Below are positions 1 through 64,000 of a stretch of DNA of 64,000 nt, in pieces. Source of the stretch: Burkholderia cenocepacia. Its GTDB lineage: Bacteria > Pseudomonadota > Gammaproteobacteria > Burkholderiales > Burkholderiaceae. The notes under the pieces were generated by a model that was not told the origin of the DNA, ran no database searches, and saw only the letters and a program-made list of their open reading frames with translations. Made by a program: the position numbers and the translations under genes. The stretch lies in the NCBI RefSeq assembly GCF_014211915.1, contig NZ_CP060040.1:1116001-1180000 (forward strand), read 5' to 3'. Positions within the stretch are counted from its first letter, which is position 1; every line of letters begins with the position of its first letter.

Positions 1-509
1 GGCTCGCCGAAGAACCGGTGTTCGCGCAGGTCGCGGACCGGATCGCGCATGCCGATGCCGTCTTCATCCTCGGCATCCAGTCGACCCGCGGCATCAGCAA
101 CGCATTCAGCAGCTACCTCGAATACCTGCGCCCGCGCGTGTTCTATTCCGACGGCCAGTCGGGCTCGTACGTCGATTCGCTGAATTCGGAGTTCGAACGG
201 CCGTACTGCATCGTCACCGACACGCGCGCCTATTCGCGCAGCGCGCGCCGCTATTGCCAGGCGGCCGCCGAACGCGGCCAGCCGTTCGCGCTCGTCACCG
301 ATCTGTATTGCCCGTGGGCGCGCGAGTGGCCGGCCGACCTGCTGCAGGTGAAGACCGACGTCGGCCAGTTCTGGGATTCGCTCGCGCCGCTCACCTGCCT
401 GTTCAACCTGCTGATCACCGCCGTGGTCGACCGCCTCGGTCCCGCGATCGACCGGCGCGTCGCGCGCAACCGCGAACTGCAGCGCACGTTCGACCAATTC
501 GAATCCTGA
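1..509 (+). CDS. RpiR/MurR-family transcriptional regulator, C-terminal part
   Basis: Incomplete at the left edge; the reading frame is open from base 3 and ends at 509. What remains is a sugar isomerase (SIS) domain of the RpiR/MurR type: an alternating beta-alpha pattern with a DAVFILGIQSTRG-like phosphosugar-binding loop near its start and a short basic tail. The N-terminal RpiR helix-turn-helix would lie outside the window. RpiR/MurR proteins sense sugar phosphates, including cell-wall-derived muramyl phosphates. Its place 16 bp in front of a D-Ala-D-Ala dipeptidase and transporter operon suggests it controls that operon. The family call is good; the effector is not known. Confidence 0.75.
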   Translation, partial: LAEEPVFAQVADRIAHADAVFILGIQSTRGISNAFSSYLEYLRPRVFYSDGQSGSYVDSLNSEFERPYCIVTDTRAYSRSARRYCQAAAERGQPFALVTDLYCPWAREWPADLLQVKTDVGQFWDSLAPLTCLFNLLITAVVDRLGPAIDRRVARNRELQRTFDQFES

Positions 510-525
510 GCAAACCGGACCGCCG

Positions 526-1089
526 ATGAACCCTCACCGCCTCGTCGAAATCACGCCCGCCACGCATCGCGTGGAGATCGATCTCGTCTACGCGACCGAG
601 CGCAACCTGACCGGCGAGCCGATCTACCGCCACGCGCACTGTCTGCTGCTCGAGCCGGCCGAAACCGCGCTGCGCCGCGCGGTGGACATTGCCGCGCAAG
701 CCGGCTTCACGCTGCGCATCTACGACGCATACCGGCCGCCGCAGGCGCAGCAGGTGCTGTGGGATTTCCTGCCCGACCCGAACTTCGTCGCCGATCTCGG
801 CCGCGGGTCGAACCACAGCCGCGGCACCGCGCTCGACCTGACGCTCGTCGGCGCGAACGGCGAGCCGCTCGACATGGGCACCGGCTTCGACGAGATGGTC
901 GCCGCGTCGGGCCACTTTCACGCGGGATTGCCCGAGCACGTGCAACGCAACCGGCTGCTGCTGCTCGGCGTGATGCACGCAGCCGGCTTCGCGCACATCG
1001 ACAGCGAGTGGTGGCACTACGAGCTGCCTGGCTCGCACGCGCTGTCGCCGATCGACAACGCGGCGAGCGGCCCGTGGCGCCTGATGTAA
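526..1089 (+). CDS. ddpX: D-alanyl-D-alanine dipeptidase (DdpX/VanX family)
   Basis: 187 residues, matching the family length. It hydrolyses D-Ala-D-Ala released from peptidoglycan. The zinc-binding signature SxHxxGxAxD is present as SNHSRGTALD, with His97 and Asp104. The second site ExxH is EWWH, with catalytic Glu161 and zinc ligand His164. The substrate-binding arginine in the YRPP motif is Arg70. No signal peptide is visible, so it should act in the cytoplasm on imported dipeptide. It is first in an operon with the same order as E. coli ddpXABCDF, which supports the specific call over a generic M15D peptidase. Confidence 0.9.
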   Translation: MNPHRLVEITPATHRVEIDLVYATERNLTGEPIYRHAHCLLLEPAETALRRAVDIAAQAGFTLRIYDAYRPPQAQQVLWDFLPDPNFVADLGRGSNHSRGTALDLTLVGANGEPLDMGTGFDEMVAASGHFHAGLPEHVQRNRLLLLGVMHAAGFAHIDSEWWHYELPGSHALSPIDNAASGPWRLM

Positions 1090-1160
1090 CGACGCCGCAC
1101 GCCTCCCTTTTTCATGCAGGTTCACGTTCAACGACTCAAACGACAGATGGAGATGCGCCC

Positions 1161-2762
1161 ATGAAATTCCCGACTTCCCGGCTCGTCGCGGCGCTGGCCG
1201 CCGCGTCCCTGTGCGCCGCCGTGCCGCTTTCCGCCGCCCATGCGGAAACGCCGAAGGACATGTTCGTGATGGCCACGCTGCTCGACGAATTCACGACGCT
1301 CGATCCGGGCGAGATCTACGAGCTGGTGCCGGAGGAATACGTCGCGAACACGTACGACCGGCTCGTACGCGTCGACTTGCGCGATCCGTCGAAATTCGAC
1401 GGCGACGTCGCGCAGTCGTGGACCGTGAGCCCCGACGGCCTGACCTATACGTTCAAGCTGCGCCCGGGCCTCAAGTTCCACTCGGGCAACCCGCTGACGG
1501 CCGACGACGTCGCGTGGTCGATCCAGCGAGCGGTGCTGCTCGACAAGGGGCCGGCCGCGGTGCTGACCGGCATCGGGCTCACGAAGGCCAACGTCGCGGC
1601 GAACGTGAAGAAGCTGGACGACCAGACGGTATCGATCACGACCGACCACAAGTACGCGCCGACCTTCGTGCTCAACGTGCTCGGCTCGTGGCCCGCGTCG
1701 GTGCTCGACAAGAAGCTGCTGCTGTCGCACCAGCAGGGCAACGACTTCGGCAACGCGTGGCTGAAGACCAACGAGGCCGGCTCCGGCGCGTACAAGCTCG
1801 TCAAGTGGACGGCCGGCGACAGCGTCGTGCTGCAACGCTTCGACGGCTACCGGCTGCCGCTCGCGATGAAGCGCATCGTGCTGCGCCACGTGCCCGAAGC
1901 GGCAAGCCAGCGGCTGCTGCTGGAAAACGGCGACGTCGACGCGGCGCGCGACCTGAGCCCCGACGATCTCGCGTCGGTCGTGAAAGCGGGCAAGGCGAAA
2001 GTCACGGCCTCGCCGCAGGCGACGCTGCTGTATCTCGGCCTGAACACGAAGAACCCGACGCTCGCGAAGCCCGACGTGCAGGAAGCGCTGAAGTGGCTGG
2101 TCGACTATGCGGGCATCCAGGCCAACGTCGTGAAGACGACCTACAAGGTGCACCAGACCTTCCTGCCCGAAGGTTTCCTCGGCACGCTGAATTCGAACCC
2201 GTACAGGCTCGACGTCGCGAAGGCGAAGGCGCTGCTCGCGAAGGCCGGCGTGCCGAACGGCTTCTCGGTGACGATGGACGTGCGCAACGACTATCCGTAC
2301 ACGGAGATCGCGCAGGCCGTGCAGGCGAACTTCGCGCAGGCCGGCGTCAAGGTGCAGCTGATCCCCGGCGACAACAAGCAGACGCTCGCGAAATACCGCG
2401 CACGCCAGCACGACATCTACATCGGCGAATGGTCGGCCGACTACATCGACCCGCACAGCAACGCGCAGGGTTTCGCATGGAACCCCGACAACGGCGACAA
2501 GTCGAGCTATAAAATGCTGGCCTGGCGCAACAGCTGGGACATTCCGCAACTGACGAAGGAAACCGACGCCGCGCTCGCCGAGCCGACCGCCGCGCAACGC
2601 GCGCAGCGGTACCAGGCGATGCAGAAGGAGATACTCGCGCGCTCGCCGTTCGTGATCATGTTCGAGAAGGTCGCGCAGGTCGCGACACGTCCCGGCGTGA
2701 GCGGGCTCGAAGTCGGTCCGATCAACGATCTCGTGTCGTACCGTCACCTGAAGAAGCAATAA
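1161..2762 (+). CDS. ddpA: Dipeptide ABC transporter substrate-binding protein (DdpA-like)
   Basis: 533-residue periplasmic binding protein of the SBP family 5 (DppA/OppA). The ATG at 1161 was chosen because it follows a GGAG site and starts a clear signal peptide (MKFPTSRLVAALAAA, ending at AHA before ETPKD). The open frame extends further upstream, but that would bury the signal. The mature protein has typical family features such as SPDGLTYTFKLRPGLKFHSG near residue 100 and the ADYIDPHSNAQG region late in the protein. It lies between ddpX and the two permeases, so D-Ala-D-Ala or another murein dipeptide is the likely ligand; this is inferred from context. Confidence 0.88.
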   Translation: MKFPTSRLVAALAAASLCAAVPLSAAHAETPKDMFVMATLLDEFTTLDPGEIYELVPEEYVANTYDRLVRVDLRDPSKFDGDVAQSWTVSPDGLTYTFKLRPGLKFHSGNPLTADDVAWSIQRAVLLDKGPAAVLTGIGLTKANVAANVKKLDDQTVSITTDHKYAPTFVLNVLGSWPASVLDKKLLLSHQQGNDFGNAWLKTNEAGSGAYKLVKWTAGDSVVLQRFDGYRLPLAMKRIVLRHVPEAASQRLLLENGDVDAARDLSPDDLASVVKAGKAKVTASPQATLLYLGLNTKNPTLAKPDVQEALKWLVDYAGIQANVVKTTYKVHQTFLPEGFLGTLNSNPYRLDVAKAKALLAKAGVPNGFSVTMDVRNDYPYTEIAQAVQANFAQAGVKVQLIPGDNKQTLAKYRARQHDIYIGEWSADYIDPHSNAQGFAWNPDNGDKSSYKMLAWRNSWDIPQLTKETDAALAEPTAAQRAQRYQAMQKEILARSPFVIMFEKVAQVATRPGVSGLEVGPINDLVSYRHLKKQ

Positions 2763-2772
2763 GGTTCACCGC

Positions 2773-3843
2773 ATGTCGACTCCCGCCTCCTCCCTCGAAG
2801 CACTGCGCACGCTGCCCGCGCGGCGCCCGGCCGTACGCTGGGCGCTGCGCGTGCTGCGCTGGGCGCTCACGCTCGCCGTCACGTTCGCGGGGCTGCTCGC
2901 GCTGACGTTCGTGATCGGCCGCAAGGTGCCGATCGATCCCGTGCTCGCGATCCTCGGCGATCGCGCGTCGGCCGAAGCGTATGCGGCCGAACGTATCGCA
3001 CTCGGCCTCGACAAGCCGCTCGTCACGCAATTCCTGATCTATGCGCGCGACGTGCTGCACGGCAATCTCGGCATGTCGCTGCTGACCGCGAACCCTGTGC
3101 TCGACGACATCAGGCGCGTGTTTCCGGCCACGCTCGAACTCGCGACGATCGCGACGTTGATCGGGATCGCGATCGGCGTGCCGCTCGGCGTCGCGGCCGC
3201 GGTGAAGCACAACCGGCCGATCGATCACATCGCGCGCTTCGTCGGCCTGATCGGCAATTCCGTGCCGGTGTTCTGGCTCGGGCTGATGGGGCTGCTGCTG
3301 TTCTACGCACGGCTGCACTGGGTCGGCGGCCCGGGCCGGCTCGATCCCGTGTACGACGGGATGGTCGACCCGCGCACCGGCAGCCTGCTGATCGACGCGG
3401 CGCTCGCGGGCGAGTGGGACGTGTTCCGCAACGCGGTGTCGCATATCGCGCTGCCGGCCGCGATCCTCGGTTACTACTCGGTCGCGTACCTGAGCCGGAT
3501 GACCCGCTCGTTCATGCTCGACCAGTTGAGCCAGGAATACATCGTCACCGCGCGCGCGAAGGGCCTGTCCGAGCGGCGCGTGATCTGGCGGCATGCGTTC
3601 GGCAACATCGCGGTGCCGCTGCTCACCGTGATCGCGCTCACGTACAGCAACCTGCTCGAAGGCTCGGTGCTGACCGAGATCGTGTTCGCGTGGCCGGGGC
3701 TCGGCTCGTACCTGACCGGCGCGCTGCTGAACGCCGACATGAGCGCGGTGCTCGGCGCGACGCTCGTGATCGGCGCGATGTTCATCACCGTCAACCTGCT
3801 GACCGACGCGCTGTACCGCGTGTTCGATCCGCGTGCGCGCTGA
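2773..3843 (+). CDS. ddpB: Dipeptide ABC transporter permease (DdpB/DppB-like)
   Basis: 356-residue inner-membrane permease of the DppB/OppB type, with one N-terminal membrane helix followed by the binding-protein-dependent transport domain. The cytoplasmic EAA loop that docks on the ATPases is visible as YIVTARAKGLSERRVIWRHAFGN around residue 256. It starts 10 bp after ddpA with an AAGG site, so the two are co-transcribed. It pairs with the downstream DppC-type subunit. Confidence 0.88.
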   Translation: MSTPASSLEALRTLPARRPAVRWALRVLRWALTLAVTFAGLLALTFVIGRKVPIDPVLAILGDRASAEAYAAERIALGLDKPLVTQFLIYARDVLHGNLGMSLLTANPVLDDIRRVFPATLELATIATLIGIAIGVPLGVAAAVKHNRPIDHIARFVGLIGNSVPVFWLGLMGLLLFYARLHWVGGPGRLDPVYDGMVDPRTGSLLIDAALAGEWDVFRNAVSHIALPAAILGYYSVAYLSRMTRSFMLDQLSQEYIVTARAKGLSERRVIWRHAFGNIAVPLLTVIALTYSNLLEGSVLTEIVFAWPGLGSYLTGALLNADMSAVLGATLVIGAMFITVNLLTDALYRVFDPRAR

Positions 3844-3909
3844 GGACGGCGTCGACATGACCGTTTCCCTCCTGCTTCCTTCACCGTCCATGCCGAAGGC
3901 TACCCGACC

Positions 3910-4824
3910 ATGAATGCCGCACCGCTCACGCTGCGCGCGTGGCTGCTTTCCGATGCGCCCGCGTCGCGCGCGCAGGCCGCGTGCGGCCTCGCCTACCGCC
4001 GCTGGCGCCGTTTCGCGGCCAATCCGCTCAACCTGTTCGGGCTCGCGATCCTGCTGGCGCTGGTCGTCGTCGCGATCGTCGGCCCGCTGATCATGCCGCA
4101 CGATCCGCTGCGCCAGGTGCTGTCCGACCGCCTGCTGCCGCCCGGCTCCGCGTCGCACTGGCTCGGCACCGACCAGCTCGGCCGCGACATCCTCTCGCGG
4201 ATGATCGCCGGTTCGCGCCTGACGCTCGGCATCGCGCTGCTCGTCGTCGTGATCGTGGTGCCGATCGGCCTGCTGATCGGCACCACCGCCGGCTATTGCG
4301 GCGGCTTCGTCGACAGCGTGCTGATGCGCATCACCGACATCGCGCTCGCGTTCCCGAAGATCGTGCTCGCGCTCGCGTTCGCGGCCGCGCTCGGGCCCGG
4401 CGTGATCAACGCGGTCGTCGCGATCTCGATCACCGCGTGGCCGGCATACGCACGGCTCGCGCGCGCCGAAACGATCCGCATCGCGCAGGCCGACTACATC
4501 CATGCCGCGCGGCTGCAAGGCGCGTCGGGCCCGCGCATCCTGCTGCGCTACATCATGCCGCTGTGCATGTCGTCGGTGATCGTGCGCGCGACGCTCGACA
4601 TGGCCGGCATCATCCTGACCGTCGCGGGCCTCGGCTTTCTCGGCCTCGGCGCGCAGCCGCCGAGCCCGGAGTGGGGCTTCATGGTCGCGTCGGGCCGCAA
4701 CGTGCTGCTCGACGCGTGGTGGGTCGCGACGCTGCCCGGCATCGCGATCCTGCTCGTGAGTCTCGCGTTCAACCTGCTCGGCGACGGGCTGCGCGACGTC
4801 TTCGATCCCCGCCATGGAGCCTGA
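3910..4824 (+). CDS. ddpC: Dipeptide ABC transporter permease (DdpC/DppC-like)
   Basis: 304-residue second permease. It has the N-terminal OppC extension (RRFAANPLNLFGLAILLALVV) and the LGTDQLGRDILSRMIAGSR signature typical of DppC, followed by an EAA loop (YIHAARLQGASGPRILLRYIMP). The stop codon at 4822-4824 lies one base before the ATP-binding gene's start. Acts in the inner membrane with DdpB. Confidence 0.88.
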   Translation: MNAAPLTLRAWLLSDAPASRAQAACGLAYRRWRRFAANPLNLFGLAILLALVVVAIVGPLIMPHDPLRQVLSDRLLPPGSASHWLGTDQLGRDILSRMIAGSRLTLGIALLVVVIVVPIGLLIGTTAGYCGGFVDSVLMRITDIALAFPKIVLALAFAAALGPGVINAVVAISITAWPAYARLARAETIRIAQADYIHAARLQGASGPRILLRYIMPLCMSSVIVRATLDMAGIILTVAGLGFLGLGAQPPSPEWGFMVASGRNVLLDAWWVATLPGIAILLVSLAFNLLGDGLRDVFDPRHGA

Positions 4825-4825
4825 C

Positions 4826-5740
4826 ATGCCGATGCATTCCACCCCCGCGCCCGCGCCGCTCTGCGAGATCGACGGCCTGAAGATCGGCTTTCGCGGGCAC
4901 GACGGCGTCGTCACCGACGCGGTGCGCGACCTGTCGCTGACGCTCGCGCCCGGCGAACGTCTCGGCATCGTCGGCGAATCGGGCTCCGGCAAGTCGCTGA
5001 CGGGCCGCGCGCTGCTCGGCCTGCTGCCCGACGCCGCGCGCTGGTCGGCGCGCACGATGCGCTTCGCGGGCCAGGATCTGCTCGCGATGTCCGCGAGCGA
5101 ACGCCGGCGCCTGTGCGGCAGCCAGATGGGAATGATCCTGCAGGACCCGAAGTATTCGCTGAACCCGGTGATGACCGTCGCGAAGCAGATGGGCGAAGCA
5201 TTCCGGCGGCACGAGCCCGGCTTGCGCGGCCGCGCGCTGCGCGAGCGGATCGTCGACGCGCTCGCGGCCGTGCAGATCCGCGACCCGGCGCGCGTCGCCG
5301 ATGCGTATCCGCACGAGCTGTCGGGCGGCATGGGCCAGCGCGTGATGATCGCGATGATGGTGTCGACCGGCCCGCGCCTCCTGATCGCCGACGAGCCGAC
5401 CTCCGCGCTCGACGTTGCGGTGTCGATGCAGGTGCTCGCGGTGCTCGACGCGATGATCGCGCGGCACGACACGGGCCTGATGTTCATCAGCCACGACCTG
5501 CCGCTCGTGATGTCGTTCTGCGATCGCGTCGCGGTGATGTATGCGGGCCGCGTGGTCGAAACCTGCGCCGCGCGCGACTTGCGCGATGCGACGCATCCCT
5601 ATACGCGCGGGCTGCTCGCGGCGAACCCGCCGCTCGCGAACCCGCCCGACGAGTTGCCGGTGCTGCGGCGCGATCCGGCGTGGCTCGACGCCGCCGCGCC
5701 CGAGCCCGCCTCTCACCTGCCTCAGGAGGCCGCACGATGA
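4826..5740 (+). CDS. ddpD: Dipeptide ABC transporter ATP-binding protein (DdpD/DppD-like)
   Basis: 304-residue ABC ATPase with Walker A GESGSGKS, signature LSGGMGQRV and Walker B LLIADEP, plus the C-terminal oligopeptide-transporter extension (THPYTRGLLAANPPL). I chose the ATG at 4826 because GGAG at 4816-4819 is well spaced for it; another ATG at 4814 overlaps the permease stop and has no such site. The 3' end overlaps the next gene in an ATGA arrangement. Confidence 0.87.
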   Translation: MPMHSTPAPAPLCEIDGLKIGFRGHDGVVTDAVRDLSLTLAPGERLGIVGESGSGKSLTGRALLGLLPDAARWSARTMRFAGQDLLAMSASERRRLCGSQMGMILQDPKYSLNPVMTVAKQMGEAFRRHEPGLRGRALRERIVDALAAVQIRDPARVADAYPHELSGGMGQRVMIAMMVSTGPRLLIADEPTSALDVAVSMQVLAVLDAMIARHDTGLMFISHDLPLVMSFCDRVAVMYAGRVVETCAARDLRDATHPYTRGLLAANPPLANPPDELPVLRRDPAWLDAAAPEPASHLPQEAAR

Positions 5741-6513
5741 TCGACGTCGATCACGTATCGATCCGTTTCCCGACCCGCACGGGTCACGTCGATGCCGTGC
5801 GCGACGCGAGCTTCGCGGTGCGCGACGGCGAAGTGTTCGGGCTGGTCGGCGAATCGGGCTCCGGCAAGTCGACGCTGCTGCGTGCGCTGACGGGCCTCGT
5901 GCCGCTCGCGTCCGGCAGTCTGTCGATCGATGGCCGTCCGGTCGGCGGCACGCCCGATCGCGCGTTCCGCCGGCACGTGCAGATGGTGTTCCAGGACCCG
6001 TACGCGTCGCTGCATCCGCGCTTCACGGTCGACCAGACGCTGCGCGAGCCGCTGTCGATCCATGCGATCGGCGACGCCGATGCGCGGATCGCCCGCGCGC
6101 TCGCCGAGGTCGGCCTCAGCCCCGCGTTCCGCTTCCGCTATCCGCACCAGTTGTCGGGCGGCCAGCGGCAACGCGTGGCGATCGCGCGCGCGCTGATCGT
6201 CGAGCCGCGCGTGCTGCTGCTCGACGAGCCGACGTCCGCGCTCGACGTGTCGGTGCAGGCCGAGATCCTGAACCTGCTGCGCCGCCTGCATCGCGAACGC
6301 AACCTGACAATGATCCTCGTCAGCCACAACCTCGCGGTGATCGGCTTCCTGTGCCAGCGCGTCGCGGTGATGCAGCACGGCGAGATCGTCGAGCAGTTGC
6401 GAATCGAGGACGTGCGGGCCGGGCAGGTCGCACGCGACTACACGCGTACGCTGCTGAATGCGACAGAAGGCTATCGCCGCCTCGACCCGGTTGCCGACGC
6501 GCCTGCCAAGTGA
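5737..6513 (+). CDS. ddpF: Dipeptide ABC transporter ATP-binding protein (DdpF/DppF-like)
   Basis: 258-residue ABC ATPase partner of DdpD, with Walker A GESGSGKSTL, signature LSGGQRQRVAIARAL and Walker B LLLDEPTSALDVS. The start at 5737 follows AGGAGG at 5724-5729 and overlaps the ddpD stop by four bases, which points to translational coupling. It lacks the longer C-terminal tail of some DppF proteins. It closes the ddp operon. Confidence 0.87.
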   Translation: MIDVDHVSIRFPTRTGHVDAVRDASFAVRDGEVFGLVGESGSGKSTLLRALTGLVPLASGSLSIDGRPVGGTPDRAFRRHVQMVFQDPYASLHPRFTVDQTLREPLSIHAIGDADARIARALAEVGLSPAFRFRYPHQLSGGQRQRVAIARALIVEPRVLLLDEPTSALDVSVQAEILNLLRRLHRERNLTMILVSHNLAVIGFLCQRVAVMQHGEIVEQLRIEDVRAGQVARDYTRTLLNATEGYRRLDPVADAPAK

Positions 6514-6639
6514 CATCCGCCGGACGCGAACGCATGCGATACTGCGCACGCCACGCGCCGGCTTGCCGCCGCATGGAACCCTCGTGCATCGCACGGGTCA
6601 ACTTCCTTTCGTCAACAGCACAGCTATAGGGAGGCATTC

Positions 6640-6894
6640 ATGCTGCAATTCATCGAAACCCTGGTGGTCGGGCTCATCGTCGGCCTCCTCGCCCGCGCAC
6701 TCAAGCCGGGCGACGACAAGATGGGCATCCTGATGACCGTCGTGCTCGGCGTCGTCGGCTCGCTGGTGGCCGGCTATGTCGGCCGCGCCGCCGGCTGGTA
6801 TGCGCCGGGCCAGGGCGCCGGCTGGATCGCGTCGATCATCGGTGCGATCGTGCTGCTCGTCGTCGTGGGTGCGATCCGCAAGCGCGCGGGCTGA
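6640..6894 (+). CDS. GlsB/YeaQ/YmgE-family small membrane stress protein
   Basis: 84 residues, almost entirely three hydrophobic helices separated by short glycine-rich loops (LVVGLIVGLLAR, MTVVLGVVGSLVAGYVGR, IIGAIVLLVVVGAIRKR). This is the transglycosylase-associated / YeaQ-YmgE family, small inner-membrane proteins often induced by stress; their biochemical role is unknown. A GGGAGG site sits just before the ATG and a strong hairpin follows the stop, so it is probably monocistronic. Confidence 0.8.
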   Translation: MLQFIETLVVGLIVGLLARALKPGDDKMGILMTVVLGVVGSLVAGYVGRAAGWYAPGQGAGWIASIIGAIVLLVVVGAIRKRAG

Positions 6895-6921
6895 ATACCG
6901 TACGCCCCGCTTCACGGCAAG

Positions 6922-6951
6922 ACGGCCGCTCATTCACGAGCGGCCGTTTTG
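6922..6951 (+). terminator. Rho-independent terminator after the YeaQ/YmgE-family gene
   Basis: Perfect 10-bp stem: ACGGCCGCTC at 6922-6931 and its complement GAGCGGCCGT at 6938-6947, loop ATTCAC, followed by a T-rich tail. It lies 28 bp past the stop. The rest of 6952-7224 is relatively AT-rich and holds no gene I can support; it probably carries the promoter for the next gene. Confidence 0.85.
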
Positions 6952-7224
6952 CTTTCCGGACGATGCAAACCGTTGCCGGCACAACGATTACGGCGATCGT
7001 TCGTCATGCGATCTTATGCCGCCCGGCGTTTCCCCGACTTGCGGATGCGCAGATCCGGCCTACATTGGTTGAAGCACCACGCGGTCATTTGCTTATTACC
7101 GATATTTTCGTTTTTTGATTCAAGAGGTCCGATGGTTTTGCCGTTTACGCAGATAGCATCGTAGCGTTGACGGACTGCCACCCGAGCGGCCCCGCTGCGA
7201 CGCGCTTCCTCTCTGGAGCCTGTC

Positions 7225-7557
7225 ATGAAGCATCGTGTGTTCGCCTCGTTCGCCCTGGCTGCCTCGCTTCTGGCCTCGTCCTCGTCGTTTGCCGCCGGCG
7301 CGTCCGGCATCATTTACTTCTCCGGCATGATCGTCGAGCCACCCTGCTCGTTCGCGCTCGACACGGCCAATGCGACCCAGGCACACGTGCGCCCCGACTG
7401 CCCGCGCCCGGCCGCCGGCCAGATCGCGTTCGTCGACGCGGCGACACAGCGTTCGCTGAAGACGGCGCTCTTCACGCAGGCCTCGCGCGCAATCGTTTTA
7501 CCTGACCGCCCGGGCAACGACCATGCACCGATGATCGCCGTCGTGACCTACCAGTAA
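7225..7557 (+). CDS. Secreted protein of unknown function, fimbrial-like N-terminus
   Basis: 110 residues with a clear signal peptide (MKHRVFASFALAASLLASSSSFAAG) and a GGAG site before the ATG. The mature start, GIIYFSGMIVEPPCSF, resembles the first strand of type 1 fimbrial subunits (G.I.F.G.I.E..C), and a second cysteine (RPDC) could form the usual disulfide. It is shorter than a pilin and there is no chaperone or usher nearby, so the pilin link is only a suggestion. Confidence 0.6.
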   Translation: MKHRVFASFALAASLLASSSSFAAGASGIIYFSGMIVEPPCSFALDTANATQAHVRPDCPRPAAGQIAFVDAATQRSLKTALFTQASRAIVLPDRPGNDHAPMIAVVTYQ

Positions 7558-7578
7558 AGTCCGCCGCGGCGCCGCGCG

Positions 7579-8451
7579 TCAGTCGCGATGGCGCGCGATC
7601 CAGTCGCTGAACGCGCGGATCTTCTGCTGGCTGCCGAGGTTCTCGGGGTAGACAAAGAAGTAGCGTGCGCCGGTTTCGAGCACGATGTCGAACGGCCGTT
7701 CGAGCCGGCGCGCGCTGACGTCGTCGTCGACGAGCGTCACGTCGCCGATCGCGACGCCGAAGCCCTGCATCGCCGCGTTCGTCGCGAGATCGAGCGTGTC
7801 GAACGTCGGGCCGCGCGCGGGATCGACGCCGCGCTCGCCCGCATGGTCGAGCCATGCACGCCAGTCGCGGTGGTCGCGCGTCGGATGCAGCAGCGTGTGG
7901 CGCGCGAGATCGCCGACCGCGCCGAGCGGCGACGCCTGCCGCAACTCGGGCGCGCACACGGGTGTCAGCCGTTCGTCGAACAGCGGCAGCGCGACGACGC
8001 CGGGGCCCGGCGACGTCCCGTAGACGATCGCCGCATCGAACGGTTCGCTCGAGAAATCGACGACGTGCTGCCACGCGGTCGTGATCTGCACGTGGAGATC
8101 GGGGTGTTCGCCCTGGAAGCGCATGATGCGCGGCAGCATCCAGCGCATCACGCAGGTCGGCACCTTCAGCGCGAGATCGGTGCGCTGCCGCGTGAGCTTC
8201 ATCGAGATGTCCTCGATCCGCGCGAAGCTCTCGTCGACCACCGGCAACAGTTGCTCGCCTTCCGCCGTCAGCGTGAGGCCCTTCGCATGCCGCTTGAACA
8301 GCGGAAACCCGTAATGCGCCTCGAGCGTCTGGATCTGCCGGCTCACCGCGCCCTGCGTGAGGCACAGCTGCTCGGCCGCGCGCGTGAAGCTGCGGTGGCG
8401 AGCCACCGTCGAGAAGATCTGCAGCGCGTGCAGGGGCGGAAGTCGGCGCAT
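7579..8451 (-). CDS. LysR-family transcriptional regulator (GcvA-like)
   Basis: 290 residues. The N-terminal winged helix-turn-helix (LHALQIFSTVARHRSFTRAAEQLCLTQGAVSRQIQTLE) is of the GcvA/AmpR type, and a substrate-binding domain follows. It lies downstream of, and in the same direction as, the beta-lactamase homologue. In known Burkholderia pen loci the regulator PenR is divergent from penA, so this gene should not be called penR. It ends 22 bp from the convergent secreted-protein gene. Confidence 0.82.
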   Translation of the reverse strand: MRRLPPLHALQIFSTVARHRSFTRAAEQLCLTQGAVSRQIQTLEAHYGFPLFKRHAKGLTLTAEGEQLLPVVDESFARIEDISMKLTRQRTDLALKVPTCVMRWMLPRIMRFQGEHPDLHVQITTAWQHVVDFSSEPFDAAIVYGTSPGPGVVALPLFDERLTPVCAPELRQASPLGAVGDLARHTLLHPTRDHRDWRAWLDHAGERGVDPARGPTFDTLDLATNAAMQGFGVAIGDVTLVDDDVSARRLERPFDIVLETGARYFFVYPENLGSQQKIRAFSDWIARHRD

Positions 8452-8556
8452 GGCGAACGGGAAACGGAAAACGGCGCGGAAGGACCGCGCGCCGGCGTCG
8501 GCGCGCGCTGACCGACACGATAAGCCAAACGCCGGTTTTGCGCGAGACGCCGGGGT

Positions 8557-9456
8557 TCAGGCGGTCGCGGTGAGCGCGCCCGCCGCGATGCGCGCCGCCG
8601 ACGCGACGACGTCCGCGCGCGCCGCGGCAGCGGCGTCCGGCTGCGTGAACGACACGGCCATCACGATCGGCGCGCGCGACGGCGGCCACAGCACCGCGAT
8701 GTCGGTCGTCGTGCCGTAGCCGCCGGTGCCGGCCTTGTCGGCGACGCGCCAGCCGGGCGGCACGCCCGCCGCGATGCCGGTCGCCGCGCGTGCGCCGCCC
8801 GCCATCCATTCCGTCAGTTGCGCGCGCTGCGGTTCGCGCAGCGTGTCGCCGAGCAGCAGCCGCTGCAGCGTGTCGACCATCGCGACCGGTGTCGACGTGT
8901 CGCGCTCGTCGCCGGGCGCGGCCTTGTTCAGCTCGGGCTCCCAGTGATCGAGGCGGAAGCTGGTGTCGCCGCTTTCGCGCGCGAACGCCGTGACGGCCTG
9001 CGGGCCGCCGAGCACGCCCATCAGCAGGTTGCCCGCGCCCTTGTCGCCCGACTGCAGCATCGCCGCGCACAGTTGCGCGATCGTCATGCCGGTGTCGACG
9101 TGGCTTTCCGTAATCGGCGAGCCCGACACGATTTCATAGCGGCGGTACAGGATACGGCGCGGCAGCAGCGACGCGTCGAGCGAGCCGCGCGCGAGCATCG
9201 CGGCGGCGGCCATGACCGCATACGTGCCGCACAGCGGGAAGCGTTCGCGCGCATGGTGCGCGATGCGCACGCCGTTCGACGTATCGAGCGCGGCGACGCC
9301 GAGCCGCCCGTTCGAGGCTTTTTCGAGTGCGGCGAGTTCGGCCTGGGCGGTATGGGCGCGCCCCTGGTCGGCGACCGGCGCGGACGTGCACGCGGCGACG
9401 AACGGCGCGGCCACTGCGGCAAGCAACAGCGAGCGGCGGGTCGAAGAGTGTTCCAT
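8557..9456 (-). CDS. Class A beta-lactamase homologue lacking catalytic residues
   Basis: 299 residues, clearly related to Burkholderia Pen enzymes along its whole length. The N-terminus has a twin-arginine (TRRSLLL) and a lipobox ending at Cys23. The active site is altered. At the STFK position the protein reads CGTYA, so Ser70 is Gly77 and Lys73 is Ala80 (Ambler versus local numbering). The SDN loop reads GDK at 137-139. KTG reads KAG at 241-243. Glu166 (Glu173 here) and Asn170 (Asn177 here) are kept. The frame is intact, so this looks like a pseudoenzyme rather than a decayed gene. Hydrolysis of beta-lactams is unlikely; a binding or sensing role is possible. The ATG at 9454-9456 starts the natural signal sequence. 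Confidence 0.85.
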   Translation of the reverse strand: MEHSSTRRSLLLAAVAAPFVAACTSAPVADQGRAHTAQAELAALEKASNGRLGVAALDTSNGVRIAHHARERFPLCGTYAVMAAAAMLARGSLDASLLPRRILYRRYEIVSGSPITESHVDTGMTIAQLCAAMLQSGDKGAGNLLMGVLGGPQAVTAFARESGDTSFRLDHWEPELNKAAPGDERDTSTPVAMVDTLQRLLLGDTLREPQRAQLTEWMAGGARAATGIAAGVPPGWRVADKAGTGGYGTTTDIAVLWPPSRAPIVMAVSFTQPDAAAAARADVVASAARIAAGALTATA

Positions 9457-9664
9457 GAATGAGATCTGTTCTGTCGGAAACGGTGGCGCGAAGCAACGCG
9501 GCCGCGCATCGGCGATGCGCGACCGTTCACGCCGACGGCCGGCCCGCGACGGCATTTGCCGCGCTTCCCCGAAGACGCCCGTCGGCCCCGCGATAGCGGG
9601 ATTCGCATGAACAAACCTTAGCGTAGCAGCGACCGCCGTCGCGTTCCAGCGAAACGGCCGCGCT

Positions 9665-10534
9665 TCACCCTTGCGACGAAGGCAGGTACGGCATCGGATT
9701 CACCGGCTTGCCGTCGCGTCGCACCTCGAACAGCAGCGCGACGCGCGAGTTGTCGAGGTCGCCCATCTCGGCGATCGCGTCGCCCTGATGCACGATGTCG
9801 CCCGTCTTCACGAGCAGCTTGCGGTTGTGCGCATAGGCGGTCAGGAAGTCCGCGTTGTGCTGGACGATGATCAGGCTGCCGTAATCGTTCAGGCCGGTGC
9901 CCGCGTACATCACGCGGCCGTCGGCCGCGGCGCGAACCGGATCGCCCGGCCGGCCGGCGATCTGGATGCCGCGGTTCTGTCCGGGCTTGAACCCGTCGAC
10001 GATCTTGCCGGTTGCCGGCCACTTGAGCGCGACGCCGCCCGCATGGCGCTTCGTTTCCTTGACGACCTGGCGATCGCTCGCGGTCGATGCGCCGGCCTGC
10101 GAAGTGGCCTGCGCGGTGGTCTGCGAGTTGCCCTGACTACTCGCCGCGCCATTACTCGCGACAATCTGCGTGCCGGCCGCGCCCGCGGGTGGCAGCGGCT
10201 GCTGCTTGACGATGCGCAGTACCTGCCCCATGCGCAGCCTGCCGTTCGCGGCCAGCTTGTTCCAGGTGCGCAAGTCGGCCACGCTGCAATCGTTCGCGGA
10301 GGCGATGCCCGTCAGCGTGTCACCGCGTTTCACGACGTACTTTTGCGCGACGAGAATCGGTGCGGCCGGCATCGGCGCAGCCAACTGCGCGGCAGGCGGG
10401 CTCGTATCAGCGGGTTTTCCCGCCAGCGTGTCGCTCGGCGGAACGGACTGCGTACTTGCACAACCGGCCATGACGAGCACGGCGGCCAGGCCCGACAGCC
10501 ACGCCGCCTTAGGGTGAATCTCGCGCGTTTTCAT
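9665..10534 (-). CDS. NlpD-like LysM/LytM lipoprotein, probable amidase activator
   Basis: 289 residues. Lipoprotein signal with lipobox VMAGC (Cys25), LysM peptidoglycan-binding domain at about 66-109 (YVVKRGDTLTGIA), a Ser/Thr/Gln-rich linker, and a LytM/M23 domain at about 169-285. The M23 metal and catalytic positions are replaced: HxGxD reads NRGIQ (187-191) and the last His position of HxH is Leu. E. coli NlpD and EnvC share this degeneration and act as amidase activators, so that role is likelier than peptidase. The ATG at 10532-10534 is preferred to an upstream start because it begins the lipoprotein signal. Confidence 0.82.
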   Translation of the reverse strand: MKTREIHPKAAWLSGLAAVLVMAGCASTQSVPPSDTLAGKPADTSPPAAQLAAPMPAAPILVAQKYVVKRGDTLTGIASANDCSVADLRTWNKLAANGRLRMGQVLRIVKQQPLPPAGAAGTQIVASNGAASSQGNSQTTAQATSQAGASTASDRQVVKETKRHAGGVALKWPATGKIVDGFKPGQNRGIQIAGRPGDPVRAAADGRVMYAGTGLNDYGSLIIVQHNADFLTAYAHNRKLLVKTGDIVHQGDAIAEMGDLDNSRVALLFEVRRDGKPVNPMPYLPSSQG

Positions 10535-10770
10535 GGACGATCCGACTCCGGTTTGACAATCTTTCAAGCATCTCAAAAACGGAACGGCCGACGTGTAACC
10601 GGATGCAAACAATGATGACAAACGATCACGGACCGGATGCCGGCCGGCATTCGCTACCGGTAATACGGTCCGATCCGGAAAAACTTGATGGTCTTTTCGC
10701 TGGAAAACGGAAGAATTTTCGTCGTCAAAAACTATGGCCCGCTGGTTTCAATAGGCGCGATCCGCGACAT

Positions 10771-10881
10771 TCACCGCAACCATGCGACGATTTCGGCTGC
10801 GGCCCACGCGATGCCAATGCACAGGAACAGCAGATGCAACGCGATCTTGAACGACACGCCCCATGACGAATCGATCCGCAT
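10771..10881 (-). CDS. Small single-helix membrane protein, 36 residues
   Basis: Short ORF between the NlpD-like gene and a LysR gene. The product begins MRIDSSWGVSFK and continues as one hydrophobic helix (IALHLLFLCIGIAWAAAEIVAWL), ending in Arg. GGGGAG lies six bases before the ATG, a better ribosome site than many annotated neighbours have. A charged start, one transmembrane helix and a good site are what real small membrane proteins show, but I recognise no family. Confidence 0.5.
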   Translation of the reverse strand: MRIDSSWGVSFKIALHLLFLCIGIAWAAAEIVAWLR

Positions 10882-11033
10882 GACAGGCTCCCCGGTTGAT
10901 GTGCGTCCATCATCGGCCGCCGATCGCACCCCGAAAATGCGGAAGCGACGAACCAGGCCTCAAGCTGCCCCTGAGACCGGCGCGGCGGTTCCTGCTAACT
11001 TATCGGCCATCCCCACCCATCGCTCCGCCCATC

Positions 11034-11930
11034 ATGCGCTTCGACCTGACCGACCTGCGCCTCTTCCTGAACATCTGCGAAGCCGGCACGATCACGAACG
11101 GCGCCGAACGCACGCACATCACGCTGCAGGCCGCGAGCGAACGCATTCGCGGGATGGAGGACGAACTCGGCGTGCCGCTGCTGCACCGGACCAAGGCGGG
11201 CGCGCAAGTCACCGATGCGGGCCGCGCGCTCGAACACCACGCGCGCACCGTGCTGCAGCAGATCGATCACATGCGTGGCGAACTGCAGCAATACGGCCAG
11301 GGGCTGCGCGGCCATATCCGGCTGCTGTGCAACACCGCGTCGCTCAGCGAATACCTGCCCGACGCCCTGGCCGATTACCTGCCGAGCCATCCGAAGCTGT
11401 CGATCAGCGTCGAGGAACGCTCGAGCCAGGAGATCGTGCATGCGATCCGCAACAAGACGGCCGAGGTCGGCATCGTCGCCGATTCGGTCGGGCTCGGCGG
11501 GCTCGAACAGCAGCCGTTCCGCGAAGACTGGCTGATCGTCGTCGTGCCGGCCGCGCATCCGCTCGCGTCGCACGACAAGGTCGCGTTCGACGACATCGCC
11601 GACGAAGACTTCATCGGCCTCACCGACGGCAGCGCGCTGCAGGTGCATCTCGCCGATCAGGCGCGTGCGATCGGCAAGCGGATTCGTTATCGCGTGCAGT
11701 TGAAGAGCTTCGACGCGATCTGCCGCGTGATCGCGAGCGGCGTGGGCATCGGCATCGTGTCGCGGCATGCGGCCGAGCGCGCGATGCTCACGATGGACGT
11801 GCGGCTCGTCGAGCTGTCCGATCCGTGGAGCCATCGGAAACTGACGCTCTGCGCGCGGTCGTTCGACGCGCTGCCGAAGTACACGCGCGAGTTCGTCGCG
11901 TTCCTGTCCGGCGGCGCACCGCCGCGCTGA
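11034..11930 (+). CDS. LysR-family transcriptional regulator
   Basis: 298 residues from ATG 11034 (MRFDLTDLRLFLNICEAGTITNGAERTHIT), where the canonical LysR N-terminus begins; a longer open frame upstream is not needed. The winged helix-turn-helix is at about 1-60 and the effector domain follows. It belongs to the CysB/CbbR-like group. The next gene starts 46 bp downstream on the same strand and is probably co-transcribed; the target is not evident. Confidence 0.83.
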   Translation: MRFDLTDLRLFLNICEAGTITNGAERTHITLQAASERIRGMEDELGVPLLHRTKAGAQVTDAGRALEHHARTVLQQIDHMRGELQQYGQGLRGHIRLLCNTASLSEYLPDALADYLPSHPKLSISVEERSSQEIVHAIRNKTAEVGIVADSVGLGGLEQQPFREDWLIVVVPAAHPLASHDKVAFDDIADEDFIGLTDGSALQVHLADQARAIGKRIRYRVQLKSFDAICRVIASGVGIGIVSRHAAERAMLTMDVRLVELSDPWSHRKLTLCARSFDALPKYTREFVAFLSGGAPPR

Positions 11931-11976
11931 CGCGCGCCGCATTCGCGTCGCCCCATCGACATACGGAGGCATGACC

Positions 11977-12363
11977 ATGACCGATACCGATCTCGCCACC
12001 CGCTATCGCGCGTATATCGACTGCCTGAACCGGCAGGACTGGACGGCGCTCGGCGAGTACGTGTCCGACGACGTGATCCACAACGACCGGCCGCTCGGCC
12101 TCGCCGGTTACCGCGCGATGCTGGAACAGGACTTCCGCGACATTCCCGATCTGCGCTTCGACATCCGGCTGCTCGTGTGCGAGCCGCCGCGTGTCGCGTG
12201 TCGCCTTCGCTTCGCGTGTTCGCCGAAGGGGACGTTCATGGGGCTCGCCGTCGACGGCCGCAAGGTCACGTTCGCCGAGAACGTGTTCTACGAGTTTCAC
12301 GAAGGCAAGATCCGCCAGGTGTGGTCGGTGATCGACAAGGCGGCGATCGAGAAGCAGCTTTGA
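11977..12363 (+). CDS. SnoaL-like / ester cyclase-family protein
   Basis: 128 residues with a SnoaL-like NTF2 fold: an N-terminal helix (LATRYRAYIDCLNRQDWTALGEYVSDDVIHN), a middle helix (GYRAMLEQDFRDIPDLRFDI) and C-terminal strands (GRKVTFAENVFYEFHEGKIRQVWSVIDK). Start ATG 11977 is favoured over 11971 because GGAGG at 11965-11969 sits 7 bases before it and only 1 base before the other. Members include polyketide cyclases and many uncharacterised proteins; the substrate is unknown. Confidence 0.75.
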   Translation: MTDTDLATRYRAYIDCLNRQDWTALGEYVSDDVIHNDRPLGLAGYRAMLEQDFRDIPDLRFDIRLLVCEPPRVACRLRFACSPKGTFMGLAVDGRKVTFAENVFYEFHEGKIRQVWSVIDKAAIEKQL

Positions 12364-12436
12364 ACGTCGTCGAAACGGCGCGGCGTCGCGCGCGGCGGCC
12401 GGTGGTCAGGAATACCTGAATGCACTTCGATTCTTA

Positions 12437-12452
12437 TGGATAACGTTTTCTC
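12437..12452. promoter_or_regulatory. Second, weaker LacI-type operator-like site
   Basis: TGGATAACGTTTTCTC matches 13 of 16 bases of the perfect site at 12681-12696 and has the same central AACGTTTT. The two sites are 244 bp apart. Paired LacI/GalR sites at such distances commonly support repression loops. The rest of 12364-12875 holds no gene I can support. Confidence 0.4.
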
Positions 12453-12679
12453 TCCTTACGTATCGAGAATCCGTTTCCATGTCACGCTCCGGCCGCCGCT
12501 TCAAAGCACGATTTCCCTCACCCGATGATCATTCGATCGTCAACGAAAATCCCCGCGATTTTCGCATAAGGCCGATTTCCCCTCCGCACCCTCTCGCACC
12601 CTCCGCTCCCGACATTCGGGTTTCTACCGGCGTATCCGATGTGAAACTTCATTGACATCACGCGGATGGATGCCTAAAT

Positions 12680-12697
12680 TTGGAAAACGTTTTCCAA
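12680..12697. promoter_or_regulatory. Perfect LacI/GalR-family operator palindrome
   Basis: TTGGAAAACGTTTTCCAA is an 18-bp perfect palindrome with the central CG step typical of LacI/GalR-family operators. It lies about 180 bp before the lipoprotein start at 12876. No LacI-family gene is in the window, so the regulator must be encoded elsewhere. It suggests that a sugar or polysaccharide controls the downstream gene. Confidence 0.65.
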
Positions 12698-12875
12698 TGC
12701 TCGAGCGCGACGCCAGTCACGGCCCGCGCAGGGGGAACGCTTGCCTGCTCGATTTGCGATTCAGGCCGTCCGCCTTCAGGGATCAGGGTTGCAAGGCGGT
12801 GGCCGGGTACGGGCATCGAGCGCGGCATCGGCCACACGTGCCCGTGCTTCATCACTATTCAAAACTGGAGACACC

Positions 12876-15046
12876 ATGCATCCTCGCAGCAGATTCGCGC
12901 TCGGCGCCGCGCTCAGCGCCCTTTCCGTCGTGTTCGTCAGCGCGTGCGGCGGCAACGACGTGACCGACACGCCGTCGTCGCCCCCTCGTCGACCACGCCC
13001 GCCACGCCCACGCTCGCGTCGAACTCGCTGCAGGCGCTCGTCTATGGCGCGCCCGACACCAGCGTGCCGGCCGGCACGAACATCCCGGCCACGATGATGG
13101 GCCAGATGCGCGCGCTGTTCGACCTGATCCGGAAATCGCCCGATTTCACGCAGGTCGTGATGGATCTCGGCGACGGCACGCCCGTCCACGTGCTCGACAC
13201 GAACACCGGCGACAAATTCCTGCCCGGCAAGCTCGCGCTCGGCCTGTCGTACATCCTGATCGACATGAAGTCGAAGAACGACCCGCAATACGCGAGCTAC
13301 CTCGCGACGTACCAGACGATCACGACCGCGATGATGGCGCAGTCGGGCAGCAACTACACGTATGCGAACACGTCGTGGGGCGAGTACTACTACCTCGTCG
13401 CGCTGAACAACCTGAAGGCGCACGGGATGCTCAACGAAGTCTTCAGCGACGCGATGCTCGCGACGCTGCAGCAGCGGCTCACCTTCTGCGACATGTTCGG
13501 CCCGGATGCGAGCGGCAAGACCAGTACGTGCCCGGCGGCCGGCACGCCGATCGACATCGCGTCGCTCAACACCGCGCAGAACTACTACGCGGTGTCCTAC
13601 GGCATTGCCGGGCTGCGCCAGAAGCTCGGCTGGAGCAGCCCGTCGTTCGCATCGAAGACCGATCCGGCGGTCGCCGCGATGAGCGCGCGCGACGCGCTGC
13701 TGTACACGCTGACGAACCACATCCGCAACGACTCGTCGGGCGGGTTCTCCGACGAAGCATCGAACACGCACACGACCTATTACGACCAGGCGCGCTTCGA
13801 CCGCTACAGCACGCTGCTGATCGGCGAAGTGGTCGAGCGCACGTTCGAGATGGGCAACGAAGCAAACCTCACGCCGGAGCTGAAGGGCTATCTGCGCAAG
13901 TCGGCCGACCTGATCCTGCCGCAGCTGAACGCCGACGGCCAGGGCTTCAACTACGGCCGCTCGATCGGCCCGTACGGCGATTCCGCGTTCATGGAAGTGC
14001 TGACGGCCGCGGCCAATGCCGGCGTGCTGACCGATCGCGAGAAACAGGTTGCGTATGCATTCATCTACCAGGCCGCGCGTCGTTTCGACACGTACTGGTA
14101 CGACCCGTCGCTGCCGACGCCGTCGGTGAACATGTGGGTCAAGGGCCGCGGCACCGACACCTATCGCGGCAAGCCGCGCGTGATGGGCGAGAACTTCAGC
14201 CTGCTGCACCAGTACCTGTACGTGAACGCATGGTGGAACAAGCTCGGCTTCGGCGGACAGGCGCCGATGGCCGATGCGGACTACCGCGCGTGGCTCGACG
14301 CGCTGCCGCGCTACACGCTCACCTGGTACAACCAGCCGGGCGACGCCGCGCATCCGTACAGCGCCGCGCTGCTCACCGTGCGCGACGGCCGGCGCGTGAT
14401 CAACCTGAACCTCAGCCAGGCGCCCGACTACGACTCGTACACGCCGTATTACCCGGTGCCGTTCTCCGACAAGCTGATCTACGGCACGACCGACCTCGGC
14501 TATGCGCTGCTGGTGCCGCAGGTGACGTACAACGCGAAGACCTACATTCCCGTCACGTACTACAGGAACCTGAACGTGCAGCAGAGCAACGGCCAGGTGA
14601 TCGTGTCGTTCGATACGACGAAGTTCCGCCTCGCGTCGAAGAACGCCGCGTACACGACGGATCTCGACCTGCAGGTGCACACGGTGCTGACCTTCGCGCA
14701 CGGCACGGTGTCGCGCAGCGATACGCTGAGTTCGGGCACGCTCGCCGGCAACCTCGCGATCGAGACGGACTTCACGTCGTTCGCGGATTTCGCGTCGACG
14801 CAGGCCAACGGCGACGGCGTATCGGTGACGTACGCGAACAGCGCCGCGACCGGCTATGCGGCGTCCGGGTTCGACAACTGCGCGCTGTCCGCCTTCGACA
14901 CGGCGAACGGCACGACGAATCCGCTGTCGACGACGCCGATCGGGCAGTTGCATTCGAACTTCGCGTGCACGACGAAGCCGTTCGCGCTCGGCGCGGGTGC
15001 GACCCGCACGGTCGGCTGGACGCTGCGGTACGCCGATCCGGCGTGA
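12876..15046 (+). CDS. Large secreted lipoprotein, frameshifted near residue 35; possible polysaccharide-acting protein
   Basis: ATG 12876 begins a lipoprotein signal (MHPRSRFALGAALSALSVVFVSAC). That frame runs into Pro/Arg-rich shadow sequence after the codons at 12975-12980, while the neighbouring frame continues APSSTTPATPTLAS and stays open for almost 690 codons to 15046. A one-base loss at or near the C5 run 12981-12985 explains both. The body is rich in aromatic and helix-forming segments (for example NYGRSIGPYGDSAFMEVL and GENFSLLHQYLYVNAWW), reminiscent of helical-toroid polysaccharide lyases, with a beta-rich C-terminus. I do not recognise the family firmly. It could be a real frameshift, a phase-variable tract or a sequencing error. 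Confidence 0.6.
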
Positions 15047-15074
15047 GCGGCGCGAACGCGATGCCGTGACCGTT

Positions 15075-15105
15075 CCCGAAGCCGGTCGCCGAAACCGGCT
15101 TCGGG
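15075..15105. terminator. Terminator-like hairpin between convergent genes
   Basis: CCCGAAGCCGGT at 15075-15086 pairs perfectly over 12 bp with ACCGGCTTCGGG at 15094-15105. There is no T-run. It lies between the lipoprotein stop and the convergent TauE/SafE gene stop and may serve both. Confidence 0.5.
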
Positions 15106-15129
15106 ATCATTCGGCGGCCGGAGGCACGT

Positions 15130-15870
15130 TCACCGCCACCCCGACCCCGCCATATACGCGCCGAGCGCGATCAGCCCGATGAAGAAGCAACGCTTGAACA
15201 GCTTCTCGCTCATCACGCGCCGCGCATATTGGCCGCCGGCCATCCCCGCCAGCGCGGGCACGAGCGCGAGCGCCGACACGCCGAGATCGACGGTCTGCAA
15301 TGCGCCCGTTACGCGCAATTGCAGGGCGAGCACGATCGTCGACGCGGTAAACGACAGCCCGAGCGCCTGGATCAGATCGTCCTTCGACAGACTCAGCGCC
15401 TGCAGGTACGGCACCGCCGGTACGACGAACACGCCGGTCGCGGCCGTCACGACGCCCGTCAGGTAGCCGACCCCGGCCGACACCCATTTTTCATGGCGCC
15501 CCGGCGCGGGCAGCCGCGCCGCCGCCAGCCCCCACAGCCCGTAAAGCACCAGCACGACGCCGAGCGCCGCGTGCGTCCACGTGCTGCCGGCCGCGAGCGC
15601 CGGCAATCCGCCCGTCAGCGTGCCGACCGTCAGGCCGGCGAGCAGCGGCCACAGCCGGCGCAGCAATGCACCGAACGACGGACCGAGCCACAACTGCCAC
15701 ACGTTGGTGACGAGCGACGGCACGAGCAGCAGGCTCGCCGCGGCCGACGGCGGCATCGCGAGCGTCAGCAGCCCCATCGCGATCGTCGGCAGCCCGAGCC
15801 CGATCATCCCCTTCACCGCACCGGCCAACAGGAAAACCAGTACGACGATCGTCAGCGTATGAATGTGCAT
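15130..15870 (-). CDS. TauE/SafE-family sulfite/anion exporter-like membrane protein
   Basis: 246 residues with about seven or eight membrane helices. It begins HIHTLTIVVLVFLLAGAVKGMIGLGLPTIAMGLL, the family's G-x-G-x-G loop after helix 1, and carries the second repeat GVGYLTGVVTAATGVFVVPAVPYL. Members move small sulfur or organic anions across the inner membrane. No substrate-specific neighbour is present. Confidence 0.82.
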   Translation of the reverse strand: MHIHTLTIVVLVFLLAGAVKGMIGLGLPTIAMGLLTLAMPPSAAASLLLVPSLVTNVWQLWLGPSFGALLRRLWPLLAGLTVGTLTGGLPALAAGSTWTHAALGVVLVLYGLWGLAAARLPAPGRHEKWVSAGVGYLTGVVTAATGVFVVPAVPYLQALSLSKDDLIQALGLSFTASTIVLALQLRVTGALQTVDLGVSALALVPALAGMAGGQYARRVMSEKLFKRCFFIGLIALGAYMAGSGWR

Positions 15871-15965
15871 GGCGGGCGTTCCGTCCGTTGAGTACGGCGC
15901 CGATGGTGCCTGCCCGCCCTGCCGCCCGCCATCTGGCTTTGCCTGAGGCTGGCTCGGGCCGGTCG

Positions 15966-15987
15966 GCCGGGGCTGTCAGGCCCCGGC
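15966..15987 (-). terminator. GC-rich hairpin after the aldo/keto reductase
   Basis: GCCGGGGC at 15966-15973 pairs with GCCCCGGC at 15980-15987 (8 bp, loop TGTCAG), 16 bp past the stop of the minus-strand reductase gene. No clear T-run, so this is a likely but unproven terminator. Confidence 0.4.
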
Positions 15988-16003
15988 GATCCGGCCCCGT
16001 GGA

Positions 16004-17005
16004 TCACCCCCGGCCGTGCTCGCTGTCGAGGTGCGCCATCTGCGCGGCCGGATAACGCTCGCCGGCCGCCGCCCCGGCGGGAACCGCCGCTTCGATGCGT
16101 TCGAGGTCATCGACCGTTAGTTGCAATTTGGTCGCCAGCAAACCGTCCTGCAGTTGCGTGCGCTTGCGCGCGCCGACCAGCGGCACGATGTCTGCGCCGC
16201 GCGACAGCACCCACGCGATCGCGACCTGCGCCGGATTGCTGCGCTTCTCGTCCGCGATCGCGCGTAGCGCATCGACCAGCGCGAGGTTGTGCGCGAGGTT
16301 CTCGCCCTGGAAACGCGGGCTGGCCGCGCGGAAATCGCGCTCGCCCTGCCGCGCCGCGCTCCAGCCGCCGCCGAGCAACCCGCGCGACAGCACGCCGTAC
16401 GCCGTCACACCGATCCCGAGTTCGCGGCACGCGGGCAGGATGTCCGCCTCGATCCCTCGCGACAGCAGCGAGTATTCGATCTGCAGATCGACGATCGGCG
16501 CGACGGCGGCCGCGCGGCGGATCGTGTCCGCACCGACTTCCGACAGCCCGATATGACGCACGTACCCGGCCTTCACGAGATCGGCGATCGCGCCGACCGT
16601 TTCCTCGATCGGCACGGCCGGATCGACGCGTGCCGGCCGGTAGATGTCGAGGTAGTCGGTGCCGAGCCGCTTCAGCGAATACGCGACGAAGTTCCGGATC
16701 GCCGCGGGCCGCGCGTCGTAGCCGGCGAACCCGCCGGCCGGATCGCGCAGCGCGCCGAACTTCACGCTGATCAGCACCTGGTCGCGCGTGCGGCCGCGCA
16801 GCGCGTCGCGGATCAGCATCTCGTTGTCGCCCATCCCGTAGAAGTCGCCGGTATCGAGCAGCGTGATGCCGTGGTCGAGCGCCGCGTGCAGCGTCGCGAT
16901 GCTTTCGTCGCGATCCGCCGGCCCGTAAAAGTCCGACATCCCCATGCAGCCGAGCCCGATCGCCGAAACCTGCGGGCCCGTGCGGCCCAGTCGATGCTTG
17001 TCCAT
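16004..17005 (-). CDS. Aldo/keto reductase
   Basis: 333 residues of the AKR superfamily (NADPH-dependent carbonyl reductase, TIM barrel). N-terminal [22 protein letters not shown]; catalytic Asp and Tyr in LLDTGDFYG; catalytic Lys in [13 protein letters not shown]-binding region [16 protein letters not shown]. The histidine of the usual YxQHRVD segment is replaced (YRPARVDP), which I recall as a feature of one bacterial AKR subgroup. It is divergent from the LysR gene at 17146 with 140 bp between, the usual layout of a regulator and its target. Confidence 0.87.
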
Positions 17006-17145
17006 GTCCGTGTCCTTGCGGTGTTGACTGAATCAACCGGATTCTGAACGCATCGCGGCGCACGATAAACGCGAAACCCCCAACCAATTCATTCGACGAT
17101 GATTAACAATGGAGCCTGTTCCAATCGCCACGCTCCCGCCCCCGC

Positions 17146-18057
17146 ATGGACCATCTGCAAGCAATGCGCACCTTCGCGCGCGTCGCCCATCTGGGCAGCT
17201 TCACGAAAGCGGCCGAGCAACTCCAGTTGCCGCGCCCGACGGTCAGCAACGCCGTCCAGTATCTGGAAAAGCACCTGAAGATCCGCCTGCTGCAACGCAC
17301 GACGCGGCGCGTCGCGCTGACCGCCGAGGGCGCGACCTACTACGAGCGCTGCGTGCGGTTGCTGGCCGATCTCGACGATGTGGAAACGCTGTTCGAGGAT
17401 GCCGGCGCGTCGCCGCGCGGCGTGATCCGCGTCGACCTGCCCGAGCGTTTCGCGCTGAACCAGGTGATTCCGGCGCTGCCGGATTTCCACGCGCGCTACC
17501 CCGACCTGCGCGTCGTGATCAGCACGACCGACCGCTTCGTCGACCTCGTGGCCGACGGCATCGATTGCGCGGTGCGGGTCGGCGTGCTGTCCGACACGTC
17601 GCTCGTCGCGCGGCGCGTCGGCGAGATGGCCCAGATCAACTGCGCGTCGCCCGCCTATCTCGCGCGCCACGGCACGCCGCGCTCGCCGGACGAGCTGCCG
17701 GACCACGTCGCGGTCGGTTATTTTTCGAGCCGCACGGGCCGCGAGCTGGACTGGGAATATGCGGACATGGATTCGGGCGAGCTGCGCGCGGTGAAGATGC
17801 ACAGCGTCGTGTCGGTCAACAGCTCGCAGGCGTATCTCGCGTGCTGCCTCGCGGGCCTCGGGCTGATCCAGGCGCCGCGCGACGGGCTCGCGCCGCTGCT
17901 CGCCGACGGCTCGCTGGTCGAGGTGCTGCCGGAATGGAACGCGGCGCCGCTGCCCGTGTCGGTGGTGTTCCCGACCGGCCGGCATCTCGCGCCGCGCGTG
18001 CGGATCTTCGTCGACTGGCTCGCGGAAACGCTCGGCGGCATGCACCGGACGGACTGA
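17146..18057 (+). CDS. LysR-family transcriptional regulator, divergent from aldo/keto reductase
   Basis: 303 residues. N-terminal winged helix MDHLQAMRTFARVAHLGSFTKAAEQLQLPRPTVSNAVQYLEKHL, then the effector domain containing DLRVVISTTDRFVDLVADGIDCAVRVG. It is of the DsdC/PgrR-like group common in Burkholderia. Its likely target is the divergent reductase gene, and autoregulation is expected for the family. Confidence 0.83.
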   Translation: MDHLQAMRTFARVAHLGSFTKAAEQLQLPRPTVSNAVQYLEKHLKIRLLQRTTRRVALTAEGATYYERCVRLLADLDDVETLFEDAGASPRGVIRVDLPERFALNQVIPALPDFHARYPDLRVVISTTDRFVDLVADGIDCAVRVGVLSDTSLVARRVGEMAQINCASPAYLARHGTPRSPDELPDHVAVGYFSSRTGRELDWEYADMDSGELRAVKMHSVVSVNSSQAYLACCLAGLGLIQAPRDGLAPLLADGSLVEVLPEWNAAPLPVSVVFPTGRHLAPRVRIFVDWLAETLGGMHRTD

Positions 18058-18067
18058 TGGCGGCCGT

Positions 18068-18088
18068 GCCGGGGCGTTCGGCCCCGGC
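18068..18088. terminator. Hairpin between convergent LysR and porin genes
   Basis: GCCGGGGC at 18068-18075 and GCCCCGGC at 18081-18088 form an 8-bp GC stem with loop GTTCG in the 43-bp gap between the two convergent stops. No U-tract. Confidence 0.4.
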
Positions 18089-18100
18089 CCCGGCGCCCGG

Positions 18101-19255
18101 TCAGAACTTGTGGCGGATCGCGGCGCGCACCGAGAACTGGTTCGACGACGCCGACGGGCCGTCCGTCCCGACGACATAGCCGCCATCGGCCGCCGTGCCC
18201 GTCTTGTCGCCGCCCACCTTCTGCCACGCGCCCTGCAGGTACACGTCGGTGCGCTTCGACAGGCTGTAGTCGGCCATCAGGCCGACCGTGTGGTACTTCG
18301 GCTTGAACGAACCGGCCGCGGCATCGTACTTGCCGTCCGTGTATACGTATTGCGCACCGAGATAGAAATCGGGCGTGAGCTGGTACTTGCCGTTGATTTC
18401 GAAGTTCTGGAACTTCGTCGCGGTCAGCCCGAGACCGGCGAACGTCGACGCAGGCAGGTAGACCGTCGATACCGGGTTCTTCACGTCGGTCTTCGTGTAG
18501 ACGACGCCGACCGTCGCCGGGCCGAACGTGTAATTGACGCCGCCGCCGAAGATGCGCAGCCGGTCGGCGACGAAGTTCGCGTCGTCGGCCGCGATCGCGC
18601 CCGCGCTGCCGATGCCCGGGTTGTTCGCCTGCAGGTACGCGGCCGCGACCTGCAGCCCGGCCAGCGAATACTGCGCGCCGATGCTGTACTGGCGGTTGTT
18701 CGAGAAGCCCGTGCTGTTGCTGAAGCTGTACGTGCCGCCGAACGTCAGGCCGTTCCAGTCGGCGCTCGCGTACTTGACCGTGTTGTTGACGCGGAACGAG
18801 TTGTCCGTGTTGTCGTTGTCGAACGGGTGCGAGAACAGCGTGCCGCCCCAGTTGCCGTTCGCGGTCAGCGGCGCGAGATAGTCGACGACCGCATCGTACT
18901 GGCGGCCGAAGGTCAGCGTGCCGAAGCGCGACTCGGACAGCCCGACGAACGCCTGACGGCCGAACATGCGGCCGCCCTGGCCGAGCCGGCCGTTATTCAC
19001 GTCGAAACCGTTTTCCAGCGTGAAGACCGCCTTCAGCCCGCCGCCGAGATCCTCGCTGCCCTTCAGGCCCCAGCGGCTGCCCTGCGCATAGCCGCTCGCG
19101 AGCTGGTAATTGGTCTTTCCGACCCCATTGACGTTGACGTTGTTCGTGTAATTGAAGCCTTCGTCGATCACGCCGTACAGCGTCACGCTGGTCTCGGCAA
19201 AGGCCGGCGCGGCGAAGGCAGCGAGCGCGGCGGCAAAAATGACGGGGTGCTTCAT
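18101..19255 (-). CDS. OmpC-type trimeric porin
   Basis: 384 residues. Signal peptide MKHPVIFAAALAAFAAPAFA, then the Burkholderia porin start ETSVTLYGVIDEGFNYTNN. The body has SRWGLKGSEDLGGGLKAVFTLENGF and GRQAFVGLSESRFGTLTFGRQYD, and it ends in aromatic Phe (RHKF) as required for outer-membrane assembly. ATG 19255 was chosen because it begins the signal peptide. It forms a passive diffusion channel; selectivity cannot be read from sequence. Confidence 0.9.
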   Translation of the reverse strand: MKHPVIFAAALAAFAAPAFAETSVTLYGVIDEGFNYTNNVNVNGVGKTNYQLASGYAQGSRWGLKGSEDLGGGLKAVFTLENGFDVNNGRLGQGGRMFGRQAFVGLSESRFGTLTFGRQYDAVVDYLAPLTANGNWGGTLFSHPFDNDNTDNSFRVNNTVKYASADWNGLTFGGTYSFSNSTGFSNNRQYSIGAQYSLAGLQVAAAYLQANNPGIGSAGAIAADDANFVADRLRIFGGGVNYTFGPATVGVVYTKTDVKNPVSTVYLPASTFAGLGLTATKFQNFEINGKYQLTPDFYLGAQYVYTDGKYDAAAGSFKPKYHTVGLMADYSLSKRTDVYLQGAWQKVGGDKTGTAADGGYVVGTDGPSASSNQFSVRAAIRHKF

Positions 19256-19636
19256 GACGGATCTCCGGAGCCGAGGGCCGGGCAGGCCGAACGCCCGGCG
19301 AATGTTTGAGCTGTTGTATGTGTGGCCCGCAGGGCGGACGACGCGGTGTGCGGCCGCGTGAGGACAAAATGGTGTCACGTCGCAAATCGTCCGTCCATCG
19401 GGTACGGGGCGTCGCGTGCAAAGCGTTGCGCTCGTCCAACTGCCCGGTTGTGCCGACCGCCTGACCGGGCTTGTCGGCAGCGGCAGGCCGGCCCGCCATC
19501 CGAGTAAACCCGATGAGCGTCGCATCGGTGGCACAATGCGCATCCGTTCGCCATTTCTTCACGAAGTCATGCTTCACCCCGACACCCGCGCGGCGCGTGC
19601 CGGCCGTGCCCGCGGCCCGCGCCGGAAGGCGTTCCG
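19256..19636. other. Intergenic region between porin and OpgC-like gene
   Basis: 381 bp between divergent genes. It must hold the promoters of both the porin and the OpgC-like gene. I see no convincing gene, repeat or strong operator in it. Confidence 0.5.
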
Positions 19637-20734
19637 ATGACCGCGCCGGCCCGGGCCGGCCGCTACGCCGAGCTCGATTTCTTCCGCGGCCTCGTGCTGC
19701 TCGTCATCGTCGTCGACCACATCGGCGGCAGCATCCTGTCGCGCGTCACGCTGCACGCGTACGCGCTGTGCGACGCGGCCGAGGTGTTCGTGTTCCTCGG
19801 GGGCTTCGCGACCGCCATCGCGTACAACTCGCTCGCCGAGCGGCACGACGAGGCCGCCGCGCGCCAGCGCTTCATCCGGCGTGCGTTCGAGATCTACCGG
19901 GCGTTCCTCGTGACGGCCGGCCTGATGCTGCTGATCACCGCCGCGCTGAACGCGTTCGCGATCGACGGCCCGAACATGCCGACCAACGACCTCGACGGGC
20001 TGCTGCACAAGCCGCTCGCCGCGCTGCGCGACATCCTGCTGTTCCGCCGCCAGCCGTACCTCGCGTCGGTGCTGCCGATGTACGCGTTCTTCGCGCTGCT
20101 CGTCCCGCTCGCGCTGCCGCTCGCCCGCACGCAGCCGTGGCTGATGCTCGCGTTCAGCGGATCGCTGTGGTACGCGGCGCCGCACGTCGCGCGCTTCTTG
20201 CCGACCGTCGAAGGCGCGCCGTGGGATTTCAACCCGTTCGCGTGGCAGTTCCTGTTCGTGCTCGGCGTGATCGCGCGCTGCCAGCCCGTCTACCAGACGC
20301 TCGCGCCCCGGCCGCAGGGCTGGCTGCTGACGGCCGCGTCGCTCGCGATCGTCGCGGCCGGCGCGTACTACCGGCTGCGCATCGAACCGTTCCCGACCGA
20401 TCCGTCGATCAAGCAGAACCTCGGCGCGCTGCGGCTCGTGAACTTCCTCGCGATCGCGTGGCTCGCCGCCAAGCTCGTGCACCTCGGCTGGATGAAGAAG
20501 GTCGCGCACGCGATGCCGTGGATCGGCACGATCGGCCGGCAGGGGCTGCTGTGCTTCGTCGCGGGCACCGGCATCTCGCTCGCGGTCGATTCGCTGCTCT
20601 ACCAGGCGACCGAAGGCTATCTCGACGTGCCGCTCGGCCTGACCGCCGACGCCGTCGCGATCGGGCTGCTGTATCTCGTCGCCAAACTCTACGGGCCGCT
20701 CGTCGCGCGGCTGCCGTTCCGTTCGCGGCCATGA
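19637..20734 (+). CDS. OpgC-family integral membrane protein
   Basis: 365 residues with about ten membrane helices. The N-terminus YAELDFFRGLVLLVIVVDHIGG and the DAAEVFVFLGGFATAIAYNSLA segment are characteristic of OpgC/acyltransferase-3-like proteins. E. coli OpgC succinylates osmoregulated periplasmic glucans. No opgG or opgH lies nearby, so the acceptor is uncertain. The esterase gene follows 61 bp later on the same strand and may be co-transcribed. Confidence 0.8.
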   Translation: MTAPARAGRYAELDFFRGLVLLVIVVDHIGGSILSRVTLHAYALCDAAEVFVFLGGFATAIAYNSLAERHDEAAARQRFIRRAFEIYRAFLVTAGLMLLITAALNAFAIDGPNMPTNDLDGLLHKPLAALRDILLFRRQPYLASVLPMYAFFALLVPLALPLARTQPWLMLAFSGSLWYAAPHVARFLPTVEGAPWDFNPFAWQFLFVLGVIARCQPVYQTLAPRPQGWLLTAASLAIVAAGAYYRLRIEPFPTDPSIKQNLGALRLVNFLAIAWLAAKLVHLGWMKKVAHAMPWIGTIGRQGLLCFVAGTGISLAVDSLLYQATEGYLDVPLGLTADAVAIGLLYLVAKLYGPLVARLPFRSRP

Positions 20735-20795
20735 CGCGCCGCGCCGTCACGCGCCGCTGCTACGATAGCCGGCGCCTCTCCTGAAACGATTCGCC

Positions 20796-21749
20796 ATGCG
20801 CCGACTCGCCCTTCCGCTCGCTTTCGCCCTCGCCCTGATCGCCGGCGCCATCGCCACCGCCCATGCCACGCCGCCGGCACAGGGGCTGGCTGCCGCGCCG
20901 GCGGCCTCGCCCGCGCCGCCGGCCGTCCAGACGGCGACGACCCCGTCCGCCGCGCAGGAGCCGTCCGTCAATCCGGGCAGCAGCGTCGTGCTGCGCACGT
21001 TCCGCTCGGCGTCGCTGAAGCGCGACTGGTCGTACACGGTCTATCTGCCGCCCGGCTACAACTCCGAAGGCGCGCGCTACCCGGTGATGTACCTGCTGCA
21101 CGGCAACGCGGGCAACGCGAACGACTGGGTCACGCAGGGCCGGCTGCAGGCCACCGCCGACACGCTGATCGAGCGCCACGACATCCCGCCCGTCGTGATC
21201 GTGATGCCGCAGGGCGGCACCGACTGGTACGTCGATCGCAAGGAGAAGATGCAGAGCGCGTTTCTCAACGACCTGCTGCCGGAAGTCGAAGCGCACTTCG
21301 CGGTGTCGAACCAGCGCGCGGGCCGCGCGATCGGCGGCGTGTCGATGGGCGGCTTCGGCGCACTGCGCTTCTCGCTGCTCGAACCGGGGCTGTTCTGCGG
21401 CGCGATGCTGCTGAGCCCCGCGATCTATGCGAACGAACCGCCGCTCAATTCCGCCGCGCGCTACGTCGGCGTGTTCGGCGACCGGCAGTTCGATTCACGC
21501 GTGTGGCACGAACTCAATTACCCGGCGCTGCTGCGCGGCTATTTCGCGCGCAGCTGGCGCGTGCCGATGTTCATCGCGGCCGGCGACGACGACCTGACGA
21601 TCCAGGCGGAATCGAGCGTGCTGTACACGCACCTGCGCCGTGCGCAGAACCCGGCCGAGCTGCGGATCGTCGACGGCGGGCATACGTGGGACGTGTGGCG
21701 CGGGTTGCTCGGGCAGGGGTTGAAGTATGCGCTGGAGTGTGTGAAGTGA
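20796..21749 (+). CDS. Secreted esterase D-family alpha/beta hydrolase
   Basis: 317 residues. N-terminal signal peptide (MRRLALPLAFALALIAGAIATAHA), then an Ala/Pro-rich linker to about residue 60. The alpha/beta hydrolase domain has the oxyanion strand YPVMYLLHGNAGN, nucleophile elbow GVSMGG with Ser183, a likely acid Asp in AAGDDDLT and His296 in GGHTWDVW. The family includes feruloyl and acyl-carbohydrate esterases and mycolyltransferases. With the OpgC-like gene upstream, removal of acyl groups from a glycan is conceivable but unproven. Confidence 0.82.
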   Translation: MRRLALPLAFALALIAGAIATAHATPPAQGLAAAPAASPAPPAVQTATTPSAAQEPSVNPGSSVVLRTFRSASLKRDWSYTVYLPPGYNSEGARYPVMYLLHGNAGNANDWVTQGRLQATADTLIERHDIPPVVIVMPQGGTDWYVDRKEKMQSAFLNDLLPEVEAHFAVSNQRAGRAIGGVSMGGFGALRFSLLEPGLFCGAMLLSPAIYANEPPLNSAARYVGVFGDRQFDSRVWHELNYPALLRGYFARSWRVPMFIAAGDDDLTIQAESSVLYTHLRRAQNPAELRIVDGGHTWDVWRGLLGQGLKYALECVK

Positions 21750-21845
21750 CGGCCGGCGCCCGTTGCGCCGACCGCTTCGGGCTGGCGGGTCGGTAACCGG
21801 CTGACCGCCGTCGATGGCCGCCCTGCCCGGCGCGCCGCCCGCCGC

Positions 21846-23060
21846 TCACAGCCACGTCCCGCCCTGCCGCTCGCTCGGCTCCGCATCGAGCGCATCGAAA
21901 TCGTGAATCCAGTCCAGGTGATGCAGCACGCGATCGCGGTCGGCCAGACGCGCGTCGCGTGCCTGCGCGGCCGGCCCGTCGGGAAGATGCAGCATGTCGG
22001 CCGCCGAGATCGACGCGTATTGCACCTTGCGCGTCCGGCCGCGACGCAGCCGCTCGTAGGCTTCCTGCGCCTCGCGCCAATTTCCAGGGCCGGCCTTGGC
22101 CAATTGCGCGGCCAATACCACCGCATCCTCGATCGACTGATTCGCGCCCTGCCCATGGTGCGGCACCAGCGCGTGCGCGGCGTCGCCGAGCAGCGTCACG
22201 CGCCCGCGGCTCCAGCGGCCGAGCGGTGGACGATGGAACAGCGCCCAGCGCTGGCTGATCGGCACGGCCGTGATCATCTGCACCACCGCCGGATGCCAGC
22301 TCCGGAATGCGCGCAGTTGCTCGCCTTCCTCGGCCGGCACGACCCAATCGCGTGACGGCCACGGTGACGGATGCCGCTCGACCAGCAGGAAATTCTGGTC
22401 ACCGTCGTCGCCGATCGGATAGTGCAGCAGATGCCCGTGCGGCCCGACCCAGAACTGGATCGTGTCGGGATCGGGCAACAGATCCAGGCGCGCGGCCGGC
22501 ACCACGCCGCGAAAGCCCGAGCAGCCCGAATACAGCGCATCGTCGTAGCCGAGCATCCAGCGTCGCGTGATCGAGCGCGCGCCGTCCGCACCGATCACGA
22601 GATCGGCGTCGACCTGCGTGCCATTGTCGAACGACAGCGTCACGTGATCGGCGTGCTGCGCGAGATCGACCAGTCGATGGCCGAGATGGAGGCAGCCGGG
22701 ACCGACCGCCGTCGACAGCACGGCCTGCAGATCCGCCCGATGCACGCCCCAGTACGCGCCACCGAATTGCCGCCGATAGTCGGGTTCGCCGCGATGATGG
22801 CCGATCACCGCGCCGCTGCGCCCGTCGCGATAGACGAGCCCCGGGATGTCCGCGCATACCGCATCGAAAGCCGCGCGCAAGCCCATGCGTTCGTAGAAGC
22901 GCGTCGCATTGGCCGACAGCGCGACGGCCGCGCCGACTTCGCGCAATTCATGGGTCTGCTCGTAGAGTTGCGCGTCGATGCCGTGCTCGCGCAATGCAAG
23001 CGCGAGGGTCAGGCCGCCGATGCCGGCGCCGACGATCGCGATCTTCAGATCCGTCTGCAT
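21846..23060 (-). CDS. FAD-dependent aromatic monooxygenase (salicylate hydroxylase-like)
   Basis: 404 residues, a single-component flavin hydroxylase. GxGxxG dinucleotide motif GAGIGGLTLALALREHG near residue 11, DG motif DLVIGADGARS near 155, and GD motif LLGDAAHALVPHHGQGANQSIEDA near 290. This set is typical of salicylate, 6-hydroxynicotinate or 3-hydroxybenzoate hydroxylases. The divergent NahR/NodD-type LysR gene at 23227 fits aromatic-acid-induced expression. No ring-cleavage gene is nearby, so the substrate is open. Confidence 0.83.
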   Translation of the reverse strand: MQTDLKIAIVGAGIGGLTLALALREHGIDAQLYEQTHELREVGAAVALSANATRFYERMGLRAAFDAVCADIPGLVYRDGRSGAVIGHHRGEPDYRRQFGGAYWGVHRADLQAVLSTAVGPGCLHLGHRLVDLAQHADHVTLSFDNGTQVDADLVIGADGARSITRRWMLGYDDALYSGCSGFRGVVPAARLDLLPDPDTIQFWVGPHGHLLHYPIGDDGDQNFLLVERHPSPWPSRDWVVPAEEGEQLRAFRSWHPAVVQMITAVPISQRWALFHRPPLGRWSRGRVTLLGDAAHALVPHHGQGANQSIEDAVVLAAQLAKAGPGNWREAQEAYERLRRGRTRKVQYASISAADMLHLPDGPAAQARDARLADRDRVLHHLDWIHDFDALDAEPSERQGGTWL

Positions 23061-23155
23061 GATGAAGGTGTCTCCGATAGGGATAGGTGGGGGATTCGGC
23101 GTACGCGGCGGTCATGTCGAAGGCATGCGTCGTATCGGTATTTTCATGAGTGGAG

Positions 23156-23178
23156 TTTCATCCAGCAATAAAATGAAA
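23156..23178. promoter_or_regulatory. LysR-type operator (TTTCAT-N11-ATGAAA)
   Basis: Perfect 6-bp inverted repeat with an 11-bp spacer between the divergent monooxygenase and LysR genes. The spacing matches the T-N11-A architecture of LysR binding sites. It ends 49 bp before the regulator start and lies about 95 bp from the monooxygenase start. Confidence 0.6.
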
Positions 23179-23226
23179 TGAATCTGCTTCATCACTGAAT
23201 GCAATGAACCGGGCCGTGCAAACCCC

Positions 23227-24168
23227 ATGGAACTGAGCGATATCGACCTCAACCTGCTGGTGCTTTTCCAGCGGCTGATGCACGAACGGCGCGTGTCGAG
23301 CGTCGCCGAGCAGATGAACATGAGCCAGCCGGGCGTCAGCAACGCGCTCGCGAAGCTGCGCCGCCGGCTCGGCGATCCTCTGTTCGTGCGCGGCCCTGGC
23401 GGCGTCGTGCCGACACCGTTCGCGCTGCGTCTCGCCGAACCCGTGTCGCATGCACTCGCGACGCTGCACGCCGCGCTGAACCCCGAGACCGGCTTCGATC
23501 CGCTGCACGCCACGCGCACGCTGACCATCGGCATGACGGATATCGGCGAGGTCGTATTCCTGCCCGCGCTGCTCGAACACCTGTCGCGGTCGGCGCCGGG
23601 CATCGCGCTCAACACCGTACGCAACACGAACGTCAACCTCGGCGACGAAATGGCCGACGGCCGCGTCGATCTCGCGATCGGCCTGCTGCCGCAACTGAAG
23701 GGCGGGTTCTATCAGCGCCGGCTGTTCGATCAGCGCTACGTGTGCCTGTTCCGGCGCGGGCACCCGCTCGAGGGGGCGCCGCTGACGGTCGACACGTGGC
23801 GCGACGCCGAACATCTGGTCGTGGTGTCGGCCGGCACCGGGCACGGGCAAGTGGACGAATGGCTGACGCGGCGCCGCGTGAAGCGCCAGGTGCGGCTGAC
23901 GGTGCCGCATTTCATGAGCGTGGGCTACATCCTGCAGCGCACCGACCTGATCGCGACGGTGCCCGAGCATCTCGCGCTGCAGCTCGCCGCGCCGTTCTCG
24001 CTCGGCTGGCGTGCGCTGCCCGTCACGCTGCCCGGTGCGCCGATCCATATGCTGTGGCACACGCGGGTCAATCAGGACGAAGGCAACCGGTGGCTGCGCG
24101 ATGTCGTGGTCGAGTTGTTTGCGGAAACCGGTGCGCGAACGCGAAAGGCCGCCGCCCGGCGGAAATGA
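23227..24168 (+). CDS. LysR-family regulator (NahR/NodD-like), divergent from monooxygenase
   Basis: 313 residues. The N-terminus MELSDIDLNLLVLFQRLMHERRVSSVAEQMNMSQPGVSNALAKLRRRLGDPLFVR is diagnostic of the NahR/NodD/LinR group, whose members respond to aromatic acids such as salicylate. It is divergent from a salicylate-hydroxylase-like gene with a TTTCAT-N11-ATGAAA repeat between, so it very likely controls that gene. Confidence 0.85.
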   Translation: MELSDIDLNLLVLFQRLMHERRVSSVAEQMNMSQPGVSNALAKLRRRLGDPLFVRGPGGVVPTPFALRLAEPVSHALATLHAALNPETGFDPLHATRTLTIGMTDIGEVVFLPALLEHLSRSAPGIALNTVRNTNVNLGDEMADGRVDLAIGLLPQLKGGFYQRRLFDQRYVCLFRRGHPLEGAPLTVDTWRDAEHLVVVSAGTGHGQVDEWLTRRRVKRQVRLTVPHFMSVGYILQRTDLIATVPEHLALQLAAPFSLGWRALPVTLPGAPIHMLWHTRVNQDEGNRWLRDVVVELFAETGARTRKAAARRK

Positions 24169-24202
24169 TCATGGCGATCGCCTGACACGGAGAACCGAGT
24201 CG

Positions 24203-24574
24203 ATGAATCCCAGACGCGTGCATGCGCTCTATCTCAAACATCGTCCCGACGTGGATCTGGTCAAATGCGAATGGATCCATTTGCTGTCGACTGGCAGCGT
24301 CGATCGCGACCTTCTCTGGAAGATGCTGTCGACGATCGGTTCCGCGGACGTCGTGATCCACGTTCGTCGTAAGATCGGCGATTTTCTGCCGATCGAGCCC
24401 GCGATCGCTTTTATCGGCGAACACATCGGCAAAGGGCAGATGCTCGTCTCCGATCGCGCATTCACGAACTTCGTCATCGTCGCGCACAACGGCGTGGCGG
24501 CGACCTGGCCACAATGCCTGAAGCGAGGCCGGATCGATTTACTGCCGGGCGCGCCAAACGCCACGGCGGTATAG
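24203..24574 (+). CDS. Uncharacterised protein, 123 residues
   Basis: ATG 24203 follows GGAG at a suitable distance and starts 34 bp after the LysR stop. The product has no signal peptide or membrane helix. It carries a mixed alpha/beta pattern (VDLVKCEWIHLLSTGSVDRDLLWKMLS, then IGKGQMLVSDRAFTNFVIVAHNGVAATW). I do not recognise a family. Codon use matches the surroundings, so it is probably a real gene. Confidence 0.6.
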   Translation: MNPRRVHALYLKHRPDVDLVKCEWIHLLSTGSVDRDLLWKMLSTIGSADVVIHVRRKIGDFLPIEPAIAFIGEHIGKGQMLVSDRAFTNFVIVAHNGVAATWPQCLKRGRIDLLPGAPNATAV

Positions 24575-24724
24575 TCGACCGATCGCGAGAGCGTGTCGCG
24601 CGGTCAATCGCGCTTCGCGGCTCGGCATCAACAGGCACGTCGCGCATTTCGACTACATTGCCGAAGTGGCGATGACATCGGCCATCGTCGGCCGCCCCTC
24701 ACCCAACCCGCAGGAAAACCAGCC

Positions 24725-25483
24725 ATGTCTGTCTCGAAGAAATTCGCCGCCGTCACGGGCGCCGGCTCCGGCATCGGTCGCGCCGCGGCCATCGCGCTCG
24801 CCCAGGCCGGCTTCACCGTCGCGCTGCTCGGACGCACGGAGGCGTCGTTGAGCGAAACGCAGGACGCGATCCGCGCCGCCGGCGGCGACGCGCAGGTGTT
24901 TCCCGTCGACGTCACCGACGAAGCATCGGTCGACCGCGCGTTCGCGCAGATCGCGCAACGGTTCGGCCGGCTCGACGTCCTGTTCAACAACGCCGGCCGC
25001 AACGCGCCGGTCGTGTCCCTCGACGAATACGAACTCGACGTGTGGAACAGCGTCGTCGCGACGAACCTGACCGGCGTCTTTCTGTGCGCGCGGGCCGCAT
25101 GGCGGCTGATGAAAACGCAGACGCCGCAGGGCGGCCGAATCATCAACAACGGCTCGATCTCGGCGCACGCACCGCGCCCCGATACGATCGCGTACACGGC
25201 CACCAAGCACGCGGTGACCGGGATCACGAAGTCGCTGGCGCTCGACGGCCGCCGGTACAACATCGCGTGCGGCCAGATCGACATCGGCAACGCGGCCACC
25301 GCGCTCACGGAACGGATGACGCAAGGCGTCCCGCAAGCGGACGGTAGCCTGGCGCCCGAAGCGCGGATGGACGTCGCGCATGTCGCGAACGCGATCGTCC
25401 AGATGGCGAATCTGCCGCTCGACACCAACATTCTCACCATGACGATCATGGCGACCGCGATGCCGTTCGTCGGGCGCGGATAG
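24725..25483 (+). CDS. Short-chain dehydrogenase/reductase
   Basis: 252 residues, classical SDR. Cofactor motif TGAGSGIG near residue 12, NNAG near 89, catalytic Ser in [12 protein letters not shown] and the YxxxK pair in YTATK. The Arg in LLGRT after the second beta strand favours NADP(H). The ATG at 24725 begins the natural N-terminus ([14 protein letters not shown]). The substrate cannot be told. Confidence 0.87.
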
Positions 25484-25585
25484 CGCGCGTCGCGGCCAGC
25501 GCCGGACGGCAGCATTCACGCCTGGGCCGCCATCGAACCGCTCCGTGGCGACGACGCCGAATGCCGGCGCGTGCGGGCAGCAGCT

Positions 25586-25960
25586 TCAGTGAGGCAGGCT
25601 GATCGCCTGCCACTCGTCCTCGAGCAATTGCGTCAGCGAACCGTGCAACCGTTCGAGGCTGTGCGGCGGGAGTGCGAAGCTTGCCCAGCCGAGCCCGCTA
25701 TGGCGCATCAACAGCACCACGCCGCCCTCCAGCGGATGGCGTTCGGCATACCAGCAAGGATCCATTTCCGTCACGAACTGCTGCGCGTGCGGCGGACGTT
25801 CCGGCACCGCAGGCTGCATCGACGCGCGCAGCAAACTCAAATACTGGATGACGGCATCCACATCTTCCGGATCGAGCACTGCCGCGCCCCGTTCGATCGA
25901 CATCAGCACGACGAGCTTGCCGCGCTCCTCGATCATCTTGATGCTCAACGGTTGTGCCAT
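25586..25960 (-). CDS. Uncharacterised protein, 124 residues
   Basis: Soluble, no signal. It begins MAQPLSIKMIEERGKLVVLMSIERGAAVLDPEDVDAVIQYLSLLRASM, giving strand-helix segments, and ends with a helix-rich part (PHSLERLHGSLTQLLEDEWQAISL). No family recognised. It is divergent from the LysR gene at 26277. Confidence 0.6.
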   Translation of the reverse strand: MAQPLSIKMIEERGKLVVLMSIERGAAVLDPEDVDAVIQYLSLLRASMQPAVPERPPHAQQFVTEMDPCWYAERHPLEGGVVLLMRHSGLGWASFALPPHSLERLHGSLTQLLEDEWQAISLPH

Positions 25961-26276
25961 TTCTGTCGTCCTTGCCGCGGTTACGTGATCCCATTATCGA
26001 TCTCGTTACCCGTCTGCCGCCTGAAGATTTGTGATCCGCGCATGAATCTTTTTTTAGAAATTTTTCAGAAAACGCGCCGCGGCATCGGCCGTCGGGCTCC
26101 ACCGTTTTCTAAACGAAATTTCATCCGGCCAGCGCTGTTTTTTTAGCGCCCCCCACCCGCGTGCCTTCCATAATGAATTCGCTGCCCGCCCCGGCAGGCG
26201 CGGCGCGATGCGTCGACGTAGCCCGCTGAAGACGGACGCGCCCCCCCATTTCCGGCAACTCCATTCCTCGCCGATC
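25961..26276. other. AT-richer intergenic region upstream of LysR gene
   Basis: 316 bp with several A/T tracts (around 26049-26070 and 26100-26120), including an imperfect AGAAA/TTTTTC repeat, unlike the GC-rich surroundings. It probably holds divergent promoters. I see no gene. Confidence 0.45.
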
Positions 26277-27200
26277 ATGAACCAACTGCAAGCGATGCGT
26301 GTCTTCACGCGCGTGGTCGAGTTATCGAGCTTCAGTCTCGCCGCACGTCAGCTCGGCATGTCGGCCGCCGCGGTCACGCGCAGCGTCGGCATGCTCGAGG
26401 CCCATCTGAACATGCGCCTGTTGAACCGGACCACGCGCAGCCTGTCGCTCACCGAGACAGGCCGCGAATATCTCGACGGCTGCCGCACGATCATCGAGAA
26501 GCTCGACGAAATCGAATCGAATCTCGCGCAGGTCAATCGCGATCCGCACGGTACGCTGCGCATCGCCGCGTCGGCAACCTCGGTGGCGGCCGGGCTTGGC
26601 GCGCTGCTGTCCACGTATCGCATCGAGCATCCGCGCGTGCGATTCGACGTGACGACCTTCGATATACAGGTCGACATGGTGGAAGGCGGCTACGACGTGT
26701 GCTTCTGTGACGATCAGCGCCTGGTCAACTCGACCTTCGTGTCGCGCACCTTGACGAGCGTGCGCGACGTGATCGTCGCCTCTCCCGACTACCTCGCGCG
26801 CCACGGCACGCCGGTCGAGCCGGTCGAACTGAATACGCACTGCCTGCTGACGGTGTCGAACGGCGCCGCGCGCAACTGGGAGTTCTCGGATGTCGACGGT
26901 TCGTCGCGCATCTATACCGGCAATGCGCTGGCGTCGACCAGCAACACGATGGTGCGGATCGCGGCACTCAATCACATGGGCATCGCGCAATTGCCGCATC
27001 CGCTCGTCGCCGACGATCTCGCGAGCGGCGCCCTGGTGCCGATTCTCGAACGCTACGACGTGAACGGCGGCCCGCGCCGCGTATCGATCCTCTACCCGAG
27101 CCGCAATTATCTGTCCACGAAAGTGCGCAGCTTCATCGACTACGTGGTCGATCACTATCGCACGCCCGAGCGCACCGCGATGCAGCTTGCCGCGGCCTGA
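26277..27200 (+). CDS. LysR-family transcriptional regulator
   Basis: 307 residues from the ATG at 26277 (MNQLQAMRVFTRVVELSSFSLAARQLGMSAAAVTRSVGMLEAHL). Winged helix then effector-binding domain. The next gene, a response regulator, starts 21 bp after its stop on the same strand, so the two may be co-transcribed ahead of the RND efflux operon. LysR proteins often control adjacent RND pumps, so a role here is possible. Confidence 0.83.
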   Translation: MNQLQAMRVFTRVVELSSFSLAARQLGMSAAAVTRSVGMLEAHLNMRLLNRTTRSLSLTETGREYLDGCRTIIEKLDEIESNLAQVNRDPHGTLRIAASATSVAAGLGALLSTYRIEHPRVRFDVTTFDIQVDMVEGGYDVCFCDDQRLVNSTFVSRTLTSVRDVIVASPDYLARHGTPVEPVELNTHCLLTVSNGAARNWEFSDVDGSSRIYTGNALASTSNTMVRIAALNHMGIAQLPHPLVADDLASGALVPILERYDVNGGPRRVSILYPSRNYLSTKVRSFIDYVVDHYRTPERTAMQLAAA

Positions 27201-27221
27201 TTCCGCCGGATCACGTACGCC

Positions 27222-27896
27222 ATGGCCCACATCCTGACGATCGAAGACGATCCGCTGATCGCCGATCACATCGCGCATACGCTCCATGCCGCGGGCCACC
27301 AGATCGACGTCGCGCGCACCGGCCGCGACGGCATGGCCCGGGCGATGAGCGCGAACTACGACGTCGTCACGCTCGATCGCATGTTGCCCGACCTCGACGG
27401 GCTCACGATCCTCGCCACGATGCGCGGCGTCGGCCTCGATACGCCGGTCCTCGTGATGAGTGCGATGTCCGGGGTCGACCAGCGTATCGAGGGGCTGCGC
27501 GCCGGCGGCGACGACTACCTCGTCAAGCCGTTCTCGCTCGAAGAGATGTGCGCGCGCATCGACGTGCTGATTCGCCGGCGGCCGCGCGGCACGCGCGTCG
27601 AGACGGTACTGCGCGCCGGCGAGCTGGCGCTCGACCTCGTGCGGCGACGCGCCACGCTGGGCGCGCGCGAGCTCGCGCTGCTGCCGACCGAATCCCGCGT
27701 GCTCGAATTCATGATGCGCAACGCCGGCCGCGTGCTCACGCGCACGATGATCTTCGAGGCCGTGTGGGGCTGCCGCTTCGATCCCGGCACGAACCTGATC
27801 GACGTGCACATCGGCCGCCTGCGCAAGAAGGTGAACCGGCCCGGCGCGGCGCCGCTGATCCGCACGATCCGCGGCTCGGGCTACATGCTCGGCTGA
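27222..27896 (+). CDS. OmpR-family response regulator, no adjacent kinase
   Basis: 224 residues: receiver at 1-115 with acidic pair in IEDD (8-10), phosphoacceptor Asp52 (TLDRMLP) and Lys in YLVKP; winged-helix DNA-binding domain at about 130-224 (LPTESRVLEFMMRNAGRVLTRTMIFEAVWG). It is clearly a paralogue of the regulator at 38280-39026, sharing GRDGMARA, TLDRMLP, GLTILxTMR and FDPGTNLI. No histidine kinase lies beside it; the kinase at 36869-38287 is a candidate partner. It directly precedes the RND operon. Confidence 0.85.
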   Translation: MAHILTIEDDPLIADHIAHTLHAAGHQIDVARTGRDGMARAMSANYDVVTLDRMLPDLDGLTILATMRGVGLDTPVLVMSAMSGVDQRIEGLRAGGDDYLVKPFSLEEMCARIDVLIRRRPRGTRVETVLRAGELALDLVRRRATLGARELALLPTESRVLEFMMRNAGRVLTRTMIFEAVWGCRFDPGTNLIDVHIGRLRKKVNRPGAAPLIRTIRGSGYMLG

Positions 27897-27910
27897 GTGC
27901 GCCCGCACCT

Positions 27911-27926
27911 TAAAACTTGTTTCATC
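27911..27926 (+). promoter_or_regulatory. Shared 16-bp element upstream of RND operon
   Basis: TAAAACTTGTTTCATC, 124 bp before the RND start. It matches 15 of 16 bases of the element at 39686-39701 and follows the consensus TRAAACNTGYTTCATC also seen at 35351-35366. The core is an imperfect TGAAAC-N2-GTTTCA palindrome. It may be a site for one of the two OmpR-type regulators. Confidence 0.5.
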
Positions 27927-28050
27927 TTTTTTGCGACCCGTTGTTAGGGGCTGCTCCGCAGAATGCGGTCAGCGGTTGCGCATCGGTGTTTTCCCGAAGA
28001 CGCGCACATCCGGCTCTTCTTCACGACGCTTTTGAACGGAGCAGCACCTC

Positions 28051-31000
28051 ATGCTGAAAATTGTCCGGCTCGCGCTCACGCGGCCCTATACGTTCGTCGT
28101 ACTGGCGCTGCTGATCCTGATCGCGGGCCCGCTTGCTGCGGTCCGAACGCCCATCGACATCTTCCCGGACATCCGCATTCCGGTGATCAGCGTCGTGTGG
28201 AACTACGCCGGCCTGCAGCCGGACGACATGTCCGGACGCGTGATCACCTACTACGAGCGCACGCTCGGCACGACGGTCAACGACGTCCAGCACATCGAAT
28301 CGCAATCGTTCCGCGGCTACGGCATCGTGAAGATCTTCTTCCAGCCGACCGTCGATATCCGCACGGCGACCGCGCAAGTCACGTCGATCTCGCAGACCGT
28401 GCTCAAGCAGATGCCGCCCGGCACCACGCCGCCGCAGATCCTCAACTACAACGCGTCGACCGTGCCCGTGCTGCAGATCGCGCTGACCAGCAACACGCTC
28501 GACGAACAGAAGCTCGGGGATTACGCGGTCAACTTCATTCGGCCGCAGTTGCTGTCGGTGCCCGGCGTCGCGATTCCGACGCCGTACGGCGGCAAGACAC
28601 GTGAGGTGCAGATCGACCTCGACCCGCAGGCGCTGCAGTCGAAAGGGCTGTCGGCGCAGGACGTCGCGCACGCGCTCGCGCAGCAGAACCAGATCATCCC
28701 GGCCGGCACGCAGAAGATCGGCCGCTTCGAATACAACATCAAGCTCAACAACAGCCCGCTCTCGCTCGACGCGTTGAACGACCTGCCGATCAAGTCGGTC
28801 GGCGGCACGACGATTTATATCCGTGACGTCGCCCATGTGCGCGACGGCTACCCGCCGCAGGGCAACATCGTGCGCGTGGACGGCCACCGCGCGGTGCTGA
28901 TGAGTATCCTGAAGAACGGCTCGGCATCGACGCTCGACATCATCGCCGGCGTGAAGGCGAAGCTGCCGCTGGTCGAACAGACGCTGCCGCCGGGCCTGAA
29001 GCTCGTCACGATGGGCGACCAGTCGACCTTCGTGAACGGCGCCGTCAGCGGCGTGGCACGCGAAGGCATCATCGCCGCCGCGCTGACCTCGCTGATGATC
29101 CTGCTGTTCCTCGGCTCGTGGCGCTCGACGCTGATCATCGCCGCGTCGATCCCGCTGGCCGTGCTCTCGGCGATCGCGCTGCTCGCGGCCACCGGCGAAA
29201 CGCTCAACGTGATGACGCTCGGCGGCCTCGCGCTCGCGGTCGGGATTCTGGTCGACGATGCGACGGTGACGATCGAGAACGTGAACTGGCACCTCGAACA
29301 GGGCAAGGACACACGCACCGCGATCGTCGACGGCGCGAAACAGATCGTGATGCCGGCGCTCGTCTCGCTGCTGTGCATCTGCATCGTGTTCGTGCCGATG
29401 CTGATGCTCGACGGCATCTCGCGCTTTCTGTTCGTGCCGATGGCCAAGGCAGTGATCTTCTCGATGGTGTCGTCGTTCGTGCTGTCGCGCACCTTCGTGC
29501 CGATGCTCGCGCAATACCTGCTCAAGCCGCACGCATCGGCCGGTCATGCGTCGGGCGAACTGGCCGCGGTGATGGACCCGCACGCGGGCCATGCCGGCGC
29601 GCATGACGTCCCGCCGTCGCGCAATCCGCTGGTGCGCTTCCAGCGTGCATTCGAGCGCCGCTTCGAGTCCGTGCGCGCGTCGTACCGAATCCTGCTGGGC
29701 CTCGCGCTCACGCGCCGCAAGCCGTTCGTCGTCGCCTTCCTCTGCATCGTGGCCGCGTCCTTCCTGCTCGCACCGTCGCTCGGTCGCAACTTCTTCCCGA
29801 CCATCGATTCCGGCGAGATCGCGCTGCACGTGCGTGCGCCGGTCGGCACGCGGGTCGAGGAAACCGCCGCCGAGCTCGACCGCATCGAAAACACGATTCG
29901 CGGCGTGATTCCGCCTACGCAGTTGCGCGAAGTGATAGACAACATCGGTTTGCCGAACAGCGGGATCAACCTGACCTACAACAACAGCGGCACGCTCGGA
30001 CCGCAGGACGGCGACATCCTGATCTCGCTGTCGCGCGATCACGCGCCGACCGCCGACTACGTGCACACGCTGCGCGAACGCCTGCCGCGCGCCTATCCGG
30101 GCACCACGTTCTCGTTCCTGCCCGCCGACATCGTCAGCCAGATCCTCAACTTCGGCGCACCGGCCCCGGTCGACCTGCAGGTGGCCGGCCCCAACCAGCA
30201 GGCCAATCTCGCTTATGCGCACGAGCTGTACCGCAAGCTGCGCCTGATCGCGGGGGTCGCCGACCCGCGCATCCAGCAGGCCAGCACCTATCCGCAGTTC
30301 ACGGTGACGGTCGACCGCACGCGCGCCGACCAGCTCGGCATCACCGAGCAGGACGTGACGAACTCGGTGGTCGCGACGCTCGCCGGCACCAGCCAGGTCG
30401 ACCCGACCTACTGGCTCAACCCGCGCAACGGCGTGTCCTATCCGATCGTCGCGCAAACGCCGCAGTACCGCATGACCACGCTGTCGGCGCTGCAGAACCT
30501 GCCGGTCACCGGCGCGAACGGCCAGTCCCAGTTGCTGGGCGGCCTGGCCACGATCACGCGCGGGGTCGGCAACGCGGTGGTGTCGCACTACAACATCGAG
30601 CCGCTGTTCGACATCTACGCGACCACCCAGGGTCGCGACCTCGGCGCGGTCGCGACCGACATCGACGATATCGTCAAGGCCACCGCGAAGGATCTGCCCA
30701 AGGGGTCGACCGTCACGCTGCGCGGCCAGGTGCAGACCATGAACGGCGCGTTCGCCGGCCTGCTGCTCGGCCTCGTCGGCGCGATCGTGCTGATCTACCT
30801 GCTGATCGTCGTGAACTTCCACTCGTGGGCCGACGCATTCGTGATCGTCTCGGCACTGCCGGCCGCGCTGGCCGGCATCGTCTGGATGCTGTTCACCACG
30901 CATACGCCGCTGTCGGTGCCGGCGCTGACCGGCGCGATCCTGTGCATGGGCGTGGCCACCGCGAACGCGATCCTCGTCGTCAGTTTCGCGCGCGAGCGCC

Positions 31001-31305
31001 TGGCCGAAACCGGCAACGCGCTGGCCTCCGCGCTCGAAGCCGGTTTCACGCGCTTTCGCCCGGTGCTGATGACCGCGCTCGCGATGATCATCGGCATGGC
31101 GCCGATGGCGCTCGGCCTCGGCGACGGCGGCGAGCAGAACGCGCCGCTCGGCCGCGCCGTGATCGGCGGCCTCGCGTGCGCGACGATCGCGACGCTGTTC
31201 TTCGTTCCCGTCGTGTTCAGCCTCGTGCACCGGCGCGATGCGCTCAAGCACGACGCGTCCCGCGCTTCCTCTCCTTCCGCGTCCGGAGCTTCCCATGTCC
31301 ACTGA
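28051..31305 (+). CDS. RND efflux transporter inner-membrane subunit
   Basis: 1084 residues, the usual size for AcrB-type pumps, with twelve membrane helices and two large periplasmic loops. The helix-4 proton-relay aspartates are present in GILVDDATVTIEN. At the AcrB helix-10 lysine (AKNAIL) this protein reads ATANAIL, so the relay differs from AcrB; this is probably a subfamily trait. It starts the operon, followed by adaptor and outer-membrane genes, an order less common than adaptor-pump-channel. Drug, metal or solvent substrates cannot be told from sequence. Confidence 0.9.
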   Translation: MLKIVRLALTRPYTFVVLALLILIAGPLAAVRTPIDIFPDIRIPVISVVWNYAGLQPDDMSGRVITYYERTLGTTVNDVQHIESQSFRGYGIVKIFFQPTVDIRTATAQVTSISQTVLKQMPPGTTPPQILNYNASTVPVLQIALTSNTLDEQKLGDYAVNFIRPQLLSVPGVAIPTPYGGKTREVQIDLDPQALQSKGLSAQDVAHALAQQNQIIPAGTQKIGRFEYNIKLNNSPLSLDALNDLPIKSVGGTTIYIRDVAHVRDGYPPQGNIVRVDGHRAVLMSILKNGSASTLDIIAGVKAKLPLVEQTLPPGLKLVTMGDQSTFVNGAVSGVAREGIIAAALTSLMILLFLGSWRSTLIIAASIPLAVLSAIALLAATGETLNVMTLGGLALAVGILVDDATVTIENVNWHLEQGKDTRTAIVDGAKQIVMPALVSLLCICIVFVPMLMLDGISRFLFVPMAKAVIFSMVSSFVLSRTFVPMLAQYLLKPHASAGHASGELAAVMDPHAGHAGAHDVPPSRNPLVRFQRAFERRFESVRASYRILLGLALTRRKPFVVAFLCIVAASFLLAPSLGRNFFPTIDSGEIALHVRAPVGTRVEETAAELDRIENTIRGVIPPTQLREVIDNIGLPNSGINLTYNNSGTLGPQDGDILISLSRDHAPTADYVHTLRERLPRAYPGTTFSFLPADIVSQILNFGAPAPVDLQVAGPNQQANLAYAHELYRKLRLIAGVADPRIQQASTYPQFTVTVDRTRADQLGITEQDVTNSVVATLAGTSQVDPTYWLNPRNGVSYPIVAQTPQYRMTTLSALQNLPVTGANGQSQLLGGLATITRGVGNAVVSHYNIEPLFDIYATTQGRDLGAVATDIDDIVKATAKDLPKGSTVTLRGQVQTMNGAFAGLLLGLVGAIVLIYLLIVVNFHSWADAFVIVSALPAALAGIVWMLFTTHTPLSVPALTGAILCMGVATANAILVVSFARERLAETGNALASALEAGFTRFRPVLMTALAMIIGMAPMALGLGDGGEQNAPLGRAVIGGLACATIATLFFVPVVFSLVHRRDALKHDASRASSPSASGASHVH

Positions 31306-32500
31306 GATCGATATCAAGTCGCCGAAACGGCTGCCCAACCTCAAGCTCGTCGCCACGATCACCGCGCTGATCGCGGCCGGCATCGTGGCGACCGGCATCG
31401 TCGGCCGCGCGCACGCGAAACAGGAAATGACGACCTGGTCCGCTGAACAAGCGGTGCCGACCGTGGTCGCGTACACGCCGTCGACCGGCGGCGACGGCGC
31501 GACGCTCGTGCTGCCCGGCCACCTGTCCGCGTTCGAGAGCGCGCCGATCCACGCACAGGTGTCGGGCTACCTGCGTGCGTGGTACACCGACATCGGCGCG
31601 CACGTGAAGTCTGGGCAACTGCTCGGGCTGATCGATACGCCCGAGCTCGACCAGCAACTGCAGCAGGCGCGCGCCGACCTGCAAAGCTCGCTCGCCAACG
31701 AGAAGCTCGCCGCGTCCACGGCCGCGCGCTGGACCCGGATGCTCGCGCAGGATTCGGTGTCGCAGCAGGAAACCGACGAGAAGACCAGCGACCTCGCGGC
31801 CAAGCAGGCGATCGTCGCGGCCAACGAGGCCAACGTGCGGCGCCTCGACGCGCTGGAGGCGTTCAAGCGCATCGTCGCGCCGTTCGACGGCGTCGTCACC
31901 GCGCGCAAGACCGACATCGGCCAGTTGATCTCGGCCGGCGGCGGCGCCGGCCCGGAGCTGTTCGCGGTATCCGACGTCCACCGGATGCGCGTCTACGTGA
32001 GCGTGCCGCAGAACGAGGCCGCCGCGATCCGGCCCGGCATGACGGCCACGCTGACCGTGCCGGAGCATCCGGGCGAGACCTTCCGTGCGACGCTCGCCGA
32101 CACCGACGACTCGATCGCCGATTCGACCGGCACGCTGCTCGTGCAGTTGATGGTCGACAACTCCGCAGGCAAGCTGATTCCCGGCGAATACACCGAGGTG
32201 CATTTCGCGCTGCCGGCCGGCAGCACCCACGCGCTGACGATTCCGGCCAGCTCGCTGATCTTCCGGCAGGCCGGCCTGCAGGTCGCCGTGGTCGGCAAGG
32301 ACGATCGCGCGATCTTCAAGCCCGTGACGATCGCGACCGATCTCGGCACGCACGTACAGATCGCGACCGGCCTCGCGCCGGACGACCGCGTGATCGACAA
32401 TCCGCCCGACTCGCTCGCTGACGGCGACCCGGTCAGGCTCGCGGCGCCGGTCCGCACCGTCGCGTCGGTCGCCCGCGATACGGAGCGCGCGCATGGCTAA
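31295..32500 (+). CDS. RND efflux periplasmic adaptor (membrane fusion protein)
   Basis: 401 residues from ATG 31295, overlapping the pump gene by 11 bp. One N-terminal membrane anchor (LKLVATITALIAAGIVATGIV), a lipoyl-like domain (APIHAQVSGYLRAWYTDIGAHVKSGQLLGLID), a helical hairpin at about 125-195, then the beta-barrel domain (VYVSVPQNEAAAIRPGM). It links the pump to the outer-membrane channel. Confidence 0.9.
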   Translation: MSTEIDIKSPKRLPNLKLVATITALIAAGIVATGIVGRAHAKQEMTTWSAEQAVPTVVAYTPSTGGDGATLVLPGHLSAFESAPIHAQVSGYLRAWYTDIGAHVKSGQLLGLIDTPELDQQLQQARADLQSSLANEKLAASTAARWTRMLAQDSVSQQETDEKTSDLAAKQAIVAANEANVRRLDALEAFKRIVAPFDGVVTARKTDIGQLISAGGGAGPELFAVSDVHRMRVYVSVPQNEAAAIRPGMTATLTVPEHPGETFRATLADTDDSIADSTGTLLVQLMVDNSAGKLIPGEYTEVHFALPAGSTHALTIPASSLIFRQAGLQVAVVGKDDRAIFKPVTIATDLGTHVQIATGLAPDDRVIDNPPDSLADGDPVRLAAPVRTVASVARDTERAHG

Positions 32501-33959
32501 CCGGCTTCGGCTCTGCGCGATACTCGCCAGCGTCGCGTTCCTGTCCGCGTGCTCGTTCGCGCCCGCCTATTACGCGCCGCAAACGGCGCTGCCCGCCAGC
32601 TTCAAGGAAGCCGGCGGCTGGCAGGCCGCGAAGCCAGCCGACCGTATCGCACGCGACGGCTGGTGGAAGGCGTTCCGCGACCCCGTGCTCGACCGGCTCG
32701 AAGCACGGGTGGCCGCGGCGAACCCCGACGTGGCCGCGGCCGTGGCCCGCCACGACGAAGCGGCCGCGCTGTTCGACCAGGCGCGCTCGGGCCTCTTCCC
32801 GACCATCGGTCTCGGCGCGCAGATCTCGAGCAACCGCCAATCGGCCACGCGGCCGCTGCGCGGCTCGAACCAGCCGAACGTCTATGGCGACAACACGCTC
32901 GACGCCGGCTTCGACTACGACCTCGACCTGTGGGGGAAAGTCCGCAACGAAGTCGCGGCCGGGCGCGCCGACGCGCAGGCCAGCGCCGACGATCTCGCGT
33001 CGGTGCGGCTGAGCCTGCAGGCCAGCCTCGCCAGCGCGTACTTCAACCTGCGCGGGCTCGACCAGCAGCAACAGCTGCTGGCCGACACGATCGACACGTA
33101 TCAGCGCGCGCTGCGCCTGACGATGAGCCGGCACGCGGGCGGCATCGCGTCCGATCTCGACGTGTCGCGCGCGCGGACGCAGCTCGATTCGGCCCGCGCG
33201 TCGGCCGAGGACGTACGGGCGCGACGCGCGCTCTACGAGCACTCGATCGCGACGCTTACGGGCGTACCGGCATCGTCGTTCTCGCTGACGCCGGACCTGA
33301 ACCCGGCGTATCTGCCGACGATCCCGGCCGGCATTCCCGCGACGCTGCTGCAGCGGCGGCCCGACGTCGCGGCGGCCGAGCGGCGCATGGCCGCCGCCAA
33401 CGCGAAGATCGGCGTGGTGCGCGCGGCATTCTTCCCCGACATCACGCTCGGGCTGGTCGGCGGCTACCAGAGCTCGGGCCTCGGCCACTGGCTCCGCGCG
33501 CCGAACGAGATCTGGTCGATCGGGCCCAGCCTCGCGCTGACGCTGTTCGACGGCGGCCGGCGCCAGGCGCTCACCGACCAGGCGCGCGCGCAGCTGGCCG
33601 AGAACGGCGCGAAATACCGCGCGGTGGTGCTCGACGCGTGCCAGCAGGTGGAAGACAACCTCGCGCTCGCGCATCACCTCGGCGACGAAGCCGATCGCGA
33701 ACAGGAAGCGCTCGACGCGGCCGAACGCACGTTGCAGTTGTCGATGTCGCGCTATCGGGACGGCGTCGTCAGCTATCTCGACGTCGTGACGGCGCAGACC
33801 ACCGAGCTCGATACGAAGATCGCGATGCTGGAACTGGACACGCGCCGACAACTCGCGGCGGTGGGCTTGATCGCCGCGCTGGGCGGCGGGTGGTCGACCG
33901 ATGAAGCCCCACCCGGTACGCAGGCACCGGCCGCGACGATGGCTAGTTCAGCGAACTGA
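32493..33959 (+). CDS. RND efflux outer-membrane lipoprotein (NodT family)
   Basis: 488 residues, TolC-like outer-membrane factor. Lipobox LSAC with Cys20; two OEP repeats with family motifs (ARDGWWKAFRDPVLDRLEARVAAANPDVAAA, PATLLQRRPDVAAAERRMAAANAKIGVVRAAFFPDITL, SLALTLFDGGRRQAL). It overlaps the adaptor gene by 8 bp and is followed by a strong terminator, so it ends the three-gene operon. Confidence 0.92.
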   Translation: MANRLRLCAILASVAFLSACSFAPAYYAPQTALPASFKEAGGWQAAKPADRIARDGWWKAFRDPVLDRLEARVAAANPDVAAAVARHDEAAALFDQARSGLFPTIGLGAQISSNRQSATRPLRGSNQPNVYGDNTLDAGFDYDLDLWGKVRNEVAAGRADAQASADDLASVRLSLQASLASAYFNLRGLDQQQQLLADTIDTYQRALRLTMSRHAGGIASDLDVSRARTQLDSARASAEDVRARRALYEHSIATLTGVPASSFSLTPDLNPAYLPTIPAGIPATLLQRRPDVAAAERRMAAANAKIGVVRAAFFPDITLGLVGGYQSSGLGHWLRAPNEIWSIGPSLALTLFDGGRRQALTDQARAQLAENGAKYRAVVLDACQQVEDNLALAHHLGDEADREQEALDAAERTLQLSMSRYRDGVVSYLDVVTAQTTELDTKIAMLELDTRRQLAAVGLIAALGGGWSTDEAPPGTQAPAATMASSAN

Positions 33960-33995
33960 ATCCCTTGCGACATGACGAGGCGTGTCGCGTTTCAA

Positions 33996-34026
33996 GGCAC
34001 CCGTCGCGATGACGGGTGCCGTTTTT
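33996..34026 (+). terminator. Rho-independent terminator of the RND operon
   Basis: GGCACCCGTC at 33996-34005 pairs perfectly with GACGGGTGCC at 34011-34020 (loop GCGAT), followed by G and six T. It lies in the gap between the operon and the convergent porin. Confidence 0.9.
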
Positions 34027-34043
34027 TACATCAGCCCGGCCAC

Positions 34044-35219
34044 TCAGAACTTGTGACGGATACCGGCCGCGACGACGGCCTGACGATCGTTGCCTGACGC
34101 GGCAAGGTTGAAGATCCCCGCGTGGCCGAGCACCGCGACGCCGTCCGCGCCCGTCACGCGCTGATACACGCCTTCCAGATAGAGGTCGGTGCGACGCGAC
34201 AGCGCATAGTCGGCCTGCAGCATGAACTGGTCCCACTTCGGCGCGATGCCGCGGCCCGCATCGTCGAAGCGCCCCTGCGTGAACGTGTAGGCGCCGCCCA
34301 GCGAGAAGGCCGGTGTGAGGAAATAGCGTCCGTTCAGTTCGTAGTTGCTGAAGGTCAGCAACTGGCCGTTCACGCGGCCGTACGCGCCGCCCTGCGACAG
34401 CTCGCGCGGGTCGTTCAGGATCGTTCTCGTGTAGACGAAGCCGATCGCGGCATGGTCGAACGCATAGTGCACGCCGGCGCCGAACGTGCGCCAGCGGCCG
34501 CCCGCAAGCATTGCATCGCCATCCGAACTGCTCAGCGACCCGCCGGTGTTCTGCGGCGCGTCGACACCGCCCGGCTGGTTCGACTGCAGGTACGCGACGG
34601 CGAGGTCGACCGGGCCGTTCACGTACTGCGCGCCGACGCTGTACGCATTGTCGTTGCTGAATCCGCCGCCTTGATTGCTGAAGCCGTACGCACCGCCGAA
34701 CGTGAAGCCGCCGTAGTTCGCACTGCGGAACTTCACCGCGTTGTTCATCCGCGTGTCGTTGGCGAGGTTGTCGTTGTCGTACGGATGATCGGCGAGGTTG
34801 CCGCCGAATCCCGACCCCGTCGCCGACAGCGGCGCGACGAAGTCGACCAGGAAATCGTACTGGCGGCCGAGCGTCACCGTACCCCACTGGCGGCTCGCGA
34901 GGCCGACCCACGCCTGGCGGCCGAATTCGTCGCCGCCGTTGCCGAGCTTGCCGTTCGCGACGTTGAAGCCGTTCTCGAGGGCGAACACGGCGGCCAGCCC
35001 GCCGCCGAGATCCTCGTTGCCGCGCAGCCCCCAGCGCGACGTGCTGACGTTGCCGCTCTGGACACCGTAGACGGGCCCCGCGCCCGCGGCCGATTTCTGG
35101 TTGCTGATGTAGTCCAGGCCCGCGTCGATCGTGCCGTACAGCGTCACGCTGCTCTGCGCATGCGCCGCGCTCGCCAGCAGGCAGGCGACCGCCGCCGGAA
35201 TTGCCAGATATTTCTTCAT
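34044..35219 (-). CDS. OmpC-type trimeric porin
   Basis: 391 residues. Signal peptide MKKYLAIPAAVACLLASAAHA, then QSSVTLYGTIDAGLDYISNQ; later SRWGLRGNEDLGGGLAAVFALENGF, GRQAWVGLASRQWGTVTLGRQYD, and C-terminal RHKF. Start ATG 35219 begins the signal peptide. It faces the RND operon and is divergent from a DUF4148 gene, with a shared 16-bp element between the two. Confidence 0.9.
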   Translation of the reverse strand: MKKYLAIPAAVACLLASAAHAQSSVTLYGTIDAGLDYISNQKSAAGAGPVYGVQSGNVSTSRWGLRGNEDLGGGLAAVFALENGFNVANGKLGNGGDEFGRQAWVGLASRQWGTVTLGRQYDFLVDFVAPLSATGSGFGGNLADHPYDNDNLANDTRMNNAVKFRSANYGGFTFGGAYGFSNQGGGFSNDNAYSVGAQYVNGPVDLAVAYLQSNQPGGVDAPQNTGGSLSSSDGDAMLAGGRWRTFGAGVHYAFDHAAIGFVYTRTILNDPRELSQGGAYGRVNGQLLTFSNYELNGRYFLTPAFSLGGAYTFTQGRFDDAGRGIAPKWDQFMLQADYALSRRTDLYLEGVYQRVTGADGVAVLGHAGIFNLAASGNDRQAVVAAGIRHKF

Positions 35220-35350
35220 GATGGTTTCGTTGAAGTGGATCGGTCTGCTCGCATCGCCGGCCCGGGCAACATGGCCGCCCGTGCGCGATGCGATGGCGCC
35301 CAATTTAGGCAGCGGGCGTGACAGCGCCGTTATCGAAACGGCCCGAAACA

Positions 35351-35366
35351 TGAAACCTGCTTCATC
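35351..35366. promoter_or_regulatory. Shared 16-bp element between porin and DUF4148 gene
   Basis: TGAAACCTGCTTCATC, the copy closest to a full TGAAAC-N2-GYTTCA palindrome. It lies 132 bp before the porin start and 183 bp before the DUF4148 start, so it could act on either. The 35220-35548 interval otherwise contains no gene. Confidence 0.5.
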
Positions 35367-35548
35367 CTGGCGACATACCGGTTTCACGTCCACCGCGAAT
35401 GCGCGCCCATGCATGAATTTCTTTTCACGTTGCGTATGCCGATCCGCTAACGCCCCTCCTCTATGCTTGTCCTCAATCTGTGCACGACGCCGACATCGAC
35501 ACGCCGCGCCGGGGAAATTCCCTTTCAATCATCACGAGGACTCCAGAC

Positions 35549-35821
35549 ATGAAAACCGCCCGCATCGTCGCCGCCGCCATGCTTGCCGCAATCGGCACGC
35601 TGTCCGTTCCCGCGTTTGCGCTGACCGGCAGCCAGCCGACCCGGATGTCGCCGGCCGCTACCAAGGACGGCGCGCCCGGCGCCCAGGCCGCCGGCCAGTG
35701 GGTGCCGCCCTACGGCCAGCCGATCCACGAGAAGACGCGCGCCGAGGTCCATGCCGAACTCGTGCAAGCCGAACAGGACGGGCAGCTCAAGTACCTGAAC
35801 TCCACGCTCTATTCGCATTGA
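35549..35821 (+). CDS. DUF4148-family small secreted protein
   Basis: 90 residues. Signal peptide MKTARIVAAAMLAAIGTLSVPAFA, followed by a disordered stretch and the DUF4148 signature KTRAEVHAELVQAEQDGQLKYLN. These small periplasmic proteins are numerous in Burkholderia and of unknown function. An AGGA site precedes the ATG. A second family member is at 39806-40111. Confidence 0.78.
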   Translation: MKTARIVAAAMLAAIGTLSVPAFALTGSQPTRMSPAATKDGAPGAQAAGQWVPPYGQPIHEKTRAEVHAELVQAEQDGQLKYLNSTLYSH

Positions 35822-35902
35822 TGGGGGCGACCGTGCGGCCGGGTGCGATGCCCGGTTCGCGCCGCCCGCGGCGGCGCCTGTCCCCCGAATTGCTCGCCAT
35901 CC

Positions 35903-36058
35903 ATGAAGCTGCTTTCGTTGCTCGCCCGTTCCGCCCGTCTCGCGCTCGTCGCGATTGCCGCCGGCGTCATGTTGTCCGCCTGTGCCGCCGCGCAGCCCGA
36001 TGGCCCCGGCGATTGTGTCGGCCCGCCCGACTTCTGCGTGCCGTTCTTCGGCTCGTAA
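35903..36058 (+). CDS. Small lipoprotein, 51 residues
   Basis: Begins MKLLSLLARSARLALVAIAAGVMLSAC with a clean lipobox, leaving a mature peptide of about 25 residues with two more cysteines (GDCVGPPDFCVPFFGS). The ribosome site is weak, but the lipoprotein signal and an adjacent downstream hairpin support a real gene. It is probably transcribed with the DUF4148 gene 81 bp upstream. Confidence 0.5.
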   Translation: MKLLSLLARSARLALVAIAAGVMLSACAAAQPDGPGDCVGPPDFCVPFFGS

Positions 36059-36061
36059 ACG

Positions 36062-36100
36062 CATGACGGGCGCGCTGCCATCGGCAGTGCGCCCGTCATG
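36062..36100. terminator. Long hairpin after the small lipoprotein gene
   Basis: CATGACGGGCGC at 36062-36073 pairs with GCGCCCGTCATG at 36089-36100, and the inner bases continue the stem to about 18 bp with one G-T pair and an ATC loop. No T-run follows on either strand. It lies between convergent genes and may end transcription from both. Confidence 0.55.
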
Positions 36101-36126
36101 TTCGTTGCGCGGCCGAAACCGCGCGT

Positions 36127-36810
36127 TCATGCGTCCGGCAGCGTCACCTGGTAGCCATAGCGGCTCACCGTATCGATCCGGACGTCGGGCAGATGCCGCG
36201 CGAGCTTGCGGCGTAGCCGCGACACCACGAGATTGACGCTCGACGGATCGACATCCTCCTTGTCCTGCCAGACATACCGGATCAATTGGTCGCGCGGCAC
36301 CGGCGCGTTCGGATGGCGCATCAGGCATTCGAGCAACAGGAATTCCCGGCGCGTCACGGCGAGACGCAGCTTGCCGTCCGCGAGTTCGCGCGCCAGGGTC
36401 TCGACCGCGGACACACCCGCGATCGAACGGCCCGCCTCGCGCGGCCCGGCCAGCCGCTGCAACGCCTGCAGGCGTTCGTGCAGCTCGATGAACGAATACG
36501 GTGCGCAGAAACAGGCATCGGCGCCCGCGCGCAGCATTTGGATGCGTTCGCGCGCCGACGCGTCGCCGATCAGCACCACGAGCGCGGCGCCGCCGCCGTC
36601 GGCCACGAAACGCGGCAACATCGCGATCAGCGCGGCATCGCTGCCGGGCTCGAACGCGGTCGCGACGATCGCGTCGAAAGCCTCCTGCGACGCAAGGAAC
36701 AAGCCGTCGCGCAGATCATCGGCGCGCGGCACGCTGTGCCCGCTTTCCTGCAGCGCCTTGTGCAGCCACGACGCTTCCGGATGCGGCGAAGTCACGAGCA
36801 GGATGCGCAT
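36127..36810 (-). CDS. Atypical OmpR-family regulator with degenerate receiver
   Basis: 227 residues. The C-terminal winged helix looks intact (LAVTRREFLLLECLMRHPNAPVPRDQLIRYVW, VSRLRRKLARHLPDVRIDTVSRYGYQV). The N-terminus has a receiver-like fold, but the phosphorylation residues are gone: the acidic pair after strand 1 reads SP (8-9), the phosphoacceptor position in FDAIVAT is Thr51, and the lysine before Pro in strand 5 is Ala103. It should therefore not be phosphorylated in the usual way. It starts 58 bp after the kinase gene and probably forms an operon with it. ATG 36810 is preferred over a TTG six bases upstream. Confidence 0.75.
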   Translation of the reverse strand: MRILLVTSPHPEASWLHKALQESGHSVPRADDLRDGLFLASQEAFDAIVATAFEPGSDAALIAMLPRFVADGGGAALVVLIGDASARERIQMLRAGADACFCAPYSFIELHERLQALQRLAGPREAGRSIAGVSAVETLARELADGKLRLAVTRREFLLLECLMRHPNAPVPRDQLIRYVWQDKEDVDPSSVNLVVSRLRRKLARHLPDVRIDTVSRYGYQVTLPDA

Positions 36811-36868
36811 CGTCAACCGGCCTCGCGGCCGACATACGCCGACACGCGCAGCGTCGTCCGGCCGACCA

Positions 36869-38287
36869 TCATCCCAGCGACCTCGGCCAGCATTCGATCG
36901 TCACGCGCGTGCCGGGCTCGGCATGGCCGATCCGCAGCGTGAAATCGTGCACGTTGACGACCGTCGATACGATGCTCAGGCCGAGTCCGGCACCCGCGAG
37001 ATGCCCGGTACGGCGGCTGCGGTACCGGGACCGCAGCACCGCCTCGCGCTCGTCGGCTGCGATGCCCGGGCCGTTGTCGATCACGTCGATGCGCGGGCCG
37101 GACGGCGTGTCATGCAGTTCCAGGCGCACCGTATCGCCCGATGTCGTGTACTTGAGCGCATTATCGAGCAGGTTGCTCAGCGCCTCGAACAAGAGTGCGC
37201 GATCGCCGTGAATCCGCGCCACCGGCTCGACGGACTGCACGAAGTGGATCGCGCGGCTGTCCGCGAGCGGTTCGAACAACTGCCCGACGTCGATGACCAG
37301 ATCCTCCAGCGACAGCTCCGCAAATCCGCCGCGCCGCTGCAAGGACCCGATTTCGGCGATACGCAGCATCGCCCGGAAACGATCGAGCAACACGTCGGTC
37401 TCGTGGCGTGCCCGCGAGACGAGACGCTCCAGCACCGCATCGTCGAGACGCTCCGCCCGCTGTGCCGCCTGCGCGAGCAGCGTGTGCACATGGGCGAGCG
37501 GTGTCCGCAAGTCATGCGCGATGCCGTCGCAGACCCCCTTTACCTCGTTCATCAGCCGCTCGATCTCCTCGAGCATATGGTTGACGAGATGGGACAGCAG
37601 ATCGATCTCGTCGTGGCCGCCGACCGGCAACCGCTGGCCGAGGTCGCCCTGCGCAATACCCTGCGTGATGCGCCGGATTTCCTTCAGACGCCGCATTTGC
37701 CGCACGCTGAGCATCAGGCCGCCCACGACGCCCGTGCCAAGACAGAGCAGCCCGCCGCCCACCAACGCCTGGATGATCGCCGCGCGGATGCGCAGGATGT
37801 GCGTGAGGTCTCGCCCCAGCACCAGCACGTCGCCGTTCGCACGCCGCTCCGCCATCGTGCGGACGACCGGCGGTACCTGGTCTCCCGCGATCGGCATCGT
37901 GTGATCGAGCGTCACGCCGCTGCGGTTCGGCTGCAGGCCGGCGGGCAACGCCAGCACATCGCCGGCGATATGCGTGCCGTCCGCGGTAAAGAGCCCGTAG
38001 TAGTTGGTATGCATCCGCTCGTGCTCGATCCGGTGCAGGATCGCGGCGGCAAGCTGGCCGTCCTGGATCGAATCGAAGTAGATCATCTGCCAATCGATCA
38101 CCGTGTCGGTTTCCCGCTCCATGTCGTGCGTGATCACCGATGCGATGAAACCGAGCAGCAGCATCACCGACACGGAGAACGTCACGGCATAGACCGACAC
38201 CAGCCGAAACGTACTCGAGTACCAGCGTCGCGCGGGTGCCGGCGGGACGTGATGCGCGGCCGACGCCGCGGTAGCCGGCTCAGCCAA
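36869..38287 (-). CDS. Sensor histidine kinase (HAMP, HisKA, HATPase)
   Basis: 472 residues. Membrane helix at about 30-52, periplasmic region of about 115 residues, second helix at 173-196, HAMP domain (RRITQGIAQGDLGQRLPVGGHDEIDLL), H-box GIAHDLRTPL with His258, N-box NLLDNALKY, and G-boxes DNGPGI and GAGLGLS. Its start overlaps the response regulator gene by 8 bp, so the two are translationally coupled. The stimulus is unknown. Confidence 0.9.
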   Translation of the reverse strand: MAEPATAASAAHHVPPAPARRWYSSTFRLVSVYAVTFSVSVMLLLGFIASVITHDMERETDTVIDWQMIYFDSIQDGQLAAAILHRIEHERMHTNYYGLFTADGTHIAGDVLALPAGLQPNRSGVTLDHTMPIAGDQVPPVVRTMAERRANGDVLVLGRDLTHILRIRAAIIQALVGGGLLCLGTGVVGGLMLSVRQMRRLKEIRRITQGIAQGDLGQRLPVGGHDEIDLLSHLVNHMLEEIERLMNEVKGVCDGIAHDLRTPLAHVHTLLAQAAQRAERLDDAVLERLVSRARHETDVLLDRFRAMLRIAEIGSLQRRGGFAELSLEDLVIDVGQLFEPLADSRAIHFVQSVEPVARIHGDRALLFEALSNLLDNALKYTTSGDTVRLELHDTPSGPRIDVIDNGPGIAADEREAVLRSRYRSRRTGHLAGAGLGLSIVSTVVNVHDFTLRIGHAEPGTRVTIECWPRSLG

Positions 38288-39026
38288 GACGATACCCCGC
38301 GCCGCGTACGGTCTGGATCATCTGCTTCGCATCGGATGGATCGATCTTCCTGCGCAACCGGCCCATGTGCACTTCGATCAGGTTCGTGCCGGGATCGAAG
38401 TGATAGCCCCATACGGCCTCGAACAGCATCGTCCGCGTAATGGTTTGCCCGGCATTGCGCATCATGTATTCGAGCACGCGGTACTCGGTTGGCAACAACA
38501 CGATTTCCTCGCCGTCGCGAAACGCCTTGCGCGAGATCAGGTCGAGCTTGAGGGGGCCGACGACCAGCGTCGTGTCGAACGTGGCCGGCGCGGCCTGGCT
38601 CCGGCGCAGCAGCACCTCCAGGCGCGCGGCCATTTCCTCGGGATCGAACGGCTTGGTCAGGTAGTCGTCGCCCCCCGCACGCAGCCCGCGGACCCGTTCG
38701 TCGACGTCGCCGAGCGCGCTCAGCATCAGCACGGGAGTGCGCACGCCGACGCTGCGCATCGTGGTCAGGATCGTGAGGCCGTCGACCACCGGCAGCATCC
38801 GGTCGAGCGTGATCACGTCGAATTCGTTGCCGAGCGCGCGGGCCATGCCATCGCGCCCGTTCGCCACCCATTCGACCGTAAAGCCGCGCCCCTCCAGCTC
38901 CGTGACTATTTCGTTCGCGGTGATTTCGTCGTCTTCGATCGTGAGGACGTGCGCGACGGCCGTGCCGTCCACGGCCGGCTTGTCAGGCGAGGCCGGCTCG
39001 TTGACCGGGGAAGCGGATGATGCCAT
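38280..39026 (-). CDS. OmpR-family response regulator, partner of the adjacent kinase
   Basis: 248 residues. An extra N-terminal stretch of about 23 residues precedes the receiver; acidic residues EDD at 31-33, phosphoacceptor Asp75, Lys in YLTKP, then a winged-helix domain (LPTEYRVLEYMMRNAGQTITRTMLFEAVWG). It is first in the regulator-kinase-atypical regulator operon and a close paralogue of the regulator at 27222-27896. A weak copy of the shared element lies 110 bp upstream, which would allow autoregulation. Confidence 0.9.
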   Translation of the reverse strand: MASSASPVNEPASPDKPAVDGTAVAHVLTIEDDEITANEIVTELEGRGFTVEWVANGRDGMARALGNEFDVITLDRMLPVVDGLTILTTMRSVGVRTPVLMLSALGDVDERVRGLRAGGDDYLTKPFDPEEMAARLEVLLRRSQAAPATFDTTLVVGPLKLDLISRKAFRDGEEIVLLPTEYRVLEYMMRNAGQTITRTMLFEAVWGYHFDPGTNLIEVHMGRLRRKIDPSDAKQMIQTVRGAGYRLG

Positions 39027-39135
39027 GTACGATTCTCGTCTTCATCGAAGGGACGTGCGCGCTTCGATACCCGACGGCCGAACGCGCTCGTGCAGAGCTT
39101 ATGCGTGCACGCGTAAAAGATGCGCGTCGGCTTCG

Positions 39136-39151
39136 TGAAGAAAGTTTCATA
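39136..39151. promoter_or_regulatory. Weak copy of the shared element upstream of the RR/kinase operon
   Basis: TGAAGAAAGTTTCATA keeps the right half-site GTTTCAT and the outer TGAA of TRAAACNTGYTTCATC, with mismatches in the centre (11 of 15 defined positions). It is 110 bp upstream of the response regulator start, a spacing like that of the other copies. Confidence 0.3.
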
Positions 39152-39318
39152 TCCGGCAACATAACGTCCAGGTCTGCTTCGATCCTGGCTTATTTGCCAT
39201 TGCAACGGAGGCTGAAAACGACCCGGCATGCTTGCCTTTGCGACACGATTTCGTACCACGGCTCGCGACGCACGCGAGCCGCCGCGACCGGCTGCGAATG
39301 GTGCGCGGCAACGCGCGA

Positions 39319-39528
39319 TCAGCGTTGGTGCGATCGTGTGCCGGCCGCGTCCGCACGATGCGATTCGAGATCACGTGCAGCATCGATCGCACGATCCCGC
39401 TGTTCGGCTTTCGCGTTCGCGAGCGTCACATCGGCGATCGCGAGCCCGGTTCCCTGCACCTTCGCGAACGCCGGCAGCGACGCACCCATCAGCGCGACCA
39501 GCCCAGCCATGATGACTTTTGATTTCAT
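39319..39528 (-). CDS. Small secreted protein of unknown function
   Basis: 69 residues with a signal peptide (MKSKVIMAGLVALMGASLPAFA) and a short charged mature part (KVQGTGLAIADVTLANAKAEQRDRAIDAARDLESHRAD). A G-rich AAGG-containing site precedes the ATG. No family recognised. Confidence 0.5.
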   Translation of the reverse strand: MKSKVIMAGLVALMGASLPAFAKVQGTGLAIADVTLANAKAEQRDRAIDAARDLESHRADAAGTRSHQR

Positions 39529-39685
39529 TGCCTTACCCCCGTGTCCACCGCGCGGCGCGCGGCATCGATCGATCCATCGCTCGACGATACGCCGCCGCGC
39601 CTAACCATCCGGAAGCACGCGCATGAACGATTCTTTAACCTTCAATGCCTGCGGCAACCGGTACATGATCCGAACCGTGCTTGCC

Positions 39686-39701
39686 TAAAACATGTTTCAT
39701 C
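39686..39701 (+). promoter_or_regulatory. Shared 16-bp element upstream of DUF4148 gene
   Basis: TAAAACATGTTTCATC, 104 bp before the DUF4148 start at 39806, differing by one base from the copy before the RND operon. The rest of 39529-39805 shows no gene. Confidence 0.5.
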
Positions 39702-39805
39702 ATCGCGCTGTCGTTTAGCTAGTCCGCCGTGCCTAATCTTCGCCTCGCGGCCGACGCAGACATCCTGCCGTACGGCCTCTACTCAACGCTATCCAGGAGC
39801 CGAAG

Positions 39806-40111
39806 ATGAATCATCCCGTCCGTTATCTCGTGTGCGCCGCCATGCTCGCATTGAGCGTCTCCGCGCATGCCGGGACGAAGCTCACGTCCGCGCAATGTCA
39901 TGACTATCCGTTCGTGCATGCGAACGGCCCGGTCTCCCACCGGCAGCTCGTCAACGAACTGAACGAACTGGAATCCGTCGGCTACAACCCGTCGTCTGGA
40001 GACGAGAGCAGCTATCCCGACGATATCGATTCGGCACAGGCGCGCCTGATGCAGAAGTACCAGCACGATTGTGCCGGGGCGGCCAATACCGTCGCGTCGA
40101 GCGGAAACTGA
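39806..40111 (+). CDS. DUF4148-family small secreted protein
   Basis: 101 residues. Signal peptide MNHPVRYLVCAAMLALSVSAHA, then VSHRQLVNELNELESVGYNPSSGDESSYPDDI, the DUF4148 pattern, with two cysteines (AQCHDYP and HDCAG) that could pair. An AGGAG site precedes the ATG. Function unknown. A terminator follows, so it is a single-gene unit. Confidence 0.75.
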   Translation: MNHPVRYLVCAAMLALSVSAHAGTKLTSAQCHDYPFVHANGPVSHRQLVNELNELESVGYNPSSGDESSYPDDIDSAQARLMQKYQHDCAGAANTVASSGN

Positions 40112-40139
40112 ACGCTCCCTGCAACCGTTCTCCGAGTTT

Positions 40140-40173
40140 GCGCGCGAGCCCTCGTGGCCGCGCGCGTTTTTTT
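40140..40173 (+). terminator. Rho-independent terminator after DUF4148 gene
   Basis: GCGCGCG (40140-40146) pairs with CGCGCGC (40159-40165), extended inside by GCC/GGC across a one-base bulge, then G and seven T. The remaining 40174-40488 holds the promoter region of the porin and no gene I can see. Confidence 0.8.
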
Positions 40174-40488
40174 GGGTTGCTCCGATGTTCCGTGCCGATA
40201 TGTCGGCGCTTCACGCGAATAAATCCTGATGTCAATCGGCGAAAGATAGAAAACAACACATCGCAAGGCGTTCGATCGTCATGCGACTCCAGGGCACCGC
40301 ACTTTTCCGTGCAGCATCCGTCGGCGCATGACACTTTCAAATACTGAAAAATAGTCTTTCCATGCACGTTGCGGCGACCGCTTTTCCTCTGCCTACACTG
40401 CCTCGTCCGCCGAGATCGCATTCCGGGACGACATCGAAGTCGGCGCCATCCAGCGCCGACTGCCCCACCCCACCGTCAGAGGAACTAA

Positions 40489-41658
40489 ATGAAACGTCGA
40501 TCGAAGAAACTGCCCTGGTACGTATTCGCGCCGGCACTCCTGCTCGCAGGCACGGCGCACGCCCAGCAGAGCATCACGCTATACGGGCTGATAGACGAAG
40601 GCCTCAACTTCACGAGCAATGCAGGCGGTCATCGCGCCTGGCAGATGTCGAGCGGAGACACATTCGGCAGCCGATGGGGCTTGAAAGGCAGTGAAGACCT
40701 TGGCGGCGGCGACAAGGCCATCTTCCAGCTCGAAAACGGCTTCAACGTGAACAGCGGCAAGCTCGGTCAGGATTCGAGCATGTTCGGCCGTCAAGCGTTC
40801 GTGGGCCTGTCGTCGTCACGATATGGCACGCTCACGCTCGGACGCCAGTACGATACCAGCGTCGACGCGCTCGGCTTCGGCGGCATCACGGCGGCCGGCA
40901 ACTGGGCCGGCGACATCGCGACCCACCCGTTCGACAACGACAATACGGACTGGGATTTCCGCGTCAACAATGCCGTCAAGTATGTGACCCCGACATACCG
41001 CGGACTCACCGCGGAAGCGATGTACGGCTTCAGCAACCAGCCCGGCGGATTCTCGAACAATCGCGTCTGGGGCGCCACGCTGAACTACCAGAGCGGCAAC
41101 CTGACTGCGGCGGCGTCCTACCTGAAGCTCAACAATCCCGGGCTCGCGGCGGGTGGCGCGGTCAACAGTGGCGATCTCTTCAACGGCTCGTCGCAGCAGG
41201 ACATCGGCGTAGCGGCTTCCTACCAGTTCACCCACGTACTCGTCGGCGCCGCGTGGTCCCATGTCGATGTCTACAACCCCGCCGGCAATGCGTGGATCGA
41301 CAATACCGCCCTGCAAAACGGCGCGACGTGGAATGCGTGGAAATTCGACAACTTCGAACTCAATGCTCAGTACTACTTTACTCACGCCCTCTGGCTGGGA
41401 GCGTCCTACACGTTCACCATGGCGCATCTGTACACGTCCGACACGAAATATGTCCCCAAGTGGCACCAGATCGGCATGATGCTCGACTATGACCTGAGCA
41501 AGCGCACTTCGCTGTATCTGCAAGGCGCGTGGCAGCATGTCGTCAGCGCCCGTACCGGGACGAGCTTTGACGAAGCCCAGATCGTGGACGCGTCGGCTGG
41601 CGCGTCGTCAGGGCCGAACCAGATGGTCTATCGCATGGGCATGGTGCATCGCTTCTAA
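40489..41658 (+). CDS. OmpC-type trimeric porin
   Basis: 389 residues. Signal peptide ending in AHA after LLLAGT, then QQSITLYGLIDEGLNFTSNAGGHR; SRWGLKGSEDLGGGDKAIFQLENGF; GRQAFVGLSSSRYGTLTLGRQYD; C-terminal HRF. It resembles the porin at 62561-63709 more than the two others in the window (both share the TSNA.GH start and the SSGPNQ.V.R end). GAGG precedes the ATG. Confidence 0.9.
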   Translation: MKRRSKKLPWYVFAPALLLAGTAHAQQSITLYGLIDEGLNFTSNAGGHRAWQMSSGDTFGSRWGLKGSEDLGGGDKAIFQLENGFNVNSGKLGQDSSMFGRQAFVGLSSSRYGTLTLGRQYDTSVDALGFGGITAAGNWAGDIATHPFDNDNTDWDFRVNNAVKYVTPTYRGLTAEAMYGFSNQPGGFSNNRVWGATLNYQSGNLTAAASYLKLNNPGLAAGGAVNSGDLFNGSSQQDIGVAASYQFTHVLVGAAWSHVDVYNPAGNAWIDNTALQNGATWNAWKFDNFELNAQYYFTHALWLGASYTFTMAHLYTSDTKYVPKWHQIGMMLDYDLSKRTSLYLQGAWQHVVSARTGTSFDEAQIVDASAGASSGPNQMVYRMGMVHRF

Positions 41659-41668
41659 CCCGTCGGAG

Positions 41669-41708
41669 GCCCGCACCGGAACCCGCTCGGCGCGGCTTCG
41701 GTGCGGGC
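41669..41708 (+). terminator. Hairpin after porin gene
   Basis: GCCCGCACCG-G-AA at 41669-41681 pairs with TTCGGTGCGGGC at 41697-41708 with one bulged base. It is 10 bp after the porin stop and has no T-run. Confidence 0.45.
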
Positions 41709-41779
41709 GCCGGTGAGTCGATCGAAATCGATGCGAATCCCCTTCATGAATTCGCCCGATTACACCCGGGCGCACGCAC

Positions 41780-42889
<1,110 letters not shown>

Positions 42890-43225
42890 TTAGTGGCTGA
42901 TCATCCACGGCCGTCCCGCCGGCCGCTTGAGGCCGTCCGACGCCGTGCCTGCAAGCTTCGCCGCGCCGCCCGAGCAGCAACTGCAACCCGCGCGATGGCG
43001 CAGTGGCGGCCCGTCGCCGGACTGGCGCGGCGCGTGCGCGGCACGTTCGTTGGTCGCATGTGCGGCGCGGCGTGCGCCTCCCATCAGCGCCAGTGATGGC
43101 GCGCTGACGACGCGCGCGCCTTCGGCGCCGCAGTCGGGACAGCGGCTCGGTTTGTCGCGATCCGCGATGCGGCGCATGACGGAGAACGGCCCGCAGCTTG
43201 CGCATTCGAAGTCGTAGATTGGCAT
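42890..43225 (-). CDS. fmdB: FmdB-family zinc-ribbon protein
   Basis: 111 residues. N-terminal zinc ribbon MPIYDFECASCGPFSVMRRIADRDKPSRCPDC with two CxxC knuckles, followed by a His/Cys-rich tail (HRAGCSCCSGG). FmdB proteins accompany formamidase genes in Methylophilus and other bacteria and are thought to be regulatory; the biochemistry is unsettled. It lies between fmdA and amiE in the same operon. Confidence 0.83.
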   Translation of the reverse strand: MPIYDFECASCGPFSVMRRIADRDKPSRCPDCGAEGARVVSAPSLALMGGARRAAHATNERAAHAPRQSGDGPPLRHRAGCSCCSGGAAKLAGTASDGLKRPAGRPWMISH

Positions 43226-43262
43226 GACGGTCTCCTGTTCCTGCGTGATTTCAGTGCGTCGC

Positions 43263-44501
43263 TCACGCCTTCGCGAGATCCGGCGAACACGGCAGATCCA
43301 CCCCGCCCTGGATGTACCGGATCGGGCCGTCGGCATTCGGGCGAATGTCGAAGTCGAAGATCTGCGTGGGCAGCCACAAGGTCGCGCATGCGTTCGGAAT
43401 GTCCACCACGCCGCTGATATGCCCCTGCACCGGCGCGCAGCCCAGCAGCGAATACGCTTGCGCGCCCGAATAACCGAATTTCTTCAGATACTCGATGGCG
43501 TTCAGACACGCCTGGCGATACGCGGTGGTGACGTCGAGATAATGCTGGCCGCCCTGCTCGTCGACGGAAATGCCCTCGAAAATGAGGTAGTCGTTATAGG
43601 TCGGCGTGATCGGGCTGGGCTGAAAGACGGGGTTGCGGATACCGTATTTCGCCATGCCACCCTTGATGAGGTTCACGCGCATATGCACCCAGCCGGCCAT
43701 TTCGATCGCGCCGCAGAACGTGATCTCGCCGTCGCCCTGGCTGAAGTGCAGGTCGCCGACCGACAGGCCCGCGCCATCCACGTACACCGGGAAAAACACC
43801 TTCGAGCCGCGCGACAGATCCTTGATGTCGCAATTGCCGCCATGCTCGCGCGGCGGCACCGTGCGCGCGCCTTGCGCGGCGGCCTGGTCGCGCGCGTCGC
43901 CCGCGAGCTTGCCCATGTGCGCGGTGGCCGCGAACGGCGGATTCGCGAGCGGCGGCACGCGCTCGGGCGCGGTGGCGATCAGGCCGGTTTCGCGCGCGTT
44001 CCAGGTTTCCAGCAGAGTCGGATCGGGCAGGCAGCCGATCAGGCCGGGGTGAATCAGGCCCGCGAAATTCACGCCCGGAATATGGCGCGAGCTCGTGTAG
44101 ACACCATGAAAATCCCAGATCGATTTCTGCGCGCTGGGGAAATGATCGGTGAGAAAGCCGCCGCCGTTCGTCTTCGAAAAGAAGCCGTTGAAGCCCCATT
44201 GGCTGTCGGCCTTCGCGCCGATGTCGAGCAGGTCGACCACCAGCAGGTCGCCGGGCTCCGCGCCGTGCACGCCCACCGGGCCGGACAGGAAGTGCACGAT
44301 CGACAGGTCGATGTCGCGCACGTCGTCGGCGCTGTCGTCGTTCTTGATGAAGCCGCCGGTCCAGTCGTAGGTTTCGAGGATGAAATCGTCGCCGGGCTTG
44401 ACCCAGCAGGCCATCGGAATGTCGGGGTGCCAGCGATTGTGCACCTGTTCGTTTTCGTAGGCCGACTGGTTCAGATCGACCTTGATGAGAGTCTCGGGCA
44501 T
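43263..44501 (-). CDS. fmdA: Formamidase (FmdA/AmdA family)
   Basis: 412 residues of the acetamidase/formamidase family, starting MPETLIKVDLNQSAYENEQVHNRWHPDIP and including GAEPGDLLVVDLLDIG and LHFSQGDGEITFCGAIEM. It hydrolyses formamide to formate and ammonia in the cytoplasm. It follows the five ABC transporter genes and precedes fmdB, as in amide-utilisation operons. Confidence 0.92.
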   Translation of the reverse strand: MPETLIKVDLNQSAYENEQVHNRWHPDIPMACWVKPGDDFILETYDWTGGFIKNDDSADDVRDIDLSIVHFLSGPVGVHGAEPGDLLVVDLLDIGAKADSQWGFNGFFSKTNGGGFLTDHFPSAQKSIWDFHGVYTSSRHIPGVNFAGLIHPGLIGCLPDPTLLETWNARETGLIATAPERVPPLANPPFAATAHMGKLAGDARDQAAAQGARTVPPREHGGNCDIKDLSRGSKVFFPVYVDGAGLSVGDLHFSQGDGEITFCGAIEMAGWVHMRVNLIKGGMAKYGIRNPVFQPSPITPTYNDYLIFEGISVDEQGGQHYLDVTTAYRQACLNAIEYLKKFGYSGAQAYSLLGCAPVQGHISGVVDIPNACATLWLPTQIFDFDIRPNADGPIRYIQGGVDLPCSPDLAKA

Positions 44502-44563
44502 GACGTTCGCTCCTTGGGTTCGCGGATTGACAGACGGCGCGGCGCGCGAACGCCGCGCCGCGC

Positions 44564-45253
44564 TCAGACGGACAGGTACTCGCGGATGCGGTCGGTGTCG
44601 CCCGCATCGCGCGTACTTTGGTGCACGAAGCGCCCACCCTCGATCACGAACAGGCGGTCGGCCACGTCGAGCGCGAAGCTCAGCACCTGCTCCGACACGA
44701 CGATGGCGATATTGCGGCTCGTGCGAATCTGGTTGAGCGCCTTGGCGATGTCCTTGATGACGGACGGCTGGATGCCTTCGGTCGGCTCGTCAAGCAGCAG
44801 CACTTTCGGGTCGGTCGCGAGCGCACGCGCGATCGCGAGTTGCTGTTGCTGGCCGCCCGACAGATTGCCGCCCTTGCGCTTTCTCATGTCGAACAGCACC
44901 GGAAACAACGCGTAGAGCTCGTCGGGCACGCGTTGGCTCGGTGCGTTTTCGAGGCCCGTCTGGATGTTTTCCTCGACGGTCAGCGACGCGAAAATCTGCC
45001 GTCCTTGCGGCACGTAGCCGATGCCCTTCGACACGCGGCGGTAGCTCTCGTCCTTCGAGACGTCGGCGCCGGCCACGCGCACCGTGCCGCGATTGGCGGG
45101 CAGCATGCCGATCAGCGCCTTGAACAGCGTCGTCTTGCCCATGCCGTTGCGGCCCATCACGGCCACGCTTTCGCCTTGCGCGACGGCAAAGTCGATGCCG
45201 TGCAGCACCTCGCTCTGGCCGTAGCTGACGACGAGATCGTCGACTTCCAGCAT
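44564..45253 (-). CDS. urtE: Urea/short-chain amide ABC transporter ATP-binding protein UrtE
   Basis: 229 residues of the LivF-type branch. Walker A GRNGMGKTTL, signature LSGGQQQQLAIARAL, Walker B LLLDEPTEGIQPSV. The GIQPSVI after Walker B is typical of UrtE. It works with UrtD on the UrtBC membrane pair. Confidence 0.9.
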   Translation of the reverse strand: MLEVDDLVVSYGQSEVLHGIDFAVAQGESVAVMGRNGMGKTTLFKALIGMLPANRGTVRVAGADVSKDESYRRVSKGIGYVPQGRQIFASLTVEENIQTGLENAPSQRVPDELYALFPVLFDMRKRKGGNLSGGQQQQLAIARALATDPKVLLLDEPTEGIQPSVIKDIAKALNQIRTSRNIAIVVSEQVLSFALDVADRLFVIEGGRFVHQSTRDAGDTDRIREYLSV

Positions 45254-45287
45254 GATGTGTTCTCCGTGTTGTCGTCCGGTGGCGGAC

Positions 45288-46031
45288 TCAGTGGCCCAGG
45301 TAGACGTCGATCACGCGCGGGTCGGCCTGCACCTGCGCCATCGGGCCTTCCGCGAGAATCTTCCCCTGATGCATGACCGTGACCTTGTGTGCGATGCGCT
45401 CCACGAAAGCCATGTCGTGCTCGATCACGATCATCGAGCGATTGCGGCAGATGCGGTCGAGCAGTTCGGCCGTCAGTTCACGCTCGCGCACGCTCATGCC
45501 CGCGATCGGTTCGTCGAGCATCAGCAGTTCGGGGTCCTGCATGAGCAGCATGCCGATTTCGAGCCACTGTTTCTGGCCGTGCGAAAGCAGCCCGGCTTCC
45601 ATATCGAGTGTGGCGGAGAGGCCGATTTCATCGGCCACGTCGCGCACGCGATCGGCCACTTCGGTATCCTCGCGATAGGCGAGCGCGCCGAACACGCTGC
45701 GGCCGCGCGGAAACGACACTTCGAGGTTCTGCGCGACGCTCAGGTTTTCGTAGATCGACGGCGTCTGGAACTTGCGCCCGATCCCTTGACGCACGCGGCG
45801 GAACTCCGCGAGACGCGTGATTTCCTCGTTGCGGAACTTGATGCTGCCCGCCGTTTCCTTCGTCTTGCCGCAGATGAGATCGAGCAGCGTGGTCTTGCCC
45901 GCGCCGTTCGGGCCGATCACCACCCGCAGCTCGCCGCGTTCGAGATAGAGATTGAGCGAATCGATCGCCTTGAAGCCGTCGAACGACACGGTCAGGTCTT
46001 CGATCGCGAGCAGAAAGTCGGTATTGCTCAT
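45288..46031 (-). CDS. urtD: Urea/short-chain amide ABC transporter ATP-binding protein UrtD
   Basis: 247 residues, LivG-type. Walker A GPNGAGKTTLLDLICG, signature LSHGQKQWLEIGMLL (the LSHGQKQWLE form is typical of UrtD), Walker B LLMLDEPIAGMS. Three bases separate the urtC stop from its ATG. Confidence 0.9.
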   Translation of the reverse strand: MSNTDFLLAIEDLTVSFDGFKAIDSLNLYLERGELRVVIGPNGAGKTTLLDLICGKTKETAGSIKFRNEEITRLAEFRRVRQGIGRKFQTPSIYENLSVAQNLEVSFPRGRSVFGALAYREDTEVADRVRDVADEIGLSATLDMEAGLLSHGQKQWLEIGMLLMQDPELLMLDEPIAGMSVRERELTAELLDRICRNRSMIVIEHDMAFVERIAHKVTVMHQGKILAEGPMAQVQADPRVIDVYLGH

Positions 46032-46034
46032 GCT

Positions 46035-47204
46035 TCACGCCTCCTTGTTCGCCACGCCGAGCAGCCGCCGCACGCGCGGGCGCACATGCTCGTCGTAGAG
46101 GCCCGCCAGCCCGTTCGGAAACACCATCACCACGCCGATGAACATCGCCGCCATCAGATAGAGCCAGAGGTTCGGAAAGCTCTCCGAGAACCAGCTCTTG
46201 CCGAGATTGACGAGGATCGCGCCGTACACCGCGCCGACCAGCGACATGCGCCCGCCGATGGCCGCGTAGATCACCATTTCGATCGACGGCACGATGCCGA
46301 CGAACGACGGCGACATGAAACCCACCTGCAGCGTGAACATCGCGCCGCCGATGGCCGCGAGCATCGCCGCGAGACAGAACGCGAACACCTTGAACATCGC
46401 GACGTCGTAGCCCGAGAAGCGCACGCGGTCTTCCTTGTCGCGCATCGCGAGCAGCAGCGTGCCGAGCTTGCTGCGCTGAACCCAGCGGCCGACGAGCAGC
46501 GCACCGATCAACAGCGCGGCGTTCACGAAATACAGCACGAGCTTCGCGTGATCGGTGCGGATGTCCCAGCCGAGCAGCGTGCGCAGATCGGTGATGCCGT
46601 TCACGCCGCCCGTATAGCCTTGCTGGCCGATGATCAGCACCGAGAGGATCAGCGCGACCGCCTGCGTGATGATCGCGAAGTACACGCCGCCCACGCGCCG
46701 CTTGAACATCGCGTAGCCGATCACGAACGCGAGCGCCGTCGGCACGACGAGCACCGCGAGGATCGAGAACGGCAACGAGTGAAACGGCTTCCACCACGTG
46801 GGCAGCGCGGTGAGCTGGTTCCAGTCCATGAAGTCGGGAATGCCGGGCGTAGTCTGCGTGTGCGTGGCGGCCGGATCGGACGCCTCGAGCTTGAGAAACA
46901 TCGCCATCGCGTAACCGCCGAGGCCGAAGAACACGCCCTGGCCTAGACTGAGCACCCCGCCGTAGCCCCACGCGATCACGAGGCCGATCGCCACGAACGC
47001 ATAGGTCAGGTACTTGCCCATCAGGTTCAGGCGGAACGTGTCGAGCGCGAGCGGAAACACGACCACGATCAGCAGCGCGAGCAGCACGATGCCCGCGTAG
47101 CCCGACGCGTCGAGCCGCGCGACGCGAGCGCGCCAGCCGGCCGGCGGCGCGCCCGGGCGGGATCGCGGGGATACGGTGCCCGCCGCGGGTTGGATGGGTT
47201 CCAT
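46035..47204 (-). CDS. urtC: Urea/short-chain amide ABC transporter permease UrtC
   Basis: 389 residues, LivM-type permease with about ten helices; signature WGYGGVLSLGQGVFFGLGGYAMAMFLKLEAS in the N-terminal third. Of three candidate ATGs, 47204 is preferred because GGAGAG at 47211-47216 is correctly spaced for it. Inner membrane, paired with UrtB. Confidence 0.9.
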   Translation of the reverse strand: MEPIQPAAGTVSPRSRPGAPPAGWRARVARLDASGYAGIVLLALLIVVVFPLALDTFRLNLMGKYLTYAFVAIGLVIAWGYGGVLSLGQGVFFGLGGYAMAMFLKLEASDPAATHTQTTPGIPDFMDWNQLTALPTWWKPFHSLPFSILAVLVVPTALAFVIGYAMFKRRVGGVYFAIITQAVALILSVLIIGQQGYTGGVNGITDLRTLLGWDIRTDHAKLVLYFVNAALLIGALLVGRWVQRSKLGTLLLAMRDKEDRVRFSGYDVAMFKVFAFCLAAMLAAIGGAMFTLQVGFMSPSFVGIVPSIEMVIYAAIGGRMSLVGAVYGAILVNLGKSWFSESFPNLWLYLMAAMFIGVVMVFPNGLAGLYDEHVRPRVRRLLGVANKEA

Positions 47205-47259
47205 GTCCATCTCTCCAGTCGAATGAAGCTGTGAATGACGCGCGTTCATCGACGCACGC

Positions 47260-48177
47260 TTAAACGCGCCGCACCTTCGACGCGAACAGGCCCTGCGGGC
47301 GCAGCATGAGAATCACCACGACGGTGAGCAGCGTGAGCACGCGCGCTATCGATCCCGACAGGAAGAACTCGCTGATCGACTGCATCTGCGCGATGCCGAA
47401 CGCCGACGCCACGGTACCGAGCAAGCTGGCCGCGCCGCCGAACGTCACGACGAGAAACGAATCGACGATATAGAGCGAGCCGCTCGTCGGTCCCGTCGAG
47501 CCGATGGCCGTGAAGGCCGCGCCCGCCACGCCCGCGATGCCGCAGCCGATCGCGAACGTCATGCGATCGGTGCGCCGCGTGTTGATGCCCGCCGCGTTCG
47601 CCATCGGCCGGTTCGCGACCGTGGCGCGCACGCGCAAGCCCCAGCGCGAGCGATAGAGCGCGAGCAGCAGGCCGCCCGTCATCAGCAGCGCGAGGCCCAT
47701 CACGAACATGCCGCTCACCGGAATGTCGAGGCCGGGCGTGGGTTCCCACGAACCCATCAGCCAGTCGGGCAGCGCCGGACTCACTTCCTTCGGCCCGAAG
47801 GTCGAGCGGAACACCTGCTGCATGCCGAGGCTCAGGCCCCAGGTGGCGAGCAGCGTGTCGAGCGGCCGCTTGTAGAGATGGCGGATCAGCGCCCATTCGG
47901 CGAGCCAGCCCGCCGCGAAGGCCAGCGCGAACGCCGCGACAATCGCGAAGAAGAAATACACGGGCGTGAGCGCGTGCCAGACGTTCTGCGAAAACCACGA
48001 AAACAGGTAGACCGTATAGGCGCCGATCGTCATGAATTCGCCGTGCGCCATGTTGATCACGCCCATCTGGCCGAAGATCACGGCGAGCCCGAGCCCCATC
48101 AGGAGCAGGACGCTGAAGAGGCTCAGACCGGCGAAGCCCTGCATCAGCGTGATGTTGAAAATATCGGTAGCGGACAT
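47260..48177 (-). CDS. urtB: Urea/short-chain amide ABC transporter permease UrtB
   Basis: 305 residues, LivH-type permease (LMGLGLAVIFGQMGVINMAHGEFMTIGAYTVY). ATG 48177 follows GAGGAG; a longer form starting at 48204 lacks such a site. It lies 55 bp after urtA in the operon. Confidence 0.9.
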   Translation of the reverse strand: MSATDIFNITLMQGFAGLSLFSVLLLMGLGLAVIFGQMGVINMAHGEFMTIGAYTVYLFSWFSQNVWHALTPVYFFFAIVAAFALAFAAGWLAEWALIRHLYKRPLDTLLATWGLSLGMQQVFRSTFGPKEVSPALPDWLMGSWEPTPGLDIPVSGMFVMGLALLMTGGLLLALYRSRWGLRVRATVANRPMANAAGINTRRTDRMTFAIGCGIAGVAGAAFTAIGSTGPTSGSLYIVDSFLVVTFGGAASLLGTVASAFGIAQMQSISEFFLSGSIARVLTLLTVVVILMLRPQGLFASKVRRV

Positions 48178-48232
48178 CGAACGCTCCTCGCGCGGCGGCG
48201 TCATCGGCCGCCGCGCCGCTGCGGTTGACGGA

Positions 48233-49507
48233 TTACATGTAGCCCTTGGGGAACGGATTCGGCTGGATCGGCTGCTCCGACTGCGCGACGACCTTGAACT
48301 GGCCGTCCGCCTGGCCCTGGCCGATCAGCGAGCGGCTCCACAGATGGTGGTTCGCATCGACCTTCGCGTAGCCTTGCGGCGCGTTCGCCACTTCGATGCC
48401 GGCCGAATGCGCGACCACCTTGTCCACGTCGAAGCTGCCCGCGCGCTCGCACGCAGCCTTCCAGATCCACGGGCCGAGATAGGCGGCCTGGGTCACGTCG
48501 CCGATCACCGACTTCTGGCCGTAGCGCGCCTTGAACGCCGCGACGAACTTCTTGTTGTTGTCGTTATCGAGCGACTGGAAGTACTTCATCGACGAATAGA
48601 AGCCCGCGAAGTTGTCGCCGCCGATGCCGAGCACTTCGTCCTCGGTCACCGACAGCGTCAGCAGGAACTGCTTCTGCGGCGTGATGCCCGCGGCCTTGAG
48701 CTGCTTGTAGAACGCCACGTTCGAGCCGCCCACCACGGTCGCGAAGATGCAGTCCGGGCGCGCGAGCTTGATCTTGTTCATCAGCGACGCGAATTCGGTC
48801 GTGCCGAGCGGGTAATACTCCTCGCCCACCACCTTCGCGTGCAGATGCTGTTCGATATGACGGCGCGCGATCTTGTTGGACGTGCGCGGCCAGATGTAGT
48901 CGGAGCCGATCAGGAAGAAGGTCTTGGCCTTTTTCGTGTTCGAGGCCCAGTCGAGCGCCCAGACAATCTGCTGGGTCGCTTCCTGGCCCGTGTAGAACAC
49001 GTTCTTCGACTGTTCGAGGCCTTCGTAGAAGGTCGGGTAATACAGCAGGCCGTTGTCCTTCTCGAACACCGGCAGCACCGCCTTGCGCGAGGCCGAGGTC
49101 CAGCAGCCGAACACGGCCGCGACGTGGTCGTTCTCCAGCAGCTTCTTCGACTTTTCGGCGAAGGTCGGCCAGTCGGACGCGCCGTCTTCCTGAATGATCT
49201 GGATCTTGCGGCCCAGCACGCCGCCCATCGCGTTGATCTGTTCGATGGCGAGGCGCTCGGCCTGGATCGAACCCGTTTCGGAAATCGCCATCGTGCCCGT
49301 GGCCGAGTGCAGCTGGCCGACCGTCACCGTGGTGTCCGTGACCGCCAAGCGCGTGGTGTTGACCTTCGCCGTGGGCGGCGTCTGCGCAAACGCGCCGCGC
49401 GGCAGGCCCAGCGCCATCAGCGGCGCGGCGGCGAGACCGCCGAGCATTTTCCGGCGCAGCGGCGAAGGCATCCGGCCATCGTCATCGAATCGATCGTCTG
49501 CTGACAT
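48233..49507 (-). CDS. urtA: Urea/short-chain amide ABC transporter substrate-binding protein UrtA
   Basis: 424 residues, LivJ/AmiC-like periplasmic binding protein. A Tat-like signal (SPLRRKMLGGLAAAPLMALGLPRGAFA) precedes the mature protein (DTTVTVGQLHSATGTMAISETG), and the UrtA segments ASRKAVLPVFEKDNGLLYYPTFYEG are present. ATG 49507 follows AAGGAG. First gene of the operon. There is no urease or urea amidolyase here, while two amidases are encoded downstream, so short-chain amides are the likelier ligands. Confidence 0.9.
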   Translation of the reverse strand: MSADDRFDDDGRMPSPLRRKMLGGLAAAPLMALGLPRGAFAQTPPTAKVNTTRLAVTDTTVTVGQLHSATGTMAISETGSIQAERLAIEQINAMGGVLGRKIQIIQEDGASDWPTFAEKSKKLLENDHVAAVFGCWTSASRKAVLPVFEKDNGLLYYPTFYEGLEQSKNVFYTGQEATQQIVWALDWASNTKKAKTFFLIGSDYIWPRTSNKIARRHIEQHLHAKVVGEEYYPLGTTEFASLMNKIKLARPDCIFATVVGGSNVAFYKQLKAAGITPQKQFLLTLSVTEDEVLGIGGDNFAGFYSSMKYFQSLDNDNNKKFVAAFKARYGQKSVIGDVTQAAYLGPWIWKAACERAGSFDVDKVVAHSAGIEVANAPQGYAKVDANHHLWSRSLIGQGQADGQFKVVAQSEQPIQPNPFPKGYM

Positions 49508-49592
49508 CACGTTCTCCTTATCGGGTGCCCGGCGCGGGTCGCTGCGGGCTGGGTCGAGGTTGGACGCACTGTAGGAAGCCAATTTGAGGATC

Positions 49593-49616
49593 GGAATACG
49601 TCAATCGACGTATTCC
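49593..49616. promoter_or_regulatory. Perfect 10-4-10 inverted repeat between urtA and the transporter-kinase gene
   Basis: GGAATACGTC (49593-49602) and GACGTATTCC (49607-49616) with spacer AATC. It is centred about 97 bp upstream of urtA and 127 bp upstream of the kinase gene, a good position for an activator site acting on both promoters. The LuxR-type regulator at 53117 is the natural candidate to bind it. Confidence 0.65.
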
Positions 49617-49731
49617 CCGTGCGCGGGCTGGAATGTAATTTGCATTGCAGGGCGCTCCTGAGCGGCGTGGTCCGCCGTTGTGCCGTCCGCGCCCCGCTCG
49701 TGCCGCTTTCGCACCATTTCGGATCATCGTC

Positions 49732-52700
49732 ATGTCCCAGAGTCACCCGTCAGTGGGCGCGCCCGGTACGCAACGCATCGTCAAGGTGCGCCGCGACTAC
49801 AACGCCTGGGTCGGCGACGAAACCCTCGAGGACTATGCGCTGCGCTTCACGCCGCGCTCGTTCCGGCGCTGGTCGGAGCTGCGCGTGGCCAATACGGCGA
49901 TCGGCGCGGTGTCGTTTCTGGTGCTGGAAGCGATCGGCGGCAGTCTCGTCGTCAATTACGGCTTCACGAACGCGGTCTGGGCCATTGCGGCCGTCTCCGT
50001 GCTGATCTGGATCACCAGCTTGCCCATCAGCTATTACGCGGCGCGCTACGGCGTGGACATGGACCTGCTCACGCGCGGCGCGGGCTTCGGCTATATCGGC
50101 TCGACGGTCACGTCACTGCTGTATGCGGTGTTCACGTTCATTTTCTTCGCGCTCGAAGCGGCCATCATGTCGCTCGCGCTCCAGCTGTATTTCCATATTT
50201 CGCTGGCGATCGCCTACGTCGTGAGTTCGCTCGTGGTGATTCCGATCGTCATGTTCGGGATCACGCTGATCAACCGCCTGCAAAGCTGGACGCAGCCGCT
50301 GTGGCTCGTCCTGTTCGTGCTGCCCTACGCAGCCGTGCTGTGGCGCCATTCCGACCTGATCGCGCAATGGACCACCTTTGCGGGCTTCGCGCCGCAAGGC
50401 CGCGCTTTCAGCCTGATCGCGTTCGGTCAAGCGTCGACGGTCGTGTTCGCGCTGATCGTGCAGGTAGGTGAACAAGTGGACTATCTGCGCTTCCTGCCGC
50501 CGCTCACCGCGAAGAACCGCACGCGCTGGTGGTTCGCGTTGCTCTCGACGGGGCCGGGCTGGATCGTCCCCGGCGCGCTCAAGATGCTGGGCGGCGCATT
50601 GCTCGCCTTCATCGCGCTGCAGTACGAAGTCGATGCCGTCCACGCCACCCAGCCTACGCAGATGTACCTCGTCGCCTATCATCTGCTGCTCGATCCGTTG
50701 GGGCTCGCGAGCTGGGCGCTGCCCGCGATGACGCTGTTCGTGATCGTCTCGCAGTTGAAGATCAACGTGACCAATGCCTATGCGGGCTCGCTCGCGTGGT
50801 CCAATTTCTTCGCGCGGCTCACGCACAGCCATCCGGGCCGCGTGGTATGGCTCGTGTTCAACGTCATGATCGCGTTGCTGCTCGTCGAAATGGGCGTGTT
50901 CGATGCGATCGCCAAGGTGCTGTCGCTCTACGCGAACATCGCGATCGCGTGGATCGGCGCGTTGTTCGCCGATCTCGTCATCAACAAGCCGCTCGGCTAT
51001 AGCCCGCGACACATCGAATTCAAGCGAGCGCATCTCTACGACGTGAACCCCGTGGGCGTCGGCGCGATGCTGATCGCGGCCGCCGTCGCGATGCTCGCGC
51101 ACAGCGGCCTGTTCGGCGTGCTCGCCCAGGCGATGTCGTCGTTCATCGCGTTCGGTGCGGCGTTCGCATGCGCGCCGCTGCTCGCGGTACTCACCCGCGG
51201 CCGCTATTACATTGCCCGCGCCGCGCAACCGACCGGCGACGCCACTTCGCTGCGCTGCGCGATTTGCGAAAACACCTTCGAACCCGACGATACGGCGCAT
51301 TGCCCGGCCTATGGCGGCACGATCTGCTCGCTGTGCTGCTCGCTCGATTCGCGCTGCCACGATCGCTGCAAGCCGCACGCACGCTTCGCGTCGCAGGCCG
51401 ACCGCGCGCTGCATCGCGTGCTGCCGGGCGCGCGGCTCGGCCCCGCCGCGCTGCGCCTCATTCACTATGCGAGCCTCGTGCTGGCCATGCTCGCGGTGCT
51501 GGGCAGCGTGCTCTATCTGATCTGGGCGCAGAGCGCGACTTCGATGCGCGCCGCCGGGCCATCGATCGCTCATGCGCTTTCGGGCAGCTTTCTGAATATC
51601 TTTCTCGCGCTCTCGCTGGTGGGCTGCATCGCGGCCTGGTGGTTCGTGCTGGAGCGCGAAAACCGCCGCGTCACGCAGGAAGAGTCGCAGCGGCAAAACG
51701 AATTGCTGATGCTCGAAATCGACGCGCATCAGAAAACCGACGCGGCGCTCAAGCGCGCGACCGCCGCCGCGGAATCGGCCAACCAGGCCAAGAGCCGTTA
51801 CGTGTCCGGCTTGAGCCACGAGCTGCGCACGCCGCTGAACAGCATTCTCGGCTACGCACAATTACTGCTGCAGGCGAAGGAAGAACTCACGCCCATGCGC
51901 TACAACGCCGTGCGCACGATCCATCGCAGCGGCGAGCATCTGCTCGCGCTCGTCGACGGCCTACTCGACATCGCGCGCATCGAGGCGGGCAAGCTTCAGT
52001 TGAACGTCGCCAAGGTATCCCTCGCCGATTTCGTCGCGCACCTGACGTCGATGCTGCGTCCGCAGGCGCTCGAAAAGGCGCTCGCCTTCGACGTGCAAAC
52101 AGTCGGTCGGCTGCCCGCCACCGTGCGCACCGACCAGAAGTGCATGAGCCAGATCCTCACCAACCTGATCGGCAATGCGATCCGCTTCACGTCGAGCGGC
52201 ACGATCACGCTGCGCGTCAGCCACGTGCTCGATACGCTCAAATTCGAGGTGATCGATACCGGCCCCGGCATCCCGCCAGCCGAACTGGAACGCCTGTTCC
52301 TGCCGTTCGAACGCGGCGAAGCGGCCCATGCGTACGATCACGGCGCCGGTCTCGGGCTCACGATCTGCCGCCTGCTCACGCAAGCGCTCGGCGGCAGCCT
52401 GGAAGTGGACAGCGAAGTCGGGCACGGCACGCGCTTCGTGGTGCGCCTGTTCGCCCCGGCCGTCGACGCGGCGGCCGAAACCCACGCCGAACTCGCGTCG
52501 ATTCGCGGCTATACGGGCGCGCGCCGCACCATTCTCGTGGTGGACGACCTCGACGATCAGCGCGACATCGTCGTGCAATTGCTCACGCCGCTCGGCTTCG
52601 ACGTCGCTGAAGCCGCCAGCGGCACCGATGCGCTGCGCTGGCTGGCGATGCACACGGCCGACGCGATCATCATGGATATTTCGATGCCGCTGATGGACGG

Positions 52701-53154
52701 TTACGAAACCAGCCGCCTGATCTCCGAGAATCAGTTGTCGAACGCGCCCATCGTGCTGCTCTCCGCGAACGCATTCGCCGACGACCGCGATCGGGCGAGC
52801 GCGACCGGATGCAAGGGCTATCTGGTGAAACCGCTGCAGGTGAATCTGCTGCTCGACAAGCTCGCGCAACTGCTGGCGCTCGACTGGATCGCATCGGACG
52901 CCGGCGCCAGCGCGCGACCGGCGGCGACACAGCCGCCCACGCCCGCCGTGTGGCCACGCGAGCTCATCGAACATCTGCATGCGCATCTCGAAGTCGGCTA
53001 CGTACAGGGCGTGATCGAAGCGCTCGACGCTGCCCGCGAGGCCCGGCCCGGATTGCGGGATCAAATCGACGCGTTGCGCTCGTTGGCGGAACGTTTTCAG
53101 CTAAGGGAACTCGAGCATGAACTTGACCGACTCGCGCGCGGCGCGAACGCGTGA
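49732..53154 (+). CDS. NCS1-type transporter fused to hybrid histidine kinase/receiver
   Basis: 1140 residues. Residues about 40-490 form an NCS1 (cytosine/purine/allantoin permease)-like membrane domain. A cysteine-rich segment follows at 509-546 (Cys 509, 512, 524, 532, 535, 536, 542, 546), then two more helices (about 578-598 and 620-640) and a coiled coil. HisKA has His696 in SHELRTPL; the HATPase has NLIGNAIRFT, DTGPGI and GAGLGLT. A receiver spans about 932-1050 with Asp982 and Lys1033, then a helical C-terminal domain without an Hpt histidine. The kinase part resembles the NahK/ErcS group. Divergent from the amide operon, it probably senses amides or urea and signals to the LuxR-type regulator at 53117. 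Start ATG 49732 begins the NCS1 N-terminus. Confidence 0.88.
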   Translation: MSQSHPSVGAPGTQRIVKVRRDYNAWVGDETLEDYALRFTPRSFRRWSELRVANTAIGAVSFLVLEAIGGSLVVNYGFTNAVWAIAAVSVLIWITSLPISYYAARYGVDMDLLTRGAGFGYIGSTVTSLLYAVFTFIFFALEAAIMSLALQLYFHISLAIAYVVSSLVVIPIVMFGITLINRLQSWTQPLWLVLFVLPYAAVLWRHSDLIAQWTTFAGFAPQGRAFSLIAFGQASTVVFALIVQVGEQVDYLRFLPPLTAKNRTRWWFALLSTGPGWIVPGALKMLGGALLAFIALQYEVDAVHATQPTQMYLVAYHLLLDPLGLASWALPAMTLFVIVSQLKINVTNAYAGSLAWSNFFARLTHSHPGRVVWLVFNVMIALLLVEMGVFDAIAKVLSLYANIAIAWIGALFADLVINKPLGYSPRHIEFKRAHLYDVNPVGVGAMLIAAAVAMLAHSGLFGVLAQAMSSFIAFGAAFACAPLLAVLTRGRYYIARAAQPTGDATSLRCAICENTFEPDDTAHCPAYGGTICSLCCSLDSRCHDRCKPHARFASQADRALHRVLPGARLGPAALRLIHYASLVLAMLAVLGSVLYLIWAQSATSMRAAGPSIAHALSGSFLNIFLALSLVGCIAAWWFVLERENRRVTQEESQRQNELLMLEIDAHQKTDAALKRATAAAESANQAKSRYVSGLSHELRTPLNSILGYAQLLLQAKEELTPMRYNAVRTIHRSGEHLLALVDGLLDIARIEAGKLQLNVAKVSLADFVAHLTSMLRPQALEKALAFDVQTVGRLPATVRTDQKCMSQILTNLIGNAIRFTSSGTITLRVSHVLDTLKFEVIDTGPGIPPAELERLFLPFERGEAAHAYDHGAGLGLTICRLLTQALGGSLEVDSEVGHGTRFVVRLFAPAVDAAAETHAELASIRGYTGARRTILVVDDLDDQRDIVVQLLTPLGFDVAEAASGTDALRWLAMHTADAIIMDISMPLMDGYETSRLISENQLSNAPIVLLSANAFADDRDRASATGCKGYLVKPLQVNLLLDKLAQLLALDWIASDAGASARPAATQPPTPAVWPRELIEHLHAHLEVGYVQGVIEALDAAREARPGLRDQIDALRSLAERFQLRELEHELDRLARGANA

Positions 53155-54160
53155 CGTGCACACCACGATCGCGGCCTCCCCGATCGCCGGCGACCCGGCC
53201 GCGTGGCTGCGCGAAGGGCCCATGATCCTGATCGTCGACGACACGCCGGAGAACCTCGCCTTTCTTTCCGACACGCTGCAGGCGCACGGCTACGTGGTGA
53301 TCGTCGCGCTGTCCGGCGAGGACGCGCTCAAACGCCTCGCGCGCGTGACGCCCGACGTGGTGTTGCTCGACGCGATGATGCCCGACATGGACGGCTTCGA
53401 AACATGCGTGCGGATCAAGCAGGACGGACGCCACGAGCATCTGCCCGTCATCTTCATGACTGCGTTGACGGAGAGCGAACATGTCGTACGCGGCTTTCGT
53501 GTAGGCGGCATCGATTACGTGACCAAGCCGGTGCAGCCCGAGGAATTGTGCGCACGCATCGGCGCCCATGTACGGCGTTCACGTGCGCAGTTGTACGCGG
53601 AGGCGGCACTGTCGCTCGACACGCGCGCGGCGCTGATCGTCGGCGCGGACGGCACGATTCGGTGGCAGAGCCCGCAGGCTGCGCGTCATATCGCTGCATA
53701 CACGACCGCGCATGACGCCCCCGCCGATGCCCGGCAACCCACGACCGCACGCGATACCGACGCGCCGACGCAGCTGCCCGCGCTACTGCGCACGTGGTTC
53801 GTCGACTGGCTCGCGCGCGGCGCCCCGGGCGACGCCGTGCACGAATTCAGCTCGGGCCCGATACGCCGCTCGGCCAGCGCGACGCGCGGCCCGGAACCGG
53901 GCGAATGGATCGTGATCCTCAAGGAAAGAGACGACACCGTGCATTGCAATGCACTCGCCGAACGCTTCGGCTTGACCATGCGGGAGGCCGAAGTGCTGCT
54001 CTGGGTGTCGCACGGCAAGACGAACCGCGATATCGGCGACATTCTGGGCATCGCCGCGCGCACGGTGAACAAGCATCTCGAACACCTGTTCCGCAAGCTC
54101 CATGTCGAGACCCGTGCGGGCGCGGCCGCCGCGGCGATCAAGATGCTCGAGCGCACGTGA
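53117..54160 (+). CDS. LuxR/FixJ-type response regulator, partner of the transporter-kinase
   Basis: 347 residues. Receiver at about 36-155 (Asp41, Asp42, phosphoacceptor Asp85, Lys137), a less conserved PAS-like middle (ALIVGADGTIRWQSPQAARHI) and a C-terminal LuxR helix-turn-helix (LTMREAEVLLWVSHGKTNRDIGDILGIAARTVNKHLEHLFRKLHVETRAGAA). It overlaps the kinase gene by 38 bp; AAGGGA before the ATG at 53117 supports this start over an ATG at 53222. Proposed activator of the amide operon via the 49593-49616 repeat. Confidence 0.87.
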   Translation: MNLTDSRAARTRDVHTTIAASPIAGDPAAWLREGPMILIVDDTPENLAFLSDTLQAHGYVVIVALSGEDALKRLARVTPDVVLLDAMMPDMDGFETCVRIKQDGRHEHLPVIFMTALTESEHVVRGFRVGGIDYVTKPVQPEELCARIGAHVRRSRAQLYAEAALSLDTRAALIVGADGTIRWQSPQAARHIAAYTTAHDAPADARQPTTARDTDAPTQLPALLRTWFVDWLARGAPGDAVHEFSSGPIRRSASATRGPEPGEWIVILKERDDTVHCNALAERFGLTMREAEVLLWVSHGKTNRDIGDILGIAARTVNKHLEHLFRKLHVETRAGAAAAAIKMLERT

Positions 54161-54816
54161 CAGGGCGGCATCGCCGGATCGTCAACTTGCCGCACCCTTA
54201 TCGGGCCGCCCGCTGGGGCATAATTTCGTAAACTTGATCTTTTACTCTGATTCTGGATAATTGTTCATGCCTCGGGCGACATGCGTCCTGTAGCGCGCGC
54301 CACGAGGCCATAGCCCGCCAGCCCCTCTCGGCTGGCCTCCCCTGTTTCGGCGCCTGACCTGTTGGTCCGCCGAAATACCGTCACGATTCCACCGGGCAAC
54401 GGCGGAATCGTTCGCCTGCCACGCAGGCCGTGAAGCGCCAGAGGAGACACTGGCGCCTTGCTCCAAAGTGCGGCTCCAGATCGTGCTCAACCAGAGGAAT
54501 CGTCGCGCCTTCGACCCAAACCGGTTTGGACGGGCCGTGAGCGATTTCCCTACTCGGTGACCGACATGACGAAGCAATCACCCCCCGTACAAACCGGAAG
54601 TCCCTCCTGTCGGCGCACTCCATGTGCCCGACGCGGCGGCACGCCGTCCGGCCACGTCCACGCGCTCGGCTGAGCGCCCGTCCGCGACTTCCCGCTCCGC
54701 GACTTCAGTGACGCGTTGCCGCACGTGCGGCAACGCCTGTTACCGGAGTGGGCACATGCCGTCACGTTACGCGTTCGTTCGCCCGTGCGACGAGCCGCAC
54801 CACAAGGAAAACCGTC
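54161..54816. other. Gene-poor stretch, possible remnant DNA
   Basis: 656 bp without a gene I can support. Several short open frames exist on the minus strand (for example 54381-54623, product beginning MECADRRDFRF), but none has a ribosome site or a recognisable family. A GCCAGCC/GGCTGGC hairpin is near 54320. The right end carries a 24-bp palindrome and the promoter of the polyol cluster. The segment may be a remnant of a mobile or deleted gene. Confidence 0.4.
54713..54736. promoter_or_regulatory. 24-bp perfect palindrome upstream of polyol cluster
   Basis: GCGTTGCCGCAC (54713-54724) followed directly by its reverse complement GTGCGGCAACGC (54725-54736). It lies 80 bp before the MFS start. 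It could be an operator for a dimeric repressor or, as RNA, a leader hairpin. No T-run follows, so a terminator is less likely. Confidence 0.5.
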
Positions 54817-56232
54817 ATGGCTTCTGATTCCGCCCTTCCCGACACACCCGCGGCCCGCCCCCGGCCCACCCCGTCCGCCTACATGCGCACCGTCGCATCG
54901 ATCGCGGCGATCGCCGGCGGGCTCTATGGATACGACACCGGCATCATCTCGGGCGCCCTGCCCCTCATCGCGCGAGACTTCGGCCTCGACTACCGCGCAC
55001 AGGAGCTCGTCGCCGCGGCGATCCTGCTCGGCGCGGTGATCGGTGCGCTGGCCGGCACCCGCATGTCGGCCGCATTCGGACGCCGCAAGTCCATTACGAT
55101 CGTCTCGACGATCTATGCGGCCGGCGTGCTGGCTGCCGCCCTCTCGCCCGACGCGTGGTCCCTTGCCGCTTCCCGGCTCGTGCTCGGATTCGCGGTCGGC
55201 GGCTCGACGCAGATCGTGCCGACCTACATCGCGGAACTCGCGGAGCCGGACAAGCGCGGCCGCCTGGTGACCTACTTCAACGTCTCGATCGGCATCGGCA
55301 TCCTGCTCGCGGCCCTGATCGGCGTCGCGGGCAACGACCTGTTTTCCTGGCGCGCGATGATCGGTATCGCGGTCATCCCGTCGGTCATCCTGATGGTTGG
55401 CATGACCCGACTGCCGCGCAGCCCGCGCTGGCTCGTCGAGCAGGATCGCATCGCCGACGCGCATGGCGAGTTGTCGAAGGTGCGGGAATCCCAAGCGGCC
55501 GTCCGACACGAGATTGCCGATATTCGGGACGTGGTCGAGCGGCAGCAGGACGGCGCGACATCGGGGTGGCGCACGATGCGCGAGCCCTGGGTACGCCCCG
55601 CTCTCGTTGCCGGCCTCGGCGTCGCCGCGTTCACCCAGCTCAGCGGCATCGAGATGATGATCTATTACACGCCGACGTTCCTTCGCGACGCGGGGTTCGG
55701 CGCGTCGGCATCGCTCTGGGCCGCACTCGGCGTCGCCGTCACCTATCTCGTGATGACCTTCATCGGCAAGCTGACCGTCGACCATGTCGGCCGCCGCACG
55801 CTCAGCCTCGCGACGCTGCCCGTCGCGGCAGCCAGCCTCGTGCTGCTTGGCTGCCTGCTGCGGGGCGACTTCGTTTTGCCCATGCAGCAACTGTGGATCG
55901 TCATCTGCCTGATCGCGTTCATGGTGTTCAACGCCGGCGGTATCCAGGTCATCGGCTGGCTGACGGGCGCGGAAATCTACCCCGTCGCGATTCGCAACCA
56001 GGCCACCGGCGCGCACGCCGCAATGCTATGGGGCTCGAACCTCTTGCTGACCGGCACTGCGCTGACCGTGACCAAATGGCTCGGTGTCGGCGGTGCGATG
56101 TGGGCGTACGCGGGTCTCAACGCACTCGCATGGGTATTTATCTATTCGATGGTGCCGGAAACGCGCGGTCGCAGCCTCGAGGACATCGAACGCGCATTGA
56201 AGCGCGGAACGTTCGGGCCGCGCCATTCATGA
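54817..56232 (+). CDS. MFS sugar/polyol transporter (sugar porter family)
   Basis: 471 residues, twelve helices. Sugar-porter signatures: GGLYGYDTGIISGALPLI in helix 1, GRRKS after helix 2, LPRSPRWLVEQ in place of PESPRWL, and VPETRGRSLEDIE at the C-terminus. Proton symport of a monosaccharide or sugar alcohol is expected. The two downstream genes point to a polyol such as arabitol or mannitol. ATG 54817 is favoured by an AAGG site. Confidence 0.87.
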   Translation: MASDSALPDTPAARPRPTPSAYMRTVASIAAIAGGLYGYDTGIISGALPLIARDFGLDYRAQELVAAAILLGAVIGALAGTRMSAAFGRRKSITIVSTIYAAGVLAAALSPDAWSLAASRLVLGFAVGGSTQIVPTYIAELAEPDKRGRLVTYFNVSIGIGILLAALIGVAGNDLFSWRAMIGIAVIPSVILMVGMTRLPRSPRWLVEQDRIADAHGELSKVRESQAAVRHEIADIRDVVERQQDGATSGWRTMREPWVRPALVAGLGVAAFTQLSGIEMMIYYTPTFLRDAGFGASASLWAALGVAVTYLVMTFIGKLTVDHVGRRTLSLATLPVAAASLVLLGCLLRGDFVLPMQQLWIVICLIAFMVFNAGGIQVIGWLTGAEIYPVAIRNQATGAHAAMLWGSNLLLTGTALTVTKWLGVGGAMWAYAGLNALAWVFIYSMVPETRGRSLEDIERALKRGTFGPRHS

Positions 56233-56287
56233 TCGGACACGGTCAAGCCAGTCACGTCCATCCTGCTTTCTCATCACGGAAACCGAC

Positions 56288-57016
56288 ATGAACGAACTTA
56301 CTGCCACACGTCGACTTTCGGATCATGCGCTGATCAGCGATTGCGACGGCGTGCTCGTCGATAGCGAAGCCGTCGCCGAACGCATCGTCGTGACTCGCCT
56401 CGAGCACCTCTGGGGGCTCGCCGGCCTTCGCGACGTCATACGTCCCCTGCTCGGCATGCGAGCCGAGCAATTGCTGCGCATGGTCGCGACCATCGTCGAC
56501 CGGCCGCTCGACGACGACACGGTCGAGGCGATTCGCGCGGACATCCACGCAAACGCGGTGAATGCGCCGGCCATCGACGGCGTGCGCGACGCGTTCGCCG
56601 CCATCCCGCTCGTCAAGGCGTGCGCCAGCAACAGCGATCTTGCCTATGTGCGCAGCGTGGTCGACCGGATCGGCCTGGCCGACCTGTTCGGCGAACGCTT
56701 GTTCACGGCCGACCAGGTGCCCTCGCCGAAGCCCGCGCCCGACGTCTATCTGGCCGCCGCCCGTCGCATGCATGTCGCGCCCGAACGGTGCATCGTCGTC
56801 GAAGACAGCGCGACGGGTACGGCCGCCGCGATGGCCGCCGGCATGACCGTACTCGGCTTCGTGGGCGCCGCGCACGCGGCACGAACGCAGACGGACAAGC
56901 TGCACGCCGCAGGCGCGTCCGTCGTCTTCGACGACATGGCCGCGCTGCCGTCGCTCGTCGAGCGCTGGCTGCGACACATGCAGGACACGACGCCCGCTTG
57001 GCGCGTACGCGCCTGA
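56288..57016 (+). CDS. HAD-superfamily sugar phosphatase-like hydrolase
   Basis: 242 residues, HAD subfamily IA. Motif I DCDGVLVDSEA with Asp18 and Asp20, motif III lysine in SPKPAPDVYLAAARRM, motif IV VVEDSATG. It resembles phosphatases such as YieH or beta-phosphoglucomutase-like enzymes. In this cluster it may dephosphorylate a sugar or polyol phosphate. 31 bp separate it from the dehydrogenase. Confidence 0.83.
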   Translation: MNELTATRRLSDHALISDCDGVLVDSEAVAERIVVTRLEHLWGLAGLRDVIRPLLGMRAEQLLRMVATIVDRPLDDDTVEAIRADIHANAVNAPAIDGVRDAFAAIPLVKACASNSDLAYVRSVVDRIGLADLFGERLFTADQVPSPKPAPDVYLAAARRMHVAPERCIVVEDSATGTAAAMAAGMTVLGFVGAAHAARTQTDKLHAAGASVVFDDMAALPSLVERWLRHMQDTTPAWRVRA

Positions 57017-57046
57017 CCTTCCCCGAACGAGAAACACCTCGCGATC

Positions 57047-58576
57047 ATGAACGACAACGCATCCCCTCCGGCGCGCGAAGACGACACGCGCCATCCGCTC
57101 GCCAATGCAACCCTCGGACGCGCGGCGCCGCACGTCGCCGTTCCTGCCTACGACCGCCATCGCCTGACGGCAGGCATCGCGCATATCGGCGTCGGCAACT
57201 TCCATCGCGCCCATCAGGCGCGCTACATCGATCATGTGCTGCATCTGCCCGGTCACGAAAAATGGGCAATATGCGGGATCGGACTGGGTAGCGGCCCGGC
57301 CTCGGTCGCCAAGGCCGACGCGCTTCGCGCGCAGGATTGCCTCTATACGCTGACGGAGTTCTCGAGCGACGGCACGACGGTCGTGCGCGTCATCGGTGCA
57401 ATGATCGAGTATCTGCACGCACCGGCCGACCCGGAAGCCGTACTGACCCGGCTTGCCGATCCGGCGATCCGGATCGTATCGCTGACCATCACGGAAGGCG
57501 GTTACAACCTCGACGAGACGACCGGCGCATTCCGGTTCGATACGCCCGACGTCGCACACGATCTGCTGGGCGGACCGCCCCGTACCGCGTTCGGGTTCAT
57601 CGTCGAAGCGCTCAGACGGCGTCGAGCCGCCAACGTACTGCCCTTCACCGTGATGTCCTGCGACAATCTGCGCGGTAACGGCGATACCGCGCGGCGCGCG
57701 GTGCTCGATTTCGCACGGGCGACCGACGTCGATCTCGCCGCCTGGATCGAGCGTTACGTCGCGTTCCCGAACAGCATGGTCGACCGGATCGCGCCGCAGG
57801 TGACGGACGCGATCCGCCTGCGCGCCAACCGGTTGTCAGGCTTCGACGACACGGCGCCCGTCGTTGCCGAAACGTTCTCGCAATGGGTGGTCGAGGACAG
57901 CTTCAGCGCCGGCCGCCCGGCATTCGACGCAGCGGGCGTCGAATTGCGCGACGACGTCCATGCGTACGAGGCCATGAAGGGGCGCATGCTGAACGCTTCC
58001 CACATGTTGCTCGCTTACCCGGCGATTCTGCTCGGACATCGCTTCGTCCACGACGCCATGGCCGATCGCGATCTCGCGGCGCTGCTCGACATCTTCCTTA
58101 CCCGGGACGTCGGCTCGATCCTCACGCTACCGCATGGCGTGTCCGCACGCGCCTATGCCCGCGATACGCTCGCGCGCTTCCGCAACGCCGCACTGGGCGA
58201 TCAGTTGCTGCGCGTCGCGCACGACGGCGCGTCGAAGATCCCGGTGTTTCATGAAAAGACCATCGGGGCATTGATCGCGCGTCACGGCGACATGCGCCGT
58301 GAAGCGCTGCTGCTGGCCTGCTTCCAGCATTACCTGAAGGGTGTCGACGATCTCGGCAACGCGTTCGCCGTCAGTGAGCCGCAATTCGAGGCAGCGGATC
58401 TCGAGCGCGTGCGAAGCGGCGCGCCGCTCGCGATCCTCGATTCAAAGCCGTTCGCCCCGCTCGGGCTCGCTTCCAACCCGGGGTTCGTCGAGCTATTCCG
58501 CACGATGCAGGCGGCCGTGGCGACACGCAGGACGCGCGACGCCATCCGGCTGGCGCTCGATGCTTCAGATACCTGA
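57047..58576 (+). CDS. Mannitol/arabinitol-type long-chain polyol dehydrogenase
   Basis: 509 residues, the size of mannitol 2-dehydrogenase and D-arabinitol 4-dehydrogenase. N-terminal cofactor region HIGVGNFHRAHQARYIDHVL; conserved segment SLTITEGGYNLDETTGAF; catalytic block KGRMLNASHMLLAYP with the family Lys, Asn and His. It oxidises a polyol to a ketose with NAD(P). The exact polyol is not readable. The 3' end overlaps the convergent FUSC gene by 12 bp. Confidence 0.88.
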   Translation: MNDNASPPAREDDTRHPLANATLGRAAPHVAVPAYDRHRLTAGIAHIGVGNFHRAHQARYIDHVLHLPGHEKWAICGIGLGSGPASVAKADALRAQDCLYTLTEFSSDGTTVVRVIGAMIEYLHAPADPEAVLTRLADPAIRIVSLTITEGGYNLDETTGAFRFDTPDVAHDLLGGPPRTAFGFIVEALRRRRAANVLPFTVMSCDNLRGNGDTARRAVLDFARATDVDLAAWIERYVAFPNSMVDRIAPQVTDAIRLRANRLSGFDDTAPVVAETFSQWVVEDSFSAGRPAFDAAGVELRDDVHAYEAMKGRMLNASHMLLAYPAILLGHRFVHDAMADRDLAALLDIFLTRDVGSILTLPHGVSARAYARDTLARFRNAALGDQLLRVAHDGASKIPVFHEKTIGALIARHGDMRREALLLACFQHYLKGVDDLGNAFAVSEPQFEAADLERVRSGAPLAILDSKPFAPLGLASNPGFVELFRTMQAAVATRRTRDAIRLALDASDT

Positions 58577-60517
58577 ACAACGTATCGCTTCCCGAACATC
58601 GGGGGCGAGAGCGCTGCCATCGGCGCGATGCGAGCGTTCCTCGCCCGTATTTTTTCCGAACAGCGCGTCCTCGAATGCGCGGTTGAGTTCGGTCAACTTC
58701 GCGTCGAGCCGCGCCAGATCCCGATGGGCCGGTAACGGAGGATCGCCGGCTACCGCAAGCGTTCCGTGCCCGACGCTCGCAGCCGCATCGAGTCGCATCG
58801 AGCGGCCGCGACCCAGATCGCTGATCAACGCATCGATTCGCGTGACGACAGCCGCGCGCGCCGGCCGCTCGAATGCGACATCCGGGCCACCGGCTTCGAC
58901 CGGCAGGCGTGTCGCCACGATTCGGCCATACAGCCAGCAGGACAGCAACGTGTCCGACAACCGTCGGGCGTCGCCGGACGCACGGAGCATGCGCCACGTG
59001 GCCAACGGCCGGATCGCCATGCGCACGTCGTGAAAGCGGCGATCGGCCGCGCGCATCTGCGCCGCCCCCGGCCGCATGCCGTCGTCGCGCTCGTGCACGA
59101 GTTCGCGCAGCGCCGCCAACAGCCCGTGCGAGCGCGTCGCAATGTGGCGCGACGCCGCCAGCGGCATCACCAGCAGCGCCGCCGCGAGCGACACCGCGCA
59201 GCCGATCAACACCTCGCCGATACGCAGTTCCGCAAGCGCGCCGATCTCGAACCCCAGTTGCGCATAGACGAGGCCGATCAGCACCGTGAGAAAGAACACG
59301 CCGCGCCCATAGGCGTGCAGGATGTGGTACGCCCAGCCAAACACGCACACGCCCATGACGATGACCACGAGTGCATTCGCATGATGAGCCGCGCCGACGA
59401 CGAGTACGCTCGCGAGCGCGCCGGCGAGCGTCCCGGCGACGCGTTGCGCGCCGCGATAGATCGTGTCCGCGCACGAGTACGTGCCGAAGAACACGACGAA
59501 CGTGCTGAGCACCGCCCACATCCACCGCTCCGAGGACAGCGTCTCGCCGATCAACATCGCGGCGCACGCAGCCGCCGCGGCGCGGATCGCCGGCAACCAT
59601 GCAAGCGTGCGCCAGCCGGCGGTCCACGGCACCGCGCGCGCGGGCCGCGGCGTCGCGGGCGGCGGTGCGGCGGTCATGCGCGCCGCCAGGCCGTCGACGA
59701 CGCTCTCGAAGCGGGCAATCGCGGCACGTAGCACCGCGGCGGCGGCATCGGTTCGATCGCGGTTCAGCACGCGTCGAGCCGACGCGATCTCCAATGCGAC
59801 GAGCACGGTGTGCAACGCGCGCGTGTCGCCTTCATCGCGTGTCGACGCGTGATGCTCGAGCGCGATGGCGGCTTCGTTCAGCGCCAGTAAATGGGCCATC
59901 GCATCCAGCGCGCCGGCATCCGACACGTCGCTTCGTGCGATGCACGCCGCGTGCAGCGATACCGAGCGCGCGATGAGCCGTGGCGTGGGCGCCGCGTGCA
60001 CCGGCAACAGCACGCGGCAGACGAGCACGACGCTTGCCGGGCCGGCGATCGACATCGCCAGCATGTGGCCGGCCTGTAGCGCGGCCGGATGCAGATAAAG
60101 ACCGAGGTAGTACATGGCGATCGCCAGGAACGCACAGCCGATCGTGCGCGGCCCGCGGGTCTGGCACAGCATCGAACAGAACAGGACGATCACGAACCCC
60201 GCCTTGCCGACGGCCGGCCACGCACTCACGCAGGCGGCCGCGGCAAAGCTTGCGCATGCGGTGCCGTACTGCCACGCAAGCGACTCATACCAGTCCAGCC
60301 GGTGAGCATCGCGCAGGAAGAGTGGCGCGATCATCGAGAACAGGATGCCCACCGCGCCGGTGGTGATCGCAAAACCGAGATGGAGCGCCGACGCAATGCC
60401 GAGCGCACCGGCCAGCAAGCTCGCCAGCGCGGCGCGCGCACCGCCCAGCAGACGATGAAGACCAGGGTCGACAATGAACAGGCGGTCAATCGCCCGTGAC
60501 AACGAAACAGCTGACAT
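58565..60517 (-). CDS. FUSC-family inner-membrane protein (aromatic acid exporter-like)
   Basis: 650 residues with two hydrophobic blocks (about 25-165 and 305-455) separated by a helical cytoplasmic part, the layout of FUSC/AaeB/YccS proteins. The second block contains SERWMWAVLSTFVVFFGTYSCADTIYRGAQRVAGTLAGALASVL, the family's core. AaeB exports hydroxybenzoates together with AaeA; no AaeA is adjacent. The substrate is unknown. Confidence 0.83.
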   Translation of the reverse strand: MSAVSLSRAIDRLFIVDPGLHRLLGGARAALASLLAGALGIASALHLGFAITTGAVGILFSMIAPLFLRDAHRLDWYESLAWQYGTACASFAAAACVSAWPAVGKAGFVIVLFCSMLCQTRGPRTIGCAFLAIAMYYLGLYLHPAALQAGHMLAMSIAGPASVVLVCRVLLPVHAAPTPRLIARSVSLHAACIARSDVSDAGALDAMAHLLALNEAAIALEHHASTRDEGDTRALHTVLVALEIASARRVLNRDRTDAAAAVLRAAIARFESVVDGLAARMTAAPPPATPRPARAVPWTAGWRTLAWLPAIRAAAAACAAMLIGETLSSERWMWAVLSTFVVFFGTYSCADTIYRGAQRVAGTLAGALASVLVVGAAHHANALVVIVMGVCVFGWAYHILHAYGRGVFFLTVLIGLVYAQLGFEIGALAELRIGEVLIGCAVSLAAALLVMPLAASRHIATRSHGLLAALRELVHERDDGMRPGAAQMRAADRRFHDVRMAIRPLATWRMLRASGDARRLSDTLLSCWLYGRIVATRLPVEAGGPDVAFERPARAAVVTRIDALISDLGRGRSMRLDAAASVGHGTLAVAGDPPLPAHRDLARLDAKLTELNRAFEDALFGKNTGEERSHRADGSALAPDVREAIRCSGI

Positions 60518-60617
60518 GATCGAAGAATTCCAGAGACAGCGCGGCGGCTTCCGGCCGGCATGCCGGTCACGGTTTTCATGACGGCCGTCGTGCGTCGCGA
60601 GGGCCGCCGTGCCGAAC

Positions 60618-61715
60618 TCAGAACACGCGGTCTACCCAGCCGTGGCGATCGGCTTCACGCCCGTTCTGGATATCGAGCAGCGCCGCCTTCAGGCGCTGTG
60701 TGACCGGCCCTGCGCCACCGTCGCCGATCGTGAAGTCGTACGCCCGGCCCTTCACCCGGCCGATCGCCGTCACGACCGCCGCCGTGCCGCATGCGAACGC
60801 CTCGACCAGTCGACCGCTGCGCGCATCCGCCTGCCATTGCTCGATCGTGTAGCCCTCCTCCCGCACCGTGTAATTCAGCTCCCGGGCCAGCGTGATCAAC
60901 GACGCGCGCGTGATGCCCGGCAGAATCGTCCCGTTCAGCGGCGGCGTCTGGATCGACCCGTCGTCGAACACGAAGAACACGTTCATCCCGCCCAGTTCCT
61001 CGATCCAGCGGCGTTCGACCGCATCGAGAAACACCACCTGCTCGCAGCCTTCGCGAATCGCCTCCGCCTGCGCCGCCAGGCTCGCCGCATAGTTGCCGCC
61101 GCATTTCGCGTCGCCCGTGCCGCCCGGCGCCGCCCGCGTGTAGTGCTCCGACACCCACAACGTGACCCCGGCCGCGCCGCTCTTGAAGTACGCGCCGACC
61201 GGCGTCGCGATCACGCAGTACAGGTACTCCGGCGACGGCTTCACGCCGAGCACCGCCTGCGTCGCGATCATGAACGGACGCAAATACAGCGCCGCGCCGT
61301 CGAACGCCGGAATCCAGTCACGATCGGCCCGCACCAGCGCACGCACCGATTCGACGAACATCGCCTCCGGCAACGGCGCCATCGACAGCCGCTCGGCGGA
61401 ATGGCGAAAGCGCCGCGCATTCGCGTCGGGACGGAACAACGCCGCGCCGCCGCCCGGCAACCGGTAGGCTTTCAAGCCCTCGAAAATCTCCTGCGCGTAA
61501 TGCAGCACGAGCGTGGCCGGATCGAATCGGAACGCTTCGCGCGGCCCGATTTTCGCGTCATGCCACCCTTGTTCCGCCGAGTACCGGATCGTCACCATGT
61601 GATCCGTGAAGACCCGGCCGAAACCGGGATCGTCGAGCAGCGCGGCGCGCTCGGCCGCCGGGACGGGATGGGGATTTTGTTCGAATGCGAAGTGCTGGAC
61701 GGAACCGGTGCTCAT
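60618..61715 (-). CDS. ilvE: Branched-chain amino acid aminotransferase
   Basis: 365 residues, the longer form of class IV PLP aminotransferases found in Burkholderia and mycobacteria. Motifs: LHYAQEIFEGLKAYR, PLP lysine in DAKCGGNYAASL, and EELGGMNVFFVFDDG. It interconverts Leu, Ile and Val with their 2-oxo acids. ATG 61715 gives the natural N-terminus. It is divergent from an Lrp/AsnC regulator, its likely controller. Confidence 0.9.
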   Translation of the reverse strand: MSTGSVQHFAFEQNPHPVPAAERAALLDDPGFGRVFTDHMVTIRYSAEQGWHDAKIGPREAFRFDPATLVLHYAQEIFEGLKAYRLPGGGAALFRPDANARRFRHSAERLSMAPLPEAMFVESVRALVRADRDWIPAFDGAALYLRPFMIATQAVLGVKPSPEYLYCVIATPVGAYFKSGAAGVTLWVSEHYTRAAPGGTGDAKCGGNYAASLAAQAEAIREGCEQVVFLDAVERRWIEELGGMNVFFVFDDGSIQTPPLNGTILPGITRASLITLARELNYTVREEGYTIEQWQADARSGRLVEAFACGTAAVVTAIGRVKGRAYDFTIGDGGAGPVTQRLKAALLDIQNGREADRHGWVDRVF

Positions 61716-61888
61716 TTTTGCCCCTTGATCGGCAGCGGGACCGCCCCGGCTGCTACGGGCCAAAATTTATCGTAGAAAAAATAATTTCAGGTTGCGTGTT
61801 CGACCTAAGATGGAAGCGTTTTGGCAATTCAATGCCTCAAAAACCGAACATTCCGGCACTGCGTGCCTCAACCGAACTTGTCGGATCA
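61716..61888. promoter_or_regulatory. Divergent ilvE/Lrp promoter region
   Basis: 173 bp with an AT-rich block around 61763-61790 (AAAATTTATCGTAGAAAAAA then TAATTTC), unusual in this GC-rich DNA and like the AT-rich degenerate sites bound by Lrp-family proteins. It probably holds overlapping promoters for both genes. Confidence 0.4.
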
Positions 61889-62356
61889 ATGACCGCGATC
61901 GAACTGGACGAAATGGACCGTCGCATTCTGAGAGCGCTCCAGGAAGATGGGCGCATCCAGAACGTGGAACTGGCGCAGAAAGTGGGCTTGTCGCCGTCAC
62001 CGTGCCTGCGTCGGGTCAGGCAGCTGGAACAGGCTGGGGTCATCGAGCGCTACGCGGCGCTGCTCGACGCCTCGAAGATCGGCGCGGGGTTGACCGTGTT
62101 CGTCCGTATCTGGCTGACGAGCCAGGACGCGAAAACCGTCGACCGTTTCACCGAGGCGGTTCAACGGCTGCCACAGGTGCTCGAGTGCCACTTGATGGCG
62201 GGCGATTGCGATTGCCTGCTGCGGGTCGTGACCGCCGACATCGACGCCTATCGAAAACTCCAGATCGACCACTTGACCCGGATCGAAGGCGTGCAGAGCG
62301 TGAAGACCGAGATTCCGATGCAGAAGATCAAGCAGACTTCCGTGCTGCCACTTTGA
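61889..62356 (+). CDS. Lrp/AsnC-family transcriptional regulator
   Basis: 155 residues. N-terminal helix-turn-helix (LDEMDRRILRALQEDGRIQNVELAQKVGLSPSPCLRRVRQLEQAGVI) and C-terminal RAM effector domain (VLECHLMAGDCDCLLRVVTADIDAYRKL). ATG 61889 gives the usual family N-terminus; ATG 61832 would add 19 residues. It likely regulates the divergent ilvE in response to branched-chain amino acids. Confidence 0.87.
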   Translation: MTAIELDEMDRRILRALQEDGRIQNVELAQKVGLSPSPCLRRVRQLEQAGVIERYAALLDASKIGAGLTVFVRIWLTSQDAKTVDRFTEAVQRLPQVLECHLMAGDCDCLLRVVTADIDAYRKLQIDHLTRIEGVQSVKTEIPMQKIKQTSVLPL

Positions 62357-62560
62357 GCGTGCGCGGCGCTGCGCGCCCCGGATAGCGGGGTATCGCCGAC
62401 GACGGCGGGTCGGTAACCCGCCGCAGCGAGATCGATCGGTTCCTGTCGAACCGGAACTCGTGTCGGCGATCAAGTGGCATGTATCGGATCATCACGGGCG
62501 ACCGGATAAATGCGCGTATCCGTTCGCGGAGCCATGCCGCTTCCGCGAACGGCATTCGCG

Positions 62561-63709
62561 TCAGAAATGATGCAGCAGCGCGATGCGCGCGACATATTGA
62601 TTCGGGCCCGACGAGATATCGGCGGCGCCTGGAATGTACGCGTAATCGAAGTCGGTGCCCGTGTGTGCGCTCATTGCATGCTGATAGACGCCTTCAACGA
62701 ATACCGACGTGCGTTTCGACAAGTCGTAGTTCAACTTCGTGCTCAGTTGATGCCACTTCGGATTGAACGCGCCGACCGTCGACGCGACGCGGGTCCGGGT
62801 GTACGTATATGCCGCGCCGACGTAGAACGCGGTCGTGAAGTGATAGAGGCCGTTCACCTCGAAGTTGTCGAACTTCCACGATTTCCACGCGCCACCCGCC
62901 GGCTGCGTCGTACCGGTGAAATACGCATTCGAAGTCGGATCGTAGACATCGACGTGCGAATACGTGAACCCCACCAGCGCATTCGAGAATGCGTAATTCA
63001 CGCCAATGCCGATGTTCTGCTGCGACGATGCATCGAACGTGTTGTCTCCGGTGATCGCGCCGGTCGAATCGGCATTGCGTGCGTTATTGATCTTCAGATA
63101 CGACGCGCCGACCGTTAGGCCGCCCTGCTGGTACTGCAGCCCGGCGCCATACAGGCGGTTGTTCGCGAAGCCGCCCGCCTGATTGCTGAATCCATACATC
63201 GCCTCCGCGGTCACGCCGTGCCATACCGGCGACACGTACTTGGCCGCGTTATTCACGCGGAACGAGTAGTCGGTGTTGTCGTTGTCGTACGGATGCGAGA
63301 ACAGGTAGCCGGTCCAGTTGCCGTTCGCGGTGAGCGGCGAGAAGATGTCGACGCTCGGATCGTACTGGCGACCGAACGTCAGCGTGCCATATCGATCCGA
63401 CGCGATGCCGACGAAGGCCTGGCGGCCGAATTCCCGACCACCCTGGTTCATTTTGCCGGTGTTGACGTCGAACCCGCTCTCGAGCGTGAAAATCGCCTGG
63501 TAGCCCGCGCCAAGGTCTTCCGTGCCCTTGATGCCCCAGCGGCTGCCGTAGTCGTAGCCGCTTTGCAGTTGCACGGTTCCGTGGCCGCGTGCGTTGCTCG
63601 TGTAGTTGATCCCGTCCTCGATCTTGCCGTACAGGGTCACGCTGCTCTGCGCGTGTGCGGCTGCAGCAAGCAAGGCGGCAGGCGCGATGGTCCCCCAACG
63701 CTTGTTCAT
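62561..63709 (-). CDS. OmpC-type trimeric porin
   Basis: 382 residues. Signal ends in AHA after APAALLAAA, then QSSVTLYGKIEDGINYTSNARGHG; SRWGIKGTEDLGAGYQAIFTLESGF; GRQAFVGIASDRYGTLTFGRQYD; C-terminal HHF. Closest in the window to the porin at 40489-41658. The gene faces the Lrp gene convergently across 204 bp that contain a GC-rich hairpin (62404-62422) but no other feature. Confidence 0.9.
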   Translation of the reverse strand: MNKRWGTIAPAALLAAAAHAQSSVTLYGKIEDGINYTSNARGHGTVQLQSGYDYGSRWGIKGTEDLGAGYQAIFTLESGFDVNTGKMNQGGREFGRQAFVGIASDRYGTLTFGRQYDPSVDIFSPLTANGNWTGYLFSHPYDNDNTDYSFRVNNAAKYVSPVWHGVTAEAMYGFSNQAGGFANNRLYGAGLQYQQGGLTVGASYLKINNARNADSTGAITGDNTFDASSQQNIGIGVNYAFSNALVGFTYSHVDVYDPTSNAYFTGTTQPAGGAWKSWKFDNFEVNGLYHFTTAFYVGAAYTYTRTRVASTVGAFNPKWHQLSTKLNYDLSKRTSVFVEGVYQHAMSAHTGTDFDYAYIPGAADISSGPNQYVARIALLHHF

Positions 63710-64000
63710 GACGATTTACCCCCAAGTCTTTCGTTTGCCGGTCGTAACGCTTGCGCGCTGCGTATACGTCACATCGAGGCTTCCCGGCGATGCGACGGGC
63801 GCAGTGTAATGAGCCGATTTTCTGCTGTTAGCCCTGCGCGGCGGGAAGGTGCTCTTCAAAATGGGGGATATTTATCAGCGCGGAAAACGGCTATTCGCCG
63901 GTTGAAACATGGGACCGGCCAGCGCGCCATGCGCTGGCATTGAATTTCAGCGGGGTACTGCGCGGTCCACGTCGGCGTGGTCGGAACGGACGTTGGAGGG
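63710..64000. other. Upstream region of the last porin
   Basis: 291 bp with no supported gene. It should hold the porin promoter. A half-site like the left part of the shared element (TGAAACATG near 63903) is present, but the right half is absent. Confidence 0.35.

What the first reader, a model, noticed from the sequence alone, without database searches (positions are those of the whole stretch)
49732..53154. NCS1 transporter fused to a hybrid histidine kinase beside an amide operon
One frame encodes an NCS1-type permease domain, extra helices, HisKA/HATPase, a receiver and a C-terminal helical domain. Transporter-kinase fusions are known for the SSS family (CbrA type); an NCS1 version tied to amide uptake and hydrolysis genes is far less described. 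It implies a sensor that reads substrate binding or flux through its transporter domain.
Basis: partly seen in the sequence, partly recalled or inferred. Interest (0 to 1): 0.75.

Follow-up and report, generated by a model that had tools for sequence, protein, structure and literature searches.

The report
Transporter-like sensor for amides and urea
This bacterium carries a sensor protein that joins a transporter-like membrane domain to a signalling kinase; its gene neighbours and a shared DNA switch site suggest that it turns on genes for taking up and breaking down small amides, while close relatives sit beside urea genes, a little-described way for bacteria to notice these nitrogen sources.

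Summary
Window 49732-53154 (+) is one 1140-residue frame: LeuT-fold domain, cysteine-rich module, two helices, HisKA, HATPase, receiver, C-terminal tail. Pfam misses the first domain, but profile comparison and an AlphaFold model place it nearest to NCS1 transporters (CodB, Mhp1). It is divergent from urtABCDE-fmdA-fmdB-amiE and followed by a LuxR-type response regulator.

The link recurs: 115 of 130 fetched loci of relatives hold amide or urea genes. The sensor tree splits amide-linked from urea-linked copies with 2 changes (amide label shuffled: mean 24.8). A palindrome, TACGTC-N4-GACGTA, occurs once in the 7.6-Mb genome, between sensor and urtA. TACGT-N6-ACGTA lies within 600 bp of 38 of 48 amide-linked named sensors and in 0 of 9 fmdA loci without a nearby sensor. 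Of 79 sensor genes, 50 have a sigma-54-like site upstream.

Best reading: an NCS1-like counterpart of the SLC5 sensor kinases CbrA/CrbS that induces amide or urea operons. My searches found no description of this fusion. Ligand, direct sensing, any transport, phosphotransfer, DNA binding and the cysteine module's role are inferred. New variant of a known kind.

The parts
49732..53154 (+). Sensor gene: NCS1-like domain - Cys-rich module - two helices - HisKA - HATPase - receiver - tail (1140 aa)
   Evidence: Translation; Pfam.
49810..51216 (+). NCS1-like LeuT-fold domain, residues about 27-495
   Evidence: hhalign; AlphaFold model; Foldseek and VIA-align matches CodB, Mhp1.
51256..51369 (+). 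Cysteine-rich module, residues 509-546, eight invariant cysteines
   Evidence: Alignments; no significant fold match.
51442..51708 (+). Two long helices, residues 571-659
   Evidence: Model secondary structure.
51787..52449 (+). HisKA (686-753) and HATPase_c (801-906); phospho-acceptor by position H696
   Evidence: Pfam; conserved in 79 full-length sequences.
52531..52863 (+). Receiver domain, residues 934-1044; acceptor by position D982
   Evidence: Pfam; conservation.
53117..54160 (+). Response regulator, receiver plus LuxR-type (GerE) domain; the true start may lie later, the receiver begins at residue 37
   Evidence: Pfam; a homologue starts near the sensor stop in 71 of 75 named loci with room.
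49593..49616 (.). Perfect inverted repeat GGAATACGTC-AATC-GACGTATTCC, candidate operator
   Evidence: the only TACGTC-N4-GACGTA in the own genome.
49629..49643 (+). Sigma-54-like promoter site TGGAATGTAATTTGC towards the sensor gene
48233..49582 (-). urtA, ABC-transporter binding protein; true start probably inside the frame, the family match begins at residue 86
   Evidence: TIGR03407 530 bits, cut-off 492.75.
47260..48204 (-). urtB
   Evidence: TIGR03409 above cut-off.
46035..47249 (-). urtC
   Evidence: TIGR03408 above cut-off.
45288..46031 (-). urtD
   Evidence: TIGR03411 above cut-off.
44564..45253 (-). urtE
   Evidence: TIGR03410 above cut-off.
43263..44501 (-). fmdA, formamidase
   Evidence: NF045496 768 bits, cut-off 500.
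42890..43336 (-). fmdB-type zinc-ribbon protein
   Evidence: TIGR02605 and NF053663 above cut-off.
41780..42886 (-). Aliphatic amidase (amiE)
   Evidence: NF009802 716 bits, cut-off 427.

Best explanation
The gene encodes a transporter-shaped receptor kinase. A divergent NCS1-like (LeuT-fold) domain in the membrane binds a small amide or urea (ligand inferred). The conformational change passes through the cysteine-rich module and two helices to a HisKA/HATPase core with an attached receiver (inferred). The phosphoryl group reaches the LuxR-type response regulator encoded next to it (inferred). That regulator binds the palindrome TACGTC-N4-GACGTA between sensor and urtA (site shown, binding inferred) and activates urtABCDE-fmdA-fmdB-amiE (inferred). 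Transcription of the sensor itself from a sigma-54-type promoter would tie its production to nitrogen shortage (site shown, use inferred). A sister branch does the same job for urea transport and urease genes.
For: Fold and profile. Neighbours: amide or urea genes in 115 of 130 fetched loci; sensor present in 33 of 40 genomes with fmdA and 17 of 260 without (Fisher p 1e-24, no correction for kinship). Tree: amide against urea label, 2 changes; amide label shuffled mean 24.8, 0 of 500 as low. Regulator next door in 71 of 75. Site: one copy in the own genome; near 38 of 48 amide-linked named sensors; 52 sites at spacing 6, none at 3-5 or 7-9; absent from 9 of 9 fmdA loci without a nearby sensor, present in 20 of 29 amide loci with one in the order sample. 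Sigma-54-like site upstream of 50 of 79 sensors against 75 of 1580 random pieces. The closest stand-alone permease found lies with a hydrolase of the nitrilase family, an AmiC/UrtA-like binding protein and an AmiR-type regulator (one genome). Precedent: CrbS/CrbR (PMC5715377, passages); M. methylotrophus fmd cluster induced by formamide and urea, repressed by ammonia (PMC10781810, passages).
Against: No expression, binding or transport data. Fifteen of 130 loci show neither gene set (some are on short contigs). Ten of 48 amide-linked named loci lack the strict site near the sensor, as do 9 of 29 anywhere in the order-sample amide loci. In the urea branch the site is a variant seen first and counted afterwards: 8 of 17 within 600 bp, 3 more at about 1.2 kb. 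Five order-sample loci outside the amide list also hold the strict site. Seven genomes have fmdA without the sensor, so the sensor is not needed for every such operon. PF02133 is not reached by the sensor domain.
Confidence: 0.72

Rival explanations
1. The protein measures transport flux or the coupling ion rather than bound ligand: the NCS1-like domain is a working symporter and its turnover sets kinase activity.
For: The whole transporter fold is kept and is the best conserved part (67% mean pairwise identity against 55% for the kinase). CbrA transports histidine (PMC7918813, passages).
Against: The operon already supplies an ABC importer. A lysine at 343 stands in the helix where, from recall, Mhp1 binds Na+; the stand-alone relatives have K or R there (alignment only). 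Neither point excludes flux sensing.
Confidence: 0.15
2. The main input is the cysteine-rich module (zinc, nickel or redox state), and the membrane domain is an anchor or an independent transporter.
For: Eight invariant cysteines between membrane core and kinase; weak RING/FYVE/treble-clef resemblance; a related hybrid kinase without the NCS1 domain keeps a cysteine-rich N-terminus beside a related regulator (L214).
Against: The membrane core is more conserved than the rest, and neighbours track amide and urea use, not metal uptake, which was not searched for.
Confidence: 0.08
3. The ligand is a nucleobase, hydantoin or other ureide, as for known NCS1 transporters, and amide genes are induced as part of a wider nitrogen-scavenging response.
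For: Known NCS1 matches carry cytosine or hydantoins (entry titles). Amide and urea branches share nearly all conserved membrane-core residues, which fits one common ligand.
Against: Amide or urea genes recur beside the sensor; purine- or hydantoin-catabolism genes were not searched for. Published inducers of the M. methylotrophus cluster are formamide and urea (PMC10781810, passages).
Confidence: 0.05

Closest known systems
CrbS (MxtR)/CrbR: SLC5-STAC hybrid histidine kinase and LuxR-type regulator for acetate use
   Same: Transporter domain fused to a hybrid kinase with a receiver; LuxR-type partner; an inverted repeat before the promoter is needed for activation (PMC5715377 and PMC7918813, passages).
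   Different: SLC5 instead of NCS1-like domain; STAC and PAS domains instead of the cysteine-rich module and helices; acetate instead of amide/urea genes.
CbrA transceptor (SLC5-STAC histidine kinase)
   Same: Transporter domain as input of a histidine kinase (PMC13022988, PMC7918813, passages).
   Different: SLC5 fold member binding histidine; no receiver; partner CbrB.
Ammonium sensor kinase (Amt-histidine kinase, Kuenenia)
   Same: Transporter-type domain of a nitrogen source fused to a kinase (PMC5764959, start of abstract).
   Different: Amt fold and ammonium, not NCS1-like.
NCS1 transporters CodB and Mhp1
   Different: 15-17% identity; stand-alone transporters; the sensor domain is below Pfam detection.
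fmdCABDEF of Methylophilus methylotrophus
   Different: The passage names a putative positive regulator in the cluster but no sensor kinase; I did not look at that genome.
Unnamed hybrid kinase and regulator beside urt genes in Ectopseudomonas guguanensis G3 and Dechloromonas aromatica
   Same: Probably members: hybrid kinase and LuxR regulator beside urtABCDE (PMC13296017, passages); 1131-aa kinase and 308-aa regulator beside UrtA and urease (PMC2907700, passages).
   Different: Listed without domain analysis or function; I did not compare the sequences.

Membership tests
NCS1 / PF02133 (Transp_cyt_pur) | Match to PF02133 above the gathering score | tested here: not met
   No match in P0001 nor in 65 relatives at E 1. 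Hence filed as NCS1-like, not as a PF02133 member.
NCS1 / PF02133 (Transp_cyt_pur) | LeuT-type fold closest to NCS1 structures | tested here: met
NCS1 / PF02133 (Transp_cyt_pur) | Sequence-profile kinship | tested here: met
   E 2.5e-6 against five NCS1 proteins; APC 0.064, NCS2 0.4; a stand-alone relative passes PF02133.
NCS1 / PF02133 (Transp_cyt_pur) | Cation-coupled transport of nucleobases or related compounds | not testable with these tools
   No transport assay.
SLC5/STAC histidine kinases (CbrA, CrbS) | SLC5 (SSS) domain | tested here: not met
SLC5/STAC histidine kinases (CbrA, CrbS) | STAC domain | tested here: inconclusive
   No Pfam match in residues 500-680; a cysteine-rich module is there instead; no STAC profile was compared.
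SLC5/STAC histidine kinases (CbrA, CrbS) | Transporter domain fused to a histidine kinase with an adjacent regulator | tested here: met
Hybrid sensor histidine kinase | HisKA, HATPase_c and receiver with conserved His and Asp | tested here: met
   Pfam; conservation over 79 sequences.
Amide/urea (urt-fmd) operon | UrtABCDE, FmdA and amidase above curated cut-offs | tested here: met
   TIGR03407 to TIGR03411, NF045496 and NF009802 above cut-off.

The most novel reading that the evidence does not exclude
A widespread, undescribed class of receptor kinases in which an NCS1-like domain has become a receptor for the amide/urea group, with a RING/FYVE-like two-metal cysteine module between transporter and kinase that adds a second (metal or redox) input, so that amide or urea induction is gated by metal state. 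One family would serve two branches (amide and urea), each with its own variant of one palindromic operator.
Probability: 0.25. Interest if true: 0.82.

Novelty: new variant of a known kind. Interest (0 to 1): 0.62.

Why it matters
Induction of an amide operon by formamide and urea is in print, but the passages I saw name no sensor kinase for it. It extends transporter-fused kinases from SLC5 and Amt to an NCS1-like fold. Paired amide and urea branches make the question 'binding or flux?' testable with chimeras, and the system could yield urea or formamide biosensors.

Tried and rejected
Rejected: chance neighbourhood; APC or NCS2 identity of the membrane domain; the palindrome as a property of fmd/urt operons in general (0 of 9 fmdA loci without a nearby sensor) or of base composition (no hits at spacings 3-5 and 7-9). 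The SSS profile control is weak because only one SSS sequence was used and single NCS1 sequences also score poorly; structure decides there.

Led nowhere: Rfam on 41500-54500 (no match), tRNA scan (none), sigma-70 and terminator scan of 49300-49800 (none found), identity of the cysteine-rich module (best Foldseek E 0.15; 1 of 47 members hit a treble-clef Pfam model at E 0.00044; a PDB match at E 0.00059 had no stretch passing on its own), more stand-alone permeases (of 50 genomes with a match in 398, only G486, the source of the query, has a stand-alone one; the rest are long sensor frames). Literature searches for the fusion or its function gave no description; two genome papers list a plain hybrid kinase and regulator beside urt genes. 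The library lacks most subscription journals.

Limits of counts: the order-sample tally is 50 loci from 48 genomes (own genome not counted; the fragment in G164 not fetched; G204 and G264 twice). Some genomes may be in both samples (L163 and G179 share contig length and place). L140 (partial match) was left out of the tree and; L151, cut by a contig end, was left out of the full-length alignment. Tree labels were set by hand: L133 and L170, which the script counts as urea, were labelled 'both' because amide-type urtD/E lie at their edge. The tree is a quick one with very long outgroup branches, so its root is unsure. The relaxed pattern was chosen after seeing urea-branch sites. Of the nine fmdA loci, two (L250, L251) come from genomes with a sensor or sensor fragment elsewhere, and two are short (L244 3 kb, L249 11 kb); one (L245) holds a match to the relaxed pattern only.
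Full report
What is there. Window 49732-53154 (+) encodes one protein of 1140 residues. Pfam finds HisKA (686-753), HATPase_c (801-906) and a receiver (934-1044), but nothing in the first 680 residues. The NCBIfam matches shown are kinase models below their cut-offs (best 25 of 147). The minus strand upstream carries urtA, urtB, urtC, urtD, urtE, fmdA, an fmdB-type zinc ribbon and an aliphatic amidase, all above cut-off. The next gene downstream (53117-54160) is a receiver-GerE response regulator. The genome has 7.6 Mb in 4 contigs, and no other match there reaches the N-terminal 600 residues. The nearest named relatives of the sensor domain are Burkholderia sp. MS389 and B. seminalis, 98% identical.

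Between the NCS1-like core and two long helices lies a stretch with eight invariant cysteines (509, 512, 524, 532, 535, 536, 542, 546; 21 and 65 sequences). Pfam matches of its 47 members are weak and scattered (Prok-RING_1 in 6, best E 0.02; FYVE in 2; one treble-clef model at 0.00044 in 1). A model of the module alone is middling (pLDDT 70), and its best PDB matches, among them U-box/RING, PHD, FYVE and LIM domains, are not significant (best E 0.15). Zinc binding is likely by analogy, not shown.

Distribution. In 300 genomes of the order, the own one among them, 50 have the N-terminal domain at E 1e-20, some as fragments (35 of 134 genera). In 398 genomes of the phylum 68 have a match at E 1e-3, part of them only weak stand-alone permeases or short stretches.

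Neighbours. Of 50 loci of the order sample (48 genomes) 19 hold amide-type genes, 13 urea-type (urea-type urtA/urtB and/or urease genes), 10 both and 8 neither. Of the 80 named loci the numbers are 47, 23, 3 and 7. Some loci with neither lie on short contigs. Urease identity rests on family matches in locus L137 (UreC, UreE, UreG by NCBIfam, UreF and UreJ by Pfam), used as queries elsewhere. In the same 300 genomes fmdA occurs in 40; 33 of these have the sensor, against 17 of the other 260 (Fisher p 1e-24, not corrected for kinship). A response regulator homologous to the window's starts near the sensor's stop in 71 of 75 named loci with room.

Tree. In a quick tree of 79 named domains and the window, amide- and urea-linked sensors separate with two changes. 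Against all other rows the amide label needs 2 changes (shuffled mean 24.8) and the urea label 8 (shuffled mean 18.8), in both cases with 0 of 500 shuffles as low. Of the seven loci with neither kind of gene, six fall in the large urea branch and one (L145) beside a small urea-linked group. The outgroup branches are very long, so the root is unsure. Some genomes have two sensors; in L167 two stand in tandem, the first beside amide-type urt genes, the second in the urea branch. At 85% within each branch only eight positions separate 48 amide from 27 urea-branch proteins: three conservative ones in the membrane core (177, 255, 411), F/Y at 516, and four in kinase and receiver, of which L744T and D939N are not conservative. 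The NCS1-like core is the best conserved part (67% mean pairwise identity; Cys-rich 63%, kinase 55%, receiver 45%, helices 35%, tail 31%).

A DNA site. The region between urtA and the sensor holds a perfect inverted repeat, 49593-49616, core TACGTCAATCGACGTA; TACGTCNNNYGACGTA is kept in all nine closest loci aligned. TACGTCNNNNGACGTA occurs once in the own genome, here. TACGT-N6-ACGTA lies within 600 bp of the sensor start in 38 of 48 amide-linked named loci, against 1 of 21 urea-linked; 17 further sites lie elsewhere in the named loci. The 48 amide-linked loci hold 52 such sites and none with spacing 3-5 or 7-9. In ten Pseudomonas-type loci one of the sites lies 5.2-5.9 kb upstream of the sensor start, near the urtE-fmdA boundary. 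Nine fmdA loci without a nearby sensor have none, although three of them (L243, L246, L248) hold urtABCDE and fmdA; in the order sample 20 of 29 amide loci with a sensor have it (Fisher p 3e-4). Five order-sample loci outside that amide list also have it. Before urea-type urt genes a variant with TACGC half-sites appears: 8 of 17 within 600 bp of urtA and 3 more at about 1.2 kb, counted after the variant had been seen. The site thus goes with the sensor and regulator rather than with the operon, as a regulator's site should. Binding is inferred.

Nitrogen control. TGGAATGTAATTTGC at 49629-49643 fits the sigma-54 consensus (recalled) apart from one base. A GG-N10-GC site scoring at least 10 of 12 lies within about 300 bp upstream of 50 of 79 sensors, against 75 of 1580 random pieces of the same loci; near relatives share sites, so the 50 are not independent.

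What is known. SLC5-STAC kinases (CbrA, CrbS) are the model for transporter-fused sensors; CrbR, a LuxR-type regulator, needs an inverted repeat just before the RpoD promoter (PMC5715377, PMC7918813, PMC13022988, passages). An Amt-kinase fusion senses ammonium (PMC5764959, start of abstract). The M. [quoted passage not shown] the passage names a putative regulator but no sensor kinase (PMC10781810, passages). Genome papers list an unnamed hybrid kinase and regulator beside urt genes (PMC13296017, PMC2907700, passages). My searches found no description of the NCS1 fusion or its function.

Mechanism. Shown by computation: architecture, predicted fold, neighbours, branch structure, conserved palindrome, sigma-54-like sites. 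Inferred: ligand (small amide or urea), direct sensing by the NCS1-like domain, phosphotransfer to the neighbouring regulator, binding and activation at the palindrome. Whether the domain still transports is open; a lysine at 343, in the helix where Mhp1 binds Na+ (recalled), is at most a hint that Na+ coupling was lost.

Verdict. A real and widespread NCS1-like counterpart of the SLC5 sensor kinases, tied to amide and urea use, with a candidate operator: a new variant of a known kind.

Noticed in passing
window 49629-49643: Sigma-54-like promoter site towards the sensor gene; similar sites upstream of 50 of 79 relatives, which suggests nitrogen control of the sensor.
   Followed up: partly
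L206:7999-12980: Stand-alone NCS1 permease, closest of those found to the sensor domain, in a cluster with a nitrilase-family hydrolase, an AmiC/UrtA-like binding protein and an AmiR-type regulator.
   Followed up: partly
L214:4856-6709 and 6811-7704: Hybrid kinase of 618 aa with a cysteine-rich N-terminus but no NCS1 domain, beside a regulator 37% identical to the window's and an iron-type alcohol dehydrogenase.
   Followed up: no
L167:3183 and L167:10001: Two sensors in tandem in one genome, the first beside amide-type urt genes, the second in the urea branch of the tree.
   Followed up: no
window 40489-41658: Outer-membrane porin gene (Porin_4) facing the amidase end of the operon; the M. 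methylotrophus cluster also includes a porin.
   Followed up: no
window 54748-58576: Sugar-type MFS transporter, HAD hydrolase and mannitol-type dehydrogenase cluster just downstream of the regulator; looks unrelated.
   Followed up: no
window 28051-33959: RND-type efflux pump (AcrB family) and outer-membrane efflux protein, with an OmpR-type regulator gene at 38280-39026.
   Followed up: no
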